DNA of 64,000 bases from positions 1 to 64,000 of the forward strand of contig JAMLHA010000001.1 in NCBI GenBank assembly GCA_023957475.1, in the 5' to 3' direction. The DNA is from Crocinitomicaceae bacterium. Lineage in GTDB: Bacteria; Bacteroidota; Bacteroidia; Flavobacteriales_D; Crocinitomicaceae. Each line of letters opens with the position of its first letter. The first letter of the stretch is position 1. Under the pieces are notes generated by a model that saw only the letters and a list, made by a program, of their open reading frames with translations, ran no database searches and was not told the origin of the DNA. The position numbers and the translations under genes are program-made. Of this stretch, positions 1 to 64,000 are shown one piece after another.

Positions 1-133
1 TAATTAATTATTTTGTATAATTGATTCAACAATCCTTTTTTATTGGTGCTGTATTCAAGTCACAAATTAAGAATTAGATTACAATCGAAAATTGTAAATT
101 TATGAACAATTTGATATCTACACAATTATTATT

Positions 134-166
134 AGTTCTAAATTATTACATTTGAGTTCTAAATTA
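134..166 (+). promoter_or_regulatory. Promoter with paired operator-like repeats for the XRE regulator
   Basis: The 12-base sequence AGTTCTAAATTA occurs at 134-145 and again at 155-166, exactly 21 bases apart, about two helical turns. The gap holds TACATTTG (147-154), an exact match to the Bacteroidota -7 consensus TAnnTTTG. The -7 element is therefore flanked on both sides by the repeat. No good -33 TTG lies at the usual distance. A third copy of the core, AGTTCTAAA, lies downstream at 535-543. The repeats and -7 match are seen directly. Autoregulation by the adjacent HTH protein is inference. Confidence 0.5.
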
Positions 167-172
167 AAATGT

Positions 173-514
173 ATGAAAAAAATAGGAGGTAAAATCAGAC
201 AATTACGTGAATTGAAAGGATATTCACAAGAATACATTGCTAATCAAATGGGGATATCACAACGAGCGTACAGTAAATTGGAAACAAGTGAAACTAAATT
301 GGACTGGGAAAAGCTTACAAAAATTTCCGAAATATTGGAAATAGCCCCAACAGACATAGCATCTTTTGATGACAACCTGATATTTAATAATTGTAGTCAA
401 TCAGGTAAATTTGAGCAATTTATCAATCAAATACCAGAAAAATTAATAGAACAATATGAAAAAAGAATAGAATATCTTGAGAAGGAAATTGATTTTTTAA
501 GAAATAAACGTTAG
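173..514 (+). CDS. XRE-family helix-turn-helix transcriptional regulator
   Basis: Small DNA-binding protein of 113 residues. The N-terminal two thirds is a Cro/C1-type helix-turn-helix: GKIRQLRELKGYSQEYIA, then a recognition helix around MGISQRAYSKLE, then further helices ending near ILEIAPTDIAS. The C-terminus (EKLIEQYEKRIEYLEKEIDF) is charged and heptad-like, probably a short coiled coil for dimerisation. I chose ATG 173 over the upstream in-frame TTG 152, because 152 lies inside the likely -7 element. The gene stands alone, followed by a hairpin at 522-548. The operator-like repeats around its promoter suggest it represses itself. It could instead be a solitary antitoxin-like regulator, but no toxin gene is adjacent. 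Confidence 0.85.
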   Translation: MKKIGGKIRQLRELKGYSQEYIANQMGISQRAYSKLETSETKLDWEKLTKISEILEIAPTDIASFDDNLIFNNCSQSGKFEQFINQIPEKLIEQYEKRIEYLEKEIDFLRNKR

Positions 515-521
515 AAGAAAT

Positions 522-548
522 AATTTTTTAGAAAAGTTCTAAAAAATT
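522..548 (+). terminator. AT-rich hairpin after the XRE gene, containing a third operator-like core
   Basis: A perfect 12-bp inverted repeat, AATTTTTTAGAA (522-533) and TTCTAAAAAATT (537-548), with the 3-base spacer AAG. It starts 7 bases after the XRE stop codon. It can act as a weak terminator on either strand. Its right half includes AGTTCTAAA (535-543), the core of the repeats upstream of the XRE gene. It also lies about 50 bases before the next gene, so it may be an operator instead. Confidence 0.45.
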
Positions 549-593
549 TGTATTTTAGTACAAAATATTTAGTATAACCATATAACTATTGAA

Positions 594-2561
594 GTGAAAC
601 TTATTGTAGCCTTTATATTGATCTATTCATGTACATACAGTCAGGTTGTTTTTTATCAAGATGTCTGCAATTGCGGTGTTACAGCCGCAGGATTTTCTAC
701 GGGTTTAGGGTTTGGCTCTGGTAATTTCAATGTTCATATTGAACCAGGTAGTACAATTAAAAAAGCCTATATGTTGTCATATCGAATTGGGTTTCCACCT
801 ACTGTATCTTTTTTACTTAACGGTACACCTTTTACTTATGACACAACAAATTATTTTACGCAATTTAATCACAAAAATCAATATGCATCACCGATGAGAA
901 CTTACTACAAGGACATAACACAAAGTATAAATCCTACTATTTCTAATTATACCATTACAATACCCGATCAATTCGGATTACCCATCAATTGGGGCTATTG
1001 GACTTTTTTCTTGTACATTGTTTATGAGAACCCTACTCTATCAAAAACTTCTTTTAATATTATTGTCAATAATCAAAGTTTATATGGAAATACACACTAC
1101 TCAATCAGTGATTTAAATCCGATTTTAAATAGTTTTCCTGTTGGATTTTCTATATATACGGATAGAATGGGAGGAGCTAGTGGAAGTATATTGAATCAAA
1201 TCTATTTTAATTCAAATTTCCTTGGTATTTGTGGTGGAAATGATAATGCTAATAATTTATGGATAGCTTCTGGTGTAAAAGGTCACTTTTATTATCAGAA
1301 CAATCAACTCTTCGGATTAGATGATGACACACCTGATGCTATAATGGGAGGTACTGATGGATTAGCAGATGTTTCGAGTTATATTCAAAACAATGCAACT
1401 TCTTGTAACTTTCAGTTAACTCATATTAATTATCCAAATCAGCCTGCGAATGCAACAAGTGCATATCTCGCTTACTTCCTCACCTACACCTCCCCCTGTC
1501 AACCATTCGATGTTTCTGTTCCCAAAGACACGACCATTTGTCAAGGTGCAACCATCCAGTTAAATGCTTCGGGAGGGCAAAGTTATGAATGGATTTCGCC
1601 TACCAACTCCACAACCTCCAACCCTGCTCCAGGTTTAAGTTGCTCAAATTGTCCCAACCCAATTTTTACTGCAGACAGCACCATGTTTTATACGGTAAGG
1701 ATATGGAACAACGATACTTCAACAGGCTCAGCATGTTCGGTTGTTCGCCCTGTAAGAATCAATGTACTACCACAACCACAAATAGGAAATGTGACTTTAA
1801 AACCATCAGAATGTGGTACTACGAATGGTTCTATTACTATAACAGGAACAAACTTAAAAGAACTATTTGCCGTATCCGAAAATGGTGATACAACAAGTGT
1901 TATAGGAAATATTCTTACAGGACTTGGTGCTGGGAATTACACGGTTTTTTATACCAATGCATCCAGTTGTCAAAGTGCAGACACACTCATAACAATTGGT
2001 ACAGTCAACAATACCATAGCTAATTTTACGGCAACTCCACAAAGTGGAAGCACTCCTTTGGAGGTTGCTATTACCAACACATCGCAGAATGCTCAGCAAT
2101 TTCAATGGTTTGTAAACGGTGAGTTGCAACCAAATCCTTTTAGTTCTTTTGTGGCAGACACATCGGGCAGTTATCAAATTACATTGGTTGCTTGGAAAAA
2201 CGATCTTTCGTGTGCAGACACTGCCCAATTAACCGTTATTGCTTATGATAGTTTAATTGTTGGTATTCCCAATGTGTTTTCACCCAACAACGATGGGGTA
2301 AATGATGTTTTTAGCATCACAGTCAATCAACCTGTGAAATGTGAATTGGTAATTGTTAACCGTTGGGGAGAAAAAGTGTATTCCTACTCGGGAAATTTAA
2401 CCGTAGGAATGAACGATTTATGGTCGGCAGACGCTACCATTTCTGATGGCGTGTATTTTTATAGTGTGAAAATAGAAACAAGTCCTCCCCCTTTATCCCC
2501 CTCCAAAGGGGGAAACCCGCAACAATTGTCAAGAGAAGGGTTTGTGACAGTGTTGAGGTAG
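594..2561 (+). CDS. Secreted protein with a T9SS type-B (gliding motility-associated) C-terminal sorting domain
   Basis: A 655-residue surface or secreted protein with a signal peptide (MKLIVAFILIYSCTYSQ). Residues 20-300 have no family I recognise. From about 300 to 400 there is an Ig/PKD-like segment with cysteines (TICQGATIQLNASGGQSYEW), then another PKD-like segment near 480-560. The last about 90 residues are the CHU_C / type-B sorting domain, with the landmarks IPNVFSPNNDGVNDVF, NRWGEKVY and SDGVYFYSV. Such domains direct export through the T9SS, often with PorP/SprF help. The start is GTG 594; no better ATG is near the signal peptide. The domain carries an in-frame palindromic insert (SPPPLSPSKGG) just before the final strand. 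The gene ends 7 bases from the convergent batD-like gene. Confidence 0.85.
   Translation: MKLIVAFILIYSCTYSQVVFYQDVCNCGVTAAGFSTGLGFGSGNFNVHIEPGSTIKKAYMLSYRIGFPPTVSFLLNGTPFTYDTTNYFTQFNHKNQYASPMRTYYKDITQSINPTISNYTITIPDQFGLPINWGYWTFFLYIVYENPTLSKTSFNIIVNNQSLYGNTHYSISDLNPILNSFPVGFSIYTDRMGGASGSILNQIYFNSNFLGICGGNDNANNLWIASGVKGHFYYQNNQLFGLDDDTPDAIMGGTDGLADVSSYIQNNATSCNFQLTHINYPNQPANATSAYLAYFLTYTSPCQPFDVSVPKDTTICQGATIQLNASGGQSYEWISPTNSTTSNPAPGLSCSNCPNPIFTADSTMFYTVRIWNNDTSTGSACSVVRPVRINVLPQPQIGNVTLKPSECGTTNGSITITGTNLKELFAVSENGDTTSVIGNILTGLGAGNYTVFYTNASSCQSADTLITIGTVNNTIANFTATPQSGSTPLEVAITNTSQNAQQFQWFVNGELQPNPFSSFVADTSGSYQITLVAWKNDLSCADTAQLTVIAYDSLIVGIPNVFSPNNDGVNDVFSITVNQPVKCELVIVNRWGEKVYSYSGNLTVGMNDLWSADATISDGVYFYSVKIETSPPPLSPSKGGNPQQLSREGFVTVLR
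2484..2514 (+). repeat. REP-like GC-rich palindrome inside the sorting-domain coding sequence
   Basis: The stem CCCCCTTT (2487-2494) pairs with AAAGGGGG (2505-2512) across the 10-base loop ATCCCCCTCC. The block is strikingly C/G-rich against its AT-rich surroundings. It is translated as Ser-Pro-Pro-Pro-Leu-Ser-Pro-Ser-Lys-Gly-Gly. It looks like a dispersed palindromic repeat that landed in frame. I see no second copy in this window. Confidence 0.7.
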
Positions 2562-2568
2562 CACCTCT

Positions 2569-4272
2569 TTAAACCAGTCCTTTAACCTCATTTAATAGCT
2601 GTTCCATTTCACTTTCATCGCTACCCATACCGTATCTTGAAAAGTCGCATTTGTTGAACAATGATTTCAATTGACTGGAAAGTTGGGGTACACTTAACGA
2701 CAATTCATTCAACAGTTCGTTTCTTGTTGCTTCTGAGTGTTCGGGTTTTTGCAATTTATAGTTCAAGATATGAATCAAGGTTTTTTCCAAAGTTGCATAA
2801 AACAATTCCGAATGTTGCTGTTTTAAATAAAATTCCAAACGATTGATGGATGCTTGAACAACACTTATATCAATAGGTTGTTCTTTTACTACGTCAATTT
2901 TTGGAGCCGTTGTTTCTTCGGGTTGCTCTTCTTTTTTGCGCTTCATTAAGAAGAAAATCAATGCACTTAGTAGCAATGCACCACCAGAGCTGTACCAAAT
3001 CCAACTATTTTTTGGAGTTAACAATTCTTTTACTTTGTTGTAATTGTACTGTTTATCACTTTCCAAAGGATTATTTTCTATCTCCTTTGTGTCTTCTTGA
3101 ATGTTGAACGCTTTATTTTCTTGAACAGCAATTTGAATCGAATTACTTGCTTGAGCGGTTTCATATTTTTCTGTTTTTGGGTTAAAATAGGCAATAGAAA
3201 CTGGTTTTATGGTTTGCATCCCTGCTTTTGTTGCCTGCACGTGGTATGTATAGGTGATTTTTCCAGATGCACCTTGAGAAGTGAAAGCATAGTCCTCATT
3301 CACTTCGGCATCTCCATACGTATTCATACCTGCAGGTAATTGAATTGTTGGTGATTCAATTGCGTGTAAATTGCCCTTTCCACTAATGATCAAATCCAAT
3401 TGAATAATGTCTCCCTGTTTCACCTTTTGATTGGAAGGATATTTTTGTTCGATAGAAAATTCACCCACACCACCGATAAAATTACTTGGTGCATTGCCTG
3501 GTAATGGTACAACTTCAACAGTTGGAGTGGAGGACACTACAGTGTAGTCTTGGTCGATAAAAGGTAAATATACTTCAAATGGATTGATGGAAAGAGCACC
3601 ACTTCCTACTGGAAACAATACTTTTTTGCCAAAAGTAAACGACTCGTATTCACGTCCTTTTACAAATTTTGTTTCCCACATTTCTGTTTGCTGTATTTCA
3701 TGGGCATCTGTAACCCCATTAAAATCAAAAGGTCGTTTTAAAACTGGTCGTCCAAATGTTTGTTCACGGGCATACACGCGACCGTTAACAACCAGCGGTT
3801 CACCTTCGTATATTTTGGTAGAAGAAACTTCGATCACTCCAAATGCAGGTTGATTCAATTGGCGTTTTGAAATTTCATCACCACCTTTACTTTGTTGTGG
3901 TGTATTGAGTACATTGATCGTTGCCGTTGTAGAAGTATATGTTTTGTTTCCTGCACGAACATAAAACGGGCCTATCTTGTAATTTCCTGCTTTGTTAAAC
4001 GATCCGGTAAAAATAACAACGTGTTCTTGCACCATTTTCCCGTTATTGAAATCTTGCACATAACGAGAAAGTGATTGCACACCGTATCCTTTCACAAAAT
4101 TTGACGGCCAATTTTCTACAATATTTCCTTCAACGTTGGATTTTATAGTGATAGAAAATTGCTGATTGACACCTACTTCTTGTGGCTCAACAGTAAGTTG
4201 TACACTAGCTTTTTGTCCCCATATAAAAAATGAAGACAATATAAAGAAGCTATATAATACGATCGATTTCAT
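2569..4272 (-). CDS. batD: BatD-family membrane-anchored protein
   Basis: Last gene of the Bat operon, 567 residues. It has a signal peptide (MKSIVLYSFFILSSFFIWGQ), then long periplasmic beta-rich BatD domains with motifs such as GGVGEFSI and LIISGKGNLHAIESP. One transmembrane helix lies near 430-445 (WIWYSSGGALLLSALIFFL) and a basic, helical cytoplasmic tail follows. BatD proteins are linked to aerotolerance and stress resistance in Bacteroides and Leptospira, probably acting with BatA/BatB at the inner membrane; the molecular role is not established. I chose ATG 4272, which overlaps the upstream stop (TAATG), over a TTG six bases earlier. No BatE follows. Confidence 0.85.
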   Translation of the reverse strand: MKSIVLYSFFILSSFFIWGQKASVQLTVEPQEVGVNQQFSITIKSNVEGNIVENWPSNFVKGYGVQSLSRYVQDFNNGKMVQEHVVIFTGSFNKAGNYKIGPFYVRAGNKTYTSTTATINVLNTPQQSKGGDEISKRQLNQPAFGVIEVSSTKIYEGEPLVVNGRVYAREQTFGRPVLKRPFDFNGVTDAHEIQQTEMWETKFVKGREYESFTFGKKVLFPVGSGALSINPFEVYLPFIDQDYTVVSSTPTVEVVPLPGNAPSNFIGGVGEFSIEQKYPSNQKVKQGDIIQLDLIISGKGNLHAIESPTIQLPAGMNTYGDAEVNEDYAFTSQGASGKITYTYHVQATKAGMQTIKPVSIAYFNPKTEKYETAQASNSIQIAVQENKAFNIQEDTKEIENNPLESDKQYNYNKVKELLTPKNSWIWYSSGGALLLSALIFFLMKRKKEEQPEETTAPKIDVVKEQPIDISVVQASINRLEFYLKQQHSELFYATLEKTLIHILNYKLQKPEHSEATRNELLNELSLSVPQLSSQLKSLFNKCDFSRYGMGSDESEMEQLLNEVKGLV

Positions 4273-5000
4273 TACCAATTTTTTCCTGTTTTTGTTGTGC
4301 CACCAGAGGTTTTGCTTCCTCCCATTTTACGTTTAGTGGCTGCATCTTGTTTCATTAAATCATCTAATTTTTTCTCAACGGCTTTGTCTTGTAGTTTTGA
4401 GCTTGTAGGTGAGGTGTTTTGTTGCTGATGTCCATTGCTATTATTGTTTTGTTGCTTGTTTTGTTGTTGGTTTTGTTGTTGGTTATTCTGATTTTGATTC
4501 TGTTGATTGTTCTGATTCTGTTGATTGTTCTGATTCTGTTGGTTGTTTTTATTTTGATTCTGTTGGTTGTTTTTTTGTTCTTGCAATTTACGCATTGCTT
4601 CGGTTAAGTTGTGACGTGTTTTATCGTTTGCTGGATTATTTCTCAAAGATTCTTTGTAGGCTTCAATAGCTTCGCTGTATTTTTTTTGTTGCATTAAACT
4701 ATTGCCCAAATTGTGATATGTTTTTGCTTTTTCTGTTGTCGTTTTATCAGATTCTGCATATTGTTGGTAAATTTTCTCTGCTTCGTTGTATTTTAAATCT
4801 TTGTATGCAGATTGTCCCATCTCTTTTGATAAATCAATGCCTTCTGGCGCATTTTTTTGAGCCGATTGGTACAATTTGAGTGCTTTTCCATACTCTTGTT
4901 TTGCATAAGCATCCCTTGCGGCATTCAAAGAATCCCTCCATTGTTGGGAATATCCTCCAATAGAAACAAGTAAAAATGCTATGTAAAGTAAGTATTTCAT
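4272..5000 (-). CDS. batC: TPR protein with Gln/Asn-rich tail (BatC-like)
   Basis: A 242-residue exported protein with the signal peptide MKYLLYIAFLLVSIGGYSQQ. Two to three TPR units at about 25-130 (EYGKALKLYQSAQKNAPEG, ...KTYHNLGNSLMQQKKYSEAIEAYKESLRNNP) are followed by a low-complexity run of about 60 Gln/Asn residues and a basic Gly/Thr/Lys-rich end. TPR units suggest a scaffold for BatA/BatB/BatD. The gene overlaps batB by ATGA and batD by TAATG, so translation is probably coupled. The Gln/Asn tract is encoded partly by exact 18-bp repeats and may vary in length between strains. Confidence 0.8.
   Translation of the reverse strand: MKYLLYIAFLLVSIGGYSQQWRDSLNAARDAYAKQEYGKALKLYQSAQKNAPEGIDLSKEMGQSAYKDLKYNEAEKIYQQYAESDKTTTEKAKTYHNLGNSLMQQKKYSEAIEAYKESLRNNPANDKTRHNLTEAMRKLQEQKNNQQNQNKNNQQNQNNQQNQNNQQNQNQNNQQQNQQQNKQQNNNSNGHQQQNTSPTSSKLQDKAVEKKLDDLMKQDAATKRKMGGSKTSGGTTKTGKNW
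4503..4538 (-). repeat. Tandem 18-bp repeat encoding the Gln/Asn tract
   Basis: On the plus strand TTGATTGTTCTGATTCTG occurs at 4503-4520 and again, identically, at 4521-4538. Degenerate copies follow to about 4590 and precede it from about 4440. Each unit is a multiple of three and encodes a Q/N hexapeptide, so copy-number change would keep the reading frame. Confidence 0.75.
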
Positions 5001-6142
5001 TTAATTCTTTTTAATCCAAAAAATGGTAATAAATAAAAACACATAAAACTAAGTATCGCCAATGCTAATGGCAGTTGGTACCTCTGTTCTTCTACCTCAA
5101 AATCCATACCATTTGTTTGCACTCGCTGCATTTGAGCGATCTGTTTTAACAATTTTTTTAAATCGGGATAGGCATTTTCGCTAATCATGGCAATTCCTCC
5201 AGCTTGACTAGCCAATTGTTGGATAAATTGTGGATTCAATTTAGATTGAACAGAAACACCCATAGCATCTTTTTTAAAGCCTTTTTCAGGTCGTTCTGGA
5301 TCTTCTGGAACCAATCCACCAGTGCGTGTTCCAATACCTAAAACAGCCAACTGAATGTTTTTTTCTTGGTATTGCTTTAAAATAGATGATGGGTCGGTTT
5401 CATGATTTTCTCCATCTGTAATAAGCACTACAGCTTTACTCATTTTATCGTTCTCTGTAAACATGGAGTAGGCATTTTCTAAAGCGCTTTTAATATTCGT
5501 TCCTTGATTGGTCATCATGTTGGTTTCAATCTCGTTGACAAATAGTTTGGCACCATAATAATCCAAGGTCAAAGGAAGTTGTGTAAATGCATCATTGGCA
5601 AAAATGGAGATACCTATTTTTTCTCCACTCAATTTATTGATCAATTCATTAATGGAGCGTTTAGCTATAGCCAATCGAGAATAGTTTCTATCAATGTCTT
5701 TGGTATTCATGGAGTTGGAAACATCCAAACAGATAACCAATTCCATACTTTGAATTGTTCCAGCTACTTTTTTCTTGCCAAATGCGGGTTGTGCCAATGC
5801 GATGATTAAAAAAACAAGTGCATTTCGAAAGAAAAAATAACTCAAAAATGATTTGGTGGATGAATTTGTTTTTAAGATGGTTGATTTCACCTTACTTCCT
5901 GAAAATAGGGTAATTTGTGTGGTTTTATACGAATTGTAAAGAAAAATTAGTGCAATTGGAAGAATTAACCACAACCATTGTAGTTGATGAGGTTCTTGAA
6001 ACGAGAAAAATGAATGTGCATCTTTTGTTAGCAGCTTTGAAGAATTGATGATTGCACCGAAAATGAGCCAAAAAAGAACTTCCCACACCACTATTAGTGT
6101 GATGAATCGCTTCATTTGATATGTCATTCGTTGTTTAATCAT
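4997..6142 (-). CDS. batB: BatB-like von Willebrand factor A domain membrane protein
   Basis: Inner-membrane VWA protein of about 381 residues. Hydrophobic helices come first (FITLIVVWEVLFWLIFGAI; LQWLWLILPIALIFLY; NALVFLIIALAQPA). A VWA domain follows, with the MIDAS start DVSNSMN near residue 140 and a later metal-site segment, LITDGENHETD. A last transmembrane helix lies at the C-terminus (LPLALAILSFMCFYLLPFFGL). VWA domains bind divalent metal and mediate protein contacts; BatA and BatB are thought to interact. The start is uncertain: ATG 6142 gives an 8-bp overlap with batA (ATGATTAA), while ATG 6127 and 6115 are also in frame. Confidence 0.85.
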   Translation of the reverse strand: MIKQRMTYQMKRFITLIVVWEVLFWLIFGAIINSSKLLTKDAHSFFSFQEPHQLQWLWLILPIALIFLYNSYKTTQITLFSGSKVKSTILKTNSSTKSFLSYFFFRNALVFLIIALAQPAFGKKKVAGTIQSMELVICLDVSNSMNTKDIDRNYSRLAIAKRSINELINKLSGEKIGISIFANDAFTQLPLTLDYYGAKLFVNEIETNMMTNQGTNIKSALENAYSMFTENDKMSKAVVLITDGENHETDPSSILKQYQEKNIQLAVLGIGTRTGGLVPEDPERPEKGFKKDAMGVSVQSKLNPQFIQQLASQAGGIAMISENAYPDLKKLLKQIAQMQRVQTNGMDFEVEEQRYQLPLALAILSFMCFYLLPFFGLKRIK

Positions 6143-7166
6143 TTTGCATAAAAAATAAACGAGATATACTCCACCCAATCACTGCAAAAAACAATCCAGC
6201 ATACAAAAAACTGGCGGGCATTGCCGGTGGCTCTGATTGAAAATAATGGTCAATAATCTTTCGTTTTTCCATTTTTTCTATCTCTTTGTAAATGTTTCGC
6301 AAGCTTTCTTCATCGGTAGCATGAAAATAACTCGCTCCAGTGATTGCTGCAATGCGTTTTAAAGATGCTTCATCCAAATCGGAGTCCACTTGTTGCTGTA
6401 TCGTTCCAAATGGTGTGTTGATGTTTACAATTCCGTTGTCCGAACCAACACCGATTGTATATACACGAACATTTTTTGTTTTTGCCAATTCTGCTGCTTC
6501 TTCTGGAGTTATATCGCCCATGTTATTGCTTCCATCCGTTAGAAGTATCACCACTTTTGACGGAATACTATCGTTTCTAAGGCGTGTTACCGCAGTTCCC
6601 AACCCCAATCCAATGGCTGTTCCTCCTTCTATGTTGGCATAACAGTTTAATCCGTCTAGTTGCTTTTTGAGCACGTCATAATCTGTTGTTGCGGGACAAG
6701 CAGTGTAGGCTTCTCCAGCAAATGCCACCAACCCGATTCGGTCTCCTTTTCTTCCATCAATGAATTCTTTGGCTAATTTTTTAGCAACTTCAATTCTGTT
6801 GGGTTGAAAATCTGTTTCAAGCATTGAGCCAGAAATATCTATCGTTAAAATGATGTCAATTCCATTTTTGTAATCGTGGTTGGAATCCATTGCATCGTTC
6901 CAGTTGTATGGTTTTGCCATTGCAATAACAAGAAAACCAATCAGTAAACAAGCATTTACAATGAGCAATTTTCGGATTAGGTGAATAAATGGTGAACCAA
7001 ATTTTTTCTGACTTTCAACCGTACCGGTGAATTTCCAATCTCCCGATTTTTTTGATTCAGCTTTCCACAATACCCAAAAAAGTAAGGGCAATAGTAGCAA
7101 TAGCCACAACCATTGTGGAGCAAAGAATTCATATTCCCAAAACCGTATGTTTAAAATTACCTGCAT
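6135..7166 (-). CDS. batA: BatA-like von Willebrand factor A domain membrane protein
   Basis: 343 residues. A transmembrane helix near 19-36 (WLWLLLLLPLLFWVLW) and another near 66-90 are followed by a VWA domain. Its MIDAS motif DISGSM is at about 110-115, with the conserved threonine region (AFAGEAYTACPATTD) and LLTDGSNNMGD following. A C-terminal helix (FLYAGLFFAVIGWSISRLFF) anchors the end. The start codon directly abuts the stop of the upstream gene (TAAATG), and the 3' end overlaps batB. It is a paralogue of the next gene, consistent with a BatA/BatB pair. Confidence 0.88.
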   Translation of the reverse strand: MQVILNIRFWEYEFFAPQWLWLLLLLPLLFWVLWKAESKKSGDWKFTGTVESQKKFGSPFIHLIRKLLIVNACLLIGFLVIAMAKPYNWNDAMDSNHDYKNGIDIILTIDISGSMLETDFQPNRIEVAKKLAKEFIDGRKGDRIGLVAFAGEAYTACPATTDYDVLKKQLDGLNCYANIEGGTAIGLGLGTAVTRLRNDSIPSKVVILLTDGSNNMGDITPEEAAELAKTKNVRVYTIGVGSDNGIVNINTPFGTIQQQVDSDLDEASLKRIAAITGASYFHATDEESLRNIYKEIEKMEKRKIIDHYFQSEPPAMPASFLYAGLFFAVIGWSISRLFFMQND

Positions 7167-8135
7167 TTATACTTCCAATGGACTCGTTTCTGCAATGAGT
7201 TGTTTGGCCATCATTGAAATTTTTAAAATAGTATATTCATCTGTTGTTGATTTGGCAAATTTGACCATGTCCGCTTGCCGTAACAAGAGTAAATACGTTT
7301 CAATAGTATCGTCTTGTAAGTCAACTTGTTTTAATAATTTTTTTGTTTCAAAAGTGGTTGTTTCAAGCAAATTGAGCCCAAATCGACCTGACATATAGGA
7401 ACGCATGATGTGAGAAAGCTCCGTATAATGTTGTTTCAGTTTTCCTTTCTCCCACATTTTTTCATTATCCAATGCCTCAATTGCAAATAACGTCCGCTCT
7501 TTTAAAGACATTATTTTTTGAGGTTTTACGGGGTGCTTTTTCCTTTTCTTGTAAATATAGAACGTGGCAAATGCAAGCAATAAAACACAACCAACTGCAA
7601 CATACCAATATTCTTCTAAATACTGAATAAACGTTTTTTGAGGCACATCGATAAAGCTTTCTTCGATGTCAAAAAGTTCGTCTTTTGCACCAATTGTTTT
7701 GGAACTAACGGTAAACGCTACGGCATTGAACAAGTAGGTAGAATCATTGATGATGATTTGTTGCATTGGAATGGTTATTTTGCCTGTGTCCCATACCATC
7801 AATGTATAGTGACCAATCCAAGTAACCTTGTTTTTTTCTTGCGATGTACTATCTTTAAATTCACCTTCAATTTCAAGTGAAATCTTGTTGTCATTCACTT
7901 GACCACCTTCTTTTTGTTGCAAAGCTGGAAGCTCTTTGTCGTAGGGATTAAAGGAAATTTTTGTGTTTTTCGGAACAGAAACGCTTAAATTTAAGACAAT
8001 AGGTTCTCCAAGTTGAATGTTAGCACGATTTACAGAAGCAGCCAATTCTTGTCCAAAACTGTAATTCAATACAAATACAGCACTCAAAATGGAATGAATG
8101 ATAGATGTGAATGATATGTTTTTACATGCCAACAT
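7167..8135 (-). CDS. Membrane-anchored protein of the Bat operon (between DUF58 and BatA)
   Basis: 322 residues with a likely signal sequence (hydrophobic to VLNYSFGQ), a beta-rich extracytoplasmic segment (about 30-165), one transmembrane helix near 173-192 (YWYVAVGCVLLLAFATFYIY) and a cytoplasmic helical tail (LKERTLFAIEALDNEKMW, ...ELSHIMRSYMSGRF). The layout resembles a short BatD, and many Bacteroidota Bat operons carry an unnamed gene at this position. Stop-start junctions on both sides are TAAATG, so it is translated together with DUF58 and BatA. I infer it is part of the same membrane complex. No specific function is known to me. Confidence 0.7.
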   Translation of the reverse strand: MLACKNISFTSIIHSILSAVFVLNYSFGQELAASVNRANIQLGEPIVLNLSVSVPKNTKISFNPYDKELPALQQKEGGQVNDNKISLEIEGEFKDSTSQEKNKVTWIGHYTLMVWDTGKITIPMQQIIINDSTYLFNAVAFTVSSKTIGAKDELFDIEESFIDVPQKTFIQYLEEYWYVAVGCVLLLAFATFYIYKKRKKHPVKPQKIMSLKERTLFAIEALDNEKMWEKGKLKQHYTELSHIMRSYMSGRFGLNLLETTTFETKKLLKQVDLQDDTIETYLLLLRQADMVKFAKSTTDEYTILKISMMAKQLIAETSPLEV

Positions 8136-9002
8136 TTACCTATTTCTAAATAAATTCACCAATTGAACAATGTAATCTTCACCTGTATTTAAGACAGCAA
8201 AATCAATGCCATTTCTTGTAAAATCTTTCAGCAATTTTTGTTGTTTTTCTTTAAAATCAGTTTTAAATGCTTCTCGAACTTCAGAATCGTTTGAATTGAC
8301 CCATGTTGTGTCACCAGTTTCGGCATTAAACAGTTGTACAAACCCCATTTTTGGCAACTCGTATTCCGATGGATCTTCTAATAAAAGTGCAATCACATCG
8401 TGACTTTTATGGGTAATTTTTAAACCTTCTATGAAATGACTATCATCAATAAAATCACTGACAACAAAACAGATGGTGCGTTTTTTATGTGTATTTCGGA
8501 AAAATTTTAGTCCATTGTTGAGGTTTGTGCCCTTATTTTTAGGTTGAAAAGCAATAAACTCTCGCAATAAATACAAAATATGTTTTCTTCCTTTTTTGGG
8601 AGGAATGTAACGTTCCACTTCATCACTGATAAAGAGAACACCAACTTTGTCGTTGTTAGACAATGCAGAAAACGCCAAAACAGCCATTGTTTCCAATAGC
8701 AAATCCTTTTTTGTTCGCTCGGTTGAACCAAAATCTCCCGAACTGGAAACATCTACGAGCAACATTACTGTTAGTTCACGTTCTTCTTCAAATACTTTGA
8801 CATGTGGGTCGTTGAAGCGAGCAGTAACATTCCAATCAATTGTTCGAATTTCATCACCAATCTGGTAATTGCGCACCTCAGAAAATGCCATACCCCTTCC
8901 TTTAAAGGCCGAATGGTATTCGCCCGAGAAGATGTGTTTGGTCAACCCCTTAGTTTTTATTTCTAAGCGATGTATTTTCTCTAATAATTCTTGCGCATTC
9001 AT
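8136..9002 (-). CDS. DUF58 domain-containing protein
   Basis: 288-residue soluble protein of the DUF58 family, which has a VWA-like fold. Family landmarks include GRGMAFSEVRNYQIGDEIRTIDWNVTARF (split here as GMAFSEVRNYQ and IRTIDWNVTAR) near 35-65 and VMLLVDVSSSGDFGS near 80-95, a MIDAS-like DxSxS. DUF58 genes almost always follow MoxR ATPase genes, and the pair is thought to act as a chaperone with a metal-binding adaptor. ATG 9002 lies 29 bases after the MoxR stop codon. Confidence 0.88.
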   Translation of the reverse strand: MNAQELLEKIHRLEIKTKGLTKHIFSGEYHSAFKGRGMAFSEVRNYQIGDEIRTIDWNVTARFNDPHVKVFEEERELTVMLLVDVSSSGDFGSTERTKKDLLLETMAVLAFSALSNNDKVGVLFISDEVERYIPPKKGRKHILYLLREFIAFQPKNKGTNLNNGLKFFRNTHKKRTICFVVSDFIDDSHFIEGLKITHKSHDVIALLLEDPSEYELPKMGFVQLFNAETGDTTWVNSNDSEVREAFKTDFKEKQQKLLKDFTRNGIDFAVLNTGEDYIVQLVNLFRNR

Positions 9003-9031
9003 GGTAACAAGTGTCGTTTGACAAAATAAGT

Positions 9032-10054
9032 TTAAGGAACTTCTACTTTGTTAATGATTTTAGTTATCACATCCATTGATGATAAATTTTCTGCTTCTGC
9101 CTCATAGCTCAAACCAATTCGATGACGCATTACATCAGGCGCAATAGCACGAACATCTTCAGGAATCACAAAAGCTCTTCCTTGTAAAAATGCATAGGCT
9201 TTGGATGCCAATGCTAAATTAATAGACGCACGAGGCGAACAACCATAAGCAATCATAGGAACAAGGTATTCCAAGCCAAATTGCTGAGGTTTTCGAGTAG
9301 CAAAAACCAAATCAACGATGTATTTTTCAATTTTTTCATCCATGTAAACCTCTTTTACCAATGCTCGAGCACGGATAATGTCCGTTGCCGTAATCACTTT
9401 TTTTGCTTGAGGTAAACCCTCTGGTCGAACAACAGAACGAATAATCATTCTTTCTTCGTCCATAGAAGGATAATCTAAAAATATTTTCAGCATAAATCGG
9501 TCAACTTGAGCCTCCGGTAATGGATAAGTTCCTTCTTGCTCAATCGGGTTTTGTGTGGCCAACACCAAAAAAGGTTGTGGCAATTGAAATGTTTCTTCTC
9601 CAATAGTAACTTGACGTTCCTGCATGGCTTCTAAAAGAGCCGATTGAACTTTTGCAGGAGCACGGTTGATCTCATCGGCCAGTACGAAATTTGCAAATAT
9701 TGGTCCTTTTTTAATAGAAAACGATTCGTTTTTTTGGCTGTAAATCAATGTTCCTGTCACGTCAGCAGGAAGCAAGTCAGGAGTGAATTGTATGCGACTA
9801 AAATCTACATCAATGGCATCAGAAAGCGTTTTTATAGCCAATGTTTTTGCCAATCCAGGCACACCTTCAAGCAACACGTGGCCATCAGCTAATAGCGCAA
9901 TTAATAAACGATCAATCATGTATTTTTGACCAACGATTGTTTTTGAAATTTCTTCTTTCAAAAGATTGATTCCAGCTATTTCAATAGCAATTTTTTCGCT
10001 CAATTGTCTAAGTGCTTCAGCAGGACTCAAAGATTGATTCAAATTATCTGTCAT
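9032..10054 (-). CDS. MoxR-family AAA+ ATPase
   Basis: First gene of the Bat operon, 340 residues. Walker A GVPGLAKT lies at about 64-71. Walker B with ADEINRAP is near 126-133, preceded by the MoxR signature region FTPDLLPADVTGT. Sensor 1 LATQNPIEQEGTYPLPEAQ and a C-terminal lid domain with SPRASINLALASKAYA follow. MoxR ATPases are chaperone-like and work with VWA-domain proteins, here encoded directly downstream. The upstream intergenic region (10055-10158) is shared with the divergent gene at 10159. Confidence 0.92.
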   Translation of the reverse strand: MTDNLNQSLSPAEALRQLSEKIAIEIAGINLLKEEISKTIVGQKYMIDRLLIALLADGHVLLEGVPGLAKTLAIKTLSDAIDVDFSRIQFTPDLLPADVTGTLIYSQKNESFSIKKGPIFANFVLADEINRAPAKVQSALLEAMQERQVTIGEETFQLPQPFLVLATQNPIEQEGTYPLPEAQVDRFMLKIFLDYPSMDEERMIIRSVVRPEGLPQAKKVITATDIIRARALVKEVYMDEKIEKYIVDLVFATRKPQQFGLEYLVPMIAYGCSPRASINLALASKAYAFLQGRAFVIPEDVRAIAPDVMRHRIGLSYEAEAENLSSMDVITKIINKVEVP

Positions 10055-10158
10055 TACCTTAATTTTCTGTATAATTACAAAGTTGGTAATATCTCTTGCT
10101 GAAATCCTTGATTTTGCTGTTAAATATTGTTAACATTGTGAAATAATAACAATTAGAG

Positions 10159-10521
10159 ATGGAGAAACGAGCTTGTTTAGAATGTGGAACAGTTTTGAGA
10201 GGTCGAAAAGATCAAAAATTCTGCTGCGATCAATGTCGAAACACATTTAACAATAGACAAAACGAAGATGCGAATAAATACGTGCGTCGGGTCAACAATA
10301 TTCTTCGAAAAAATAGACGTATTTTAGAAAAACTCAACCCAAAAGGCAAGGCAACAGTGGACGGCATTCATTTAGCCGAAGAAGGGTTTAATTTTCATTA
10401 CTTTACAAATATTTACAAAACCCAAAAAGGCACCATTTATTATTTCTGCTACGAACAAGGATACCAAAAAATTGAGAACGATCAATATATTTTGGTTGTA
10501 AAACAGGAATATGTGAAATAG
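10159..10521 (+). CDS. Small zinc-ribbon-like protein, conserved in Bacteroidota
   Basis: 120 residues. The N-terminus has two cysteine pairs, CLECG and then FCCDQCR, 13-16 residues apart, which probably form a zinc ribbon. A basic region follows (YVRRVNNILRKNRRILEKL). The C-terminal half (GFNFHYFTNIYKTQKGT, ...YYFCYEQGYQKIENDQYILV) is beta-rich. The basic stretch could bind nucleic acid. I recognise it only as a short conserved hypothetical protein. A possible promoter, TTG (10108-10110), 20 bases, TAACATTG (10131-10138), lies upstream with one mismatch in the -7 element. Confidence 0.7.
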   Translation: MEKRACLECGTVLRGRKDQKFCCDQCRNTFNNRQNEDANKYVRRVNNILRKNRRILEKLNPKGKATVDGIHLAEEGFNFHYFTNIYKTQKGTIYYFCYEQGYQKIENDQYILVVKQEYVK

Positions 10522-10819
10522 TTTGTTCTGTATTTCCTTCCGATTCTGAAAGTGGACGTATGTCTATAACCAAGTTTAGATTTTTCAGAGCAAGTATTGA
10601 GTGAATTCTTGTTTTTTTGAGTTTCCTCTCTACATTTCGACAATTCGATATACTCTTTGCAGGCAAGCTCAATGGAACCGTTCGGAATCTGTAGATAGAA
10701 AAGCCTTTCCTCTCTTACATGCGACCCTGTAAGCGGTCGTATGTCTATAACCGAATCTGCTCCGAATAGTTTATCTATATAGTTTGAAAAATGTCGTGTA
10801 GTAAGAAATTGAGTTTAAT
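10522..10819. repeat. Intergenic region with an imperfect direct repeat
   Basis: This 298-base gap has no gene I can support. The 15-mer CGTATGTCTATAACC occurs at 10557-10571 and 10738-10752. Similarity extends about 16 bases upstream of each copy (CGATTCTGAAAGTGGA against CGACCCTGTAAGCGGT), giving a repeat of about 31 bases, 181 bases apart. The second copy carries a small hairpin, CGACC-CTGTAAG-CGGTCG. The region is richer in GC than its surroundings. It may be a remnant of a dispersed element or a small RNA locus; neither can be shown here. Confidence 0.5.
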
Positions 10820-12928
10820 TTATTTCAACTTCTTTAATCCAACCCGTTTTCTAGGTACGTCAATTTCTAAAACTCTTACATGAACGTGCTCGTGTAAACG
10901 GATGTATTGAGATGGATCTTCCACATATTCATCAGAAAGTTGTGATTTATGGATCAATCCATTTTCTTTTATTCCAATATTGACAAATGCTCCGAAGGCT
11001 GTAACGTTGGTAACAATTCCTTCCAATTCCATACCGATTTTTAAATCTTCAATGGTGCGAATGGATGAATCAAATTCCAACACTTTTACTTGTTTTCGAG
11101 GGTCTCTTCCCGGTTTTTTTAATTCGTTGATGATGTCGGTAAATGTATAAGAATCTATTTCTTGAAAGTCAGTCGATTTGATTTTACTCAATTGCTCAGT
11201 ATTACCAATTAAATCCACTGTTTTAAGTCCTAATTTTTTTGCTATTTTTTCAACGTGTTTGTAGCTTTCAGGGTGAACAGATGAATTGTCCAATGGATTA
11301 ATACCTTCTCTAATGCGCAAGAAACCAGCCGCTTGTTCAAAGGCTTTATCGCCCAATCGTTTTACTTTTTTTAGTTCCTCTCGAGAAGTAAATTTCCCTA
11401 CTTCAGAGCGATATGCAACAATGTTTTCTGCAAGTTGTGGTCCCAACCCAGAAACATAGCTCAATAAATAAGGTGAAGCCGTGTTTAAATCAACACCAAC
11501 GGTATTTACTGCAGAGATGACAACATCATCCAGAGCTTCTTTTAATTGTGTTTGATTCACTTCGTGCTGGTATTGCCCTACACCAACAGATTTTGGGTCA
11601 ATTTTCACCAATTCGGCCAAAGGATCCATCAATCTTCTACCAATTGAAACCGCTCCACGCACTGTAACATCATATTCTGGAAATTCTTTTCGAGCAATTG
11701 GACTTGCCGAATAAATGGACGCACCATCTTCTCGAACCGAAAACACTTGCAAATCACGATTAAAACGAATGTGTTTGATGAAGGATTCTGTTTCTCTTCC
11801 TGCTGTTCCGTCACCTATTGCAATGGCTTCTATTTTATAAGCTTCTACCAATTGTGCAATCTTAGCTTTTGCTGGTGCCGATTCATTTTGAGGTGGATGC
11901 GGATAGATGGTTGTGTTGGTAAGCAAACTTCCATGTTCATCAATACACACAACTTTACAACCTGTTCTAAATCCTGGATCGATTGCCAATACGCGTTTTT
12001 CTCCAAGTGGTGGTGCCAATAGCAATTGACGTAAATTGGTGCTAAAAACTTTAATCGCGTCTTTATCGGCTTTTTCTTTTTGAGTTTGAATGGTTTCGTT
12101 TTGTAGAGAAGGTAACAATAAACGCTTGTAAGCATCATTGCAAGCTTCTTCTATAGCAGTTGAACAATCGTCGTTTCCTCTTACAAATTGCCGATGCAAT
12201 ATATCAATTGCTTCATCTTTTTCTGGCTGAACGGTTAGTTTCAACAAACCCTCTCTATCAGCACGATACAATGCTAAAAAGCGGTGAGAGGCTGTTTTGT
12301 ACAAGGGTTCAGCAAAATCAAAGTAATCTTTGTACTTTTCTGCTTCAGTTTCTTTTCCCTTTACAAGTTTTGAAGACAATTTACCTTTTCGAGTAAATAA
12401 ATTACGCAATTTTGCTCTGACGCTAACCGATTCATTTATCCATTCGGCGATGATGTCTTTTGCACCTTGAATCGCTTCTTCTTCCGAATCGATAGTACCT
12501 TTTACAAAACGTGCAGCCATAGCGTATAAATCACCTCTTTGCGACATGATCATTTTGGCCAAAGGCTCTAATCCAGCTTTTTTTGCTTTGTCGCCTCTTG
12601 TTTCTTTTCGCTGTTTAAAAGGCAAATAAATATCCTCTAATTCCACCAAATCAAATGTGGAATTGATTTTATCAGCCAATTCTTGCGATAATTTATCTTG
12701 TTGCTCAATGCTTTTTATTATGGTTTGTTGACGAGCAATGATATCATCGTATTTTTTTGCTTCATCACGTATTGCTGTAATTTGTACTTCATCCAAATTA
12801 CCTGTTTGTTCTTTGCGATACCTTGAAATGAATGGTACTGTTGCACCACTTTCAATTAATTTTAAGGTGTTCTCAACTGATTTTACACCAATTGATGTAA
12901 GTTGAGTTATAAATTGTACTTTTTCCAT
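10820..12928 (-). CDS. tex: Tex-family RNA-binding transcription accessory protein
   Basis: 702 residues, normal length for Tex. In order: an N-terminal helical domain with the family motif VPFISRYRKEQTGNLDEVQ near 30-50; a YqgF-like RNase H fold (LAIDPGFRTGCKVVCID near 325); a helix-hairpin-helix region (LNTASPYLLSYVSGLGPQLA, about 490-530); and a C-terminal S1 RNA-binding domain (GMELEGIVTNVTAFGAFVNIG, about 630-700). Tex binds RNA and affects transcription and stress survival. I start at ATG 12928, not the upstream in-frame TTG 12946, because the family starts with this short N-terminus (MEKVQFITQL). It stands alone, with 170 bases to the divergent neighbour. Confidence 0.93.
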   Translation of the reverse strand: MEKVQFITQLTSIGVKSVENTLKLIESGATVPFISRYRKEQTGNLDEVQITAIRDEAKKYDDIIARQQTIIKSIEQQDKLSQELADKINSTFDLVELEDIYLPFKQRKETRGDKAKKAGLEPLAKMIMSQRGDLYAMAARFVKGTIDSEEEAIQGAKDIIAEWINESVSVRAKLRNLFTRKGKLSSKLVKGKETEAEKYKDYFDFAEPLYKTASHRFLALYRADREGLLKLTVQPEKDEAIDILHRQFVRGNDDCSTAIEEACNDAYKRLLLPSLQNETIQTQKEKADKDAIKVFSTNLRQLLLAPPLGEKRVLAIDPGFRTGCKVVCIDEHGSLLTNTTIYPHPPQNESAPAKAKIAQLVEAYKIEAIAIGDGTAGRETESFIKHIRFNRDLQVFSVREDGASIYSASPIARKEFPEYDVTVRGAVSIGRRLMDPLAELVKIDPKSVGVGQYQHEVNQTQLKEALDDVVISAVNTVGVDLNTASPYLLSYVSGLGPQLAENIVAYRSEVGKFTSREELKKVKRLGDKAFEQAAGFLRIREGINPLDNSSVHPESYKHVEKIAKKLGLKTVDLIGNTEQLSKIKSTDFQEIDSYTFTDIINELKKPGRDPRKQVKVLEFDSSIRTIEDLKIGMELEGIVTNVTAFGAFVNIGIKENGLIHKSQLSDEYVEDPSQYIRLHEHVHVRVLEIDVPRKRVGLKKLK

Positions 12929-13038
12929 GCGGGGATGAAAATACAAAATTTGCTTTTAATGACGTACTCAATTGATTTATTAACAATATTTTTTTTGATT
13001 AAAATGACTGGAATTATGTTTTTGTAATTTAAGTTGCT

Positions 13039-13046
13039 TACATTTG
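13039..13046 (+). promoter_or_regulatory. Candidate -7 promoter element (TACATTTG)
   Basis: Exact match to TAnnTTTG about 70 bases before ATG 13119. A TTTG lies at 13021-13024, but the 14-base spacing is shorter than the usual 17-23, so only the -7 half is convincing. Confidence 0.35.
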
Positions 13047-13118
13047 TACCACAAAAGCATTCAAAATACAGTTGAGTGCCGATAATTATTTGAATAAAAG
13101 AGTTTTAAAAGAATAGAC

Positions 13119-13478
13119 ATGAAGACTGCGCAAGCAAATCAAAAGTTAGAAGCAATTATTGAGAAAGTTGAAAAGAAAGGTGTTGAAGCACCTAAATTGG
13201 TGGAAGAACTAAAAGCTCTTAGAGTAGTTGCTTTGGAAGAGCAAGATCCTTTAGTGACTAAAGTTTTGCGTCTAACTTATGAGTATTTGTCGACAAATAA
13301 TGCCTTTGATGTTGAAGCTCAATACGACGAGGATGAAGAAGGAAATGAATTTCCTGTTGAAGTTGACGACAAAGAAAATCTTCTTTATTTATTGAATTTA
13401 TTAAAAAATGCAGAGCATAAAATCAATCGTGAGGAAATTAAAGATTACCGCACTGCTTTGAAAGAAGAATTGTATTAA
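13119..13478 (+). CDS. Small acidic helical protein, unknown function
   Basis: 119 residues, no signal peptide or transmembrane segment. The N-terminal half is helical and charged (KLEAIIEKVEKKGVEAPKLVEELKALR). A strongly acidic stretch follows (VEAQYDEDEEGNEFPVEVDD), then another helix (NLLYLLNLLKNAEHKINREE). It reads like a cytosolic conserved hypothetical protein of Bacteroidota. I recognise no domain. It is followed by a good intrinsic terminator, so it is probably monocistronic. Confidence 0.75.
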   Translation: MKTAQANQKLEAIIEKVEKKGVEAPKLVEELKALRVVALEEQDPLVTKVLRLTYEYLSTNNAFDVEAQYDEDEEGNEFPVEVDDKENLLYLLNLLKNAEHKINREEIKDYRTALKEELY

Positions 13479-13494
13479 TAGATATTACATTGAT

Positions 13495-13525
13495 AAAGAG
13501 GCTGTCCAAAAGGATGGTCTCTTTT
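13495..13525 (+). terminator. Intrinsic terminator between convergent genes
   Basis: AAAGAGGCTGTCC (13495-13507), loop AAAA, then GGATGGTCTCTTTT (13512-13525), followed by ATTTTAT. The stem is 13 bp with wobble pairs. It ends the gene at 13119 and overlaps the last codon of the minus-strand glycosyltransferase, so it may serve both. Confidence 0.8.
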
Positions 13526-14597
13526 ATTTTATACCCAGCACAATTTTTGCAAAAGTGCTATTTTGAAATTCTTCAGAAAATTTTTCTACCTTTTTTAAAT
13601 CCTCTTTTAATTGTCCAAGATGGCTACAAAATGATTGGAATTGTGTTTCAAAATTGGTTAGGTTATAAAAAACCACGCCCTGATTAAAATCTTCCCAATC
13701 TTGATAGGCTTCATGTATCATCATCGGAATTTTGTACGAGAAAGCAATATTGATAGCACCCGAAATTTGTCGCGTAAAATATTCTTCAGCACTTGCTGTG
13801 TTTGGGTGAACAAGAGGAAATATACCATCTAATTGGCTTAAATAAGCATCAAATTCTACTTCATTTAAAAAATGTTCAAATAGTTGAATACGATTTGTTA
13901 ACTGGTGTTCTTCTACAAGTGCTTTAAATGTTTTCACTTCATCAGAAACGGGATTACTTTTTCCTAAAAATAGAAAACGAACAGTTTCAGGAGTTTGAGC
14001 GGCCATTTTTATGAAACCATTTAAGTCTTTTCTTCGTGATTCCACTCCACCAATGATTCCGATCCAAATTTCATTGTTGTTTTTTGAAATCGATTTATTG
14101 AATCGAGGGTAACTCAATGGATAAAATGAATAAACACGACTACCTTTTTGAGGATTAACACGTTTTTTTAATGTATCGTTTAATACGAAGTAGTTTTTTA
14201 TCTTTCTTGAAATAATGGATTGTGTAAAGCTACCATTGAGCATTTTAATGGTATGAATAATGCCAAAAAATTGCGTTTTTTTAGAAGATGTTACGCATAA
14301 ATTGCGAATATGCCCACCTTGAGCTGTATTAGCTATTATGGTTGTTATATTTTGCTCTTTGAACCATTTATTTAGGTTGCGCATGGTAAAAAAATCACCC
14401 AACATCGTATGAGGAAATTCAATTTCATGAAAACAGTCAATAGCTGTTTCAAATAGGCTGTTTTTGGATAAAATATCCTTTGTGGCACACAAAGCAATCC
14501 ATGCGTTCGCCTCTTTGAGTCCATTCAATTGAGATAGAATGCATTCATCATGGCTTCCACCGATTTCTACTATTGCAACACGCTTTTGTTTATCCAT
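13524..14597 (-). CDS. Glycosyltransferase-like protein (GT-B fold, probable)
   Basis: 357 residues. The N-terminal half starts with a Rossmann-like strand (KRVAIVEIGGSHDECILSQL) and lacks a signal peptide. The C-terminal half begins IWIGIIGGVESRRKDLNGFIKMA, followed by VRFLFLGKS and a segment (LSQLDGIFPLVHPNTASAEEYFT) placed where GT4 enzymes have the donor-binding E-x7-E region. This suggests a GT-B glycosyltransferase acting on a surface polysaccharide or lipid. The substrate cannot be told. It is a lone gene, convergent with its left neighbour, with 98 bases to accA. Confidence 0.65.
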   Translation of the reverse strand: MDKQKRVAIVEIGGSHDECILSQLNGLKEANAWIALCATKDILSKNSLFETAIDCFHEIEFPHTMLGDFFTMRNLNKWFKEQNITTIIANTAQGGHIRNLCVTSSKKTQFFGIIHTIKMLNGSFTQSIISRKIKNYFVLNDTLKKRVNPQKGSRVYSFYPLSYPRFNKSISKNNNEIWIGIIGGVESRRKDLNGFIKMAAQTPETVRFLFLGKSNPVSDEVKTFKALVEEHQLTNRIQLFEHFLNEVEFDAYLSQLDGIFPLVHPNTASAEEYFTRQISGAINIAFSYKIPMMIHEAYQDWEDFNQGVVFYNLTNFETQFQSFCSHLGQLKEDLKKVEKFSEEFQNSTFAKIVLGIK

Positions 14598-14695
14598 ACT
14601 TTAAGCAAATATATCTTTTTCTTTTTGTTTTTTCTACAATAATTCAGGTTAAATAGTAACATTTATTGTATTTTAGCAATCTAAAATTTAAAGAA

Positions 14696-15649
14696 ATGAA
14701 TACATATCTAGATTTTGAGGAACCAATTAAAGAATTAGAAGAATTAATTGCTAATACTAAAGAAATAGGGGAGAACACAGGCGTTGATATGTCTGATAAA
14801 GTGAAAGAATTAGAAAAAAAATTGATTTCTGAAACAAAGAAAATATTTTCTGGTTTAACACCTTGGCAACGCGTGCAATTGTCTAGACATCCAGATAGAC
14901 CGTATTCATTGGCTTATATTGATTACATTACAAATGGAACTTTTCAAGAGTTGCATGGAGATAGAGGCGTAAGAGATGATAAAGCGATGGTTGGCGGTTT
15001 TGGTTTGATTGACGGACAATCGGTAATGTTTATTGGACAACAAAAAGGAGTGAACACGAAGATGCGTCAGTATCGTAATTTTGGAATGCCAAACCCAGAA
15101 GGTTATAGAAAAGCGTTGCGTTTGATGCGCTTGGCTGAGAAATTTAATAAACCAATTGTTACTTTTATAGATACTCCAGGAGCTTTTCCAGGTTTGGAAG
15201 CAGAAGAAAGAGGTCAAGGTGAAGCTATTGCAAGAAATATTTATGAAATGATGCGTTTAAAAGTCCCTGTAATTTGTATTATTATTGGAGAAGGAGCATC
15301 AGGTGGAGCTTTAGGAATTGGAGTAGGAGATAAGGTAACTATGTTGGAAAACACATGGTATTCTGTTATCTCTCCAGAGTCTTGTTCCTCTATTCTATGG
15401 AGAAGTTGGAATTATAAAGAAAAAGCTGCAGAAGCTTTAAAACTAACTTCATCTGACATGAAGAAAAATGGTTTGGTGGATGATGTAATTCCAGAACCTG
15501 TGAATGGAGCACACCGTAACCATGAAGAAATGTTTGAAACAGTGAAAAAATACATTGTTAAAAATCTTGATGCTTTAAAGAAAGTTGACGCTGACAAACG
15601 CATCGATAAACGTATCAATAAGTTTTGTAAAATGGGCGTTTGGAAATAA
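14696..15649 (+). CDS. accA: Acetyl-CoA carboxylase carboxyltransferase subunit alpha
   Basis: 317 residues, the usual length for AccA. It catalyses, with AccD, carboxyl transfer from biotin to acetyl-CoA in the first step of fatty acid synthesis. Landmarks are [14 protein letters not shown] at the N-terminus, [56 protein letters not shown] and the oxyanion region [18 protein letters not shown] 14696 is preferred over the upstream in-frame TTG 14666, because family members start with MNTYLDFE-like sequences. accD is not nearby. A strong terminator follows. Confidence 0.96.
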
Positions 15650-15662
15650 AAAAGATATAACT

Positions 15663-15700
15663 AAAAATAGGGTGCTCGATTTTTCGGACACCCTATTTTT
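15663..15700. terminator. Bidirectional intrinsic terminator
   Basis: AAAAATAGGGTG (15663-15674) pairs perfectly with CACCCTATTTTT (15689-15700). Part of the inner region also pairs around a TTTT loop. A-runs and T-runs flank both sides, so it can terminate accA on the plus strand and the OmpA-family gene on the minus strand. Confidence 0.88.
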
Positions 15701-15717
15701 TTGACCTGAATATTGTT

Positions 15718-17973
15718 TTATTTCATTTTTATAATAATAAATTCAGTTCTTCTATTTTGTTGATGAAGCTTTTCTTTTTCGTCATCTGTTTTCGCTTTAG
15801 CTATCTCTGCATCACTTATTTTAAGTTTATTAGCACCATAACCTTTTCCATAAATTCTATCCTTAGCAATTCCTTGGGAAATGATGTAACTTGCTGAGGA
15901 TTTAGCACGTTTATCTGAAAGTGTAATGTTGTATTGTTTAGAACCCCTACTATCAGTGTGAGAACCTAATTCAATCACCATTCCAGGGTTTTCTTTCATA
16001 ATTGCTACAATTTTATTCAATTCTTTTGCTGCATCTGGTCGAATATCCCATTTATTTAAATCAAAGTAAATAGGAGCAATATCAACCACATCATTTAAGT
16101 CTGTTTTACCAACTTCAATTTTTGTTAAATCGATTGATAATACATTGTTTACTTTGATTTCTTGCTCGAGAGCAAGAATATCACCTAAAGCAACAGTTTT
16201 TGTTACATAACCACTTTTTTCAAACTTGAATTCATAAGAGACTTTGTCGTTGTATTTATATGGTAAGTTTACAGTTTTAAAACTTCCAGCATTATCTGTG
16301 TTAATATCTGTGAAGTTGGTATCTTTTAATAAGTCAGATATTGATACTTTAACATTGTTTAAAGGTTCGTGAGTTACTTTGTCTTTTACGATTCCAGAAA
16401 AGAAATAATCTAGCATTGGCATTAAATCTACCGTTTCTTCATATTCCATTTTGGTTTCGTTGTATAAAATGCTTTTTTGTCCCTCAATAAAACCATCTTT
16501 CTCACCTATTATTGTAAAATCACCTTTAATAGAAGTTAAAGATAATTCAAACTCACCATTTTCATTGGTAATAGTACTGTCAACAAGATTTCCATTTTTA
16601 TCTGCTAAAAATATTTTTACTTCACCTAAATTATTTTTGGTCAAAAGATTTTTTGCATTTCCTTTTAATGTTGCACTATTTTTGAATGGAAAATTTTGAT
16701 CAAAACCATAAATATCATCATCACCCTTACCGCCATTTCTATTAGATGTAAAGTAACCTTTTGTTTGCTTACTATTATTAACAAAAGCGAAATCATCAAA
16801 TGGGCTATTGATTGGCGATCCAATGTTTTCAATTGAAGTTACATCTCCAGATTTGTTTAATTTTGCAAGATAAATATCTAACCCACCAAGCCCAAAATGA
16901 CCTTCTGATGAAAAGAATAAAATATTTTCAGTCGAATTATATGTAGGGAATACTTCATGTTGATTTGTATTTACTTTTTCTCCCAAATTAATTGGACTTC
17001 CCATTGGGTTGCCATCATTGTCTAAATATACGTAATAGATATCCATTCCTCCAAATCCACCTGGTTTATCAGATGAAAAATAAAGACGTTTTCCATCTTC
17101 TGAAACGCTTGGATGAGCTGTGGAATAATTATCATCATTGATACTTAGTTCAACAATGTCTTTAAATTTTGTACCATCAATTTTTGCCTTATAGATTTTT
17201 AATCTAATACCTTTATGCTCATCAAAGCCTTTCTTGCCATTTAAATAATTATTTCTTGTAAAGTAAACAAACCCATTTTTTTCATTATAAACAGCAGGTC
17301 CATCATGAAATTTTGTTTTAGCTTTTGCTTTCATTAATTTCATTTTACCTATTTCACCATTATCATTGATAGGTGCTTTGTAGATGTCATAAAAATAATT
17401 TCCAGTCCATGATAAAAGCGTCATGGTTGATGTTGAGGTTCTTTTAGAACTTGAAAGCAATACATTGTTTTTATCAAAGTAGGTTGCTGACATATCAGAG
17501 CTAGGTGTGTTTACTTTTTGTGTTCTAAGTATAAATTGACCTTTGTCTTTCTTTAATTCATCGATAGAAAAGTTGTAATTTTTTGAAAAATCGTTATTTC
17601 CATATTTTTGCTCATAATTTGCAAGCAATTCATTTGAATGATTGTAATTTTCCAATCCTCTTTCTAAAAGAGCGTATCGAAGCTGTTGTTCTTTAGATAA
17701 CAATCCTTTTTTATTAAGGAAACTATACCATTCAGCTGCCTTTTTTCGATTACCTATTTTATCGTAACTGTCAGCTATTTTTGAAGCAACGACTGAAGAA
17801 TCTGTTTTTCTTGCCAAGGCATCTTCGTAAGCTTCACTAGCATAATAATATGCGTTAGCATCATACATTTTATCCGCATATTTCAAACGGCTATTTTGCG
17901 CATTGGTAATTGTCGTTATGCAAAATATAATTATGATTGTAAGAAATATATTTTTAAGAATTTGTGTTTTCAT
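15718..17973 (-). CDS. PorE-like OmpA-family protein (TPR, beta-propeller, carboxypeptidase-regulatory-like, OmpA)
   Basis: 751 residues with a signal peptide ending near TITNAQN. Domains in order: TPR-like helices (about 30-130); PD40/WD40-like beta-propeller repeats (about 160-430, with recurring SEDGKRLYFSSDKPGGFGGMD and NILFFSSEGHFGLGGLDIY); two carboxypeptidase-regulatory-like beta domains (about 435-620); and a peptidoglycan-binding OmpA domain (about 635-751: IYFDLNKWDIRPDAA, ELGSHTDSRGS, NITLSDKRAKS). This is the layout of PorE, a T9SS component anchored to peptidoglycan. Paralogues commonly sit beside PorP/SprF genes, as here (21 bases downstream of the sprF-like gene). It probably tethers the T9SS-exported adhesin system to the cell wall. 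Confidence 0.85.
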   Translation of the reverse strand: MKTQILKNIFLTIIIIFCITTITNAQNSRLKYADKMYDANAYYYASEAYEDALARKTDSSVVASKIADSYDKIGNRKKAAEWYSFLNKKGLLSKEQQLRYALLERGLENYNHSNELLANYEQKYGNNDFSKNYNFSIDELKKDKGQFILRTQKVNTPSSDMSATYFDKNNVLLSSSKRTSTSTMTLLSWTGNYFYDIYKAPINDNGEIGKMKLMKAKAKTKFHDGPAVYNEKNGFVYFTRNNYLNGKKGFDEHKGIRLKIYKAKIDGTKFKDIVELSINDDNYSTAHPSVSEDGKRLYFSSDKPGGFGGMDIYYVYLDNDGNPMGSPINLGEKVNTNQHEVFPTYNSTENILFFSSEGHFGLGGLDIYLAKLNKSGDVTSIENIGSPINSPFDDFAFVNNSKQTKGYFTSNRNGGKGDDDIYGFDQNFPFKNSATLKGNAKNLLTKNNLGEVKIFLADKNGNLVDSTITNENGEFELSLTSIKGDFTIIGEKDGFIEGQKSILYNETKMEYEETVDLMPMLDYFFSGIVKDKVTHEPLNNVKVSISDLLKDTNFTDINTDNAGSFKTVNLPYKYNDKVSYEFKFEKSGYVTKTVALGDILALEQEIKVNNVLSIDLTKIEVGKTDLNDVVDIAPIYFDLNKWDIRPDAAKELNKIVAIMKENPGMVIELGSHTDSRGSKQYNITLSDKRAKSSASYIISQGIAKDRIYGKGYGANKLKISDAEIAKAKTDDEKEKLHQQNRRTEFIIIKMK

Positions 17974-17994
17974 TTATAGCATCTTTTAATGTGA

Positions 17995-18927
17995 TTAAAA
18001 ATAACGAGGAGTTGCAATGGATTTGTTCTTAAATAACAAGTCATAACTTAATAAAAGTTCATGTGTTCCATAATTGTAATTACGTAATTTTGTTGTTGAA
18101 TAATCGAAGGCATAACCAATCTTAAATTGATTTGAGATTTGATATTGAACCATAAACCCAGCACTTTCCATTAGGCGGTAATTAGCCCCAAGCCAAACTT
18201 TGTCGTAGAAGATAAATGCTAGACTCATATCTAACGCTATTGGTGCTTGTTCTGTTATTTTTAACATGGCACTTGGTCTAATTTTTAGCATTCGACCTGT
18301 TTTTATATATCCACCAACTGTAAAATAATAATGACGTTGTGCAATGTATTCTATATTAGTAAAATCTCCCGCCTTTTTCAAATTGTCTATAATTCGCGGT
18401 ATTGCAAAACCAGCAAACCATTGTGTTGATTGGTAGTAAATACCTGCTCCTACGTTTGGTTGTATGTCATTTCTAAACTGCACATTGACAAATTGATCGT
18501 TTTGATCTTGTTTTGTCAATTTCATCAAGTCACCATTCAGTAAATTAATTCCTCCCTTAACACCAAATGAAAGTCTCCCATTGTGTTTTTTAAATTTTAA
18601 ACTATATGAGAAATCAAGGTTAAACCATGTTGAATTTGTTGGACCAACATTGTCGTTTAATAAGCTAAATCCTAAACCAATATTTTCATAACGAAGAGGG
18701 GTATGTAAGCTAAATGTAGTACTCATTGGTGCTCCTTTAAATCCTGCCCATTGTTGTCTATGAAGAGCAGATATATTCATCATATTTCTACTTCCTGCAT
18801 ATGCTGGATTATAGTAAAGCATGTTGTCCATATATTGAGAAAACTGTGCTTCTTGTTGAGAATAAGAGTAATTTAAGAGGCAAGTAGCCATTATTACACT
18901 TAATGATAGTAATTTGATTGCTTTCAT
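17995..18927 (-). CDS. PorP/SprF family type IX secretion system membrane protein
   Basis: 310 residues with a signal peptide (MKAIKLLSLSVIMATCLLNYSYSQ) followed by the PorP/SprF signature QEAQFSQYMDNMLYYNPAYAGS. The rest is an outer-membrane beta-barrel. SprF is needed for surface delivery of the adhesin SprB in Flavobacterium, and PorP/SprF paralogues are typically encoded just after proteins with type-B sorting domains. The gene fits that: it lies 62 bases after the giant adhesin, but a strong terminator occupies the gap. The next gene follows after 21 bases. Confidence 0.93.
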   Translation of the reverse strand: MKAIKLLSLSVIMATCLLNYSYSQQEAQFSQYMDNMLYYNPAYAGSRNMMNISALHRQQWAGFKGAPMSTTFSLHTPLRYENIGLGFSLLNDNVGPTNSTWFNLDFSYSLKFKKHNGRLSFGVKGGINLLNGDLMKLTKQDQNDQFVNVQFRNDIQPNVGAGIYYQSTQWFAGFAIPRIIDNLKKAGDFTNIEYIAQRHYYFTVGGYIKTGRMLKIRPSAMLKITEQAPIALDMSLAFIFYDKVWLGANYRLMESAGFMVQYQISNQFKIGYAFDYSTTKLRNYNYGTHELLLSYDLLFKNKSIATPRYF

Positions 18928-18945
18928 ATTGCTTTATTATAGTGG

Positions 18946-18981
18946 AAAAAAGAAGCTCTAATTTTATAGAACTTCTTTTTT
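18946..18981 (-). terminator. Intrinsic terminator between adhesin and sprF-like gene
   Basis: AAAAAAGAAGCTCTA (18946-18960) and TAGAACTTCTTTTTT (18967-18981) form a 15-bp stem with one wobble pair and a 6-base loop. On the minus strand the T-run follows the stem directly. Only about 18 bases remain before the sprF-like ATG, too few for a separate promoter after the hairpin. Confidence 0.85.
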
Positions 18982-18989
18982 GATTTATA

Positions 18990-21900
18990 TTATCTTTTTA
19001 AATAAACGTAACCTTTGTAAATTTCACCCGAATTTGGCTGACCTTCTTCACCTCCTAATTGAAGAATATAGTAATAGGTTCCTTCTGGAAGATTGTCACC
19101 ACCAACATTCAATTTACTAATAGAAGATCCATCCCAGTCATTCAGATAATTATCATTTTGATAAACTTCTGTACCCCAGCGGTTGTATATCCAAACCTTT
19201 GAATTTGGATAAGCATCTAATCCACCTATATAGAATACATCGTTAAGACCATCTTTGTTTGGTGTAAAGATTTCAGGTATTACAATTTCACATACTTCTA
19301 CAATAAGAACAATTTCTTTTTGGTCTGTACAGTCATTAGAATTACTTGCTACTACAGTATATTTGCCTGCATTTGTTGCTAGAGCAGTCTCTATAACATA
19401 ACTTGAACCAATTCCTACTTGCGTTGTTCCATGATACCATGTATAAGTATAAGATGAATCAGGATTTTCGATACTTAATATAGTTCCCAAACCTGAGCAT
19501 ACTATTACCGTATCTTTATTACCTACAAAGTTTATTGTAGGTAATTCATCAACAATCACATTAAATGAATAAGTAGTCACATTTCCATTGACATCAGTTA
19601 CTGTATAAGTAACTGTTGTTGTACCAACAGGTAATATATCCCCACTTTGATGAGTACTTGTAACTGTCTGTATAGCACAATTGTCTGAAATTGTTTCTTG
19701 CCATACTGCTGGTTCTCCTTCACAGAAGATACCAGACGCTGGAACAACATTAACTATTGGTTTAATAGTATCTGCTATCGTTAATACAAATGAGCAATTA
19801 CTAGAATTCCCATTGTTATCTGTTGCTGTTATAACAATTGTATGAGTACCTACTCCAAGTTGTGTACCTGCTGCAGGTTGTTGAGTTACTACTAAAGTTC
19901 CACTAGCAATATCACTACAATTATCAGTGATATTTAATTGAGAGCTAGTTGTAAAGTCTGGAACTATTATATCACATGAAGCTGTTGTAGAAAATAAAGT
20001 TGTATCATTAATACATCCACCATTAAACACTGGTGATAATGTGTCTGCAACAACTAAATTAAAGTTACATGTACTTGAATTACCACTGTTATCCAATGCT
20101 GTAATAGTTACAACATGTGTTCCTGAACCTAATACAGTTCCTGCTACTGGATTTTGAGAGACTGTTATCGTTCCACTTGTTATGTTACCACAATTGTCAA
20201 CAATATCTAATTGAGTACTTGATGTAAAATCTGGAACAACAATATCACATGTTGCCGGATCATTAGAGAATAAAGTCGTATCACTGATACAGGAATTAAA
20301 TACTGGTGCTTCATCATCTCCTATTGCTATACTATATGTTGCAACATCATCAGGGCATCCTCCTGTACCCGTTACTGTATATGTCACATTAATAGTTCCT
20401 GTACTAGATGCAGATAAATTACCAGATGCATCAATTGTTGCTATTAATGGATCAGAAGTTCCCCATGAGCCTCCTGTATCACCATTAGATGTATAAGTTG
20501 CTGTACCTGATGGACATAGTGTTGTGAGTCCTGAAATTGTTCCAGCATCAGCAGGTGTTGAAACAGTTACTTGTTGAGTAGATGAGTTTGGACATGCACC
20601 AGGTGTAGTGTATTTCACTGTATAAGTTGTGCCTCCTACTCCGTTAGATATAGCCCCTGTTGATGCATTAATTGTTGCACCGTCAGAGACAGCAGGATCA
20701 AAACTAAATGTACCTCCAGGTGTTGCAATATTTGATGCATTATTTGATTCTCCAGCACAAAAATCTGTTAAAGTAAATGAAGCATTAACAGCTGCTGGGT
20801 TTGATAAAGAAGCACTTGTAGAAACAGTACAACTATTTTGATCGGTAACTTGAACACTATAACTTCCTGCACATAATCCTGAAATAGAATTGGAGTTTAC
20901 ACCAATTGGGTTACCACCTTGGTCAAACCATTGATAGTTTAAAACACCAGTTCCACCACTTGCAGCTATTGAAATAGAACCATCACAAGAACCATTACAA
21001 TTTGGATTAGATGGGGTAATATTGTTAATTGTAGGTGCACCTAAATTACTTAAACTTATAGTTCCCACAGCCGTACAACCTAATGCATCTGTTATTAAAA
21101 CATTATATGTAGCTGCTCCTAATCCTGTGAATGTACCTGTTCCTTGAGTCGTTAAACCATTATCTATTGAATAAGTATAACCAGGTGTGCCTCCATTTGG
21201 AACTAAGACTATTTGTCCGTTTGATGCTCCACATGTTGGATTAGTTGGAGTAGATGAATAACTTGGTGATGGATTTACGTTAACAGTAACTTGAGCTAAA
21301 CTTTGACATCCATTCAATCCTGTTGCTGTAACATCATAAATAGTTGTTATACTTGGTGAAACAGAATGTGATGCACCCGATCCAACACCGTTATTCCATG
21401 AATAGCTTGTTCCTGCAGGTCCAGACACAGAAATGACTGAAGAATTTCCAGAACAAATCGTTGATGGAGTAGCGTTAGTGTTTATGGAAGGTTTAGCATT
21501 AATAGAAACATTAACTGAAGCTTGTGCTGTACATCCTGCACCATTTGTAACTGTTACTATATATGAACCAGCATTTGCACTTGTTGAAGATCCAATAGTC
21601 GGGTTTTGTAATGTTGAAGTATAACTATTAGGTCCAGTCCAACTATATGTACCACCACCTGTAGCTGTTAGATTAATATCTTCTCCTTCACAAACAGGGC
21701 TGTTAGAGTTTGCAGTTGCCGTAGGGTTGTCATTAACCGTAACAGAAATATTCGATGAATTAGAACATCCTGTACTTGCTGTCATAGTAACAGTATATGT
21801 GCCAGACATTGAAGAAGTAGCATTAAGTATTGTTGGGTTTTGGCTTGTTGATGAATAACTGTTTGGTCCAGTCCAGCTATAAGATGTTCCTCCAGCAGTT

Positions 21901-24740
21901 GCAGTTAAATTAATTGATTGTCCAACACAAATAGGAGAATTAACTCCAGCAGTAATTGTTGGTAATGAATTAACTGTTACACTTACTTGAGCATCTGCTT
22001 TACAGCCATTGGAACCTGTTACTGTAACTGTATAAGTACCAGACATAGAAGTCGTAGCGTTTGAAATAACAGGGTTTTGCTGAGTTGATGTAAATCCATT
22101 TGGTCCTGACCAACTGTATGTACCACCTCCTGTTCCACCTAAATTAATAGTACCTCCTACACAGAATGGTGCTGTATGGACTGTTGCACCAGGGTCAGGT
22201 AGTGAATTTACAGTTATAACAACCGATTCTTGAGAAGAACAAGAACCATTTGACACAGTTACTGTATATGTACCAGACATAGCTGTCGTAGCATTTGATA
22301 TTACAGGGTTTTGTTGAGTTGATGTAAAGCTATTCGGACCAGTCCAATTATATGAAGTACCACCAGATGAACTTAAGTTAATAGTTTCACCAGCACATAG
22401 AGTAGGTTTTGGTGAAGATGCAGATGCTGTTGGTGCTGTATTAACTGTAACTGTTACATTTGCTGTTGCCGTACAACCATTTGAGCCTGTAACTGTTACC
22501 TGGTAACTTCCTGCATTCGCACCTGTTGCATTAGTAATTGTAGGGTTTTGTTGGGTTGATGTAAATCCATTTGGACCCGACCAACTATATGTACCACCAC
22601 CTGTAGCTGTTAAATTAATTGCATCACCTACACAAGGACTATTACCTGAAATTGTAACAGTTGGTTTTGTGTTAACTACTACATTTACAGTAGTTGATTT
22701 GCTACAACCATTTTGGGTTACATTAACGGTATATATTCCAGCATTATCTGACGTTACACTTGTAATCGAAGGGTTTTGTAGAGTGGATGTAAACCCATCA
22801 GGTCCCGACCAACTATAACTACTTCCTCCTGTTCCACTTAAATTTATTGTTTCTCCCTCACAAACAGGTGAATTAGAACTTGCACTTGGATCTGGTAATG
22901 AAGTTATAGACACATTGACAGTTGCTTGTGCAGAACAACCAGCTAAATTAGTTACTGTTACAGTATATGTTCCTGCATTAGATGCTGTTGCATTCGTAAT
23001 ACTAGGGTTTTGTTGTGTTGATGTATATCCATTAGGTCCTGTCCAGCTATAAGAACCTAAGATTCCACCTCCTCCAGAAGTTAGATTTATAGTGCTTCCA
23101 GTACATACAGGGCTATTTGACCCTATCGTAGGTGTTGGTTTTGGATTTACAGTAACTGATACATTTGCTGTTGATATACAACCATTTGCTGCTGTTACTG
23201 TAAGAATATAAGTCCCTGCATTTGCACTTACAGCTGATGAAATTGTTGGATTTTGAATACTGCTCGTAAATCCACTTGGTCCAGTCCAACTATAAGTTCC
23301 ACCGCCTGATGATGTGAAATTAATAGGATCACCAACGCATACTGGACTGTTTGATGAAGCCGTTGCTGTTGGACTTGGGTTTACCGTTACATTCGTTGTT
23401 AAAGTTGTTGAACATGTTCCATTTGAAGCAAGTAGTGTATAAGTTCCAGTTGCTGCTGTTGTTGCATTGGATATCGATGGATTTTGAACACTGCTCGTAA
23501 ATCCATTAGGTCCTGTCCAACTGTATGTTGTTGCACTTCCTCCAGCAGATAAATTTAAGGTTTGACCAGAACAAATAGGACTATTTGATGTTGGATTAAT
23601 TGTTGGTGATGTATTGACTACAACAATGGTTTGAACATCATCTGTACATCCACCAGCATCTGTAACAGTTAATGTGTATGTTCCTGCAGCAGCAGCAGTT
23701 ACACTAGAAATTGAAGGGTTTTGACTGGTTGATGTAAATCCATTAGGTCCTGACCAGCTATATGAATAAGGTGAAGTACCACCTGTTGCACCTCCTGATA
23801 ATGATAATGTTTGCCCTATACATACAGGGCTATTAGAAGATGCTGTTGCTGTTGGACTTGAAGGAATTGTATAAGTAATGATTACTATTCCTGTAGCGCC
23901 ACTTCCACCAGTTGAAGTTTGCCAACTTCCAGGCCATGTATTTAGGTGGATCGCACCACCACCACCACCAGCTCCATAAATAGCTCCATTTGTACCATTT
24001 TGAATATCTCGGTTAGTAATGTTATTTAGTCTTCCATCACCTCCTTTTCCTCCATAAAGGTTACCACCATTTCCACCAATACCTTGAACTGCCGGATTTG
24101 CAGGTGCAGTAGCATTTGAGCCATTTGCTGTTGATCCAGCACCTCCACCTCCTGCACCACTTCCGTCTCTATTTGAGGCACTATGATTACCCATAGATCC
24201 ATTTCCTCCTGTATAATTTCCTGAACCATTAGATCCTATACCTCCTGCACCTCCTGCTCCGTTATCTCCAATATGATATCCATTCCCATTATTGTAAACT
24301 CTAGCTCCACCACCTCCAGTACCTCCTGTGGCAGTTAATGTACCAAAAGGAATTGTTGCTGGTCCACTAAAAGTACTTGTTCCGCCATTAAGTCCATTAC
24401 CAGCTGCAGCGCTACCGGAATTGCCTATTCCACCTGCTCCTGCAGCCCCAACAGTGAAATTATATACTTCACCAGGTGTAACCGTATAAGTTCTTGTGGC
24501 TGCACCACCACCACCGCCACCTCCTCCTTCAGAACAGGCTTCTTCGCCAGAATTGGTTTGTCTTGAGGCAGTACCTCCACCACCTCCACCACCTCCAATT
24601 ACTGTTACTGTAATTGAAGTTACACAGGAAGGCACAGTCCATGATCCACTTGTGGTAAATGTCACTGTCGTTTGACCAATTCCAATAAAATTAAGGAAAA
24701 AGGATAAAAACCCTAGCAATAGTAGCGATATCTTATTCAT
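18990..24740 (-). CDS. Giant secreted adhesin: Gly-rich N-terminus, Ig-like repeats, HYR domains, T9SS type-B sorting domain
   Basis: 1916 residues. A signal peptide (ends near IGIGQ) is followed by a glycine-rich domain (about 25-290: SGSWTVPSCVTSITVTVIGG, then many GGGG and GAGG runs). Next come ten Ig-like repeats of about 79 residues (about 295-1085), each with NSPVC.G..INL, Y.WTGPNGFTSTQQNP and GTYTVTVT. A diverged eleventh unit follows, then two SprB-like segments (NPTCGASNGQI; NPNCNGSCDGSI), then Ig and two HYR-like domains (DEAPVFNSCISDTT; DTLSPVFNGGCINDTT). The end is a CHU_C/type-B sorting domain (IPEIFTPNKDGLNDVFYI, IYNRWGTEVYQND). It is SprB-like: probably exported by the T9SS with the adjacent PorP/SprF protein and displayed as an adhesin. 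The ligand is unknown. Confidence 0.88.
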   Translation of the reverse strand: MNKISLLLLGFLSFFLNFIGIGQTTVTFTTSGSWTVPSCVTSITVTVIGGGGGGGGTASRQTNSGEEACSEGGGGGGGGAATRTYTVTPGEVYNFTVGAAGAGGIGNSGSAAAGNGLNGGTSTFSGPATIPFGTLTATGGTGGGGARVYNNGNGYHIGDNGAGGAGGIGSNGSGNYTGGNGSMGNHSASNRDGSGAGGGGAGSTANGSNATAPANPAVQGIGGNGGNLYGGKGGDGRLNNITNRDIQNGTNGAIYGAGGGGGAIHLNTWPGSWQTSTGGSGATGIVIITYTIPSSPTATASSNSPVCIGQTLSLSGGATGGTSPYSYSWSGPNGFTSTSQNPSISSVTAAAAGTYTLTVTDAGGCTDDVQTIVVVNTSPTINPTSNSPICSGQTLNLSAGGSATTYSWTGPNGFTSSVQNPSISNATTAATGTYTLLASNGTCSTTLTTNVTVNPSPTATASSNSPVCVGDPINFTSSGGGTYSWTGPSGFTSSIQNPTISSAVSANAGTYILTVTAANGCISTANVSVTVNPKPTPTIGSNSPVCTGSTINLTSGGGGILGSYSWTGPNGYTSTQQNPSITNATASNAGTYTVTVTNLAGCSAQATVNVSITSLPDPSASSNSPVCEGETINLSGTGGSSYSWSGPDGFTSTLQNPSITSVTSDNAGIYTVNVTQNGCSKSTTVNVVVNTKPTVTISGNSPCVGDAINLTATGGGTYSWSGPNGFTSTQQNPTITNATGANAGSYQVTVTGSNGCTATANVTVTVNTAPTASASSPKPTLCAGETINLSSSGGTSYNWTGPNSFTSTQQNPVISNATTAMSGTYTVTVSNGSCSSQESVVITVNSLPDPGATVHTAPFCVGGTINLGGTGGGTYSWSGPNGFTSTQQNPVISNATTSMSGTYTVTVTGSNGCKADAQVSVTVNSLPTITAGVNSPICVGQSINLTATAGGTSYSWTGPNSYSSTSQNPTILNATSSMSGTYTVTMTASTGCSNSSNISVTVNDNPTATANSNSPVCEGEDINLTATGGGTYSWTGPNSYTSTLQNPTIGSSTSANAGSYIVTVTNGAGCTAQASVNVSINAKPSINTNATPSTICSGNSSVISVSGPAGTSYSWNNGVGSGASHSVSPSITTIYDVTATGLNGCQSLAQVTVNVNPSPSYSSTPTNPTCGASNGQIVLVPNGGTPGYTYSIDNGLTTQGTGTFTGLGAATYNVLITDALGCTAVGTISLSNLGAPTINNITPSNPNCNGSCDGSISIAASGGTGVLNYQWFDQGGNPIGVNSNSISGLCAGSYSVQVTDQNSCTVSTSASLSNPAAVNASFTLTDFCAGESNNASNIATPGGTFSFDPAVSDGATINASTGAISNGVGGTTYTVKYTTPGACPNSSTQQVTVSTPADAGTISGLTTLCPSGTATYTSNGDTGGSWGTSDPLIATIDASGNLSASSTGTINVTYTVTGTGGCPDDVATYSIAIGDDEAPVFNSCISDTTLFSNDPATCDIVVPDFTSSTQLDIVDNCGNITSGTITVSQNPVAGTVLGSGTHVVTITALDNSGNSSTCNFNLVVADTLSPVFNGGCINDTTLFSTTASCDIIVPDFTTSSQLNITDNCSDIASGTLVVTQQPAAGTQLGVGTHTIVITATDNNGNSSNCSFVLTIADTIKPIVNVVPASGIFCEGEPAVWQETISDNCAIQTVTSTHQSGDILPVGTTTVTYTVTDVNGNVTTYSFNVIVDELPTINFVGNKDTVIVCSGLGTILSIENPDSSYTYTWYHGTTQVGIGSSYVIETALATNAGKYTVVASNSNDCTDQKEIVLIVEVCEIVIPEIFTPNKDGLNDVFYIGGLDAYPNSKVWIYNRWGTEVYQNDNYLNDWDGSSISKLNVGGDNLPEGTYYYILQLGGEEGQPNSGEIYKGYVYLKR
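21480..23865 (-). repeat. Tandem Ig-like coding repeats (about ten units of about 237 bp)
   Basis: Each unit encodes about 79 residues with the same framework: a cysteine-containing start, the YSW(T/S)GPNG(F/Y)TST.QNP core and a terminal GTYTVTVT..NGC. Units differ at many positions, so they are old repeats rather than fresh duplications. An eleventh unit downstream keeps only the ends. Boundaries are approximate. Confidence 0.8.
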
Positions 24741-24860
24741 AGTAGAAATAGTTTTTAAATTATTTTTCTAATCAATATAATTACTGATTATTTTTTTAAA
24801 AGTCTGTTATAAAAATAATTACTTATGCAAATATTTAAAAAAATATTGTTTTGATTAATT

Positions 24861-24889
24861 TTTAATTTAGTTTTAAATGCTAAATTAAA
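24861..24889. other. AT-rich inverted repeat upstream of the giant adhesin
   Basis: TTTAATTTAG (24861-24870) and CTAAATTAAA (24880-24889) form a perfect 10-bp stem with a 9-base loop. It lies between the end of pyk and the start of the adhesin, both on the minus strand. No T-run follows it on the minus strand, so it is a poor terminator. It may be a regulatory site or chance in AT-rich DNA. Confidence 0.3.
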
Positions 24890-24925
24890 CAAATTAACAA
24901 GTAAAAGTTAAAAATTAAACAAAAT

Positions 24926-26344
24926 TTAATCCACGTAACTCAACTTGATCATATTGGATTTTCCTAAATCTTCAAGTGGAATGGAAGTAATATTTATCAC
25001 CAATTCACCGTCTTTTAGCAATCCCTTATCTTTTAGTATGTTTTTGATGTCTGAAATGGTTTGGTTGGTGGATATTCGTTTGTCGTAATAAAAACCTTTC
25101 ACACCCCATATCAAGTTAATCTGAGTTAAAATGCTGCGGTTACTTGTAAATATGTAAATTGGGCATTTTGGGCGTTGTGAGGCCAATTTATAAGCTGTAT
25201 ATCCTGAAAAAGTCATGGTAAGAATTGCATCAGCATCTGTACGTTGCGCCAATCTAACTGCATTAAAACAAATTGAATCTGTAATAAATCGTGCTTGATT
25301 TCTTTCTGGAGCTTCTTCTTTATTGTACATTCCTTCAAACGTTTCCATTTTTTCAATGATATCAGCCATTGTTTGAATTACTTCAACAGGATGTGCACCA
25401 ACCGATGTTTCACCAGAAAGCATTACCGCATCAGCACCATCCAAAACAGCATTTGCAACGTCGTTTACTTCTGCTCTGGTAGGCATTAAATTGGATATCA
25501 TTGACTCCATCATCTGTGTAGCAACAATTACTGGTTTGGCATTCATTCTTGCACGGGTGATAATCATTTTTTGAATTAATGGAACGTTTTGAAAAGGCAC
25601 TTCAACACCCAAGTCACCTCTAGCAACCATCAATGCATCTGCTTCTTTGATAATTTCTTCAATCGTTTCAACAGCTTCTGGTTTTTCTATTTTAGCAATC
25701 ACTTTTGCTTTTGCTTCGCGTGCTGCAATGATGTTCTTTAATTCTCTGACATCTTCGGGTTTTCTTACAAATGATAACCCAATCCAATCTACACCATGTT
25801 CCAAAGCAAAATTCAAGTCTTCTCTATCTTTGTCGGTCAATGAAGGCATTGAGATAGCTGTGTTGGGAAAATTAACTCCTTTTTTAGAAGATAAAATTCC
25901 ACCTTGAATGACTTTAGCTTTAAATGTGTCTTTTTTATTGGTTTCTGTAACTTCAAGTGCCAATTTACCATCGTCTAATAGTATTTTTTCACCTGCGTTT
26001 ACATCTTTCGGCAATTGCTCGTAATTAATAGAAAAATGTTTTGCTGTACCCAGTACTTTTTTAGTCGTTATTTTTACGATTGCACCTTCTTCCAATAAAA
26101 CACCATTGTTTTGCATTTCATGGGTACGAATTTTAGGTCCTTGTAAGTCGGCAAGTATTGCAACGTTTAATGCCAATTCTTCATTCAGTTCTCGGATGTT
26201 TTTGATTGATTCAATATGGGCTTCATAGCCACCGTGTGAAAAATTTAAACGACAAACATTTAAACCAGCCAAAAACATTTTTTTTAATGTTTCTTTATTT
26301 GCTGTTGATGGACCGAGTGTTGCTACAATTTTAGTTCTTTTCAT
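24926..26344 (-). CDS. pyk: Pyruvate kinase
   Basis: 472 residues, full length. It converts phosphoenolpyruvate and ADP to pyruvate and ATP, the last step of glycolysis. Seen: the N-terminal TKIVATLGPSTANKETLKKM with the catalytic-site arginine segment CRLNFSHG; the substrate/metal site KIEKPEAVE and MVARGDLGVEVP; the signature SGETSVGAHPVE; and a C-terminal allosteric-type domain. The start lies one base after the stop of the IPExxxVDY gene, so the two are co-transcribed. Confidence 0.97.
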   Translation of the reverse strand: MKRTKIVATLGPSTANKETLKKMFLAGLNVCRLNFSHGGYEAHIESIKNIRELNEELALNVAILADLQGPKIRTHEMQNNGVLLEEGAIVKITTKKVLGTAKHFSINYEQLPKDVNAGEKILLDDGKLALEVTETNKKDTFKAKVIQGGILSSKKGVNFPNTAISMPSLTDKDREDLNFALEHGVDWIGLSFVRKPEDVRELKNIIAAREAKAKVIAKIEKPEAVETIEEIIKEADALMVARGDLGVEVPFQNVPLIQKMIITRARMNAKPVIVATQMMESMISNLMPTRAEVNDVANAVLDGADAVMLSGETSVGAHPVEVIQTMADIIEKMETFEGMYNKEEAPERNQARFITDSICFNAVRLAQRTDADAILTMTFSGYTAYKLASQRPKCPIYIFTSNRSILTQINLIWGVKGFYYDKRISTNQTISDIKNILKDKGLLKDGELVINITSIPLEDLGKSNMIKLSYVD

Positions 26345-26345
26345 T

Positions 26346-26783
26346 TTACAATATAATATTTTTTGTTGATGATAAGGTATCAGGATCTAAGATGAATACT
26401 GCTAGAATACAATCAATTTGTTTTAACTTATCTCCAAGTAATTTTTTTTCAATTACTTCATTTTCTTCTATCAATAAAAAATAATCAATTGATGGTTTTT
26501 CAGGTATTAAGAATTTACCATTTTCTTTATTTTTTATTAAATAGTAGTTAACCCGATTATCATCATCGTAGTATTCAAACATGGAATGCTTCTGATGAAT
26601 TTGTTCGTTTTTTTTAGTGATAGTAATTACGAAAGGGTTATCTGACTGAGCAAATTGAAATGTTAATGCTTTATTAATGTTCCACGCTAGTCTATAGCCA
26701 TTGTGATGGCTACAAATACCAATCAGATCAAATGCAATTTTCTCATCATCTATGTCCAATAAGTGTTTTTTTTGTTTAGCCAT
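26346..26783 (-). CDS. IPExxxVDY family protein
   Basis: 145 residues, soluble. The C-terminal half contains IPEKPSIDYFLLI, a match to the IPExxxVDY motif that defines a small Bacteroidota family usually encoded next to pyruvate kinase, as here. Other features are an N-terminal HLLDIDDEKIAFDLIGI segment and aromatic-rich beta strands. Its role is unknown; the fixed link to pyk suggests something connected to glycolysis or its control, which is inference. I start at ATG 26783, two codons after an in-frame GTG. Confidence 0.85.
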   Translation of the reverse strand: MAKQKKHLLDIDDEKIAFDLIGICSHHNGYRLAWNINKALTFQFAQSDNPFVITITKKNEQIHQKHSMFEYYDDDNRVNYYLIKNKENGKFLIPEKPSIDYFLLIEENEVIEKKLLGDKLKQIDCILAVFILDPDTLSSTKNIIL

Positions 26784-26860
26784 AGTCACTCAAAAATTGT
26801 CACACAAAACGTTGCCCTCTCTTATCGTTTGAGAAGAATATCAAAATCAGAAGAGAAAGA

Positions 26861-28567
26861 TTAATTATTGTCTTCGTTAACCGAAGGCTTTATATAAGCA
26901 TCTTTAAAGTTCAGATCTTCTAAAATATTAGCCTTAACACCTTTAACTCTAGCATTTACCATGAATAGCATATTGTTTACTACCAATGGTGCAACTACAG
27001 CGTCTTGTGCAATTTTAGATTGTGCTTTGATAAAATAATAACCTCTTTTTCTAGCATCTTTTTCTAATTGAGCTGCTTGATAGTTGGTATTAAATTCATC
27101 ATTGCTATATCTAAACTGATTAGCAACATTATTATTAGAATAAAAGTTTTCTAAGAAAGATAATGGACTTGGATAATCAGCTATCCAACCTGCTCTCCAA
27201 ATTTTTGCTTCACCATTGCTGATTGCTGCTTCTCTTTCTGTCAATGTACACAATTTAATTGACAAGTTAACATTCAACTCGCGTTTGATGATTGCACAGT
27301 AACCTTTGATTAACGCTTCGTTTTTAGAACCTTCAACACCGTTAACATAAATCACCGTTTCAGGGAAGTTGTTACCATTTGCATAACCAGCTTGAGCTAA
27401 TAATTTACGTGCCTTTTCTGGATTAACTGCTGGAGAAGGTGTTTGGTTATTTGTGCCTTCAATTTCTGGAACAAAACCATTTGTTGCAGGATATCCATCA
27501 CCACCAATGTACTTTTCAATCAATTCAGAAGGGTCAACTGCATAAACAAATGCTTCTCTAACATCTTTGGAAGCAAATACGCCTTCAGCAGTGTTAAATC
27601 CAATGTATTCAATGTTTAAACTTTGTGAAGATTCTACTTTATGCTTCACGTTCTTTCCAGCCATCGCTTCTTGTAATGTTCCCAATACATTTTCGATTTC
27701 ATCAGCAGGAATGTCTAACAATAAATCAATATCCTTGTTTCTGAAAGCCAACATTTCTTCTTTTTTACTTGGAATGTATTTAAGAAGAATAGAAGATAAA
27801 TAAGGCAATTGGTTACCAAATTCATCTTTTTGCCAGTAACTGTCGTTTCTAACCAATCGAATACCATTTTTATCCATTTTTTCTAATTTAAATGGACCTG
27901 TTCCTACTGGATGTGTTTTTATGTCGTTGCCATATTTTTCAATTGCTTCTTTCGGGAAGATAACAATGTTTTTTCTAGTCAATAACTCTTCAAAACCAAT
28001 GAATGGTTTGTTTAAAGTAATTTCAACAGCATCACCTTTTACTTTAATTCCAGGAACACCATCTTTAGGGAAAGATTTTGTTGAAGATGCCTTAAACTCA
28101 GAAGCACCCTTGATTTTATTTACTAATGAATTTTCATCTTTATTTAACTCACTTCCAGAACAAGCAAAATCAAGTGAATATTTAACATCCTCAGGAGTTA
28201 ACTCTCTTCCTTTTCCACCGAAACAAGCATCTTCGTGAAAATAAACACCTTTTCTAATTTTGAATGTATATACATCACCCGCATCATTTGAAGAAAAATC
28301 AGTTGCTATACCTGGAATTACTTTTAATGTTGTTGGCTCAATATTTAATAGCGTTTCGTAAATTTGAGAAGAAATGCTAATTACATGCTTGTTTGCAGCA
28401 GCAAGTGGAAAAGTTTCATTAATTTCTTCAGAATTAGAGAAAACTAATTCACCACCGTATGTTCTACCACCATTAATTAATGTGATATCATCTGTTTTTG
28501 TTTCCTTTCCTCCACAAGAAGTTAATAGTAGTATAGAGGAGAGAGTAATATAATAAATTGACTTCAT
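26861..28567 (-). CDS. Oligopeptide/dipeptide ABC transporter substrate-binding lipoprotein (SBP family 5)
   Basis: 568 residues. A lipoprotein signal with the lipobox LLTSC near residues 16-20 is followed by a full family-5 solute-binding domain. Landmarks: ITLNKPFIGFEELL, HPVGTGPFKLEKMDKNGIRLVRND, the ...VREAFVYAVDPSEL segment and WIADYPSPLSFLENFYS. Such proteins deliver peptides or similar solutes to an ABC importer. No permease or ATPase gene is in this window, so it is an orphan here. ATG 28567 is preferred over the upstream TTG 28573. A -7-like TATATTTG lies 28 bases upstream. Confidence 0.88.
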   Translation of the reverse strand: MKSIYYITLSSILLLTSCGGKETKTDDITLINGGRTYGGELVFSNSEEINETFPLAAANKHVISISSQIYETLLNIEPTTLKVIPGIATDFSSNDAGDVYTFKIRKGVYFHEDACFGGKGRELTPEDVKYSLDFACSGSELNKDENSLVNKIKGASEFKASSTKSFPKDGVPGIKVKGDAVEITLNKPFIGFEELLTRKNIVIFPKEAIEKYGNDIKTHPVGTGPFKLEKMDKNGIRLVRNDSYWQKDEFGNQLPYLSSILLKYIPSKKEEMLAFRNKDIDLLLDIPADEIENVLGTLQEAMAGKNVKHKVESSQSLNIEYIGFNTAEGVFASKDVREAFVYAVDPSELIEKYIGGDGYPATNGFVPEIEGTNNQTPSPAVNPEKARKLLAQAGYANGNNFPETVIYVNGVEGSKNEALIKGYCAIIKRELNVNLSIKLCTLTEREAAISNGEAKIWRAGWIADYPSPLSFLENFYSNNNVANQFRYSNDEFNTNYQAAQLEKDARKRGYYFIKAQSKIAQDAVVAPLVVNNMLFMVNARVKGVKANILEDLNFKDAYIKPSVNEDNN

Positions 28568-28595
28568 TTCCAATGAAAGATTAAAATTTAAGATA

Positions 28596-28603
28596 CAAAT
28601 ATA
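28596..28603 (-). promoter_or_regulatory. Candidate -7 promoter element (TATATTTG, minus strand)
   Basis: Reads TATATTTG on the minus strand from 28603 to 28596, an exact TAnnTTTG match, 28 bases before the ATG of the substrate-binding lipoprotein. No clear -33 TTG is seen at 17-23 bases. Confidence 0.35.
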
Positions 28604-28703
28604 AAAATATTTAATTAATCGTTTGTATTATCTTAATTTTTTTACGTATAGTTTTTATAAAAGTTTCATTATTTGGTAATTAAATTCAAATAATTTATTT
28701 TTT

Positions 28704-29675
28704 CTATTCATATCCAATGGTTGTTCGCACACGTTTTAAAACAGATTGAGCATATTTTCGAGCTTTTTCTTCTCCAACAGTTAATGCTTCAATAATTTCT
28801 TGTGGATGTTCCATTAAATACCAATATTTTTCTCGTTGAGCTTTGTATTTTGCGACAATTAAGTCAAAAAGTGCTTGTTTGGCATGCCCATATCCATACC
28901 CTCCAGCTTTGTATAATTGTGCCATGTTTTCAATTTCTTCTTCCGTTGCCAATAACTTGTATAAAGCAAAAACATGACACGTTTCTGGATCTTTTGGATC
29001 TTCCAATTCTTTGCTATCTGTTTGGATGGACATGATTTGTTTTCTCAATTGCTTGTCTGGTAAAAAGATATTGATGAAATTATTTCTTGATTTACTCATT
29101 TTTTGACCATCTGTGCCTGGAATAATCTTCGTGTTCTCGTTTACAATTGCTTCTGGAATGACAAATATCTCTTTAAATTGTGCATGAAAACGTGAAGCAA
29201 CATCTCGGGTAAATTCAAGGTGTTGTTCTTGGTCTTTTCCAACCGGAACAAATTCAGCATCGTATAGTAAAATATCTGCCGCCATTAACATAGGGTAGGT
29301 AAATAACCCTCCGTTTACATCGCCCAATCGATCGGCTTTGTCTTTGAAACCATGTGCCAAACTCAATCGTGAAAATGGAAACAAACAAAGCAAATACCAC
29401 ATCAATTCGGTCACTTCGGGTATCTGACTTTGACGGTAAAAAACCGTTTTATGAATATCTACTCCAAAACTTAACCAAGTTGCTGCTGTCGATAACGTGT
29501 TTTCGCGTAATTCTGTCGGGTTTTTAATTTGTGTAAATGAATGCAAGTCCGCAATAAATAAAAACGCTTCGTTTTCTGTCTTGTTTGACATTTCTATTGC
29601 TGGAATAATTGCTCCTAATAAATTCCCTAAATGTGGAGTACCAGTGCTTTGAATACCTGTTAAAATTCGTGACAT
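28704..29675 (-). CDS. trpS: Tryptophan--tRNA ligase
   Basis: 323 residues, a class I aminoacyl-tRNA synthetase that charges tRNA-Trp. The HIGH-type motif is PHLGN (GIQSTGTPHLGNLLGA near residues 7-22) and the KMSKS motif is intact (GQKMSKSRNNF near 193). Also typical are YPMLMAADILLYDAEFVPVGKDQEQHLEF and the C-terminal helical domain. It stands alone, divergent from mgtE with 96 bases between coding starts. Confidence 0.96.
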   Translation of the reverse strand: MSRILTGIQSTGTPHLGNLLGAIIPAIEMSNKTENEAFLFIADLHSFTQIKNPTELRENTLSTAATWLSFGVDIHKTVFYRQSQIPEVTELMWYLLCLFPFSRLSLAHGFKDKADRLGDVNGGLFTYPMLMAADILLYDAEFVPVGKDQEQHLEFTRDVASRFHAQFKEIFVIPEAIVNENTKIIPGTDGQKMSKSRNNFINIFLPDKQLRKQIMSIQTDSKELEDPKDPETCHVFALYKLLATEEEIENMAQLYKAGGYGYGHAKQALFDLIVAKYKAQREKYWYLMEHPQEIIEALTVGEEKARKYAQSVLKRVRTTIGYE

Positions 29676-29719
29676 ATTTAGATTTTGATGCGAAGATAAT
29701 CATTAATTTATTTAAATAC

Positions 29720-29751
29720 TTTGATTGTTTTAAGAAAGAAACCTAAATTTG
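29720..29751 (+). promoter_or_regulatory. Promoter of mgtE (TTTG-N20-TAAATTTG)
   Basis: The -33 element TTTG is at 29720-29723 and the -7 element TAAATTTG at 29744-29751, separated by 20 bases. Both match the Bacteroidota vegetative promoter consensus. The predicted start of transcription near 29758 leaves a leader of about 15 bases before ATG 29772. Confidence 0.7.
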
Positions 29752-29771
29752 CAGTGTTAAAATCTAAAAAA

Positions 29772-31124
29772 ATGAGATTTAATTTAACCAAAGAATTTAT
29801 CGATCAAACGAAAACTGCAATTGCGGCGAATGATGCTGATTGGTTAAAATTGAATGTTTTAGATTTACACTTTGCCGATATCGCTGAGATTCTTCATCCT
29901 CTAACCAATGCAGAAGCTAAGTTTGTTTACTTCTTAATGGATGAAGATCAACAATCTGAGGTGCTGATGGAGTTGGAAGAGGATGTTCGGGATCGTTTCC
30001 TAGCTTCTTTATCTACTCAAGAAATTGCTTCTCAATTAGAAAATCTGGATTCGGATGATGCGGCTGATATCTTAGGTGAATTGTCCGACAAGAAAGTGCA
30101 AGAGGTCATTTCCTTGATGCAGGATGATGAGGCTGCTGGTGATATCGTTGATTTGTTGAAATACAAAGACGGGACAGCTGGTAGTTTGATGCAGAAGGAG
30201 TTTATCAAGGCTAAAATTGATTGGGCAATTGATAGAGCTTTGTTGGAACTAAGAAGACAAGCTGAGGACGTTAAACGTGTTTATACTATTTATGTAGTGG
30301 ATGATTCTGACCGTTTAATGGGAGTGCTTTCATTGAAAGATATGCTCTATTCTAAACCAAAAACAAAAATTGCGGACATTTACAACGAAAAAAATATCAT
30401 TTCAGTAAAAACCAATGAGATAACTGAAGTTGTTGCCAAAACAATGGATAAATACGGTCTTGTGTCCATTCCTGTTGTTGATTTACAAAATAAATTGGTG
30501 GGAAGAATTACCATTGATGACGTTGTAGAATTTATCAAAGAGGAAGCGGATAAAGATTTTCAAATGGCTTCTGGTATCTCCGAAAAGGTAGAACATTCTT
30601 CTTCTGTTTGGAAAATCTCTAGAGCTCGTTTGCCTTGGTTGATTATTGGAATGTTGGGTGGTACAATGAGTGCACACGTTATTTCTGGTTTCGAAGAGCA
30701 AATTAGTCAAGTTACGGCATTGGCATTTTTTATTCCGTTGATTACTGCGATGGGTGGAAATGTTGGTGTGCAATCTTCTGCTATTGTGGTGCAATCTCTT
30801 GCTAAGGGAAGCGATATTTTTTCCAATGTGTTTAAAAAAGTAGGAAAAGAACTCTTAGTGGCAATTTTGAATGGTGTATTGCTTTCTACTATTATATATG
30901 GTATTGGAATTTTATTTGAAGGTGCTAAATTGGCTATCGTAGTTAGTCTTTCCTTATTTACGGTGATTATTTTTGCCTCTGTTTTTGGTGTTTTGATTCC
31001 TTTGGGATTAAAGAAATTTAAAGTTGACCCTGCGTTGGCTATAGGTCCTTTTGTCACCACTCTAAACGATATTATCGGTTTGTTTATCTACTTTACAATC
31101 GGCGTTTATTTATACAAATTCTAA
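29772..31124 (+). CDS. mgtE: Magnesium transporter MgtE
   Basis: 450 residues. The N-terminal MgtE_N superhelix (about 20-125, LDSDDAADILGELSDKKVQEV) is followed by two CBS domains (about 130-255, VYTIYVVDDSDRLMGVLSLKD and GLVSIPVVDLQNKLVGRITID). Five transmembrane helices form the C-terminal domain, with the conserved PLITAMGGNVGVQSSAI and the acidic ion-site segment FVTTLNDIIGLFIYF. MgtE is a Mg2+-gated channel, closed by Mg2+ bound in the cytosolic domains. ATG 29772 is chosen over the in-frame TTG 29721, which falls inside the promoter. It overlaps the next gene by TAATG. Confidence 0.95.
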   Translation: MRFNLTKEFIDQTKTAIAANDADWLKLNVLDLHFADIAEILHPLTNAEAKFVYFLMDEDQQSEVLMELEEDVRDRFLASLSTQEIASQLENLDSDDAADILGELSDKKVQEVISLMQDDEAAGDIVDLLKYKDGTAGSLMQKEFIKAKIDWAIDRALLELRRQAEDVKRVYTIYVVDDSDRLMGVLSLKDMLYSKPKTKIADIYNEKNIISVKTNEITEVVAKTMDKYGLVSIPVVDLQNKLVGRITIDDVVEFIKEEADKDFQMASGISEKVEHSSSVWKISRARLPWLIIGMLGGTMSAHVISGFEEQISQVTALAFFIPLITAMGGNVGVQSSAIVVQSLAKGSDIFSNVFKKVGKELLVAILNGVLLSTIIYGIGILFEGAKLAIVVSLSLFTVIIFASVFGVLIPLGLKKFKVDPALAIGPFVTTLNDIIGLFIYFTIGVYLYKF

Positions 31125-32062
31125 TGAAAGTTTTATTTATTGACACGGTTCACGACATTCTTCAAAAGAGATTGGAACAAAAAGGTGTTGAATGCATTGA
31201 CGGCACAACGTGGTCTTTGGAAGTAACAAAAGAAGCACTAACTGATATGGACGGAATCGTTATTCGTTCTCGTTTTAGATTGGATGAAAGTATTCTAAAG
31301 TTTGCTCCTCAACTCAAATTTATTGCTCGTTCTGGCGCAGGAATGGAAAATATCGACAGTGATTATTGCGAAAAAAGGAATATCCAACTATTCAATGCTC
31401 CCGAAGGAAATTGCACAGCTGTTGCCGAACATGCTCTTGGCATGATTTTAGCACTATTTAATCAACTGAAGAAAGGAGATGCAGAAATAAGAAAAGGAAT
31501 TTGGGATAGAGAAGGAAATAGGGGGTTGGAGTTGACTGGAAAAACGGTTGGTATTATCGGATATGGTCACAATGGAAGTGCTTTTGCGAAAGTGTTAAGG
31601 GGCTTTGATTGTAAAATATTGGCGTATGATAAATACAAAACAGGCTTTGGAAATGATTGGGTGACAGAGTCAACGTTGGAGGAATTGTACGAACAAGCAG
31701 AAATCATTAGTTTTCATATTCCACAAAACGAAGAAACTATTTATTGGGGAAATACCGATTTTTTTGAACAAGTGAAACACCCATTTTTTCTTATCAACCT
31801 ATCACGGGGTAAAATTATAAGAATTGCAGATCTGATGAATGCCATCAATAACGGTAAAGTGAAAGGTGCTGTGTTGGATGTTTTGGAGTTTGAAAGTTCA
31901 AGTTTTGCTTCAATTTTTGGAGAAGATATCCCAACAGATTTTAAAGAATTGATAAAAAGTGATAAAGTGTTGCTCTCACCACATGTTGGTGGATGGACAG
32001 TTGAAAGCTATTTTAAATTGAGCAACGTATTAGCGGATAAAGTTATTGCAGCATATTTTTGA
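31124..32062 (+). CDS. D-isomer 2-hydroxyacid dehydrogenase family protein (SerA-like)
   Basis: 312 residues. An N-terminal substrate domain with the catalytic-site pattern FIARSGAGMENID is followed by an NAD-binding Rossmann domain, GKTVGIIGYGHNGSAFAKVL (about 138-157). The catalytic residues of the family are visible: Arg in LINLSRGKII, Glu in DVLEFE and His in SPHVGGWT. The closest role is D-3-phosphoglycerate dehydrogenase (first step of serine synthesis), but it lacks the C-terminal ACT domain and could act on another 2-hydroxyacid. It is translationally coupled to mgtE by TAATG. Confidence 0.85.
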   Translation: MKVLFIDTVHDILQKRLEQKGVECIDGTTWSLEVTKEALTDMDGIVIRSRFRLDESILKFAPQLKFIARSGAGMENIDSDYCEKRNIQLFNAPEGNCTAVAEHALGMILALFNQLKKGDAEIRKGIWDREGNRGLELTGKTVGIIGYGHNGSAFAKVLRGFDCKILAYDKYKTGFGNDWVTESTLEELYEQAEIISFHIPQNEETIYWGNTDFFEQVKHPFFLINLSRGKIIRIADLMNAINNGKVKGAVLDVLEFESSSFASIFGEDIPTDFKELIKSDKVLLSPHVGGWTVESYFKLSNVLADKVIAAYF

Positions 32063-32158
32063 TTATTCCAAACTCAAAGCAACAATACAATTTTACGTAA
32101 AACTTTCAAACACGAAGCTTTTTGGAGTTTTGCTTTGAACGATTTATAGCGACTGCCT

Positions 32159-32686
32159 TCATTGTCCAAAATTTAATATTTCTTCTCTGTCGTTAGGTAA
32201 ATTATATTTTTCCAATAGGTCTAACAAATATTTTTTAAAGTTTATACTTATTCCTCCTTCTGAACAGCAATACCCACCGTTTCCACTGCACATACACTCT
32301 CCTTGTCGTTGAACTCTTAAAGGAAAAGTTGCAAAAAGGTCGTTGGTCCACAAATTGATAAGAATTTCTTCTTTTACTTTCCCTTTCTTATAAAAGATTA
32401 TCCCCAAGTCATACACGGGAGTGCTTGCTTGACTTTGTCCGTAAGAGTCTTTTTGTCTTATTATCCTATTAAATTCTTTTGCGTCTTCCGTTGTTAATGT
32501 TGCTTGTCCTGTAATTATTATAGTGTTAAGTCTTTCTCCTGTTTTGAAGTCATGTTCATAAGTCAGGTCATCTAAAGTTTGAACTACAACACTATCGTAA
32601 TTTTTATATCTATAATCGTTCTTGACTCCCTGCCCGTAAACAGTTGCGCTTAATGGAAAGATAATATGTAAAAATAGTTGTTTCAT
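32159..32686 (-). CDS. Secreted protein of unknown function with a cysteine cluster
   Basis: 175 residues. The N-terminus is a signal peptide (MKQLFLHIIFPLSATVYGQG). The mature part includes a region of mixed strands (ERLNTIIITGQATLTTEDAKEFNRII), then VYDLGIIFYKKGKVKEEILINLW. A tight cysteine group follows, CMCSGNGGYCCSEGG, near 131-145, and a helical end. The cysteines could bind metal or form disulphides in the periplasm. I recognise no family. It is a single gene between serA-like (convergent) and the GGGP synthase, with slightly different flanks including a short tandem repeat upstream. Confidence 0.6.
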   Translation of the reverse strand: MKQLFLHIIFPLSATVYGQGVKNDYRYKNYDSVVVQTLDDLTYEHDFKTGERLNTIIITGQATLTTEDAKEFNRIIRQKDSYGQSQASTPVYDLGIIFYKKGKVKEEILINLWTNDLFATFPLRVQRQGECMCSGNGGYCCSEGGISINFKKYLLDLLEKYNLPNDREEILNFGQ

Positions 32687-32723
32687 TAATTATTTTCTTG
32701 ATTTTCATTGGTTATCACTAACT

Positions 32724-32800
32724 TGTCAACCGTCAACAAGTCAACAAGTCATCTGTCATCAAGTCAACCAGTCATCAAATCAACCAGTCATCAAGTCACC
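32724..32800. repeat. Degenerate 7-8 bp tandem repeat array
   Basis: About ten head-to-tail units of the type AAGTCAAC / CAGTCATC / TGTCATC fill 32724-32800. The array lies between the start of the unknown secreted protein gene and the end of the GGGP synthase gene, and its right edge supplies the GGGP synthase stop codon. It looks like a microsatellite that may vary between strains. Confidence 0.7.
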
Positions 32801-33518
32801 CATCAATTTTCAACAATTTCAAGTCCAATAAAAAGTCAATATCTTCTTCGATCTTATTGCCAACAACAGCAATGTTTGCACCTGCTTGAAACAAAGATTC
32901 TATTTGATGAACAGAACGAATTCCGCCACCAACGATGATTGGCTGTTCTAACTTTTTAAACGCTTGAACCAATTCAGTAGAAACACTGTTTTTTGCGCCA
33001 CTTCCTGCGTCCATAAAAATGGCTTGATGTCCAATTAATTTACCAGCCAACGCAGTTTGATAGGCGATGGAAATTTGGTGTTGCGGAATCGGGGTTGTTT
33101 GACTAACATAAGCAACAGATGATTGTGTGCCACCATCAATTAGTAAATAAGAAGTAGAAATTACTTCCAAATTAGATTCGGCAATTTTTTGAGCAGCTTG
33201 AACGTGGTGTGTGATTAAAAAATCTGGATTTCTTCCAGAAATTAAGTTCAACAATAAGATACCATCTGCTTGATCGGAAACTTGACTGGAAGAACCAGGG
33301 AAAATAATAAGCGGAATAGTGGCGTACTTTTTTAAAAAACCAATGGTTTGATTGAATTCTTTTTCACTTACGGTACTTCCACCAATAAATATGAAATCAA
33401 CACCAGAAAAATGAATTTTTTCGGTTAACTGTTGCACTTGTTGTTCCGATTGGCATTTTTCAGGGTCAATCAAAACGGCAATTTTATGCTGATTTCTTAT
33501 GGATTCAAGTAAGCTCAT
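32796..33518 (-). CDS. Geranylgeranylglyceryl/heptaprenylglyceryl phosphate synthase family protein
   Basis: 240 residues with a TIM-barrel fold. Landmarks: IAVLIDPEK (phosphate/substrate strand near 15), FIFIGGSTVSEKEF, IIFPGSSSQVSDQADGILLLNLISGRNPDFL (in parts) and the phosphate-binding end IIVGGGIRSVHQIESLFQAGANIAVVGN. The family makes an ether bond between a polyprenyl diphosphate and sn-glycerol-1-phosphate; it is archaeal lipid chemistry that also occurs in Bacteroidota and Firmicutes. The bacterial Bacteroidota product is not firmly known. Its start overlaps the end of the phosphopantetheinyl transferase gene by 14 bases, so the two are coupled. Confidence 0.9.
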   Translation of the reverse strand: MSLLESIRNQHKIAVLIDPEKCQSEQQVQQLTEKIHFSGVDFIFIGGSTVSEKEFNQTIGFLKKYATIPLIIFPGSSSQVSDQADGILLLNLISGRNPDFLITHHVQAAQKIAESNLEVISTSYLLIDGGTQSSVAYVSQTTPIPQHQISIAYQTALAGKLIGHQAIFMDAGSGAKNSVSTELVQAFKKLEQPIIVGGGIRSVHQIESLFQAGANIAVVGNKIEEDIDFLLDLKLLKIDG

Positions 33519-34137
33519 GAAGTGCAGTTGTGTTAATCGTTAAAATGTAATCACCTAGTATTAATGATACCAAATTTACACAAAATTTTTTATTATTTCT
33601 AACAATGTGGCAATTGAAAACACTTTCGCCGTCAAATTCGTCAATAATTAAATCTGTTTTGAAAATAACACCTTTTTTAGACGATAGCTTGTACAATGCT
33701 TCTTTACACGACCAAGCTCTTGTCATTAATAAGGTATCAGAAACATCTAAAACGTGCATTTCTTGCTCGTTAAGAAATTTTGTGTGCAACTTTTGCGATT
33801 TTGTACTGATGGGTTCAATGTCCACTCCTATTTTATATGTGTCACACACTGCTAAAACAACATAGTTGGCACAATGACTGATGGAAATATTGGTAGTTGT
33901 GTTTGCAATAGAAGGAGCGCCTTCTTCTGTGTAAAGAATTTCGTTGTCTTGGAAAATAGTCGTTTTCAAAACACGAGTAGCCACAAACTCACGCACCCTT
34001 TTATCACTTTTAAACTGAGTAATTAGTTGTTTTTCTTTTTCCGTTAAAAGATGAAAATAATCCGCTACTGTATAGTCATTATATACAATAGTATAGATGT
34101 CCATCCCCTTAAGTTTTATTTTTTCTAGCTGAAACAT
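33505..34137 (-). CDS. 4'-phosphopantetheinyl transferase (Sfp type)
   Basis: 210 residues. The two family motifs are present: IGVDIEPIS near 109-117 and WSCKEALYK near 144-152 (W-x-x-K-E-A-x-x-K). The enzyme transfers phosphopantetheine from CoA to a carrier-protein serine. At this length it is Sfp-like rather than AcpS-like, so it may serve acyl carrier protein or secondary-metabolite carriers. ATG 34137 is used; ATG 34104 (MDIYTIVYN) is a possible later start. It overlaps the GGGP synthase gene by 14 bases. Confidence 0.9.
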   Translation of the reverse strand: MFQLEKIKLKGMDIYTIVYNDYTVADYFHLLTEKEKQLITQFKSDKRVREFVATRVLKTTIFQDNEILYTEEGAPSIANTTTNISISHCANYVVLAVCDTYKIGVDIEPISTKSQKLHTKFLNEQEMHVLDVSDTLLMTRAWSCKEALYKLSSKKGVIFKTDLIIDEFDGESVFNCHIVRNNKKFCVNLVSLILGDYILTINTTALHELT

Positions 34138-34442
34138 GCTTGTAAAACTACTTTTTTTAATAGAAATATGAAAAAAACCTAAAATGTATATTTTTTTTAG
34201 TGAGCTGTTTCAATTTAATTTTAATGGTATCAAATTGAAATTTTAAAGTGCTTAAAAAACACTTAAAATGAGCCTTCTAAAATGTTAAAATTATTTTTTT
34301 TCATTTCTTTATTTTATATTTGTTAACGAAAGTTAATTAACAAAAAATTAATTTTTTTTTAAATAGAAGGTAAATGTCAATTTAAAATTTCTATATTTAC
34401 CGCTTTGTTTGTAGAAAATAAGTTTAATAATAGACTGTGCTT
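34138..34442. other. AT-rich intergenic region with inverted repeats and a -7-like element
   Basis: This 305-base gap between divergent genes has no gene. It contains TTTCAATTT (34208-34216) matched by AAATTGAAA (34232-34240), a perfect 9-bp inverted repeat. A second small hairpin lies around AAGTG...CACTT (34245-34265). TATATTTG at 34315-34322 is an exact -7 match for the TonB receptor operon, giving a leader of about 110 bases. No good -33 element is seen. Confidence 0.4.
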
Positions 34443-37400
34443 ATGTTGAAAAATTTACATTTAGTAATTGTAAGTGTTTTAGTGTCAGTGACATGCTCAT
34501 TCTCCCAATCAGGTTTGGGAACAATTAGAGGGTCGGTGATTGATGGTGACACAAGAGAGCCAATAGGGTATGCAAAAGTATTGCTTTTGCAAGATGGAAC
34601 CGTAAAAGGTGGAGCGAATTCAGATGATGATGGTAAATTCCAAATCAACTCGATTGCGCCTGGTTCTTATGACGTGGAGGTGAGAAACGAGGGTGATGGT
34701 TATCAGCCAACCGCTATTAGAGGGGTTGTTGTCAATGCTGATAAAATCACGTTCTTGGATAACACTGAAATATCTAAACCAAAAGACATTAAGAATATTG
34801 AGGATGTCGTAGTTGTTGCGTATAAAGTTCCACTTATTAATAAAGATGGTGGTGCTTCTGGATCGACAATCACAGCAGAAGATATTTCTCGCTTACCAGT
34901 TCGTTCTGCAGCAGGTGTTGCTCAAACGGTTGGTGGTGTAAACACAGATGAAGGAAGTGGAGCAATTAGTGTGCGTGGTTCTCGTTCAGATGCTACCTAT
35001 TATTATATAGATGGTATCAAAGTGCGTGGATCTGCTAACTTGCCAAAATCTGCTATTGAAGAGGTGTCCGTTATTACGGGTGGTTTGCCTGCCAATTACG
35101 GTGACGTTACCGGTGGGGTAATCTCTGTAACAACAAGAGGTCCTTCTTCAAGATTCTTTGGAAGTATTGAAGCAGTAACTTCTGGTTTCTACTTTAAAGG
35201 TAAAGATAAAGATGGATACGATGGAAAAGTATTTGGTTTAGACAAATATGCATATAACCTTGTAGAAGGAATGCTTTCTGGTCCGTTGTTTATGAAAAAA
35301 GATTCAACAGGTAAGAAAACAAAACCAATTTTAGGTTTCTTGGTTTCTGCCAACTATTTAAATGAATTGGATAACCGCCCGTTAAATGGAGGTAGTTATA
35401 GAATTAAAAAAGACATTAGAGATTCATTGTTGCAATATCCATTGGTGATGAACGCTAATGGTGACGGTACATTCTATAGAGCATCTTTGTTGAAAGAAAA
35501 TGATTTCGAAAAAACAAAGTGGAGAATGAACGCAAGAAGCCAAAACGTTTCTGCTCAAGCAAAAATTGACGTAAATACTGGACCATCTGTGAATTTGTCT
35601 TTCGGTGGGTCATTAAACTATTACGATAGAAGTTTATACGATAGAAATAGTTCATTGTTTAACTTCCAAAACTTTGGAAAGGCAAAGAACTTGGACTGGA
35701 GGGTGTTTGGACGTTTGTCTCAACGTTTCTCAAATAATAGAGAAGGTTCTGCTTCTAAAGTAAAATCAGCATTTTACTCATTGATGTTTGACTACTCTCA
35801 ATCAAGTCAAAAATCGTATGACCCTAAACATGGATTTAATATGTTTAACTACGGTCACGTAGGTACGTTTACTTCTACTTTCGACACGTCGTTTGTATTT
35901 GTTGACAGTTTGAACGCTTATGTAAACCAAGAGGTTCCATTCCAAAGTGGTGTTACTTTTACCGCTTCTGAAACAAATCCAGGTTTGTCAGCGTTGACAA
36001 ATCAGTACTATGATTTGTTTGGTAGTGCTCGTGATTTTAATACAATTAGACAAGGAAACGGTTTGTTAAATGGTGATGCACCGATTTCTGTTTACCAAAT
36101 TTGGAACAACTTAGGAGCTCCATACAATGGTTTTGGTATTTTCCAAAACAATCAGTTGCGTGTTACAGGTTCTGGTTCAATTAACGTTGGTGACCACTCT
36201 ATCTCTTTAGGGTTTGAGTACGAGCAACGTACAGATAGAGGTTGGAGTTCTGGTGACAATGGTCCAATTGGTTTATGGTCTCTTGCTCGTTTGTTAGCTA
36301 ATAGCCACATTACAGAGATTGATAAAAATGATCCAAATCCAACTATTTCACAAGAAGCTGGTTTTCAAAAAATTTATTACAACCGTTTAAATTCTGGTTA
36401 TGCCTCTACTCACAATGGTCAATTTGGTGGTGCTCAAAGTGGAGCTTCAGGTGGTCAAGTTGATTACCAATCATTCTTCGATTACAATGTGCGTAAAGAA
36501 TTAGGTTTAGATCCAGGTGGTAATGATTACATCCAAATTGATGCAATGGATCCAAGTAAATTGAATTTTGGAATGTTTGCACCAGATGAATTGTTGAACA
36601 ATGGTAGATCTTATGTTTCTTATTATGGTTATGACCATGCAGGTAATAAAGTAAAAGGAAGAACAGATATCGATAAATATTTCAATGAATTTGATGAAAA
36701 CGGAAACTACAAACGTTTCATCGGAGCTTTTTCTCCAACTTATATCTCTGGGTATATAATGGATAAGTTTGCATTCCGTGACTTGGTATTCAACGTTGGG
36801 GTTCGTGTGGACGTGTTTGATGCCAACCAACCAGTATTGAAAGATAAATATTTGTTCCATACAGCATTAACTGCTGGTGAAGCAAGAGCAAAAGTAGGTC
36901 AAGCTGATTATGATTGGGTTGCTATCCCAACTTCAATTGGTGATGATTATACAGTATATGTGGACGATGTTAAAGCACCAACACAAATCAACGGATTTAG
37001 AAAAGGTGATGTGTGGTACAATGCGAATGGTGATCAAATTGAAGACCCAGCTGCTCTTCGTGGTGCAAATGGTATCGCTCCTTGGTTAACAGATGCAGGC
37101 AAGGAAACAATTTCTAGTGATGCATTTAAAGATTACAAAGCACAAGTGAGTGTAATGCCTCGTATCGCATTCTCTTTCCCAGTGTCTGAAGAGTCTTCAT
37201 TCTTTGCTCACTACGATATCTTAACAAAACGTCCTACAACAGGTGTTCGTTTTGACCCGTATGAATATCAATTTATTCAAACAAGAAGTGAGATTATTAA
37301 TAACTCTAACTTGAGACCAGAGAAAACAATTGACTATGAATTAGGTTTCCAACAAGTGTTGACAAGAACATCTTCATTGAAAATCTCTGCTTTCTATCGT

Positions 37401-38207
37401 GAACAAAGAGATAACGTTCAGTTGATTAACGTGGTTGAAGCTTATCCTGCAACTTACAAAACATTTGGTAACATCGACTTTGGTACAGTAAAAGGGTTAA
37501 CAATTGCTTATGACTTGAGAAGAACAGGAAATATCCGTATGACAGCAGCCTATACATTGCAGTTTGCTGACGGTACTGGTTCTGACGCTACATCAATGGC
37601 AGGTTTGATCAACGCAGGTTTACCAAACTTACGTGCTATCTTCCCTTATTCATTTGACCAACGTCATGCTTTTGCAATCTCTTTTGACTACCGTTATGGT
37701 ACAGGTAAAGACTACAACGGTCCAAGAATTAAAGATTACGAAGTATTTGGAAACATGGGATTGAACATCATGGCAAATATTTACTCTGGTAATCCATATT
37801 CTAGAAAATTAGACATTGTAAACGAAGGTATGTTCCAACCTCAAGCATCAGGTTTGGATGGATCGACTAACGGTTCAAGATTGCCTTGGTCTTATAGATT
37901 GGATTTACAATTGGATAGAACATTTGAATTTGAAGTTGGTAAAAACGATGATAATAAACGTTCAACATACTTAAATGTATATTTACGTGTTACTAACTTG
38001 TTCAATCAGAAAAATATCTTATCTGTATATAGAGCAACAGGTAACTGGAATGATGATGGTTATTTAGAAGCAGCTAATAGCCAAACAGCCATTCAAAACC
38101 AAGTGGATGAACAATCTTTCAGAAGTTATTATTTAATGAAGATTCAAAATCCTTACAATATTAGTGCACCTAGAACAATTCGTTTAGGTATTAAATTTGA
38201 CTTTTAA
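34443..38207 (+). CDS. TonB-dependent receptor with N-terminal carboxypeptidase-regulatory-like domain
   Basis: 1254 residues. A signal peptide (ends near TCSFSQ) is followed by a carboxypeptidase-regulatory-like beta domain (about 24-110, GTIRGSVIDGDTREPIGYAK). Next is a plug domain (about 140-230, ISRLPVRSAAGVAQTVGGV and GAISVRGSRSDATYYYIDGI), then a large outer-membrane barrel ending in aromatic LGIKFDF. These proteins take up large ligands using TonB energy, or act in T9SS-linked processes. ATG 34443 is two codons after an in-frame GTG. It is followed after 20 bases by a giant secreted protein and then a PorV-type protein, so the three probably function together. No SusD partner is present. 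Confidence 0.9.
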   Translation: MLKNLHLVIVSVLVSVTCSFSQSGLGTIRGSVIDGDTREPIGYAKVLLLQDGTVKGGANSDDDGKFQINSIAPGSYDVEVRNEGDGYQPTAIRGVVVNADKITFLDNTEISKPKDIKNIEDVVVVAYKVPLINKDGGASGSTITAEDISRLPVRSAAGVAQTVGGVNTDEGSGAISVRGSRSDATYYYIDGIKVRGSANLPKSAIEEVSVITGGLPANYGDVTGGVISVTTRGPSSRFFGSIEAVTSGFYFKGKDKDGYDGKVFGLDKYAYNLVEGMLSGPLFMKKDSTGKKTKPILGFLVSANYLNELDNRPLNGGSYRIKKDIRDSLLQYPLVMNANGDGTFYRASLLKENDFEKTKWRMNARSQNVSAQAKIDVNTGPSVNLSFGGSLNYYDRSLYDRNSSLFNFQNFGKAKNLDWRVFGRLSQRFSNNREGSASKVKSAFYSLMFDYSQSSQKSYDPKHGFNMFNYGHVGTFTSTFDTSFVFVDSLNAYVNQEVPFQSGVTFTASETNPGLSALTNQYYDLFGSARDFNTIRQGNGLLNGDAPISVYQIWNNLGAPYNGFGIFQNNQLRVTGSGSINVGDHSISLGFEYEQRTDRGWSSGDNGPIGLWSLARLLANSHITEIDKNDPNPTISQEAGFQKIYYNRLNSGYASTHNGQFGGAQSGASGGQVDYQSFFDYNVRKELGLDPGGNDYIQIDAMDPSKLNFGMFAPDELLNNGRSYVSYYGYDHAGNKVKGRTDIDKYFNEFDENGNYKRFIGAFSPTYISGYIMDKFAFRDLVFNVGVRVDVFDANQPVLKDKYLFHTALTAGEARAKVGQADYDWVAIPTSIGDDYTVYVDDVKAPTQINGFRKGDVWYNANGDQIEDPAALRGANGIAPWLTDAGKETISSDAFKDYKAQVSVMPRIAFSFPVSEESSFFAHYDILTKRPTTGVRFDPYEYQFIQTRSEIINNSNLRPEKTIDYELGFQQVLTRTSSLKISAFYREQRDNVQLINVVEAYPATYKTFGNIDFGTVKGLTIAYDLRRTGNIRMTAAYTLQFADGTGSDATSMAGLINAGLPNLRAIFPYSFDQRHAFAISFDYRYGTGKDYNGPRIKDYEVFGNMGLNIMANIYSGNPYSRKLDIVNEGMFQPQASGLDGSTNGSRLPWSYRLDLQLDRTFEFEVGKNDDNKRSTYLNVYLRVTNLFNQKNILSVYRATGNWNDDGYLEAANSQTAIQNQVDEQSFRSYYLMKIQNPYNISAPRTIRLGIKFDF

Positions 38208-38227
38208 TTCATACTAATTCAGAAGAT

Positions 38228-41200
38228 ATGAAAAATATAATTAAATCTACTTTAGTACTGGGAGCTTTTACCTTGCTTTCCAATATGTCACTAGCGTATT
38301 TATACACTGGTAGTAGCAACGTTCAGCCACAAGGTAACGGAACTAAAGCAAAACCTTCTAACAATGAGAAAGGTGCTGCTTGTGCCCCTGCTGTGAAAAA
38401 ATATATTCTAGAATTTAACGACGTATCAGCTTTGCTTCAAATGGGTGGTCGTTTATTCGAAGATGAGCAAAAAGGAGTTGCAGGATACGAAGTTCCAAAA
38501 GGAGGTGGTGCAAAAGCAATCTTTGCTGCAGCCCTTTGGATGGGTGGTAGAGACCAAAATGGTCAGCTAAAATTAGCTGCCGTTCGTTTTCGTCAAGTTG
38601 GAAATGATTTTTGGGGAGGACCATTAACGGTTACTATTCCTTATCATTCAAATGTGAACTACGATCCATTGCAACCAGTAGGTGACAACACAATTCGTCC
38701 TTATGGTGATGCGAACATTTCTGGAGATGAATGTGCGAAGTACGATAAGTTCTTCCCTGTAAATAAAGCTTCTATTATTCGTTTTAGCTTGTGGTGGGAA
38801 GCGTGTGTAGATCCAAATAAAGAGCCAGGAGCTTGTGAATTGATTGGTGAAGAATCATTGCCAACAAATGCTGAGTTAGCAGCTATTACAGAATGGCCTG
38901 CACACGGTGATCCAAGTTTGTTCCAAGATTATTATTTAGCTCCTTTCTACGATAGAAATGCTGACCAAATCTACAACCCAATGGAAGATGGAGATTATCC
39001 TTGGTACGATGATATCTTGGGTAGAGATGATGTACAATGTGGTGTTGACCGTCGTGTAACCTTGTTTGGTGACCAAACAGTTTGGTTTGTATTCAACGAT
39101 AAAGGTAACGTGCATACAGAATCACAAGGTGAACCAATTGGTATGGAAATTAGAGCACAAGCATTTGCTTTCGCTACTTCTGACGAAATCAACCGTATGA
39201 CATTCTATAACTATGAGTTGATTAACCGTTCTACACAAACATTGACAAATACGTTTTTCTCTCAGTGGGTTGACCCAGACTTAGGATATTCTGGTGACGA
39301 CTACGTAGGTTGTGACGTGTCTCGTGGATTGGGTTATTGTTACAATGGTACTTCAAATGATATAACGAATGGTTCTCAAATTGGATACGGACAAAATCCA
39401 CCAGCTATTGGTGTTGACTTCTTCGAAGGACCTTACCAAGACCCAGATGGAATGGACAACCCTGGTCCTCAATGGAATTCAACTACTCAGTCATGGGATG
39501 TGCCAGATGTAAATGATGCGATTTTAAATAAAGGTATTGTTTATAACGGTATCGGTACTGGTTATGGTGATGGTGTAATTGATAATGAGCGTTTTGGTAT
39601 GAGACGATTTACCTACTTTACCAATGCTGCATCTTATCCTTATACAGACCCATCAGTTGCAACACAATATTATAACTTCATGTCTGGATCTTGGGCGGAT
39701 GGTTCATTGATTTCATTTGGTGGTCCTGGTTATGGTGGGGCTATGGCAACAGATTATGTGTTCCCAGGAGATTCAGATCCATTGCATTGGGGAACAAATG
39801 GTGTTGATCCTGGTAATGCTATTCCTTGGACAGAAGAATCTGCTGGTAACCCAGTAGGAGATAGACGTTTCGTACAATCTGCTGGACCATTTACATTGGT
39901 ACCTGGAGCTATGAACAACATTACTGTAGGTATCGTTTACGGACGTGCTGCAGGTGGTGATTTGATGGCTTCTGTAGATGTAATGAAAACTGCCGATACA
40001 AAGGCACAAGCTTTGTTTGACGCATGCTTTAGAATTTTGGATCCGCCAAATGCACCTAAATTACAAATCCAAGAATTGGAAAATGAGTTGATTTTGACAT
40101 TGTCAAATCCTACAACTTCTAATAACTATGGTGAAAAGTATGAAGAAATTGATGATATCAATATTCCAATTACAGAAACAGATAGATCATACCGTTTTGA
40201 AGGATACCAAATCTTCCAATTGGTGGATGATGCAGCATCTGTTGCAGATATCAAAGATGTTTCAAAAGCACGTTTAGTGGCTCAATGCGATATCAAAAAC
40301 GGAGTGAAAGATTTGACAAACTTTACGTTGAATGAGCAATACGGTATCTTGGAAGGTAAACGTATGGTAACTGGAGCTGATAACGGTATTCAACATTCAT
40401 TCAAATTAACTACCGATGCGTTTGCATTGGGTGATAATCGTTTGGTAAATCACAAGACATATTATTATGTTGCTGTTGCTTATGCATACAACCAATATAA
40501 ACCTTATGACCAAAACGACCCTACTAAGTTGGATGGTCAGAAAACACCATATATTTCATCACGTTTATCGTATGATGGAACTGGTATCAAATCTATAGCA
40601 GCTGTGCCTCACAATCCACTTCCAGAATTGGGTGGTACATACCAAATTGCAGCGTATGGTGCTACACCAAGAATTACAAGATTGGATGGTTATGGTAACG
40701 GAAATAGAGCGTTGGAATTGACTGCTGAATCTCGTAATACGATTGTTAACAATGGTACTTTGGATAAAGTGAAATATGATTTTGGCGGTGGACCAATTAA
40801 CGTGAAAGTTATTGACCCATTGAATGTGGTGAATGGTTTCTTTGTATTAGAATTTAAGGATTATGCACCTACATCTAGCATTAGTTCATACAACTCAGCA
40901 GATACTGCAAGTTGGGTAATTAAACGTTACGCAAGTGAAGGTGGTGCGTTGATTGATACAGTTGCTAGTTCACAAACTATCAATATCAATAATGAGCAAC
41001 TTATTCCAGATTGGGGGGTTTCAGTTCAAATTACACAAGAAAAATATACGAACGAGAGTTCAACTCAATCTTATGAGTTCTATACAACACCAATTTCATC
41101 ATCGATTGAATTTGCAGATAGTTCTAAGAGATGGTTGATGGCTATTCAAGATGATGATTTGTATAGACCAACTAACTGGATTCGTTCTGGAACAACTGAG

Positions 41201-42445
41201 GCAGGACCAGCAGATGCAACTGTGCCAGCTTGGTTAGATCCATCAAATTATGCAGATGAAGTGTCTTTTGGATCAGATCCAGACCAAGTGTATGAAAAAG
41301 TGTTAAATGGTGGTATTGCACCTCATAGAGTTACTGGTTATAACATTGAGTTTATGCCAATGGCTTATATGCCGAATGTAACGCCGTCTTATTCTAGAAA
41401 GTTAGCCTCTATTTCATATTTACCAAGCGTTGATATTGTAATTACTTCTGATAAGAGTAAATGGACACGTGTACCAGTTGTTGAAATGGGACGTGACAAT
41501 ACAATGACTATCGGTGGTGCTAAGGCTGGACAATTAAGAAAAAGTCCTAGTGTTGATAAAAATGGAAACCCAGATGGAACAGGTACAGGTATGGGATGGT
41601 TCCCTGGATATGCGATTGATTTAGAAACAGGAAATCGTTTATACATGGCATTTGGTGAAAATTCCTACATGACTCAAGATAACGGTCGTGATATGAAATG
41701 GAATCCTTCTGATAGAATGGTTGACCAAAATGGTAACTTCGTAATGGCAGGTGTTCATCCAGTGTGGATTTATGGAGCTAATATGCAAAAAATCAATGGT
41801 GTTCCAAATCACTTGAGAGATATGCCAGCTTACGACCCATCAGTTTCTGTTGCAAACAATTTCTTGGAACAAAAAATGAGAGAAATTGAAGCAGGAACAG
41901 ATGTTACTAATAATACACGATTTGTTTATGGTAACTTGGCATGGATTTCTTATCCAATGTTAGCACCAGGGCAAAAATTATTATCTACTGATGTTACAAT
42001 TAAGTTGCGTGTAAATAAAGAATATAAGAATTACGTGGCTACAAATGTAAATCAAGGAAGACCAACGTATTCTTGGAACATGGATGAAATTGCAACACAA
42101 ACAGGAAATCGTCAGGCACTTTCAGAAGTATTGGAAATGATTAATGTTGTTCCTAATCCATATTTAGCATATTCTGAATACGAAAAGAGCAGATTAGACA
42201 CACGTGTTAAGATTGTCAATCTACCAGATGTTTGTACAGTCACTATCTATTCTTCTAACGGTAAACTAATCCGTCAATTCAAGAAAGATAGCCCTGTAAC
42301 TTCGGTTGATTGGGATTTGAATAACCACGCTAGAATACCAGTTGCCTCAGGTATGTATTTAATACATGTACAAGTACCTGATGTAGGTGAACGAGTGTTG
42401 AAGGCATTTATCGGTGTACGTCAAGTTGACTTACAAGGTATTTAA
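38228..42445 (+). CDS. Giant secreted protein of unknown function with a C-terminal secretion-type domain
   Basis: 1405 residues. A signal peptide (MKNIIKSTLVLGAFTLLSNM...) is followed by a long segment with no domain I recognise (LEFNDVSALLQMGGRLFED, FAAALWMGGRDQNGQLKL). A Gly/Asp/Asn-rich middle follows, with possible Ca2+-binding turns (YDRNADQIYNPMEDGDYPWYDD). The end has a FlgD-like/T9SS-tail pattern: MINVVPNPYLAYSEYE, then VTIYSSNGKLIRQF and ASGMYLIHVQVP. Export by the T9SS and attachment at the surface is the likeliest reading. Its place between a TonB-dependent receptor and a PorV-family protein suggests a surface module. The molecular role is unknown. Confidence 0.75.
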   Translation: MKNIIKSTLVLGAFTLLSNMSLAYLYTGSSNVQPQGNGTKAKPSNNEKGAACAPAVKKYILEFNDVSALLQMGGRLFEDEQKGVAGYEVPKGGGAKAIFAAALWMGGRDQNGQLKLAAVRFRQVGNDFWGGPLTVTIPYHSNVNYDPLQPVGDNTIRPYGDANISGDECAKYDKFFPVNKASIIRFSLWWEACVDPNKEPGACELIGEESLPTNAELAAITEWPAHGDPSLFQDYYLAPFYDRNADQIYNPMEDGDYPWYDDILGRDDVQCGVDRRVTLFGDQTVWFVFNDKGNVHTESQGEPIGMEIRAQAFAFATSDEINRMTFYNYELINRSTQTLTNTFFSQWVDPDLGYSGDDYVGCDVSRGLGYCYNGTSNDITNGSQIGYGQNPPAIGVDFFEGPYQDPDGMDNPGPQWNSTTQSWDVPDVNDAILNKGIVYNGIGTGYGDGVIDNERFGMRRFTYFTNAASYPYTDPSVATQYYNFMSGSWADGSLISFGGPGYGGAMATDYVFPGDSDPLHWGTNGVDPGNAIPWTEESAGNPVGDRRFVQSAGPFTLVPGAMNNITVGIVYGRAAGGDLMASVDVMKTADTKAQALFDACFRILDPPNAPKLQIQELENELILTLSNPTTSNNYGEKYEEIDDINIPITETDRSYRFEGYQIFQLVDDAASVADIKDVSKARLVAQCDIKNGVKDLTNFTLNEQYGILEGKRMVTGADNGIQHSFKLTTDAFALGDNRLVNHKTYYYVAVAYAYNQYKPYDQNDPTKLDGQKTPYISSRLSYDGTGIKSIAAVPHNPLPELGGTYQIAAYGATPRITRLDGYGNGNRALELTAESRNTIVNNGTLDKVKYDFGGGPINVKVIDPLNVVNGFFVLEFKDYAPTSSISSYNSADTASWVIKRYASEGGALIDTVASSQTININNEQLIPDWGVSVQITQEKYTNESSTQSYEFYTTPISSSIEFADSSKRWLMAIQDDDLYRPTNWIRSGTTEAGPADATVPAWLDPSNYADEVSFGSDPDQVYEKVLNGGIAPHRVTGYNIEFMPMAYMPNVTPSYSRKLASISYLPSVDIVITSDKSKWTRVPVVEMGRDNTMTIGGAKAGQLRKSPSVDKNGNPDGTGTGMGWFPGYAIDLETGNRLYMAFGENSYMTQDNGRDMKWNPSDRMVDQNGNFVMAGVHPVWIYGANMQKINGVPNHLRDMPAYDPSVSVANNFLEQKMREIEAGTDVTNNTRFVYGNLAWISYPMLAPGQKLLSTDVTIKLRVNKEYKNYVATNVNQGRPTYSWNMDEIATQTGNRQALSEVLEMINVVPNPYLAYSEYEKSRLDTRVKIVNLPDVCTVTIYSSNGKLIRQFKKDSPVTSVDWDLNNHARIPVASGMYLIHVQVPDVGERVLKAFIGVRQVDLQGI

Positions 42446-42474
42446 TCATTGTTAATAAAGATTAATTGAAGAAA

Positions 42475-43542
42475 ATGAGAAATTCAATTTTAAATACTAA
42501 AGCGCTTTTACTTTGTGGAGTTATTGTATTTGGTTTCACAGCTAAAGCAGGTAATGAGGATAGGGTAGGGCAAGCTGGAGCTGCTCACCTATTAATCAAT
42601 CCTTGGGCTAGAAGCTCTGCAATGGGTGATGTTGGTATATCCTCTACAAAAGGATTGGAAGCAACGTTTACGAATATTGCAGGATTATCAAGTACTGAGA
42701 AAACTCAAATCAAGTTTAACTATACCAACTGGATGGGATCTATGACTGGTCTTTCATTGAATAGTGCTGGTATAGCTCAACGAGTTGGGAAAGTATCTGT
42801 AATTGCAGTAAGTATTCAAGCACTTAGTTATGGCGACATCATGATTACTACCGTTCAAAACCCAGAAGGGAATATCGGTACGTTTTCTCCAAGAGCAAAT
42901 GTTTTTAATGTGGGTTATTCACATACCTTCTCTAATTCAATTTCGGGAGGTATTAACTTCAAAGTAATTTCCGAAAGTATCTCTAACATGAGAAGTACAG
43001 GTGTTGCAATTGATGCAGGTATCCGCTACGTGTCTGGTGAAAAAGAACAATTAAAGTTTGGTATTGCTTTGAAAAACGTTGGGCCAACAATGAAGTACAA
43101 AGGGGATGGTTTGAATACACAAGTAAAGTATTTAACATCTAGCTTTATTGGTTCATTGGAACAACGTACTGCAACTTTCGAAATGCCTTCTTTATTGTCA
43201 ATCGGTGGTTCGTATGATTTCATTTTCAACGAAATGAATCAATTAACTTTGGCATTGGCTTTTACAGCAAACTCTTTTTCTTATGATCAATTTAGAATCG
43301 GATTGGATTATGGATTCTCTCATTCTAAAGTTGCTTTTAATTTAAGAGCAGGATATGTTTACGAAAAAGGTATTTTCAAAGCTGTAAACAGAGCAAATGC
43401 ATTGATTGGACCTACTTGCGGTTTATCAGTTGATGCATTGGTTGGTGAGAAAAAACACGCTTTAGGAATTGAATATGCAGCTCGATTTGCTGGACCTTTC
43501 GGTGTGATTCACACTGTTGGGGCAACAATCAGTTTGAAATAA
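42475..43542 (+). CDS. PorV/PorQ family outer-membrane protein
   Basis: 355 residues. After a signal peptide (ends near FTAKAG) it has the family N-terminus GAAHLLINPWARSSAMGDVGISSTKGLEATFTNIAGLS (quoted in part as LLINPWARSSAMGDVG), followed by a FadL-like beta-barrel pattern to the end. PorV shuttles T9SS cargo at the outer membrane; this paralogue probably serves the giant protein encoded just upstream. The start is ATG 42475, three codons after a TTG. It ends 76 bases before greA, with a terminator after it. Confidence 0.88.
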   Translation: MRNSILNTKALLLCGVIVFGFTAKAGNEDRVGQAGAAHLLINPWARSSAMGDVGISSTKGLEATFTNIAGLSSTEKTQIKFNYTNWMGSMTGLSLNSAGIAQRVGKVSVIAVSIQALSYGDIMITTVQNPEGNIGTFSPRANVFNVGYSHTFSNSISGGINFKVISESISNMRSTGVAIDAGIRYVSGEKEQLKFGIALKNVGPTMKYKGDGLNTQVKYLTSSFIGSLEQRTATFEMPSLLSIGGSYDFIFNEMNQLTLALAFTANSFSYDQFRIGLDYGFSHSKVAFNLRAGYVYEKGIFKAVNRANALIGPTCGLSVDALVGEKKHALGIEYAARFAGPFGVIHTVGATISLK

Positions 43543-43563
43543 GATAAAGTTTTTTTATATTTG
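43533..43563 (+). promoter_or_regulatory. Promoter of greA (TTTG-N19-TATATTTG)
   Basis: The -33 element TTTG at 43533-43536 and the -7 element TATATTTG at 43556-43563 are 19 bases apart, both exact matches to the consensus. The -33 lies inside the last codons of the porV-like gene. The predicted start of transcription falls on or just before the terminator hairpin at 43568. Confidence 0.65.
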
Positions 43564-43567
43564 TATG

Positions 43568-43605
43568 ACAAGGGAGTTCTTTTTGAACTCTCTTGTTTTA
43601 TTTTT
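43568..43605 (+). terminator. Intrinsic terminator after the porV-like gene, at the 5' end of the greA transcript
   Basis: ACAAGGGAGTTC (43568-43579) and GAACTCTCTTGT (43585-43596) form a 12-bp stem with one wobble pair and a TTTTT loop, followed by TTTATTTTT. It lies directly downstream of the greA promoter. Confidence 0.85.
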
Positions 43606-43618
43606 AAATCAAGTTGTA

Positions 43619-44092
43619 ATGGCACAAATTAATTACTATTCAGTAGAAGGATTACAAAAATTAAAAGATGAATTGCATCAAATGAAAACAGTTCAGCGTC
43701 CTGCTATTTCCAATCAAATTGCTGAAGCAAGAGATAAAGGAGATTTATCAGAGAATGCTGAATACGATGCAGCCAAAGAAGCACAAGGAATCTTGGAAAT
43801 GAAAATTGCCAAATTAGAAGCAATTGTTAGTAACGCTCGTTTAATTGATGATTCCAATATAGATACATCAAAAGTATTCATTCTTTCAAAAGTTAAAATT
43901 AAGAATGTGGCAAATGGTATGACAATGGATTATACACTTGTTGCAGAAAATGAAGCCAATTTGAAAGAAAAGAAAATTTCTGTAGAATCTCCTATTGGAA
44001 AAGGTTTGTTGGGGAAATCTGTTGGTGATATCGCTGATGTACAAACTCCTAACGGAATCATTAAGTTTGAAATCTTAGAAATCGGAAGATAA
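43619..44092 (+). CDS. greA: Transcription elongation factor GreA
   Basis: 157 residues, usual GreA length. It rescues backtracked RNA polymerase by stimulating cleavage of the transcript in the secondary channel. The N-terminal coiled coil (YYSVEGLQKLKDELHQMKTVQ, then AEARDKGDLSENAEYDAAKE with the acidic tip D and E residues) is intact. The C-terminal FKBP-like domain follows (VESPIGKGLLGKSVGDIADV). ATG 43619 is chosen over an upstream in-frame ATG at 43565, because that one lies inside the terminator hairpin. It overlaps the HIT gene by TAATG. Confidence 0.95.
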   Translation: MAQINYYSVEGLQKLKDELHQMKTVQRPAISNQIAEARDKGDLSENAEYDAAKEAQGILEMKIAKLEAIVSNARLIDDSNIDTSKVFILSKVKIKNVANGMTMDYTLVAENEANLKEKKISVESPIGKGLLGKSVGDIADVQTPNGIIKFEILEIGR

Positions 44093-44481
44093 TGGCTTCA
44101 CTATTCACTAAAATTATCAATAAAGAGTTGCCTGCCTATGTAATTGCAGAAAATGATAAATTCTTAGCTTTTTTAGATATCATGCCATTACAAAGAGGCC
44201 ATGTGTTGGTTATTCCTAAAACAGAAATTGACTATATTTTTGATATAGAAGATGCCCTTTTGGGTGAAATGATGGTGTTTGCAAAATCGGTAGCTAAAAA
44301 AATTAAAAAAGCAATGCCTTGCAAAAGAATTGGAGTTGCTGTTGTTGGACTAGAAGTACCTCACGCTCATATCCATTTAATTCCGATAAATTCGATAACG
44401 GATATGGATTTTTCGAACCCAAAACTCAAATTATCTGAAGAGGAAATGAATGAAATTAGAAATAAAATAGTTACTACTTAA
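44092..44481 (+). CDS. HIT family protein (histidine triad)
   Basis: 129 residues. The catalytic histidine triad is HAHIHLIPI near 103-111 (H-x-H-x-H), with the upstream segments FLDIMPLQRGHVLVIPK and IINKELPAYVIAEND. HIT proteins hydrolyse nucleoside phosphoramidates or dinucleotides. The substrate here is unknown. It is translationally coupled to greA by TAATG, so the two are made together. Confidence 0.93.
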   Translation: MASLFTKIINKELPAYVIAENDKFLAFLDIMPLQRGHVLVIPKTEIDYIFDIEDALLGEMMVFAKSVAKKIKKAMPCKRIGVAVVGLEVPHAHIHLIPINSITDMDFSNPKLKLSEEEMNEIRNKIVTT

Positions 44482-44503
44482 ATGTTAATTATTTTTAATA
44501 TTT

Positions 44504-44533
44504 TTGATCAAATGATTTTTATTCTTAAATTAG
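44504..44533 (+). promoter_or_regulatory. Candidate promoter of the lemA operon (TTTG-N18-TAAATTAG)
   Basis: The -33 element TTTG (44504-44507) and the -7-like TAAATTAG (44526-44533, one mismatch to TAnnTTTG) are 18 bases apart. The predicted leader before ATG 44555 is about 15 bases. Confidence 0.5.
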
Positions 44534-44554
44534 TAAATAATTAAATTTAAAAAA

Positions 44555-45115
44555 ATGTCTGGAATTATAGTTATTGGAATCATTGTATTACTTGTTGTTT
44601 GGGCTATCTCACTAAACAATAAATTAGTTGCACTTAAAAATAATAGAGAAAATGCATTTGCCGATATTGATGTGCAATTGAAACAACGCCATGATTTAAT
44701 ACCACAATTAATTGGTGCTGTAAAAGGGTATATGGAGCACGAAAGTTCTGTGCTTACAAAAGTAACCGAAATGCGTTCAAAAGCAATGAATGCTACTGAT
44801 ATCAATTCTAAAATTGAAGCTGAAAAAGGATTGGATGCAGCTATGAAAGAATTCAATATCCAAGTAGAAGCATATCCTGATTTAAAAGCAAGCTCAAACT
44901 TTTTACAACTTCAAGGTGAAATATCGGATATTGAAAATAAATTGGCTGCTGTTAGACGTTATTTTAATTCTGCTACTAAAGAATTGAATACAGCTATTGA
45001 GTCAATTCCTTCTAACATTGTTGCAAATTTCAAAAAAATGACTGTTCAACCGATGTACGATTTAGGTGTTGAACAACGTCAAGAGATGGATAAAGCTCCA
45101 GAGATAAAATTCTAA
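44555..45115 (+). CDS. lemA: LemA family protein
   Basis: 186 residues. One N-terminal transmembrane helix (IIVIGIIVLLVVWAISLNN) is followed by helical bundles with the family motif NNRENAFADIDVQLKQRHDLIPQLIGAVKGYMEHE (in parts). LemA proteins are membrane-anchored and often encoded beside M48 metalloproteases, as here (9 bases between). The role is unclear; envelope homeostasis is the usual suggestion. Confidence 0.92.
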   Translation: MSGIIVIGIIVLLVVWAISLNNKLVALKNNRENAFADIDVQLKQRHDLIPQLIGAVKGYMEHESSVLTKVTEMRSKAMNATDINSKIEAEKGLDAAMKEFNIQVEAYPDLKASSNFLQLQGEISDIENKLAAVRRYFNSATKELNTAIESIPSNIVANFKKMTVQPMYDLGVEQRQEMDKAPEIKF

Positions 45116-45124
45116 ACGATAAGC

Positions 45125-46063
45125 ATGGCGGCTTACGTAGGTTTACATGCGCAAATAAAAAGAAACAACAGTAAATCGATTTTATTGTTGATGGCTTTCC
45201 CTGCACTCATTTTATTGGGTGTTTATGCGGCACTGTTTTTTCTAACTGACGGAAGTAATCTTGATGAAATAAACTACAATTTCATTACAGTTATACCAGT
45301 TGTGCTTATCGCTGTTGGTATTTGGTTTTTCATTGCTTATTTCCTTCATTCTTCGTTGATTCAACATGCTACGCATTCTGCACCTTTAGAAAGAGCAAGC
45401 AATATGCGGGTATATAATTTAACCGAAAATTTGTGCATGTCAGTGGGTATGAAAATGCCTAAATTATACATTATTGAAACAGATGCCTTGAACGCTTTTG
45501 CTTCGGGAATCAATGAAAAAACATATTCGGTTACTTTAACGAGAGGGATCATCAACACACTGAATGATGAAGAATTGGAAGGTGTAATTGCACATGAGTT
45601 AACGCATATTAGAAACAAGGATGTACGTTTGTTAATTGTTACCATTGTCTTTGTCGGTATTTTTGGTGTTATCGTAGATATAGCTTTCAGATCATTACTT
45701 TATGGTAATCATTCCAGAAAACGAGATAGTAAAGATAGTGGAGGCGCTGCAATTTTGATTATTTTATTAATTGCTGTCGTACTGTATTTTTTCTCCATGA
45801 TTTTTAAATTTGCTTTATCCAGAAGTAGAGAATATATGGCAGATGCAGGAGCCGTTGAGTTAACTAAAAACGCTCAAGCATTATCCAATGCACTTCGTAA
45901 AATTTCAGGAAATTCCACATTAAAAACGACCAATGATGAAGTAAAAGAATTGTTTATTGATAATGGAAATAATCTTTCAAAAGGATTTTTTTCATCAATT
46001 TCCAATATATTTGCAACACATCCTCCAATAGAAAAAAGAATAAAAGTATTGGAGCAACTATAG
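45125..46063 (+). CDS. M48 family metalloprotease (HtpX-like)
   Basis: 312 residues. Two transmembrane helices lie near 17-38 and 56-76, then the zinc protease domain with HELTH (in GVIAHELTHIRNKDV, about residue 157) and a third ligand region SREYMADAGAVEL near 238. Two further hydrophobic segments lie between (IVTIVFVGIFGVIVDIAF; ILIILLIAVVLYFFSMIF). HtpX-type proteases degrade misfolded membrane proteins. The lemA partner lies 9 bases upstream, so they form one operon. Confidence 0.93.
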   Translation: MAAYVGLHAQIKRNNSKSILLLMAFPALILLGVYAALFFLTDGSNLDEINYNFITVIPVVLIAVGIWFFIAYFLHSSLIQHATHSAPLERASNMRVYNLTENLCMSVGMKMPKLYIIETDALNAFASGINEKTYSVTLTRGIINTLNDEELEGVIAHELTHIRNKDVRLLIVTIVFVGIFGVIVDIAFRSLLYGNHSRKRDSKDSGGAAILIILLIAVVLYFFSMIFKFALSRSREYMADAGAVELTKNAQALSNALRKISGNSTLKTTNDEVKELFIDNGNNLSKGFFSSISNIFATHPPIEKRIKVLEQL

Positions 46064-46075
46064 ATTCCATTAATT

Positions 46076-47398
46076 ATGATGCGTTTTTTTTACCTCAGTC
46101 TTAAAATTACACTACAATATACCTTAAGAATATATTATCCACGCCAAAAAACAATCAATTCTCCAAAAGAATTTTTTGGAAGAACAATTTATGTGAGCAA
46201 CCATGCTGCATCTTTTATGGATCCTTTAGTTGTTGCTGGATTAAGAAGACCAATTGTGTTTTTTATGACACGTTCGGATGTTTTTACACCAATTACAAAA
46301 CCTATTTTGTGGGCGGCTCACATGCTTCCAATCTACCGTGAACACGATGGCGAAGATACCAAGAAAAAAAACCAAGAAGTATTCCAAAAATGTAGCAAAG
46401 TTTTATCTTTTGGACGTAATTTATTGGTCTTCGGTGAAGGTTTTACCGATGATGTTTTTATTCGTCGCTTGAAACCTGTTAAAAAAGGAGCTGTAAGAAT
46501 TGGTTTCAGCACGTTGGAAGAAATTAATTGGAAAAAGAAAATATACATTGCTGCTGTTGGATGTAATTATTCCGATCCAAATGAAATGCGAAGTGATTTA
46601 TTGGTTTCTACGTCCCATAAAATTTGTTTGAATGATTACAAAGAAGAATATCTGTCAAATGCAAATAAAGTAATTACCGATCTTACAAAACAAATTGAGC
46701 GATTGATGCAAGAGCAGATTACACACGTTGAAAACAAAGATTTTGCTCCTTTTCATGAGGATATTATGAAAATTACACGAAAAGGAATGAATGCACGTTG
46801 CTCTGATACATCTATTCCATTGGAAAAAAGATGGAAGTATTCGCAACAATTGGCTCATTGGATGAATGCTCATTGTTCTGAGGATAATCAGCCATTGATG
46901 GAACTAAAAGATGAGTTGAAAACTTATTTTGGATTGCAGAAAAAAATGCGCTTAGACGAAAAATATTTCTACGAATACAAAACTAAAAATGGTTCACGAT
47001 TAAAAGAAGTATTGATGATGTGCTTGTTAACGCCATTTGCCATTTTAGGATTGATACACTGTGGTTTACCATACTATTTAGTGAAACGTTTTGTGGAGAA
47101 ATCATTTAAAAGAAGAGTGTTTTGGAGTTCCGTAAAATTGCTTTTAGCAAAAATAAGTATGGGATTGTTAAACATACCTTTTATTTTCCTTTTTTACCAT
47201 TTCGTTTACCCAAGCTATTGGTTGGGATTTGCTTATTACGCTTCCATCGGATTATTCGGACTTGCAGCATATATGTGGTTTGTAAATTATAAATCCTTTA
47301 AAATAAAAGGAAAAATGAAAGCACTTGATATTGATAAATTTTGGAACAAAAGAGAAAATTTAGTTTCGAAAATAAAGGATTTAATACCAGTAGCTTAA
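46076..47398 (+). CDS. 1-acyl-sn-glycerol-3-phosphate acyltransferase-like protein (PlsC domain)
   Basis: 440 residues. The N-terminal half is a PlsC domain with NHAASFMD (H-x4-D motif, about 41-48), the FFMTRSDVF segment and the later FGEGFTDD, consistent with glycerolphosphate acyltransfer from acyl-ACP or acyl-CoA. The C-terminal half adds about 250 residues, with several transmembrane helices near 320-420 (VLMMCLLTPFAILGLIHCGLPY; ISMGLLNIPFIFLFYHFVYP; AYYASIGLFGLAAYMWFV). The extension is longer than in typical PlsC, so the true substrate may differ. The gene follows the protease after 12 bases. Either ATG 46076 or 46079 may start it. Confidence 0.85.
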   Translation: MMRFFYLSLKITLQYTLRIYYPRQKTINSPKEFFGRTIYVSNHAASFMDPLVVAGLRRPIVFFMTRSDVFTPITKPILWAAHMLPIYREHDGEDTKKKNQEVFQKCSKVLSFGRNLLVFGEGFTDDVFIRRLKPVKKGAVRIGFSTLEEINWKKKIYIAAVGCNYSDPNEMRSDLLVSTSHKICLNDYKEEYLSNANKVITDLTKQIERLMQEQITHVENKDFAPFHEDIMKITRKGMNARCSDTSIPLEKRWKYSQQLAHWMNAHCSEDNQPLMELKDELKTYFGLQKKMRLDEKYFYEYKTKNGSRLKEVLMMCLLTPFAILGLIHCGLPYYLVKRFVEKSFKRRVFWSSVKLLLAKISMGLLNIPFIFLFYHFVYPSYWLGFAYYASIGLFGLAAYMWFVNYKSFKIKGKMKALDIDKFWNKRENLVSKIKDLIPVA

Positions 47399-47459
47399 AA
47401 AAATCAATAACAAAAGCAAGATTAATTAATTGTTTTAAGGATTTGAATAAAAAAAAAAT

Positions 47460-47467
47460 TATCTTTG
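47460..47467 (+). promoter_or_regulatory. Candidate -7 promoter element (TATCTTTG)
   Basis: Exact TAnnTTTG match, 22 bases before ATG 47490. TTTG at 47442-47445 is only 14 bases upstream, shorter than usual. Confidence 0.4.
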
Positions 47468-47489
47468 CTGACTTAAAAATTGATACCAA

Positions 47490-48128
47490 ATGTTAGAAAA
47501 TTTTAGTACAGACGAATTAAAAAGACAATTCAACAATAATAAAACATTAAGATTGGTTTCTTATGTTGCTGGAGGAATATTGGTTATTTTTGTTGGTTAC
47601 TTAGTTTATTATCAATTTGTTTTTACTCCTAAAGACAAAAAATCGGAAGATGCGTATTGGTATGGATTAAACTTAGCAGCAAAAGATTCTACTGATTTAG
47701 CAATTGATGAATTAACGGCTCAAGTTAAAAAATACGATGGATACAAAGGTGGTGAAAATGCACAATTTGTTCTTGGTCGCCAATACATGGAAAAAGGTGA
47801 TTTCAAAAAAGCATTGGAAGTATTGAAAGATGTGAAAGTAAAGGATACTTACTTGTCAGCAATGGCTTTGGGACTTCAAGGAGACTGCTTGAGTGAAATG
47901 AAAAACTACAAAGAAGCAGCTACTAAATACAAAGAAGCAGCTAAAGTAAGCGACAATGAATGGACTTCACCAATGTACTTGTTTAAAGCAGGTTTATGTG
48001 CTGAAGAATTACAAGATTTTGATGCTTCTTTGAAATTGTACAAAGAAATACAAGATAAATACACAACTTTTGCAAATAACAAATCAATTGATAAATACAT
48101 CGCAAGAGTTTCTAATTTGAAAGAATAA
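47490..48128 (+). CDS. Membrane-anchored tetratricopeptide repeat protein
   Basis: 212 residues. A cytoplasmic N-terminus is followed by one transmembrane helix near 25-45 (LVSYVAGGILVIFVGYLVYYQFVF) and a periplasmic TPR domain (about 70-205; GENAQFVLGRQYMEKGDFKKALEVL, ALGLQGDCLSEMKNYKEAATKYKEAA). The topology resembles YfgM of proteobacteria, which works with periplasmic chaperones; that is analogy only. It lies 11 bases before ribH, so they share a transcript. Confidence 0.82.
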   Translation: MLENFSTDELKRQFNNNKTLRLVSYVAGGILVIFVGYLVYYQFVFTPKDKKSEDAYWYGLNLAAKDSTDLAIDELTAQVKKYDGYKGGENAQFVLGRQYMEKGDFKKALEVLKDVKVKDTYLSAMALGLQGDCLSEMKNYKEAATKYKEAAKVSDNEWTSPMYLFKAGLCAEELQDFDASLKLYKEIQDKYTTFANNKSIDKYIARVSNLKE

Positions 48129-48139
48129 AAACAATCATT

Positions 48140-48631
48140 ATGGCAACAGCGAATCGCAATTTGTCAGAATACAATAAGGAATTTGTTCCTAATGGTGCCG
48201 ATTACAAAGTCGGCATTGTTGTTTCTGAATGGAATGATACAATCACACTTAAATTATTAGAAGGTGCCAAAAGTGCGCTTATAGAGAATGGTGTGTTAGA
48301 AGAAAATATCGAAATTCGATTCGTTCCAGGAACGTTTGAACTATCTCTTGGTGCTCAATATTTCTGCGAAATGACCAATGTGGATGGTATTATCGCTATT
48401 GGAGTGGTCATTCAAGGAGAAACACGTCATTTTGACTTTGTTTGTTCTGGTGCAACTCAAGGAATTATGGATACAATGTTAAAATACAACAAACCAATTG
48501 GTTACTGTGTTTTAACAGATGAAAATATGCAACAGTCACTCGATAGAGCCGGTGGTAAATATGGAAATAAAGGGATAGATACTGCCATTGCAATTATGAA
48601 AATGATTAACCTATACCGCTCTTTTAGATAA
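48140..48631 (+). CDS. ribH: 6,7-dimethyl-8-ribityllumazine synthase
   Basis: 163 residues, typical length. It condenses 5-amino-6-ribitylaminouracil with dihydroxybutanone phosphate, the second-to-last step of riboflavin synthesis. Landmarks: VGIVVSEWNDTITLKLLEGA, the VPGTFELSLGAQYF loop, GVVIQGETRHFDFVCSG (in part) and the catalytic-site His in that segment. Other rib genes are not in this window. It follows the TPR gene by 11 bases and precedes glmM by 20. Confidence 0.96.
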   Translation: MATANRNLSEYNKEFVPNGADYKVGIVVSEWNDTITLKLLEGAKSALIENGVLEENIEIRFVPGTFELSLGAQYFCEMTNVDGIIAIGVVIQGETRHFDFVCSGATQGIMDTMLKYNKPIGYCVLTDENMQQSLDRAGGKYGNKGIDTAIAIMKMINLYRSFR

Positions 48632-48651
48632 TTTTTCAAATTCACTGAAAC

Positions 48652-50034
48652 ATGGCTTTAATTAAATCAATATCAGGTATCCGCGGGACTATCGGTGGAG
48701 AAGTTGGTAATGGACTAACACCTGTGGATGCTGTTCGTTTTGCAGCTGCTTACGGAACATGGCTAAAAGAAAACAATCAAGGTAAATTAAAAGTGGTTAT
48801 CGGTAGAGATGCCCGTATTTCTGGACAAATGATTTCAGATTTGGTTGTATCAACTTTGGTTGGACTTGGAATAGATGTTGTAAACATTGGTTTATCTACA
48901 ACTCCAACTGTCGAAGTGGCGGTTCCTTTAGAAAAAGCAAACGGTGGCATTATTCTTACAGCAAGCCACAATCCAAAACAATGGAATGCATTAAAATTAT
49001 TGAATGCTAAAGGTGAATTTATTTCGGCTGATGAAGGTCAACGAGTATTGGATATTGCCGAAAATGATGCCTATATTTTTGCAGAAGTGGATGATTTGGG
49101 TATTGTTACCATGGATGATTCTTATATGCAAAAGCACATTGATGCTGTGTTAAACCTACCATTGGTTGACAAAAAAGCAATCGAATCGGCTAATTTCTCT
49201 ATTGTTGTTGATGCTGTTAATTCTACTGGTGGAATTTTTATTCCTGCACTTTTAGAAGCTTTAGGTGTAAAAAATGTGACAAAATTGTATTGTGACCCAA
49301 CAGGACAATTTCCTCACAATCCAGAACCTCTTCCAGAGCATTTGACAGATTTGGCACATAAAATTGTTGAAGTAAAAGCAGATTTAGGTTTCACAGTTGA
49401 CCCTGACGTAGATCGTTTAGCAATGGTTTGCGAAGATGGCTCTATGTTTGGAGAAGAATACACACTTGTTGCTGTAGCCGATTATGTTTTGACTCATACT
49501 CCAGGCGCTACTGTTTCAAACCTTTCTTCTACTCGTGCATTGCGAGACATTACAGAGGCAAGAAATCTGACATATACTGCTGCAGCTGTTGGTGAAGTGA
49601 ATGTGGTGCAAACAATGAAAGATACCCATGCAATTATTGGCGGCGAAGGAAATGGCGGTGTTATATACCCTGAACTACATTACGGTCGTGATGCTTTGGT
49701 TGGAATAGCATTGTTTTTAAGTCACTTGGCACATAAAAAAATGACGGCTTCTCAATTGAGAGATAGCTACCCTCGCTATACCATTTCAAAAAATAAAATT
49801 GAGTTAACTCCTGCAATAAATGTGGATGCTGTTTTAGTAAAAATGGCAGAAAAATATGCCAATGAAGAAGTGGACACAACGGATGGGGTGAAAATCTACA
49901 TCGGTAAAGAATGGGTACACTTACGAAAAAGCAATACAGAGCCAATTATTCGCATCTATTCGGAGAGTGAAAACGAAGAAAAAGCCAATCAATTTGCCGC
50001 AAAAATCATTCAAGAAATCAAAGCATTGATATAA
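48652..50034 (+). CDS. glmM: Phosphoglucosamine mutase
   Basis: 460 residues. It interconverts glucosamine-6-phosphate and glucosamine-1-phosphate for UDP-GlcNAc and cell-wall synthesis. The active-site serine lies in ILTASHNPKQWNALKLL (near 103), the metal loop is DPDVDRLAMV (near 243), the sugar-specificity loop is GEGNGGVIYP (near 327) and the phosphate-binding loop is RKSNTEPIIRIYSE near the C-terminus. Phosphomannomutase activity cannot be excluded, since the family overlaps. It ends 72 bases before the next gene. Confidence 0.9.
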   Translation: MALIKSISGIRGTIGGEVGNGLTPVDAVRFAAAYGTWLKENNQGKLKVVIGRDARISGQMISDLVVSTLVGLGIDVVNIGLSTTPTVEVAVPLEKANGGIILTASHNPKQWNALKLLNAKGEFISADEGQRVLDIAENDAYIFAEVDDLGIVTMDDSYMQKHIDAVLNLPLVDKKAIESANFSIVVDAVNSTGGIFIPALLEALGVKNVTKLYCDPTGQFPHNPEPLPEHLTDLAHKIVEVKADLGFTVDPDVDRLAMVCEDGSMFGEEYTLVAVADYVLTHTPGATVSNLSSTRALRDITEARNLTYTAAAVGEVNVVQTMKDTHAIIGGEGNGGVIYPELHYGRDALVGIALFLSHLAHKKMTASQLRDSYPRYTISKNKIELTPAINVDAVLVKMAEKYANEEVDTTDGVKIYIGKEWVHLRKSNTEPIIRIYSESENEEKANQFAAKIIQEIKALI

Positions 50035-50082
50035 GCTGGAATTCGAACCAACAATCGAACCAATAGTGTACGGATTTTCTGT

Positions 50083-50090
50083 TATCTTTG
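50083..50090 (+). promoter_or_regulatory. Candidate -7 promoter element (TATCTTTG)
   Basis: Exact TAnnTTTG match, 16 bases before GTG 50107. No TTG is found at the usual -33 distance. Confidence 0.35.
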
Positions 50091-50106
50091 TTGAAAACAA
50101 CGATTT

Positions 50107-52494
50107 GTGAGAAATTGTATTCTTTTCTTATTGTTATCAACAGCTGCTTATTCTCAAAACACGCAAACGATAAGCGGTAAAGTGCTTGAACAATTTACGT
50201 TTCAATCCATACCGTATGCAAAAATAGAAGTAGTTGGTACTGAATTTAAAACAGTTGCTGATTCAACAGGTCATTTTCAATTATTAAAAGTTCCAATTGG
50301 AAGAATCACTGTCAGAGCATCTGCAGAAGGCTACAAACCAACTTATTTGAATAATTTGGACTTGCTGACGGGCAAGCAATTGATTTTAAGTATTGAACTA
50401 ACTCAAGAAATAACGTTGTTAAACGAAGTAACCATCGAACATCCTTCCGATAGGCAGTTTAGTTACAATGAAATGATTCAAGTCAGTAGAAGACAATTTT
50501 CCATTGATGAGAGTAGAAGATATGCAGGAACGTTGAACGATATACAGCGAATGGCAAGTAGCTTTGCTGGTATTTCTATTGCCAATGACCAAGTAAATGA
50601 CATCATTGTACGAGGCAATGCTCCTTCGGGAATGTTGTTTCGTATGGATGGAATGAATATTCCAAATCCAAACCATTGGTCAATGCCTGGTTCTTCAGGT
50701 GGTACAGTAAGTATGTTGAATAACAATGTGTTACTCAATTCTGACTTCCTGACTGGTGCATTTCCTGCTGAATTTGATGCGTTTTCTGGAGTTTTTGACT
50801 TAAAAACAAGAAATGGAAATTACAACAAACATGAATTTTTGTTTCAATTAGGTTTTAATGGACTAGAAGCGGGAGCAGAAGGGCCAATTCATCGAAAATC
50901 AAGAACCAGCTATTTGATGAATTACCGCTTGTCTTTTTTGGAATTGTTAGCAAAAGTATTTGACTTTGGAACAGGTACTTCGGTGCCAAAATACCAAGAT
51001 GCGTTTTTGAAAATTAATATTCCTACAGCAAAATCGGGTACTTTTTCATTTGTTGCCACCGGAGGAATGAGTGATATTCACTTTACTCCAAAAGATACCG
51101 ATAAAAACAATTATTCTTTTGAAGATTTACGCAGTGGAAGCAACACTGGGATTGTTGGTATCACCCATCAAATTTCGCATACTTCAAAATATTCCTTTAA
51201 CACCTCATTAATGGCTTCTGGTGTATTGTCCAAAACGACGATTCATACCGCATGGAAAGATGCTGCAACCAATGAATTGATGACAGAGCCCTATTTAAAA
51301 AATCGTTTTAATGATTTTAAAATGGAGTTGCACCATTTTACTCACATTAAATTGGATCGAAAGAATTTTTTTAAAGTTGGTTTTTATGTTGATTATTTCA
51401 ACAATTATTATGTACAGGATTTGTATATCAATAAATTGCCAAACACGCCAAAACAATGGATAAAAGGAATTGATTATTCGGGAGATTACTTACAAACGAA
51501 TTTGTTTTTGAATTACTTGCATAAATTTAATGACAACATTGAGTTGGTTACTGGTTTAGCCTATAAATATTTAACTCTTACCAATCGACAGGTTGTTGAA
51601 CCAAAATTGAGTGCTAGTTTTAAAACTGGAACTCGTGGAACTGTAAGTTTCGGCACAGGTCTGTACTCAAAAGCACCTTCATTGGTACATGTAAACTTGG
51701 TAGATAATCAATATGCAAATGACGGTAAACTTGTTTCATCTACCAAAAACAATACCCGCTTGAATTACATGAAAAGTGCACATGCAGTAGCGGGATACGA
51801 TTTTTTTATTACCCCCAAGATGCACATTAAAACAGAATTGTTTTACCAATATTTATTCGATGTGATTACAGCAAGGTATGCAACAGACAGTATTTCGTCG
51901 GATAATGTGTATGCTGCAATCAATGAGTTTTCTTTTTCCTTTGAATCCATGCCAAGACAAATGGCCAATAATGGTATTGGAGAGAATTATGGAATAGAGT
52001 TGACCATTGAGCAATTTCTTTCAAAAGGATTTTATTTTTTAGTAACGGGTAGTTTATTTAACTCTCGATACAAAGCCGTTGATGGTAAATGGAGGAATAC
52101 ACGTTTTGCAAGCAATATTGTAACCAATGCATTGATAGGGAAGGAATTTAGAATTAAACCTAAATTTAATTTATTGCTTGACTTGAAATTCACCTACATG
52201 AATGGAAATCGGTATATTCCGATATTGGAAGAACAATCGTTGCTACAAAATGATGCTGTTTTTGACTACGCAAACACTTATACACACTATTTACCTTATT
52301 TCTTGCGATTGGATTTTAAAATTGGGTTTAAATTTGAAGGGAAGAAAATTACCCAAGAAGCAGGATTTGAAGCACAAAACATTACCAATCGAAAAAATGT
52401 GTACATGCAACAATACAATCCCAACACCAATAAAATCGAAACACTTTATCAAACAGGAATATTACCGATGGGATTGTATCGAATCTATTTTTAA
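50107..52494 (+). CDS. TonB-dependent receptor with carboxypeptidase-regulatory-like domain
   Basis: 795 residues. A signal peptide (MRNCILFLLLSTAAYSQN) is followed by a carboxypeptidase-regulatory-like domain (about 22-105, TISGKVLEQFTFQSIPYAKIEV), a plug domain (about 130-240, DIIVRGNAPSGMLFRMDGMNIP) and an outer-membrane barrel ending in GLYRIYF. The start is GTG 50107; no ATG fits the signal peptide. It is shorter than the other receptor here, typical for uptake of metal chelates or small ligands. The ligand cannot be told. It is followed by an alpha/beta hydrolase and a flavoprotein in the same direction. Confidence 0.88.
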   Translation: MRNCILFLLLSTAAYSQNTQTISGKVLEQFTFQSIPYAKIEVVGTEFKTVADSTGHFQLLKVPIGRITVRASAEGYKPTYLNNLDLLTGKQLILSIELTQEITLLNEVTIEHPSDRQFSYNEMIQVSRRQFSIDESRRYAGTLNDIQRMASSFAGISIANDQVNDIIVRGNAPSGMLFRMDGMNIPNPNHWSMPGSSGGTVSMLNNNVLLNSDFLTGAFPAEFDAFSGVFDLKTRNGNYNKHEFLFQLGFNGLEAGAEGPIHRKSRTSYLMNYRLSFLELLAKVFDFGTGTSVPKYQDAFLKINIPTAKSGTFSFVATGGMSDIHFTPKDTDKNNYSFEDLRSGSNTGIVGITHQISHTSKYSFNTSLMASGVLSKTTIHTAWKDAATNELMTEPYLKNRFNDFKMELHHFTHIKLDRKNFFKVGFYVDYFNNYYVQDLYINKLPNTPKQWIKGIDYSGDYLQTNLFLNYLHKFNDNIELVTGLAYKYLTLTNRQVVEPKLSASFKTGTRGTVSFGTGLYSKAPSLVHVNLVDNQYANDGKLVSSTKNNTRLNYMKSAHAVAGYDFFITPKMHIKTELFYQYLFDVITARYATDSISSDNVYAAINEFSFSFESMPRQMANNGIGENYGIELTIEQFLSKGFYFLVTGSLFNSRYKAVDGKWRNTRFASNIVTNALIGKEFRIKPKFNLLLDLKFTYMNGNRYIPILEEQSLLQNDAVFDYANTYTHYLPYFLRLDFKIGFKFEGKKITQEAGFEAQNITNRKNVYMQQYNPNTNKIETLYQTGILPMGLYRIYF

Positions 52495-52513
52495 CTTTGT
52501 AAAAAAATTCAAA

Positions 52514-53275
52514 GTGAAACTTCATTATAGAGAATTAGGCGAGGGAAAACCATTTGTTATTTTGCATGGTTTATTTGGATATTCCGATAATTGGCAAACT
52601 CACGGGAAGAAATTGGCAGAATATTACCGAGTGATAATGGTGGATTTGAGAAATCATGGTCATTCCGATTGGAGCGAAGAATTTTCCTATCAATTAATGG
52701 TAGATGATGTCAAAGAATTGTTTGATGATTTACAATTGGAAGAAGCGGTGTTGCTCGGACATTCAATGGGTGGAAAAGTAGCAATGTTATTTGCACAACA
52801 GTTTTCCGAATTACTTGACAAACTAATTGTTGTAGATATGGGAGTTAAAGCCTATCCTCCCCACCATCAGCAAATATTGGAAGCACTTTGTACGTTGGAT
52901 TTGTCAAAATTATCCAATCGATTGGAAGCAGACGAGCATTTGGTTAAATACATTGATTCTTTTGCAGTTCGTCAATTTCTTATGAAAAATATTTACTGGA
53001 AAGAAAAAGGGAAGTTGGGTTGGCGAATGAATATTCCTGTGTTAAAACGTGAAATGGATAACATTTTAGGAGCATTGGAACCTCAAGAATGCTTGGTACA
53101 AACACTTTTTATTAGAGGAGGTTTGTCAAACTATATTTTGGATGATGATATTCCACAAATTGAAGCAATTTTCCCCGATAGTGATGTAGTAACCATCGAA
53201 AATGCTGGTCACTGGGTGCATGCCGAACAACAAGAATTGTTTATGGATGAAGTATTGGGCTTCTGTTTGAGATAA
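52514..53275 (+). CDS. Alpha/beta hydrolase
   Basis: 253 residues. The N-terminus KLHYRELGEGKPFVILHGLFG is typical of the fold. The nucleophile elbow is GHSMGG (near 90), the acid is probably in FIRGGLSNYILDDDI and the final His is in ENAGHWVHAEQ. It resembles YbfF-type esterases; the substrate is unknown. I place the start at GTG 52514, 19 bases after the receptor stop. The reading frame is open further upstream, but that part overlaps the receptor and looks non-coding. It overlaps the next gene by TAATG. Confidence 0.85.
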   Translation: MKLHYRELGEGKPFVILHGLFGYSDNWQTHGKKLAEYYRVIMVDLRNHGHSDWSEEFSYQLMVDDVKELFDDLQLEEAVLLGHSMGGKVAMLFAQQFSELLDKLIVVDMGVKAYPPHHQQILEALCTLDLSKLSNRLEADEHLVKYIDSFAVRQFLMKNIYWKEKGKLGWRMNIPVLKREMDNILGALEPQECLVQTLFIRGGLSNYILDDDIPQIEAIFPDSDVVTIENAGHWVHAEQQELFMDEVLGFCLR

Positions 53276-54438
53276 TGCAAAAGAAAATCATCATTGTTGG
53301 TGCCGGACCTGCTGGATTAATGGCTGCTTATCAATTATCGAAAGATAAACGGTTTCAAGTAAATGTGTTTGACACCAATAAAGCGTTGGCTCGTAAGTTT
53401 TTAGTTGCAGGTAAAGGTGGATTTAATCTAAGTAACGCAGAGCCCATTCCAGAATTTGTTCAAAAATACAACCATCCATTTGTTTCAGATGCTGTATTAG
53501 AATTTCCCAATTCAGCAACGATTGAATGGCTACAAGAATTGGGAATCGAAACATTTATTGGTTCAAGTGGTAAAATTTTTCCAAAACAAGGTGTCAAACC
53601 CATTGAAGTGTTGAATGCTTGGATTGATAAGTTAAAAGAACAAGGTGTATTGTTTCATTATGAACATTCGTTTTATCAATTTAAAAACAACCACATTTCC
53701 TTTAAAACACCAACAAATGACAGTCATTTTACGTATGATTACCTTCTTTTTGCTTTGGGAGGTGCATCGTGGAGTGTTACAGGTTCTACAGGAAGTTGGT
53801 TGCCCATTTTTCACCAAAAAGGTATAACAACTATTCCTTTTTCATCAAGCAACGCTGGAATAGAGCTACTAAATTGGACTACCGAGTTAGGAGGCGGAAT
53901 ATTGAAAAATACGGCTGTGTCAATTGGAGAACAAACCAAGTTTGGTGAAATAGAACTAACACAATACGGTTTAGAAGGAGCGCCAATTTATGCATTAAAT
54001 CATCTAGTCAGAAAAGGAGCAAAAACGTTAACTCTTGATTTAAAACCAACGAAAACAGTTGATGAGTTGCAACAAGCCTTAGCACTTTATCAAGGCAATA
54101 AAACAGCATTTTTAAAGTCCATTAAATTATCCAAATCCGCCATACATTTATTGAAAACAGTTTTGACGAAGGAAGCATTTATGGATGATTTAAAATTCAT
54201 AGAAGGAATCAAAACGCTTGAATTATCCATTCAGACTTTGCGACCAATAGAAGAGGCAATATCAACGGTTGGTGGTATTTCGATGAATGAAATCAATCAC
54301 ACCTTTGAGCTGAAGCAATTAAAAAACCATTTTTGCTTAGGAGAAATGTTGGACTGGGACTCACCAACTGGAGGTTACTTGTTGCAAGCATGTTTTGCAA
54401 TAGGCACAAAAGCAGCCAGAACAATCATGCATCCTTAA
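53275..54438 (+). CDS. NAD(P)/FAD-dependent flavoprotein (TIGR03862 / HI0933-like)
   Basis: 387 residues. The N-terminal dinucleotide-binding motif is IIIVGAGPAGLMAAYQL (GxGxxG near 8-13). It is followed by the family's FLVAGKGGFNLSNAEP and the SSGKIFPKQGVKP segment. The C-terminal flavin contact region is LGEMLDWDSPTGGYLLQACFAIGTKAA (in parts). These proteins are related to BaiN and other HI0933 flavoproteins of unclear substrate. It is translationally coupled to the hydrolase. Its stop codon overlaps the convergent SPOR gene by 4 bases. Confidence 0.88.
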   Translation: MQKKIIIVGAGPAGLMAAYQLSKDKRFQVNVFDTNKALARKFLVAGKGGFNLSNAEPIPEFVQKYNHPFVSDAVLEFPNSATIEWLQELGIETFIGSSGKIFPKQGVKPIEVLNAWIDKLKEQGVLFHYEHSFYQFKNNHISFKTPTNDSHFTYDYLLFALGGASWSVTGSTGSWLPIFHQKGITTIPFSSSNAGIELLNWTTELGGGILKNTAVSIGEQTKFGEIELTQYGLEGAPIYALNHLVRKGAKTLTLDLKPTKTVDELQQALALYQGNKTAFLKSIKLSKSAIHLLKTVLTKEAFMDDLKFIEGIKTLELSIQTLRPIEEAISTVGGISMNEINHTFELKQLKNHFCLGEMLDWDSPTGGYLLQACFAIGTKAARTIMHP

Positions 54439-54839
54439 TCGATACGAGGTAAATTCACTTTTTCTTGAACAATAAAACTTGTAGGAAATTCCGATCCTAA
54501 TTCTGCTTTTAAACGATCCGCTTCAGCAGAAGTTCTGAAATCACCCACACGTAAAAAATAATTTGGTGCATTATAAGTAACGTAAGCTTCTATTTTAGGG
54601 AAAGATCTAGAAAATTGTATACGAGCATGGTCAACTTTTGATTTATCAGAATCAAAAAATATTTGCAAGCGGTATCCACTAATCTGCACACTCGTTGCGG
54701 GAGGGACTACTTCACTTTGTTTTTTAATCAAATTATCAATTCTTGGGTCTTTGATAACTTCAACATGTCCTTGACTAAAGCTATTTGAGTTGAACAATAA
54801 ACAACAAAATACAATTAATATAGAATAAAATAATTTCAT
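54435..54839 (-). CDS. SPOR domain-containing exported protein
   Basis: 134 residues. A signal peptide (MKLFYSILIVFCCLLFNSNSFSQ) is followed by a linker and a SPOR domain (about 50-130: GYRLQIFFDSDKSKVDHARI, then NYFLRVGDFRTSAEADRLKAEL). SPOR domains bind denuded peptidoglycan at division sites. A -7-like TACATTTG lies 22 bases before the ATG on the minus strand. Confidence 0.9.
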   Translation of the reverse strand: MKLFYSILIVFCCLLFNSNSFSQGHVEVIKDPRIDNLIKKQSEVVPPATSVQISGYRLQIFFDSDKSKVDHARIQFSRSFPKIEAYVTYNAPNYFLRVGDFRTSAEADRLKAELGSEFPTSFIVQEKVNLPRID

Positions 54840-54861
54840 AGTTGAAAATGCTAATAAAAAA

Positions 54862-54869
54862 CAAATGTA
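54862..54869 (-). promoter_or_regulatory. Candidate -7 promoter element (TACATTTG, minus strand)
   Basis: Reads TACATTTG on the minus strand from 54869 to 54862, an exact TAnnTTTG match, 22 bases before the ATG of the SPOR gene. Confidence 0.4.
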
Positions 54870-55037
54870 ATAAATATTAAAAAACTACTAGAATATGTTT
54901 AACAATGATTGTGCCAAAATTGATTTTTTCTCTATGAATACAAGGAGTCGGAGTGCAAATTTATTTAGAATCATTATAAATTAATGGTTTTAGTCGAAAA
55001 AATGTCACTAAACTGTCATAAAAGTGGGTATAAATTC

Positions 55038-55045
55038 TAAATTTG
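55038..55045 (+). promoter_or_regulatory. Candidate -7 element of the alternative complex III operon (TAAATTTG)
   Basis: Exact TAnnTTTG match, 46 bases before ATG 55092 in a 252-base intergenic gap. A -33 TTG is not seen at 17-23 bases; CTG at 55013-55015 is nearest. Confidence 0.4.
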
Positions 55046-55091
55046 CTCCGCTAGTAATGTATTAATTAGCGTTAAAATTGACGTTTTTTAA

Positions 55092-56432
55092 ATGGAAATA
55101 TCTAATACTCAAATGTTTAGAAAAATTAACAATTGGTGCATTGGTGCATTAGCGGTGATGCTAATGACGGGCACATTCGAAGCTCAAGCTCAGCCTGATG
55201 GGGCAACTTTGTTTAAACAATGTGCTACATGTCACAGCCCATTCAAAGATGGTACGGGGCCTAAATTACAAGGTGTTCGTGAAAAATGGAACTCCGGTGG
55301 AGCAAAAGATGGTTCAATATACCATTGGGTGAAGGACTGGGAAGCAGCAGCAGCAGCAGATCCTTATGCGGCAAACGAAACAAAAGTGAAGCCAGGTTCA
55401 ATGATGAAGTTTCCAACGTTATCAAATGAAGAAATTGATGCAATCTTTGATTACGTTGATGCGCAAGTTGAAAACAAGCCAGCGGCTCCAGTTGCAGGTG
55501 GTGACGGAAACGTTGAAGTGGTTGAACAAGAATTGCCAATGGGATGGATTTGGTTGGCATTTGCAATTGTATTAACTGTTGTAGTTGTTTCATTAGGAAA
55601 TGTTAAAAACCGTTTGGTTTTAATTTCGAAAGCTAAAGGAGGTGAAGATGTTGAAGACGTTCCTTCTTTCATCGATGATATTAAATCATGGGCTTGGAGA
55701 AATAGAAAATTGACAGCATTCTTAATTTTATGCGTTGTTATAGGTGTTTTTGTAGCGTTGTTCTTAGGACTTTATACAATTGACGTAAAAGAAGGGTATC
55801 ATCCTTCTCAGCCAATTGAATTTCCGCACTCAGTTCACGCTGGAATCAATGGTATCGATTGTAGATATTGTCACAACGTTGTTACTGAATCTAAATCAGC
55901 AAGTTTACCAACTGTGAATGTTTGTATGAACTGTCACAAACAAGTGACTGGTACAACTCCAGAGCAGCAAGAGAAAATCAAGAAAATTTATGAAGCAGCT
56001 GGTTGGGACGGAAACCAATTTACAGGAAAAACAAAAGAAATTGTTTGGAACAAAGTTCACGTTTTACCTGATCACGTTTACTTTAGTCACGAGCAACACG
56101 TAACAGCTGGCAATGTAGATTGTATGCAATGTCACGGTGATATGAAGAAAAGAACAGAAACTGCTCAAGTAATGCCTGTTTCTGAATTGAATAAAATTGA
56201 AGGTAACATTCAGTTGACTAAACCAACATTAACAATGGGTTGGTGTATTGAATGTCACGACCAAAAAGGTATTTCAGATGGTCCATTGGATACAAAGAAA
56301 GATGGTTATTATGCTGAAATTCACAAACGTTTATTAGAAAATGATCCTAAATTGTATGAACAATACATGAAAGATGGAAAAGTTTCTGTAAAAGAATTAG
56401 GTGGTTGGGAGTGCATTAAATGTCACTATTAA
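55092..56432 (+). CDS. actA: Alternative complex III subunit ActA, multiheme cytochrome c
   Basis: 446 residues with six CxxCH haem motifs. The first, CATCH, is at about 44-48 in a separate monohaem cytochrome c domain. Five more follow in the C-terminal part: CRYCH (about 256), CMNCH (278), CMQCH (344), CIECH (384) and CIKCH (441, near the end). Between them are two hydrophobic segments (WIWLAFAIVLTVVVVSLGNV; FLILCVVIGVFVALFLGLY). The N-terminus has a signal-like sequence. ActA passes electrons in the quinol:cytochrome c oxidoreductase. ATG 55113 is an alternative start, better placed before the signal peptide. Confidence 0.92.
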   Translation: MEISNTQMFRKINNWCIGALAVMLMTGTFEAQAQPDGATLFKQCATCHSPFKDGTGPKLQGVREKWNSGGAKDGSIYHWVKDWEAAAAADPYAANETKVKPGSMMKFPTLSNEEIDAIFDYVDAQVENKPAAPVAGGDGNVEVVEQELPMGWIWLAFAIVLTVVVVSLGNVKNRLVLISKAKGGEDVEDVPSFIDDIKSWAWRNRKLTAFLILCVVIGVFVALFLGLYTIDVKEGYHPSQPIEFPHSVHAGINGIDCRYCHNVVTESKSASLPTVNVCMNCHKQVTGTTPEQQEKIKKIYEAAGWDGNQFTGKTKEIVWNKVHVLPDHVYFSHEQHVTAGNVDCMQCHGDMKKRTETAQVMPVSELNKIEGNIQLTKPTLTMGWCIECHDQKGISDGPLDTKKDGYYAEIHKRLLENDPKLYEQYMKDGKVSVKELGGWECIKCHY

Positions 56433-56467
56433 TAATATTAATGAATTTTTAGAAGTCGATAGATATC

Positions 56468-59400
56468 ATGGGAACGACAAAAAAATATTGGAAAGGAATT
56501 GAAGAATTAAATGAAACTCCAGAGTTTCTTCAATCAAAGCAACAAGAGTTTGCTGGATACCAAACAATAGAGCAATTTTTAGGTAACGAAAAAATTGAGG
56601 AGTCATCATCTAATCGTAGAGATTTTCTTAAATTTTTAGGATTTAGTGTGGCTGCTGCTACTGTTGCGGCTTGTGAATCGCCAGTTACTAAAATTATTCC
56701 TTATGTAAACAAACCAGAAAATGTAACTCCTGGTATGGCTACATGGTATGCTTCAACTTATTACGATGGAAATGCTTATGGTAGTATCCTTGTAAAAACA
56801 CGTGAAGGTCGTCCAATTTACATTAAAGGTAATAGAGATCAAGGTATTAACAAGGGTGCAGTAAATGCTCAAATCATAGCTTCTGTTCTTGGATTGTATG
56901 AATCTTCAAGATTGACAGACGCATTGGAAGATGGTAAAGTAGGTACACTTTCTGCGATTGATGGTAAAATCATGAAGGCAGTGAAAGAAGCGAATAAAGT
57001 GACTTTATTCTCTAATTCAATCATCAGCCCTTCTTTGAATAAAGCGATTGGTACATTTGCTTCTAAATTAGGAGAAGGTAAATTTGAACACATTCAATAC
57101 GATGCTCAGTCTTATGCTGGTATGCGTGCAGCAAATAAAGAATCATTTGGTTTAGTAGTTGAAGGAACAGAAAACGGAATTATTCCTGATTACGATTTCT
57201 CAAAAGCTAAAACAGTTGTATCTGTTGGAGCTGACTTCTTAAACTCATGGTTGTTGGCAACTCAATTTACACATCAATTCAGTTTGACGAGAAACCCAGA
57301 TAATGATTGGATGTCTAAATTGTTTGTGTTTGAATCTCAAATGTCAATCACTGGTTCAAATGCTGATTACAGAGGAATGATTAAACCTTCTGAACAAGCA
57401 AATGTATTGGCTTATATGTTGAAAGCATTTGGTGTTTCAACGGATGTAAGCACTGCACTGTCAGAACCAACAAAAGCTATTGCTGATTTAGCGGTTGCAG
57501 AATTGAAAGCTTCAAAAGCAGAATCTATCGTTGTAGCTGGTTCAAATAGCAAAGCAGTACAAATTTTAGCAAATAAATTAAACGAAGTAGTAGGAGCTTA
57601 TACAAAAACAATCAATGTAAACAATCCTATTAACTTGTTTCAATCAGAAGACGAAAAAGTTCAAAAATTTGTAAGCGATGTAATTGGTGGAAAAGCAAGT
57701 GATGTAGTTATCTTCTTAGATACAAACCCTGCTTACTCATTGCCAAATGCTGACGAATTTGGAAAAGCAATTTCTAAAATCAAAACATCGGTAGCGATTT
57801 CTCAATTTGCTGATGAAACTGCTGCAAAATGTAAATACATCATTCCAGAATTACACGCATTGGAATCTTGGAATGATTACCAACCAACAAAAACACATTT
57901 CGCAACGGCACAACCAACGATTCGTCCATTGGCTGAAAACACAACTTCACCAATCGAATCATTCTTAGTTTGGGCAGGTGCTGCGTTTAGAGGTGGAAAA
58001 GATTCAAGAGTAGCTTATGATTACATCAAATCTAACTGGGAGACAGAAAGATTTGCAACTCAATCTAGTTATACAACACCAGATTCATATTGGGATATGA
58101 TGGTTCACAATTCATGTTATGATTTAACAGTAGCTGATCCATCTGCACCTTCATTCAATGCTTCTTTAAATGTAGCTTCTCAATTACCTAAAGTAAGTGG
58201 AGCAACAGAAGTAGTCTTGTATCAAAAAGCATCTATCGGAGTTGGTATTCAAGCTGCAAACCCTTGGTTGCAAGAGATGCCAGACCCAATGACAAAGGTA
58301 ACTTGGGATAACTGTTTTACAATGAACCCAGCAGACCCTGCATATAGCTACCGTAAAACTTACGATGAACGCCATGGTTTAAGTTTGGCAACATTGACAG
58401 TTGGTGAAACAAAAATCACATTGCCTGTTTATCCATTACCAGGACAAGCTATTGGTACAATTGGTATCGCTTTAGGATACGGTCGTGGAGCTAATGGTGA
58501 AAAAATCGGTAAAGGTGCTTATCAAGTTGCAGAATTTGGTGGACATGAATTGGATGAAAATGGAAAACCAAAACCAATTGGTGCCAACGCATTTAAATTG
58601 GTTACTTTCCAAGGAGGTTCTTATTCATACGAATCTGCAGGTGCATTGAGCGGAGAAGAAGGTGAGTATTTAATTGCAGCAACGCAATTGCACCACACTG
58701 TAATGGCTCGTGAGTCAATTATTAGAGAAACAACTTTAGAAACGTATAAAAAGGGAGAAAAAGAATCATTCAATCCTGCACATACTTTACAAAAAATCAA
58801 TAAAGAAGGTCACCACGAAGAAGTTCCAATTTCAGAATTTAACTTGTGGGATGATCACCCAGTTGAAAATGTTGGTCACCGTTGGGTAATGTCAATCGAC
58901 TTGAACAAATGTTTCGGTTGTGGAGCATGTTTGATTGCTTGTCAATCCGAAAACAACGTTCCAGTTGTTGGTAAACACGAAGTAAGAAAAGGACGTGAAA
59001 TGCACTGGTTGCGTATCGACCGTTACTTCTCTTCTGATGTAGAAGCTTCTATCGGTACAAGAAAAGATCCTGATACATTTGATTATCACGCAGCAGAGGT
59101 AGCACAACAAAATCCAAAAGTTGTTCACATGCCAATGATGTGTCAGCACTGTAACCATGCTCCATGTGAGACTGTTTGTCCAGTGTCTGCAACAACACAT
59201 AGTAATGAAGGATTGAATCAAATGACTTATAACAGATGTATTGGTACACGTTATTGTGCGAACAACTGTCCTTATAAAGTAAGAAGATTTAACTGGTACA
59301 ACTACCCTTCATACAAGAAATTTACAGAAATCAACCCAGCACAAGATGATTTAAGCCGTTTGGTATTGAATCCAGATGTTACAGTTCGTACACGTGGTGT

Positions 59401-59719
59401 AATGGAGAAATGTACATTCTGTGTTCAAAATATCCAAACAAGTAAATTACAAGCAAAAGTTGAAGGACGTCCAGTTATTGATGGAGAGGTTAACACAGCA
59501 TGTAAAGAAGCTTGTCCATCTGAAGCAATTAGCTTCGGTGACTGGAACGATGTAAATTCTTTGGTTCGTCACGAGTCTTCAAGCACAAGATCATATCAAG
59601 CGTTGGAAGAAGTTGGTACAAAACCAAATGTTTACTACCAAGTTAAAGTACGTAATGAAAAAAATGATATTTTAGAAGCAATTCAATCAGCAAGAGTTGC
59701 AGAAGTAAAACATCATTAA
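56468..59719 (+). CDS. actB: Alternative complex III subunit ActB, molybdopterin-oxidoreductase-like plus iron-sulphur domain
   Basis: 1083 residues, a fusion of two parts. The N-terminus has a twin-arginine-like RRDFLKFLGFSVAAATVAAC (about 49-68) that may also be a lipobox. The large domain resembles molybdopterin oxidoreductases but in ActB proteins holds no cofactor. From about 800 the ferredoxin-like part carries CFGCGACLIACQSEN, CQHCNHAPCETVCP, CIGTRYCANNCP and CTFCVQNIQ...CKEACP, ligands for four Fe-S clusters. It sits on the periplasmic side of the membrane subunits ActC and ActF. It follows actA by 35 bases. Confidence 0.93.
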   Translation: MGTTKKYWKGIEELNETPEFLQSKQQEFAGYQTIEQFLGNEKIEESSSNRRDFLKFLGFSVAAATVAACESPVTKIIPYVNKPENVTPGMATWYASTYYDGNAYGSILVKTREGRPIYIKGNRDQGINKGAVNAQIIASVLGLYESSRLTDALEDGKVGTLSAIDGKIMKAVKEANKVTLFSNSIISPSLNKAIGTFASKLGEGKFEHIQYDAQSYAGMRAANKESFGLVVEGTENGIIPDYDFSKAKTVVSVGADFLNSWLLATQFTHQFSLTRNPDNDWMSKLFVFESQMSITGSNADYRGMIKPSEQANVLAYMLKAFGVSTDVSTALSEPTKAIADLAVAELKASKAESIVVAGSNSKAVQILANKLNEVVGAYTKTINVNNPINLFQSEDEKVQKFVSDVIGGKASDVVIFLDTNPAYSLPNADEFGKAISKIKTSVAISQFADETAAKCKYIIPELHALESWNDYQPTKTHFATAQPTIRPLAENTTSPIESFLVWAGAAFRGGKDSRVAYDYIKSNWETERFATQSSYTTPDSYWDMMVHNSCYDLTVADPSAPSFNASLNVASQLPKVSGATEVVLYQKASIGVGIQAANPWLQEMPDPMTKVTWDNCFTMNPADPAYSYRKTYDERHGLSLATLTVGETKITLPVYPLPGQAIGTIGIALGYGRGANGEKIGKGAYQVAEFGGHELDENGKPKPIGANAFKLVTFQGGSYSYESAGALSGEEGEYLIAATQLHHTVMARESIIRETTLETYKKGEKESFNPAHTLQKINKEGHHEEVPISEFNLWDDHPVENVGHRWVMSIDLNKCFGCGACLIACQSENNVPVVGKHEVRKGREMHWLRIDRYFSSDVEASIGTRKDPDTFDYHAAEVAQQNPKVVHMPMMCQHCNHAPCETVCPVSATTHSNEGLNQMTYNRCIGTRYCANNCPYKVRRFNWYNYPSYKKFTEINPAQDDLSRLVLNPDVTVRTRGVMEKCTFCVQNIQTSKLQAKVEGRPVIDGEVNTACKEACPSEAISFGDWNDVNSLVRHESSSTRSYQALEEVGTKPNVYYQVKVRNEKNDILEAIQSARVAEVKHH

Positions 59720-59770
59720 TAATAAAGTAGAAATAGAAATTAATTAGTAATCGAATAAAAACCAATTGTA

Positions 59771-61171
59771 ATGCATAAAGAAGCAGCAATTCGAGAGCCC
59801 CTCATCTTAGGTCACAAGACCTATCACCAAATTACGGAAGATATTTGTGGACCAATAGAGGATAAAGCACCAAGAATGTGGTATGTACTGTTTAGTATTG
59901 CCTTAATCATTGGGTTGTATGGAGTTGGATGTATCATGTATCTATTAGGAACAGGTATTGGAGTTTGGGGTATGAACAAGACAATTAACTGGGCGTGGGA
60001 TATTACCAACTTCGTATGGTGGGTAGGTATCGGGCACGCTGGTACGTTGATCTCAGCAGTATTGTTATTGTTCCGTCAAAGATGGAGAATGGCGATTAAC
60101 CGTGCAGCTGAAGCGATGACAATTTTTGCCGTATTCATGGCAGGTATTTTCCCGCTTATCCACATGGGTCGTCTTTGGGTAGGATATTTCGTAATGCCAA
60201 TTCCAAATCACTTTGGTTCCTTATGGGTTAACTTTAACTCACCATTGTTATGGGATGTATTTGCGATTTCTACTTATTTATCAGTTGGTTTTGTATTTTG
60301 GTACATCGGTTTGATTCCAGATTTTGCAACATTGCGTGATAGAGCTAAGAAACCAGTATCAAAAAGAATGTATTCAATCCTTTCTTTTGGTTGGTCTGGT
60401 AGAGCAAAACAATGGAATCGTTTTGAGTTGGTTTCATTGGTTTTGGCAGGTTTGGCTACACCACTTGTATTCTCAGTTCACTCTATCGTATCATTTGACT
60501 TTGCTACTTCGGTAATTCCAGGTTGGCACACCACGATCTTCCCGCCATACTTCGTAGCAGGAGCCGTGTTCTCAGGATTTGCGATGGTACAAACAATCAT
60601 GTTGATTTTGCGTAAAGCAATGAAATTAGAAGCTTATTTGCATACAAAACACATCGAGTACATGAACATCGTAATCATGGTTACAGGTTCAATCGTAGGT
60701 ACAGCATACATCACTGAGTTATTCGTTTCATGGTATTCAGGTGTTGAATACGAAGGATATGCATTCTTCAATCGTGCAACTGGACCATACTGGTGGGCTT
60801 ATGCAGCTATGATGACTTGTAACGTTGTTTCCCCACAGTTGATGTGGTTTAAGAAATTGAGAAGAAGTATGTTGTTTACATTCATTATTTCTATTGTGGT
60901 AAACATCGGTATGTGGTTTGAGCGTTTTGTAATTATCGTTACTTCATTGCACCGTGATTACTTACCATCTTCATGGAGTATGCAATACCCAACACACATT
61001 GATATTGGTGTTTATATTGGAACAATAGGATTATTCTTTACGTTCTACTTATTATTTGCGAGATTTTTCCCAGTAATGCCGATTGCAGAATTGAAAACAA
61101 TTTTGAAAACATCTGGTGAATCTTATAAAAATGCTCCTGATACACATCACGGGCACGATGAACAACATTAA
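59771..61171 (+). CDS. actC: Alternative complex III subunit ActC (NrfD-like membrane protein)
   Basis: 466 residues with about ten transmembrane helices, for example VLFSIALIIGLYGVGCIMYL and IYLSVGFVFWYIGLIPDFATL-like segments. The family's GHAGTLISAVLLLFRQRWR and FVSWYSGVEYE are seen. NrfD-like subunits bind the quinol and may take part in proton movement. Its membrane partner is ActF, another NrfD-like protein in this operon. A His-rich tail (DTHHGHDEQH) ends it. Confidence 0.94.
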   Translation: MHKEAAIREPLILGHKTYHQITEDICGPIEDKAPRMWYVLFSIALIIGLYGVGCIMYLLGTGIGVWGMNKTINWAWDITNFVWWVGIGHAGTLISAVLLLFRQRWRMAINRAAEAMTIFAVFMAGIFPLIHMGRLWVGYFVMPIPNHFGSLWVNFNSPLLWDVFAISTYLSVGFVFWYIGLIPDFATLRDRAKKPVSKRMYSILSFGWSGRAKQWNRFELVSLVLAGLATPLVFSVHSIVSFDFATSVIPGWHTTIFPPYFVAGAVFSGFAMVQTIMLILRKAMKLEAYLHTKHIEYMNIVIMVTGSIVGTAYITELFVSWYSGVEYEGYAFFNRATGPYWWAYAAMMTCNVVSPQLMWFKKLRRSMLFTFIISIVVNIGMWFERFVIIVTSLHRDYLPSSWSMQYPTHIDIGVYIGTIGLFFTFYLLFARFFPVMPIAELKTILKTSGESYKNAPDTHHGHDEQH

Positions 61172-61193
61172 TAACGCTTTATAATTAAAGACA

Positions 61194-61730
61194 ATGGCAG
61201 AGAAAGTAATATATGCAATGTATGATGATGACGACGTTTTGAAAGACGGCGCTAAAAAATTGGTTGCAAAAGGAATTAAAGTAGCTGATGTATTTTCACC
61301 ATTTCCTGTACACGGAATTGATCCAATCATTGGAGTAAAAAATACACGTCTGGGAATTATGTCGTTCTTATATGGTTTGGGAGGGTTAACTCTTGCAACT
61401 ATTGGAATGCGTTATTTTATGATTGTTGACTGGCCAATGAACATCGGAGGTAAGCCAAGTTTTTCATATTTGGAAAACATGTTGGCTTTTATTCCAATTT
61501 CATTTGAATTTACAGTATTGTGTGCAGCGCACTTTATGGCGTTGACCTATTTAATTGTAAATAGAACGTTGCCAGGTATGCCTGCAAGAAACCCAGATCC
61601 AAGAACAACTGACGATAAGTTTGTAATGGAAATCAGAACAAGTGATAATACTGGTTTTTCTTACGAAGAAATTGAAGGTATGTTGAAAGAAACAGGTATA
61701 ATTGAATTAGACCAAAAAGAAGTTAAATAA
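61194..61730 (+). CDS. actD: Alternative complex III subunit ActD (DUF3341)
   Basis: 178 residues. It has a soluble N-terminus (MAEKVIYAMYDDDDVLKDGAK) and two transmembrane helices near 60-75 and 96-120. The DUF3341 hallmark FSPFPVHGID lies near 36-45. It is a small membrane subunit of the complex. It follows actC by 22 bases. Confidence 0.92.
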   Translation: MAEKVIYAMYDDDDVLKDGAKKLVAKGIKVADVFSPFPVHGIDPIIGVKNTRLGIMSFLYGLGGLTLATIGMRYFMIVDWPMNIGGKPSFSYLENMLAFIPISFEFTVLCAAHFMALTYLIVNRTLPGMPARNPDPRTTDDKFVMEIRTSDNTGFSYEEIEGMLKETGIIELDQKEVK

Positions 61731-61770
61731 TTGCTAATTTTCGGAGAATCGAATATTAAATTATAGAAAA

Positions 61771-62490
61771 ATGAAAATGAATTTTAAGGCAATAGTAAGC
61801 TTATCATTTACAGTAGTAGCGCTTAGCTCTTGTGTTACTGATCCTGATAGCTCTGGTTATGAATACATGCCCGATATGTATCGTTCTGCAGCCATTGAAC
61901 CATACGTTGATTATGGTCAAGTGAAAGAACGTATAAATCCTGAATTGGCTGGGAAACTTTCTGCAATGGTACCTCCTTTTGGTTCTATTCCCTATTTTGG
62001 AACAGATTCTACTATGGTAGCATTGAATATGCCATTCCCTATTTTGCCAAACAGTGCATTTAAGTTGACACATGATTTAAGAGGTTTTGATTTCTCTGAT
62101 GAAGATACGTATATGTTAGCGGCAAATTACACTACCAATCCTTTGAAATTAACTGCTGAAAATGCAGATAAACTATTCGATGATGGGAAAGTGTTGTATA
62201 ATCACAACTGTTCTCAATGTCACGGAGAAAAAGGCGATGGTAAAGGACCAATGGTGGAAAATGACCTTTTCTCAGGTGTTCCTGATTATGCTGACAAAAA
62301 AGAATTAAGTAACGGACAAATGTTCTATTCTATCTATTATGGTAAAGGAGCAATGGGATCTCACGCTTCAATCATTAATAAGAAAGAAATTTGGACAATT
62401 ATCCATTATATCCGTAAGTTCCAAGATGAAAATTATGGTAAATTCGGAGAAGCAGCGGCATCAACAGAAACTACTGATGCAGCGAATTAA
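61771..62490 (+). CDS. actE: Alternative complex III subunit ActE, monohaem cytochrome c lipoprotein
   Basis: 239 residues. The lipobox LSSC near 17-20 implies a lipid-anchored protein. One haem-binding CSQCH lies near 148-152 (NHNCSQCHGEKGDGKGPMV), with a Met ligand probably in GKGAMGSHAS. ActE accepts electrons from ActA and passes them to the aa3 oxidase. The gene is followed by actF after 32 bases. Confidence 0.93.
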   Translation: MKMNFKAIVSLSFTVVALSSCVTDPDSSGYEYMPDMYRSAAIEPYVDYGQVKERINPELAGKLSAMVPPFGSIPYFGTDSTMVALNMPFPILPNSAFKLTHDLRGFDFSDEDTYMLAANYTTNPLKLTAENADKLFDDGKVLYNHNCSQCHGEKGDGKGPMVENDLFSGVPDYADKKELSNGQMFYSIYYGKGAMGSHASIINKKEIWTIIHYIRKFQDENYGKFGEAAASTETTDAAN

Positions 62491-62522
62491 TTTTTAAATA
62501 GAAATTTGTAAATAGAATAAAG

Positions 62523-63704
62523 ATGGAATTCAAAATTTCAAATAAAGCGAAACTTGTAACTTTAGTATTAATCGTTACTGGTGCATTGTTTACAGGAATC
62601 GGTGCAATGTTCTTAGGAGATCATGCAGCACAAAGAGTTTTAACAAATGGTTTGACAAATAGTTTGTTCTTTTTGTTTATTTCATTAGGAGCTCTATTCT
62701 TCTTAGCGTTACAGTATGCAACGGAAACAGCTTGGTATGTAATGGTTAAAAGAATCATTGAGTCTGTAGCAGGTTATTTACCAGTTGGTATTTTATTCTT
62801 AGTAGTTGTTTTGGCAATCATCACACTTATGGATGGTGCTCACATCTATATTTGGATGGACCAAAACGTGGTAGAACACGATGCGATTATTAGAGGTAAA
62901 GCTGCTTACTTAAATAAAGGATTCTTCTGGTTTCGTACAGTTGCTTATTTATTGACTTACTATTTGTTCTATACAGGATTTAGAAAAAGATCTTTGGAAG
63001 AAGATAAAGTTGGAGGAACAGATATTCACTTCAAAAATTACAAAAAAGGTGCTTTGTTTTTAGTGTTCTTTGCTGTATTTTCTTCTATGCAATCTTGGGA
63101 CTGGATCATGTCTATTGACGTACACTGGTTCTCTACATTGTTTGGATGGTATGTATTCTCTGGAATGTGGGTTTCTGCAATGGTAACAATCATTTTGGTA
63201 ACATTCTACTTGAAAAAATTAGGCTATTTACCACATGTAAATGATTCACATATCCACGATATCGGTAAATGGGTATTTGCAATCTCATTCTTATGGTCTT
63301 ACTTATGGTTCTCTCAATACATGTTGATATGGTATGCAAACATGCCAGAGGAGGTAACTTACTATGTTGCGAGAATTGAAGACTACAAAATTTTGTATTT
63401 TGGAATGTTCTTTATTAACTTTGCATTTCCAATGTTGATTTTGATGTCAAGAGATGCTAAAAGAAATGTCGGTATTATGACGTTCGTAGGTTTGGTTATT
63501 ATTGCTGGACACTGGATGGATTTATACTTGATGGTTACTGTAGGATCAATGGGACCAACTTCACATTTTGGAATTTTTGAAATTGGAATGGCTTTATTGA
63601 TGTTGGGTGTCTTTATGCGAATTGTTTTAATCAATTTAACGAAAGCTCCTGTATCACCTTTAAACCACCCATACTTGGATGAGAGTATTCATCACGAGAT
63701 ATAG
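62523..63704 (+). CDS. actF: Alternative complex III subunit ActF (NrfD-like membrane protein)
   Basis: 393 residues with about ten transmembrane helices, including FLFISLGALFFLALQYATETAW, LPVGILFLVVVLAIITLM and a conserved SMQSWDWIMSIDVHWFSTLFG (in parts). It is the partner of ActC in the membrane and carries the quinol-related region. The gene is followed after 52 bases by coxB, consistent with a supercomplex of ACIII and cytochrome aa3 oxidase. Confidence 0.93.
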   Translation: MEFKISNKAKLVTLVLIVTGALFTGIGAMFLGDHAAQRVLTNGLTNSLFFLFISLGALFFLALQYATETAWYVMVKRIIESVAGYLPVGILFLVVVLAIITLMDGAHIYIWMDQNVVEHDAIIRGKAAYLNKGFFWFRTVAYLLTYYLFYTGFRKRSLEEDKVGGTDIHFKNYKKGALFLVFFAVFSSMQSWDWIMSIDVHWFSTLFGWYVFSGMWVSAMVTIILVTFYLKKLGYLPHVNDSHIHDIGKWVFAISFLWSYLWFSQYMLIWYANMPEEVTYYVARIEDYKILYFGMFFINFAFPMLILMSRDAKRNVGIMTFVGLVIIAGHWMDLYLMVTVGSMGPTSHFGIFEIGMALLMLGVFMRIVLINLTKAPVSPLNHPYLDESIHHEI

Positions 63705-63756
63705 CTTAACCTTAACAAACAATTAAACGAAACAATTAAACTTAATATAAACTTAC

Positions 63757-64000
63757 ATGGCAACTAAATTAATTTTACTTTTAGTAATTGTACTAGCTGT
63801 AGTAGCTGTTTCACAATTAATGAAATTGTATGAAATATCTTCTACTCTAAAGAATAGAAATGAGTATGAGATCAGTAGAAGCCAAAATAGAATAAATGGT
63901 TTCCTTATGCTCTTATTTATGGTTGTGTTTTTCATTTCAATGTTTGTCCTTATGGTCAAAATTGGATGGAATGGTTTAGGGGATTCTGCTTCAATGCACG
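63757..64000 (+). CDS. coxB: Cytochrome c oxidase subunit II, 5' part (cut by the window end)
   Basis: Open from ATG 63757 to the window end, 81 codons visible. It has an N-terminal transmembrane helix (KLILLLVIVLAVVAVSQLM), a charged stretch (YEISSTLKNRNEYEISRSQN) and a second hydrophobic helix (FLMLLFMVVFFISMFVLMV) ahead of the missing CuA domain. This two-helix start next to actF is typical of the subunit II gene in Bacteroidota. The CuA site itself is outside the window. Confidence 0.85.
   Translation, partial: MATKLILLLVIVLAVVAVSQLMKLYEISSTLKNRNEYEISRSQNRINGFLMLLFMVVFFISMFVLMVKIGWNGLGDSASMH

Follow-up and report, generated by a model that had tools for sequence, protein, structure and literature searches.

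The locus raises the question of whether three adjacent genes for outer-membrane proteins in a Crocinitomicaceae bacterium form one functional module, and of what kind. The window analysed here comprises 64,000 nucleotides of a 3.14 Mb genome, whose closest named relatives are Taishania and Fluviicola. A first-pass annotation of the window had described a TonB-dependent receptor (TBDT), a protein of 1405 residues (hereafter the middle protein), and a PorV-type protein in tight succession, and proposed them as one module and as a candidate for an undescribed system. In this study, the three open reading frames were confirmed (Table 1), with intergenic gaps of 20 and 29 bases. The PorV-like gene may alternatively start at a TTG at 42466. 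The three genes form one transcription-unit-like cluster that ends in a terminator-like hairpin and is flanked by unrelated housekeeping genes: PcrB/GGGP synthase and 4'-phosphopantetheinyl transferase genes upstream on the opposite strand, and GreA, HIT, LemA, and M48 genes downstream. Pfam and neighbourhood annotation of the window detected no SusD in the cluster or in the neighbouring genes, as the first reading had held. An Rfam search of the window found no riboswitch and thus gave no regulatory clue for the triad. Elsewhere in the window, positions 56468-61171 (+) encode Fe-S/molybdopterin-type respiratory subunits with weak Qrc/Dsr-type matches, probably an ordinary-looking alternative complex III.

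Table 1. Coordinates of the triad and of related features (window positions unless a locus is named).
Feature	Position	Strand	Description
TonB-dependent receptor (TBDT)	34443..38207	+	1254 aa; signal peptide, CarboxypepD_reg N-terminal extension, plug, barrel
Middle protein	38228..42445	+	1405 aa; Sec signal peptide, N-terminal core, T9SS CTD; predicted surface-exposed
Conserved N-terminal core of middle protein	38360..40027	+	about residues 45-600
Ca-site-like turn of middle protein	38951..38995	+	DRNADQIYNPMEDGD; putative, from sequence
PorZ/PorU-class T9SS CTD	42122..42442	+	residues about 1299-1405; PNPY, G1345, W1362, G1375/Y1377, K1392
PorV-family protein	42475..43542	+	PorV/PorQ-family outer-membrane barrel, distinct subfamily by sequence; ATG start
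Intrinsic-terminator-like hairpin with T tail	43567..43597	+	13 pairs, loop 5, tail TTATTTTT; before greA
Type B module parts	15718-24740	-	1916-aa Ig/PKD adhesin with CHU_C/type B CTD; PorP/SprF-family barrel 17995-18927; PorE-like OmpA protein
Stand-alone middle-protein subfamily	L003, L004, L005, L008 (~7.9-12.1 kb)		~1345 aa
Tandem arrays of core + ordinary CTD	L233 (399-19632), L234, L236 (2570-7643)		genomes G787, G059
Short plug-type proteins	L002:1791-2492, L007:1761-2465, L115:1051-1806		234-252 aa, without barrel

We investigated the conservation of the triad by searching for the middle protein and reading the DNA around its loci. Within the family, 149 of 150 genomes had a match to the middle protein, within the order 194 of 199, within the class 250 of 295 sampled, and within the phylum 181 of 396 surveyed; some of the weaker phylum matches are to the C-terminal domain (CTD) alone, and among the matches listed about 67 genomes include the N-terminal core. 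The order TBDT-middle-PorV-like was kept in 36 of 40 loci of other Bacteroidia families. Other Bacteroidota classes showed it in 19 of 20 loci, where the one exception is truncated by the end of its contig. The middle and PorV-like genes are separated by a median of 39 bases. Scattering of the genes in relatives, which had been named in advance as evidence against a module, did not occur. Since the identical order recurs in other families and classes, the triad is not due to chance. Middle proteins of the other classes are shorter (about 1020-1260 aa) and strongly diverged, which indicates that the gene linkage has outlasted most of the sequence similarity.

The three genes might nevertheless be merely co-transcribed, encoding outer-membrane proteins with independent functions, since an interaction of their products is a prediction. 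At the class level, greA and HIT also belong to the conserved gene order, lying 3' of the three genes in 32-33 of 39 loci, so that part of the conservation of the triad reflects general synteny. In the other classes, however, greA/HIT was found at none of the loci while the triad stayed, and the triad is therefore the unit that persists. The pair of middle and PorV-like genes also duplicates as a unit, as seen in a tandem arrangement behind a single TBDT (TBDT-middle-PorV-middle-PorV; L006:3010-17811, L238), and the order is also preserved in paralogous copies. In two genomes of other classes that are rich in paralogues, several such pairs recur, and a TBDT lies upstream in every case where the DNA read extended far enough (L242-L244). 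With these observations, independent functions are very improbable. Among 31 loci, evolutionary distances were correlated more closely between triad members (r 0.78-0.86) than with greA (0.56-0.61) or HIT (0.20-0.26), a comparison that is only suggestive because both neighbouring genes are short and conserved. As far as sequence comparison can tell, it is virtually certain that the triad is a conserved module.

The TBDT gene lies directly 5' of the middle gene in nearly all conserved loci. The receptor matched Pfam CarboxypepD_reg (1.1e-12) and Plug PF07715 (4.2e-10), and its plug region matched the colicin I receptor 2hdf (1.1e-8); the barrel was assigned by homology and length, and the C-terminus reads ...RLGIKFDF. 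The SusC/RagA model TIGR04056 (cut-off 368 bits) did not match the window receptor, and two distant orthologues were matched weakly, at the N-terminus (84 and 62 bits). By inspection, IEDVVVVAY precedes the plug in the window receptor and the corresponding region is degenerate in other families; a strict TonB-box pattern matched 4 of 56 receptors. Short proteins resembling the N-terminal extension and plug of the receptor were observed near the triad in some relatives (Table 1).

The middle protein starts with a Sec signal peptide (MKNIIKSTLVLGAFTLLSNMSLAY), and by inspection no Cys occupies the lipobox position. The first-pass annotation had found no recognised domains in this protein. This holds for the N-terminal core, which gave no match in Pfam and PDB sequence searches, and it does not hold for residues ~1300-1405, which form a type A-like CTD of the type IX secretion system (T9SS). 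The sole Pfam match, a weak FlgD_ig, also falls at the CTD, and a match to a known unrelated family, the other outcome named beforehand as adverse, did not appear. The Ca-site-like turns noticed earlier are present in the sequence, with moderate conservation only: a DxDxDG-like motif occurs in 33 of 56 orthologues. Structure prediction of the protein alone was informative for the CTD and poor for the N-terminal part, where AlphaFold2 run from 9 sequences gave a mean pLDDT of 35.6. Viral contigs were scanned for further relatives and yielded none. A second subfamily of the middle protein is found at a different locus with its own conserved neighbourhood, without a TBDT or a PorV-like gene, showing that the middle protein is not invariably tied to a receptor. 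By analogy with orphan type B cargo, this stand-alone subfamily may borrow a barrel in trans.

What had been called a secretion-type end could be assigned more specifically. TIGR04183 (cut-off 23) scored the middle protein at 22.4 bits by hmmscan and above the cut-off, at 27.4 bits, in the genome search. Of the family members scanned, 14/14 were matched by TIGR04183 and 13/14 by the PorZ model, and the latter match fell at the CTD in the members checked individually. Previous reports described a near-invariant C-terminal lysine and an essential L-beta3-beta4 glycine in type A CTDs (PMC10994853, PMC11285876). Across 153 CTDs of middle proteins, PNPY, G1345, W1362, G1375, Y1377, and K1392 are 99-100% conserved, and an alignment by eye identifies K1392 with this lysine and G1345 with this glycine. 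A profile of the 153 CTDs scored PorU of the same genome at 22.3 bits and PorU2 at 18.6 bits, compared with at most 8.2 bits for ordinary type A CTDs; the PorU and PorU2 genes of the host genome each adjoin a PorV-family gene. For the C-terminal half, the AlphaFold2 model was poor overall, with a CTD pLDDT of 65-80, and in Foldseek against the PDB the top hits of the CTD were PorZ (E 1.1e-5) and PorU, followed by the RemZ/NucA CTDs in the translocon. A profile of the whole protein against PDB sequences hit only PorZ, weakly and at the CTD (E 0.023). By sequence and predicted fold, the CTD of the middle protein is of the PorZ/PorU class. PorU and PorZ retain their CTDs, which are held by PorV and PorQ (PMC5562754). 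Since the hairpin that marks PorU/PorZ CTDs is insufficient alone to block cleavage (PMC11285876), retention of the CTD in the middle protein is something we infer from this kinship.

The host genome encodes the SprA translocon (G000:C7:47840-55048, 2428 bits). SprA and the middle protein were surveyed in the identical 396 genomes and the two surveys compared by hand. SprA was found in 304 genomes, among them all 181 with a middle-protein match, whereas the 92 SprA-negative genomes gave no match. The middle protein, earlier annotated as secreted with a possible place at the cell surface, thus has a Sec signal and a T9SS CTD and is confined to SprA-positive genomes; a surface location is predicted, and export by the T9SS is very probable on these sequence features. 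The remaining 123 of the 304 SprA-positive genomes have no match, Flavobacterium among them; its family (f65) was recognised through an SprA nearly identical to that of F. johnsoniae. As SprA is present without the triad in many genomes, the triad is a client of the T9SS and not an essential part of it.

The third gene had been annotated as a PorV-family shuttle. The protein is a member of the PorV/PorQ family (NF033709, 159.7 bits, cut-off 90), and phmmer matched it to F. johnsoniae PorV (6h3i_F, 1.1e-9). It fell below the equivalog cut-offs for PorV (NF033710, 90.6 against 250 bits), PorQ (NF033711, 91.3 against 220), and PorV2 (NF052325, 43.8 against 325), as did the orthologues tested from other classes. 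Separate genes for PorV (beside PorU), PorV2 (beside PorU2), and PorQ are present in the host genome. In a tree with three outgroups and saturated distances, 62 PorV-like proteins of triads formed a clade apart from PorV, PorQ, and PorV2 with a support of 0.92. By these sequence criteria, the PorV-like protein forms a subfamily of its own, separate from the three. The PorU2-PorV2 pair of the host genome (NF052324, NF052325; G000:C1:172300-179000; L202, L181) also has a CTD of the PorU/PorZ kind, in PorU2. We considered and rejected a connection with the BAM complex of Bacteroidota: its FadL homologue, BamG, belongs to a different family, and one distant orthologue reached only 26 bits on the BamG model.

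We examined the relationship between the class of the CTD and the presence of the PorV-like gene. Other proteins share the N-terminal core of the middle protein, among them stand-alone secreted proteins of ~555 aa with an ordinary type A CTD, encoded in tandem arrays of up to 11 genes (Table 1), whose size suggests diversification. None of these array proteins has a PorV-like gene downstream. Over all loci, a PorV-like gene lay directly downstream in 121 of 132 cases with a PorU/PorZ-type CTD, versus 0 of 31 relatives whose CTD is of the ordinary kind (Fisher p 2e-24, in a test that ignores relatedness and takes its 31 negatives from only 3 genomes). For type B CTDs, previous reports showed that the proteins are anchored by cognate PorP/SprF barrels (PMC9143113, PMC12618676) and that the CTD determines the partner barrel (PMC12618676). 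The linkage seen here at the level of genes agrees with this rule. Because the CTD is of the PorZ/PorU class, the PorV-like gene more plausibly encodes the private carrier or anchor of the middle protein than a generic shuttle, and we consider such a role likely from the sequence data. PorV itself is a recycled carrier of type A substrates (PMC10994853, PMC12618676), and the PorV-like protein could by the same token be a dedicated shuttle only, which would take the middle protein from SprA and hand it over, with the receptor itself or LPS as the final anchor. The stand-alone subfamily, which has no adjacent barrel gene, fits such a shuttle; ordinary-CTD cargo of the same family, on the other hand, never has a barrel gene of its own, and the known members with a PorU/PorZ-kind CTD stay bound to PorV or PorQ. 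We regard a pure shuttle as unlikely.

The conserved operon, the class of the CTD, the barrel subfamily, the linkage of CTD and barrel gene, and the confinement to SprA-encoding genomes are directly supported by sequence comparison. On this basis, we lean towards the view that the triad is one outer-membrane uptake complex, in which the T9SS-exported middle protein sits on its own PorV-type barrel and works with the TBDT. The protein of 1405 residues would be made with a Sec signal and, guided by its CTD, would cross the outer membrane via SprA, CTD first, onto the PorV-like barrel. This barrel would take it over from SprA and remain bound as its anchor, the middle protein keeping its CTD as PorU does on PorV and PorZ on PorQ. 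We infer these steps from the families to which the proteins belong. More loosely, by analogy with SusCD and BtuBG (PMC10404256), the large N-terminal part may sit above the TBDT in a physical complex, capture or prepare a ligand, and pass it to the TBDT for TonB-driven import. The arrangement would resemble SusCD, with a T9SS cargo and a PorV-type anchor in place of the SusD-like lipoprotein lid.

The module could also work in the other direction, as an accessory device for T9SS or outer-membrane assembly, that is, a third pair like those of the attachment complex, whose receptor delivers outward or energises release in the manner of Oar. PorV-family relatives of known role all serve the T9SS, a TBDT required for protein secretion is known (PMC6434023), and the module is near-universal in the family. 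Its absence from the 123 SprA-positive genomes mentioned above, including Flavobacterium, argues against such a device. In the two paralogue-rich genomes, the N-terminal parts of recurrent paralogous pairs are more divergent than the CTDs. Multiple copies with diverging N-termini in one genome are easier to reconcile with ligand-specific importers than with a core machine part. An assembly device is thus quite unlikely, and the uptake complex remains our preferred reading.

Each ingredient of the triad is known from other systems. Like the PorU:PorV and PorZ:PorQ pairs of the T9SS attachment complex (PMC5562754), the triad pairs a predicted surface protein, with a putatively retained CTD, with a PorV/PorQ-family barrel; its CTD is closest to theirs in sequence and predicted fold, with the L-beta3-beta4 Gly and the C-terminal Lys conserved. 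The differences lie in its passenger, which is related neither to the C25 sortase nor to the PorZ propellers, and in its barrel, a separate subfamily. In addition, the triad is linked to a TBDT and missing from many T9SS-positive genomes. Modules with a type B CTD and PorP/SprF, with or without PorE (PMC9143113, PMC12618676), likewise have a cargo gene followed by its own FadL-like barrel gene, whereas the triad has a type A-like CTD, a PorV-family barrel, and a TBDT in place of PorE. The window itself also contains a complete type B T9SS module (Table 1), which is the textbook counterpart of the triad. SusCD and BtuBG lid complexes (PMC10404256) share with the triad an N-terminally extended TBDT co-encoded with a large surface partner and several paralogous sets in some genomes. 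The partner in the triad is neither a lipoprotein nor SusD, comes with a PorV-type barrel of its own in addition to its T9SS CTD, and would act as a lid only by analogy. Oar of Myxococcus, a TBDT required for PopC secretion (PMC6434023), is also functionally tied to a secreted protein; for export in the triad, the T9SS CTD offers the simplest explanation, and a secretion role of its TBDT would be conjecture. Open-licence PMC papers on PorV paralogues and on TBDTs with T9SS partners contained no account of the triad, in line with the initial view of an undescribed system. On this literature, the combination appears to be new: a third sort of pair of CTD protein and FadL-like barrel, coupled to a TBDT.

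The triad brings together, within a single conserved operon, two systems that typify the outer membrane of Bacteroidota: TonB-dependent uptake and type IX secretion. Flavobacterium, the best-studied model genus for the T9SS, lacks this operon, which may be why the triad escaped notice. In the current view, PorV is the single shuttle that serves all type A CTDs (PMC12618676). If our reading is true, this view needs an exception, and the triad would be the first case of a type A-like CTD served by its own carrier rather than by the shared PorV. It would also account for the several PorV-family proteins kept per genome, and it offers a testable rule, that the partner barrel is set by the class of the CTD.
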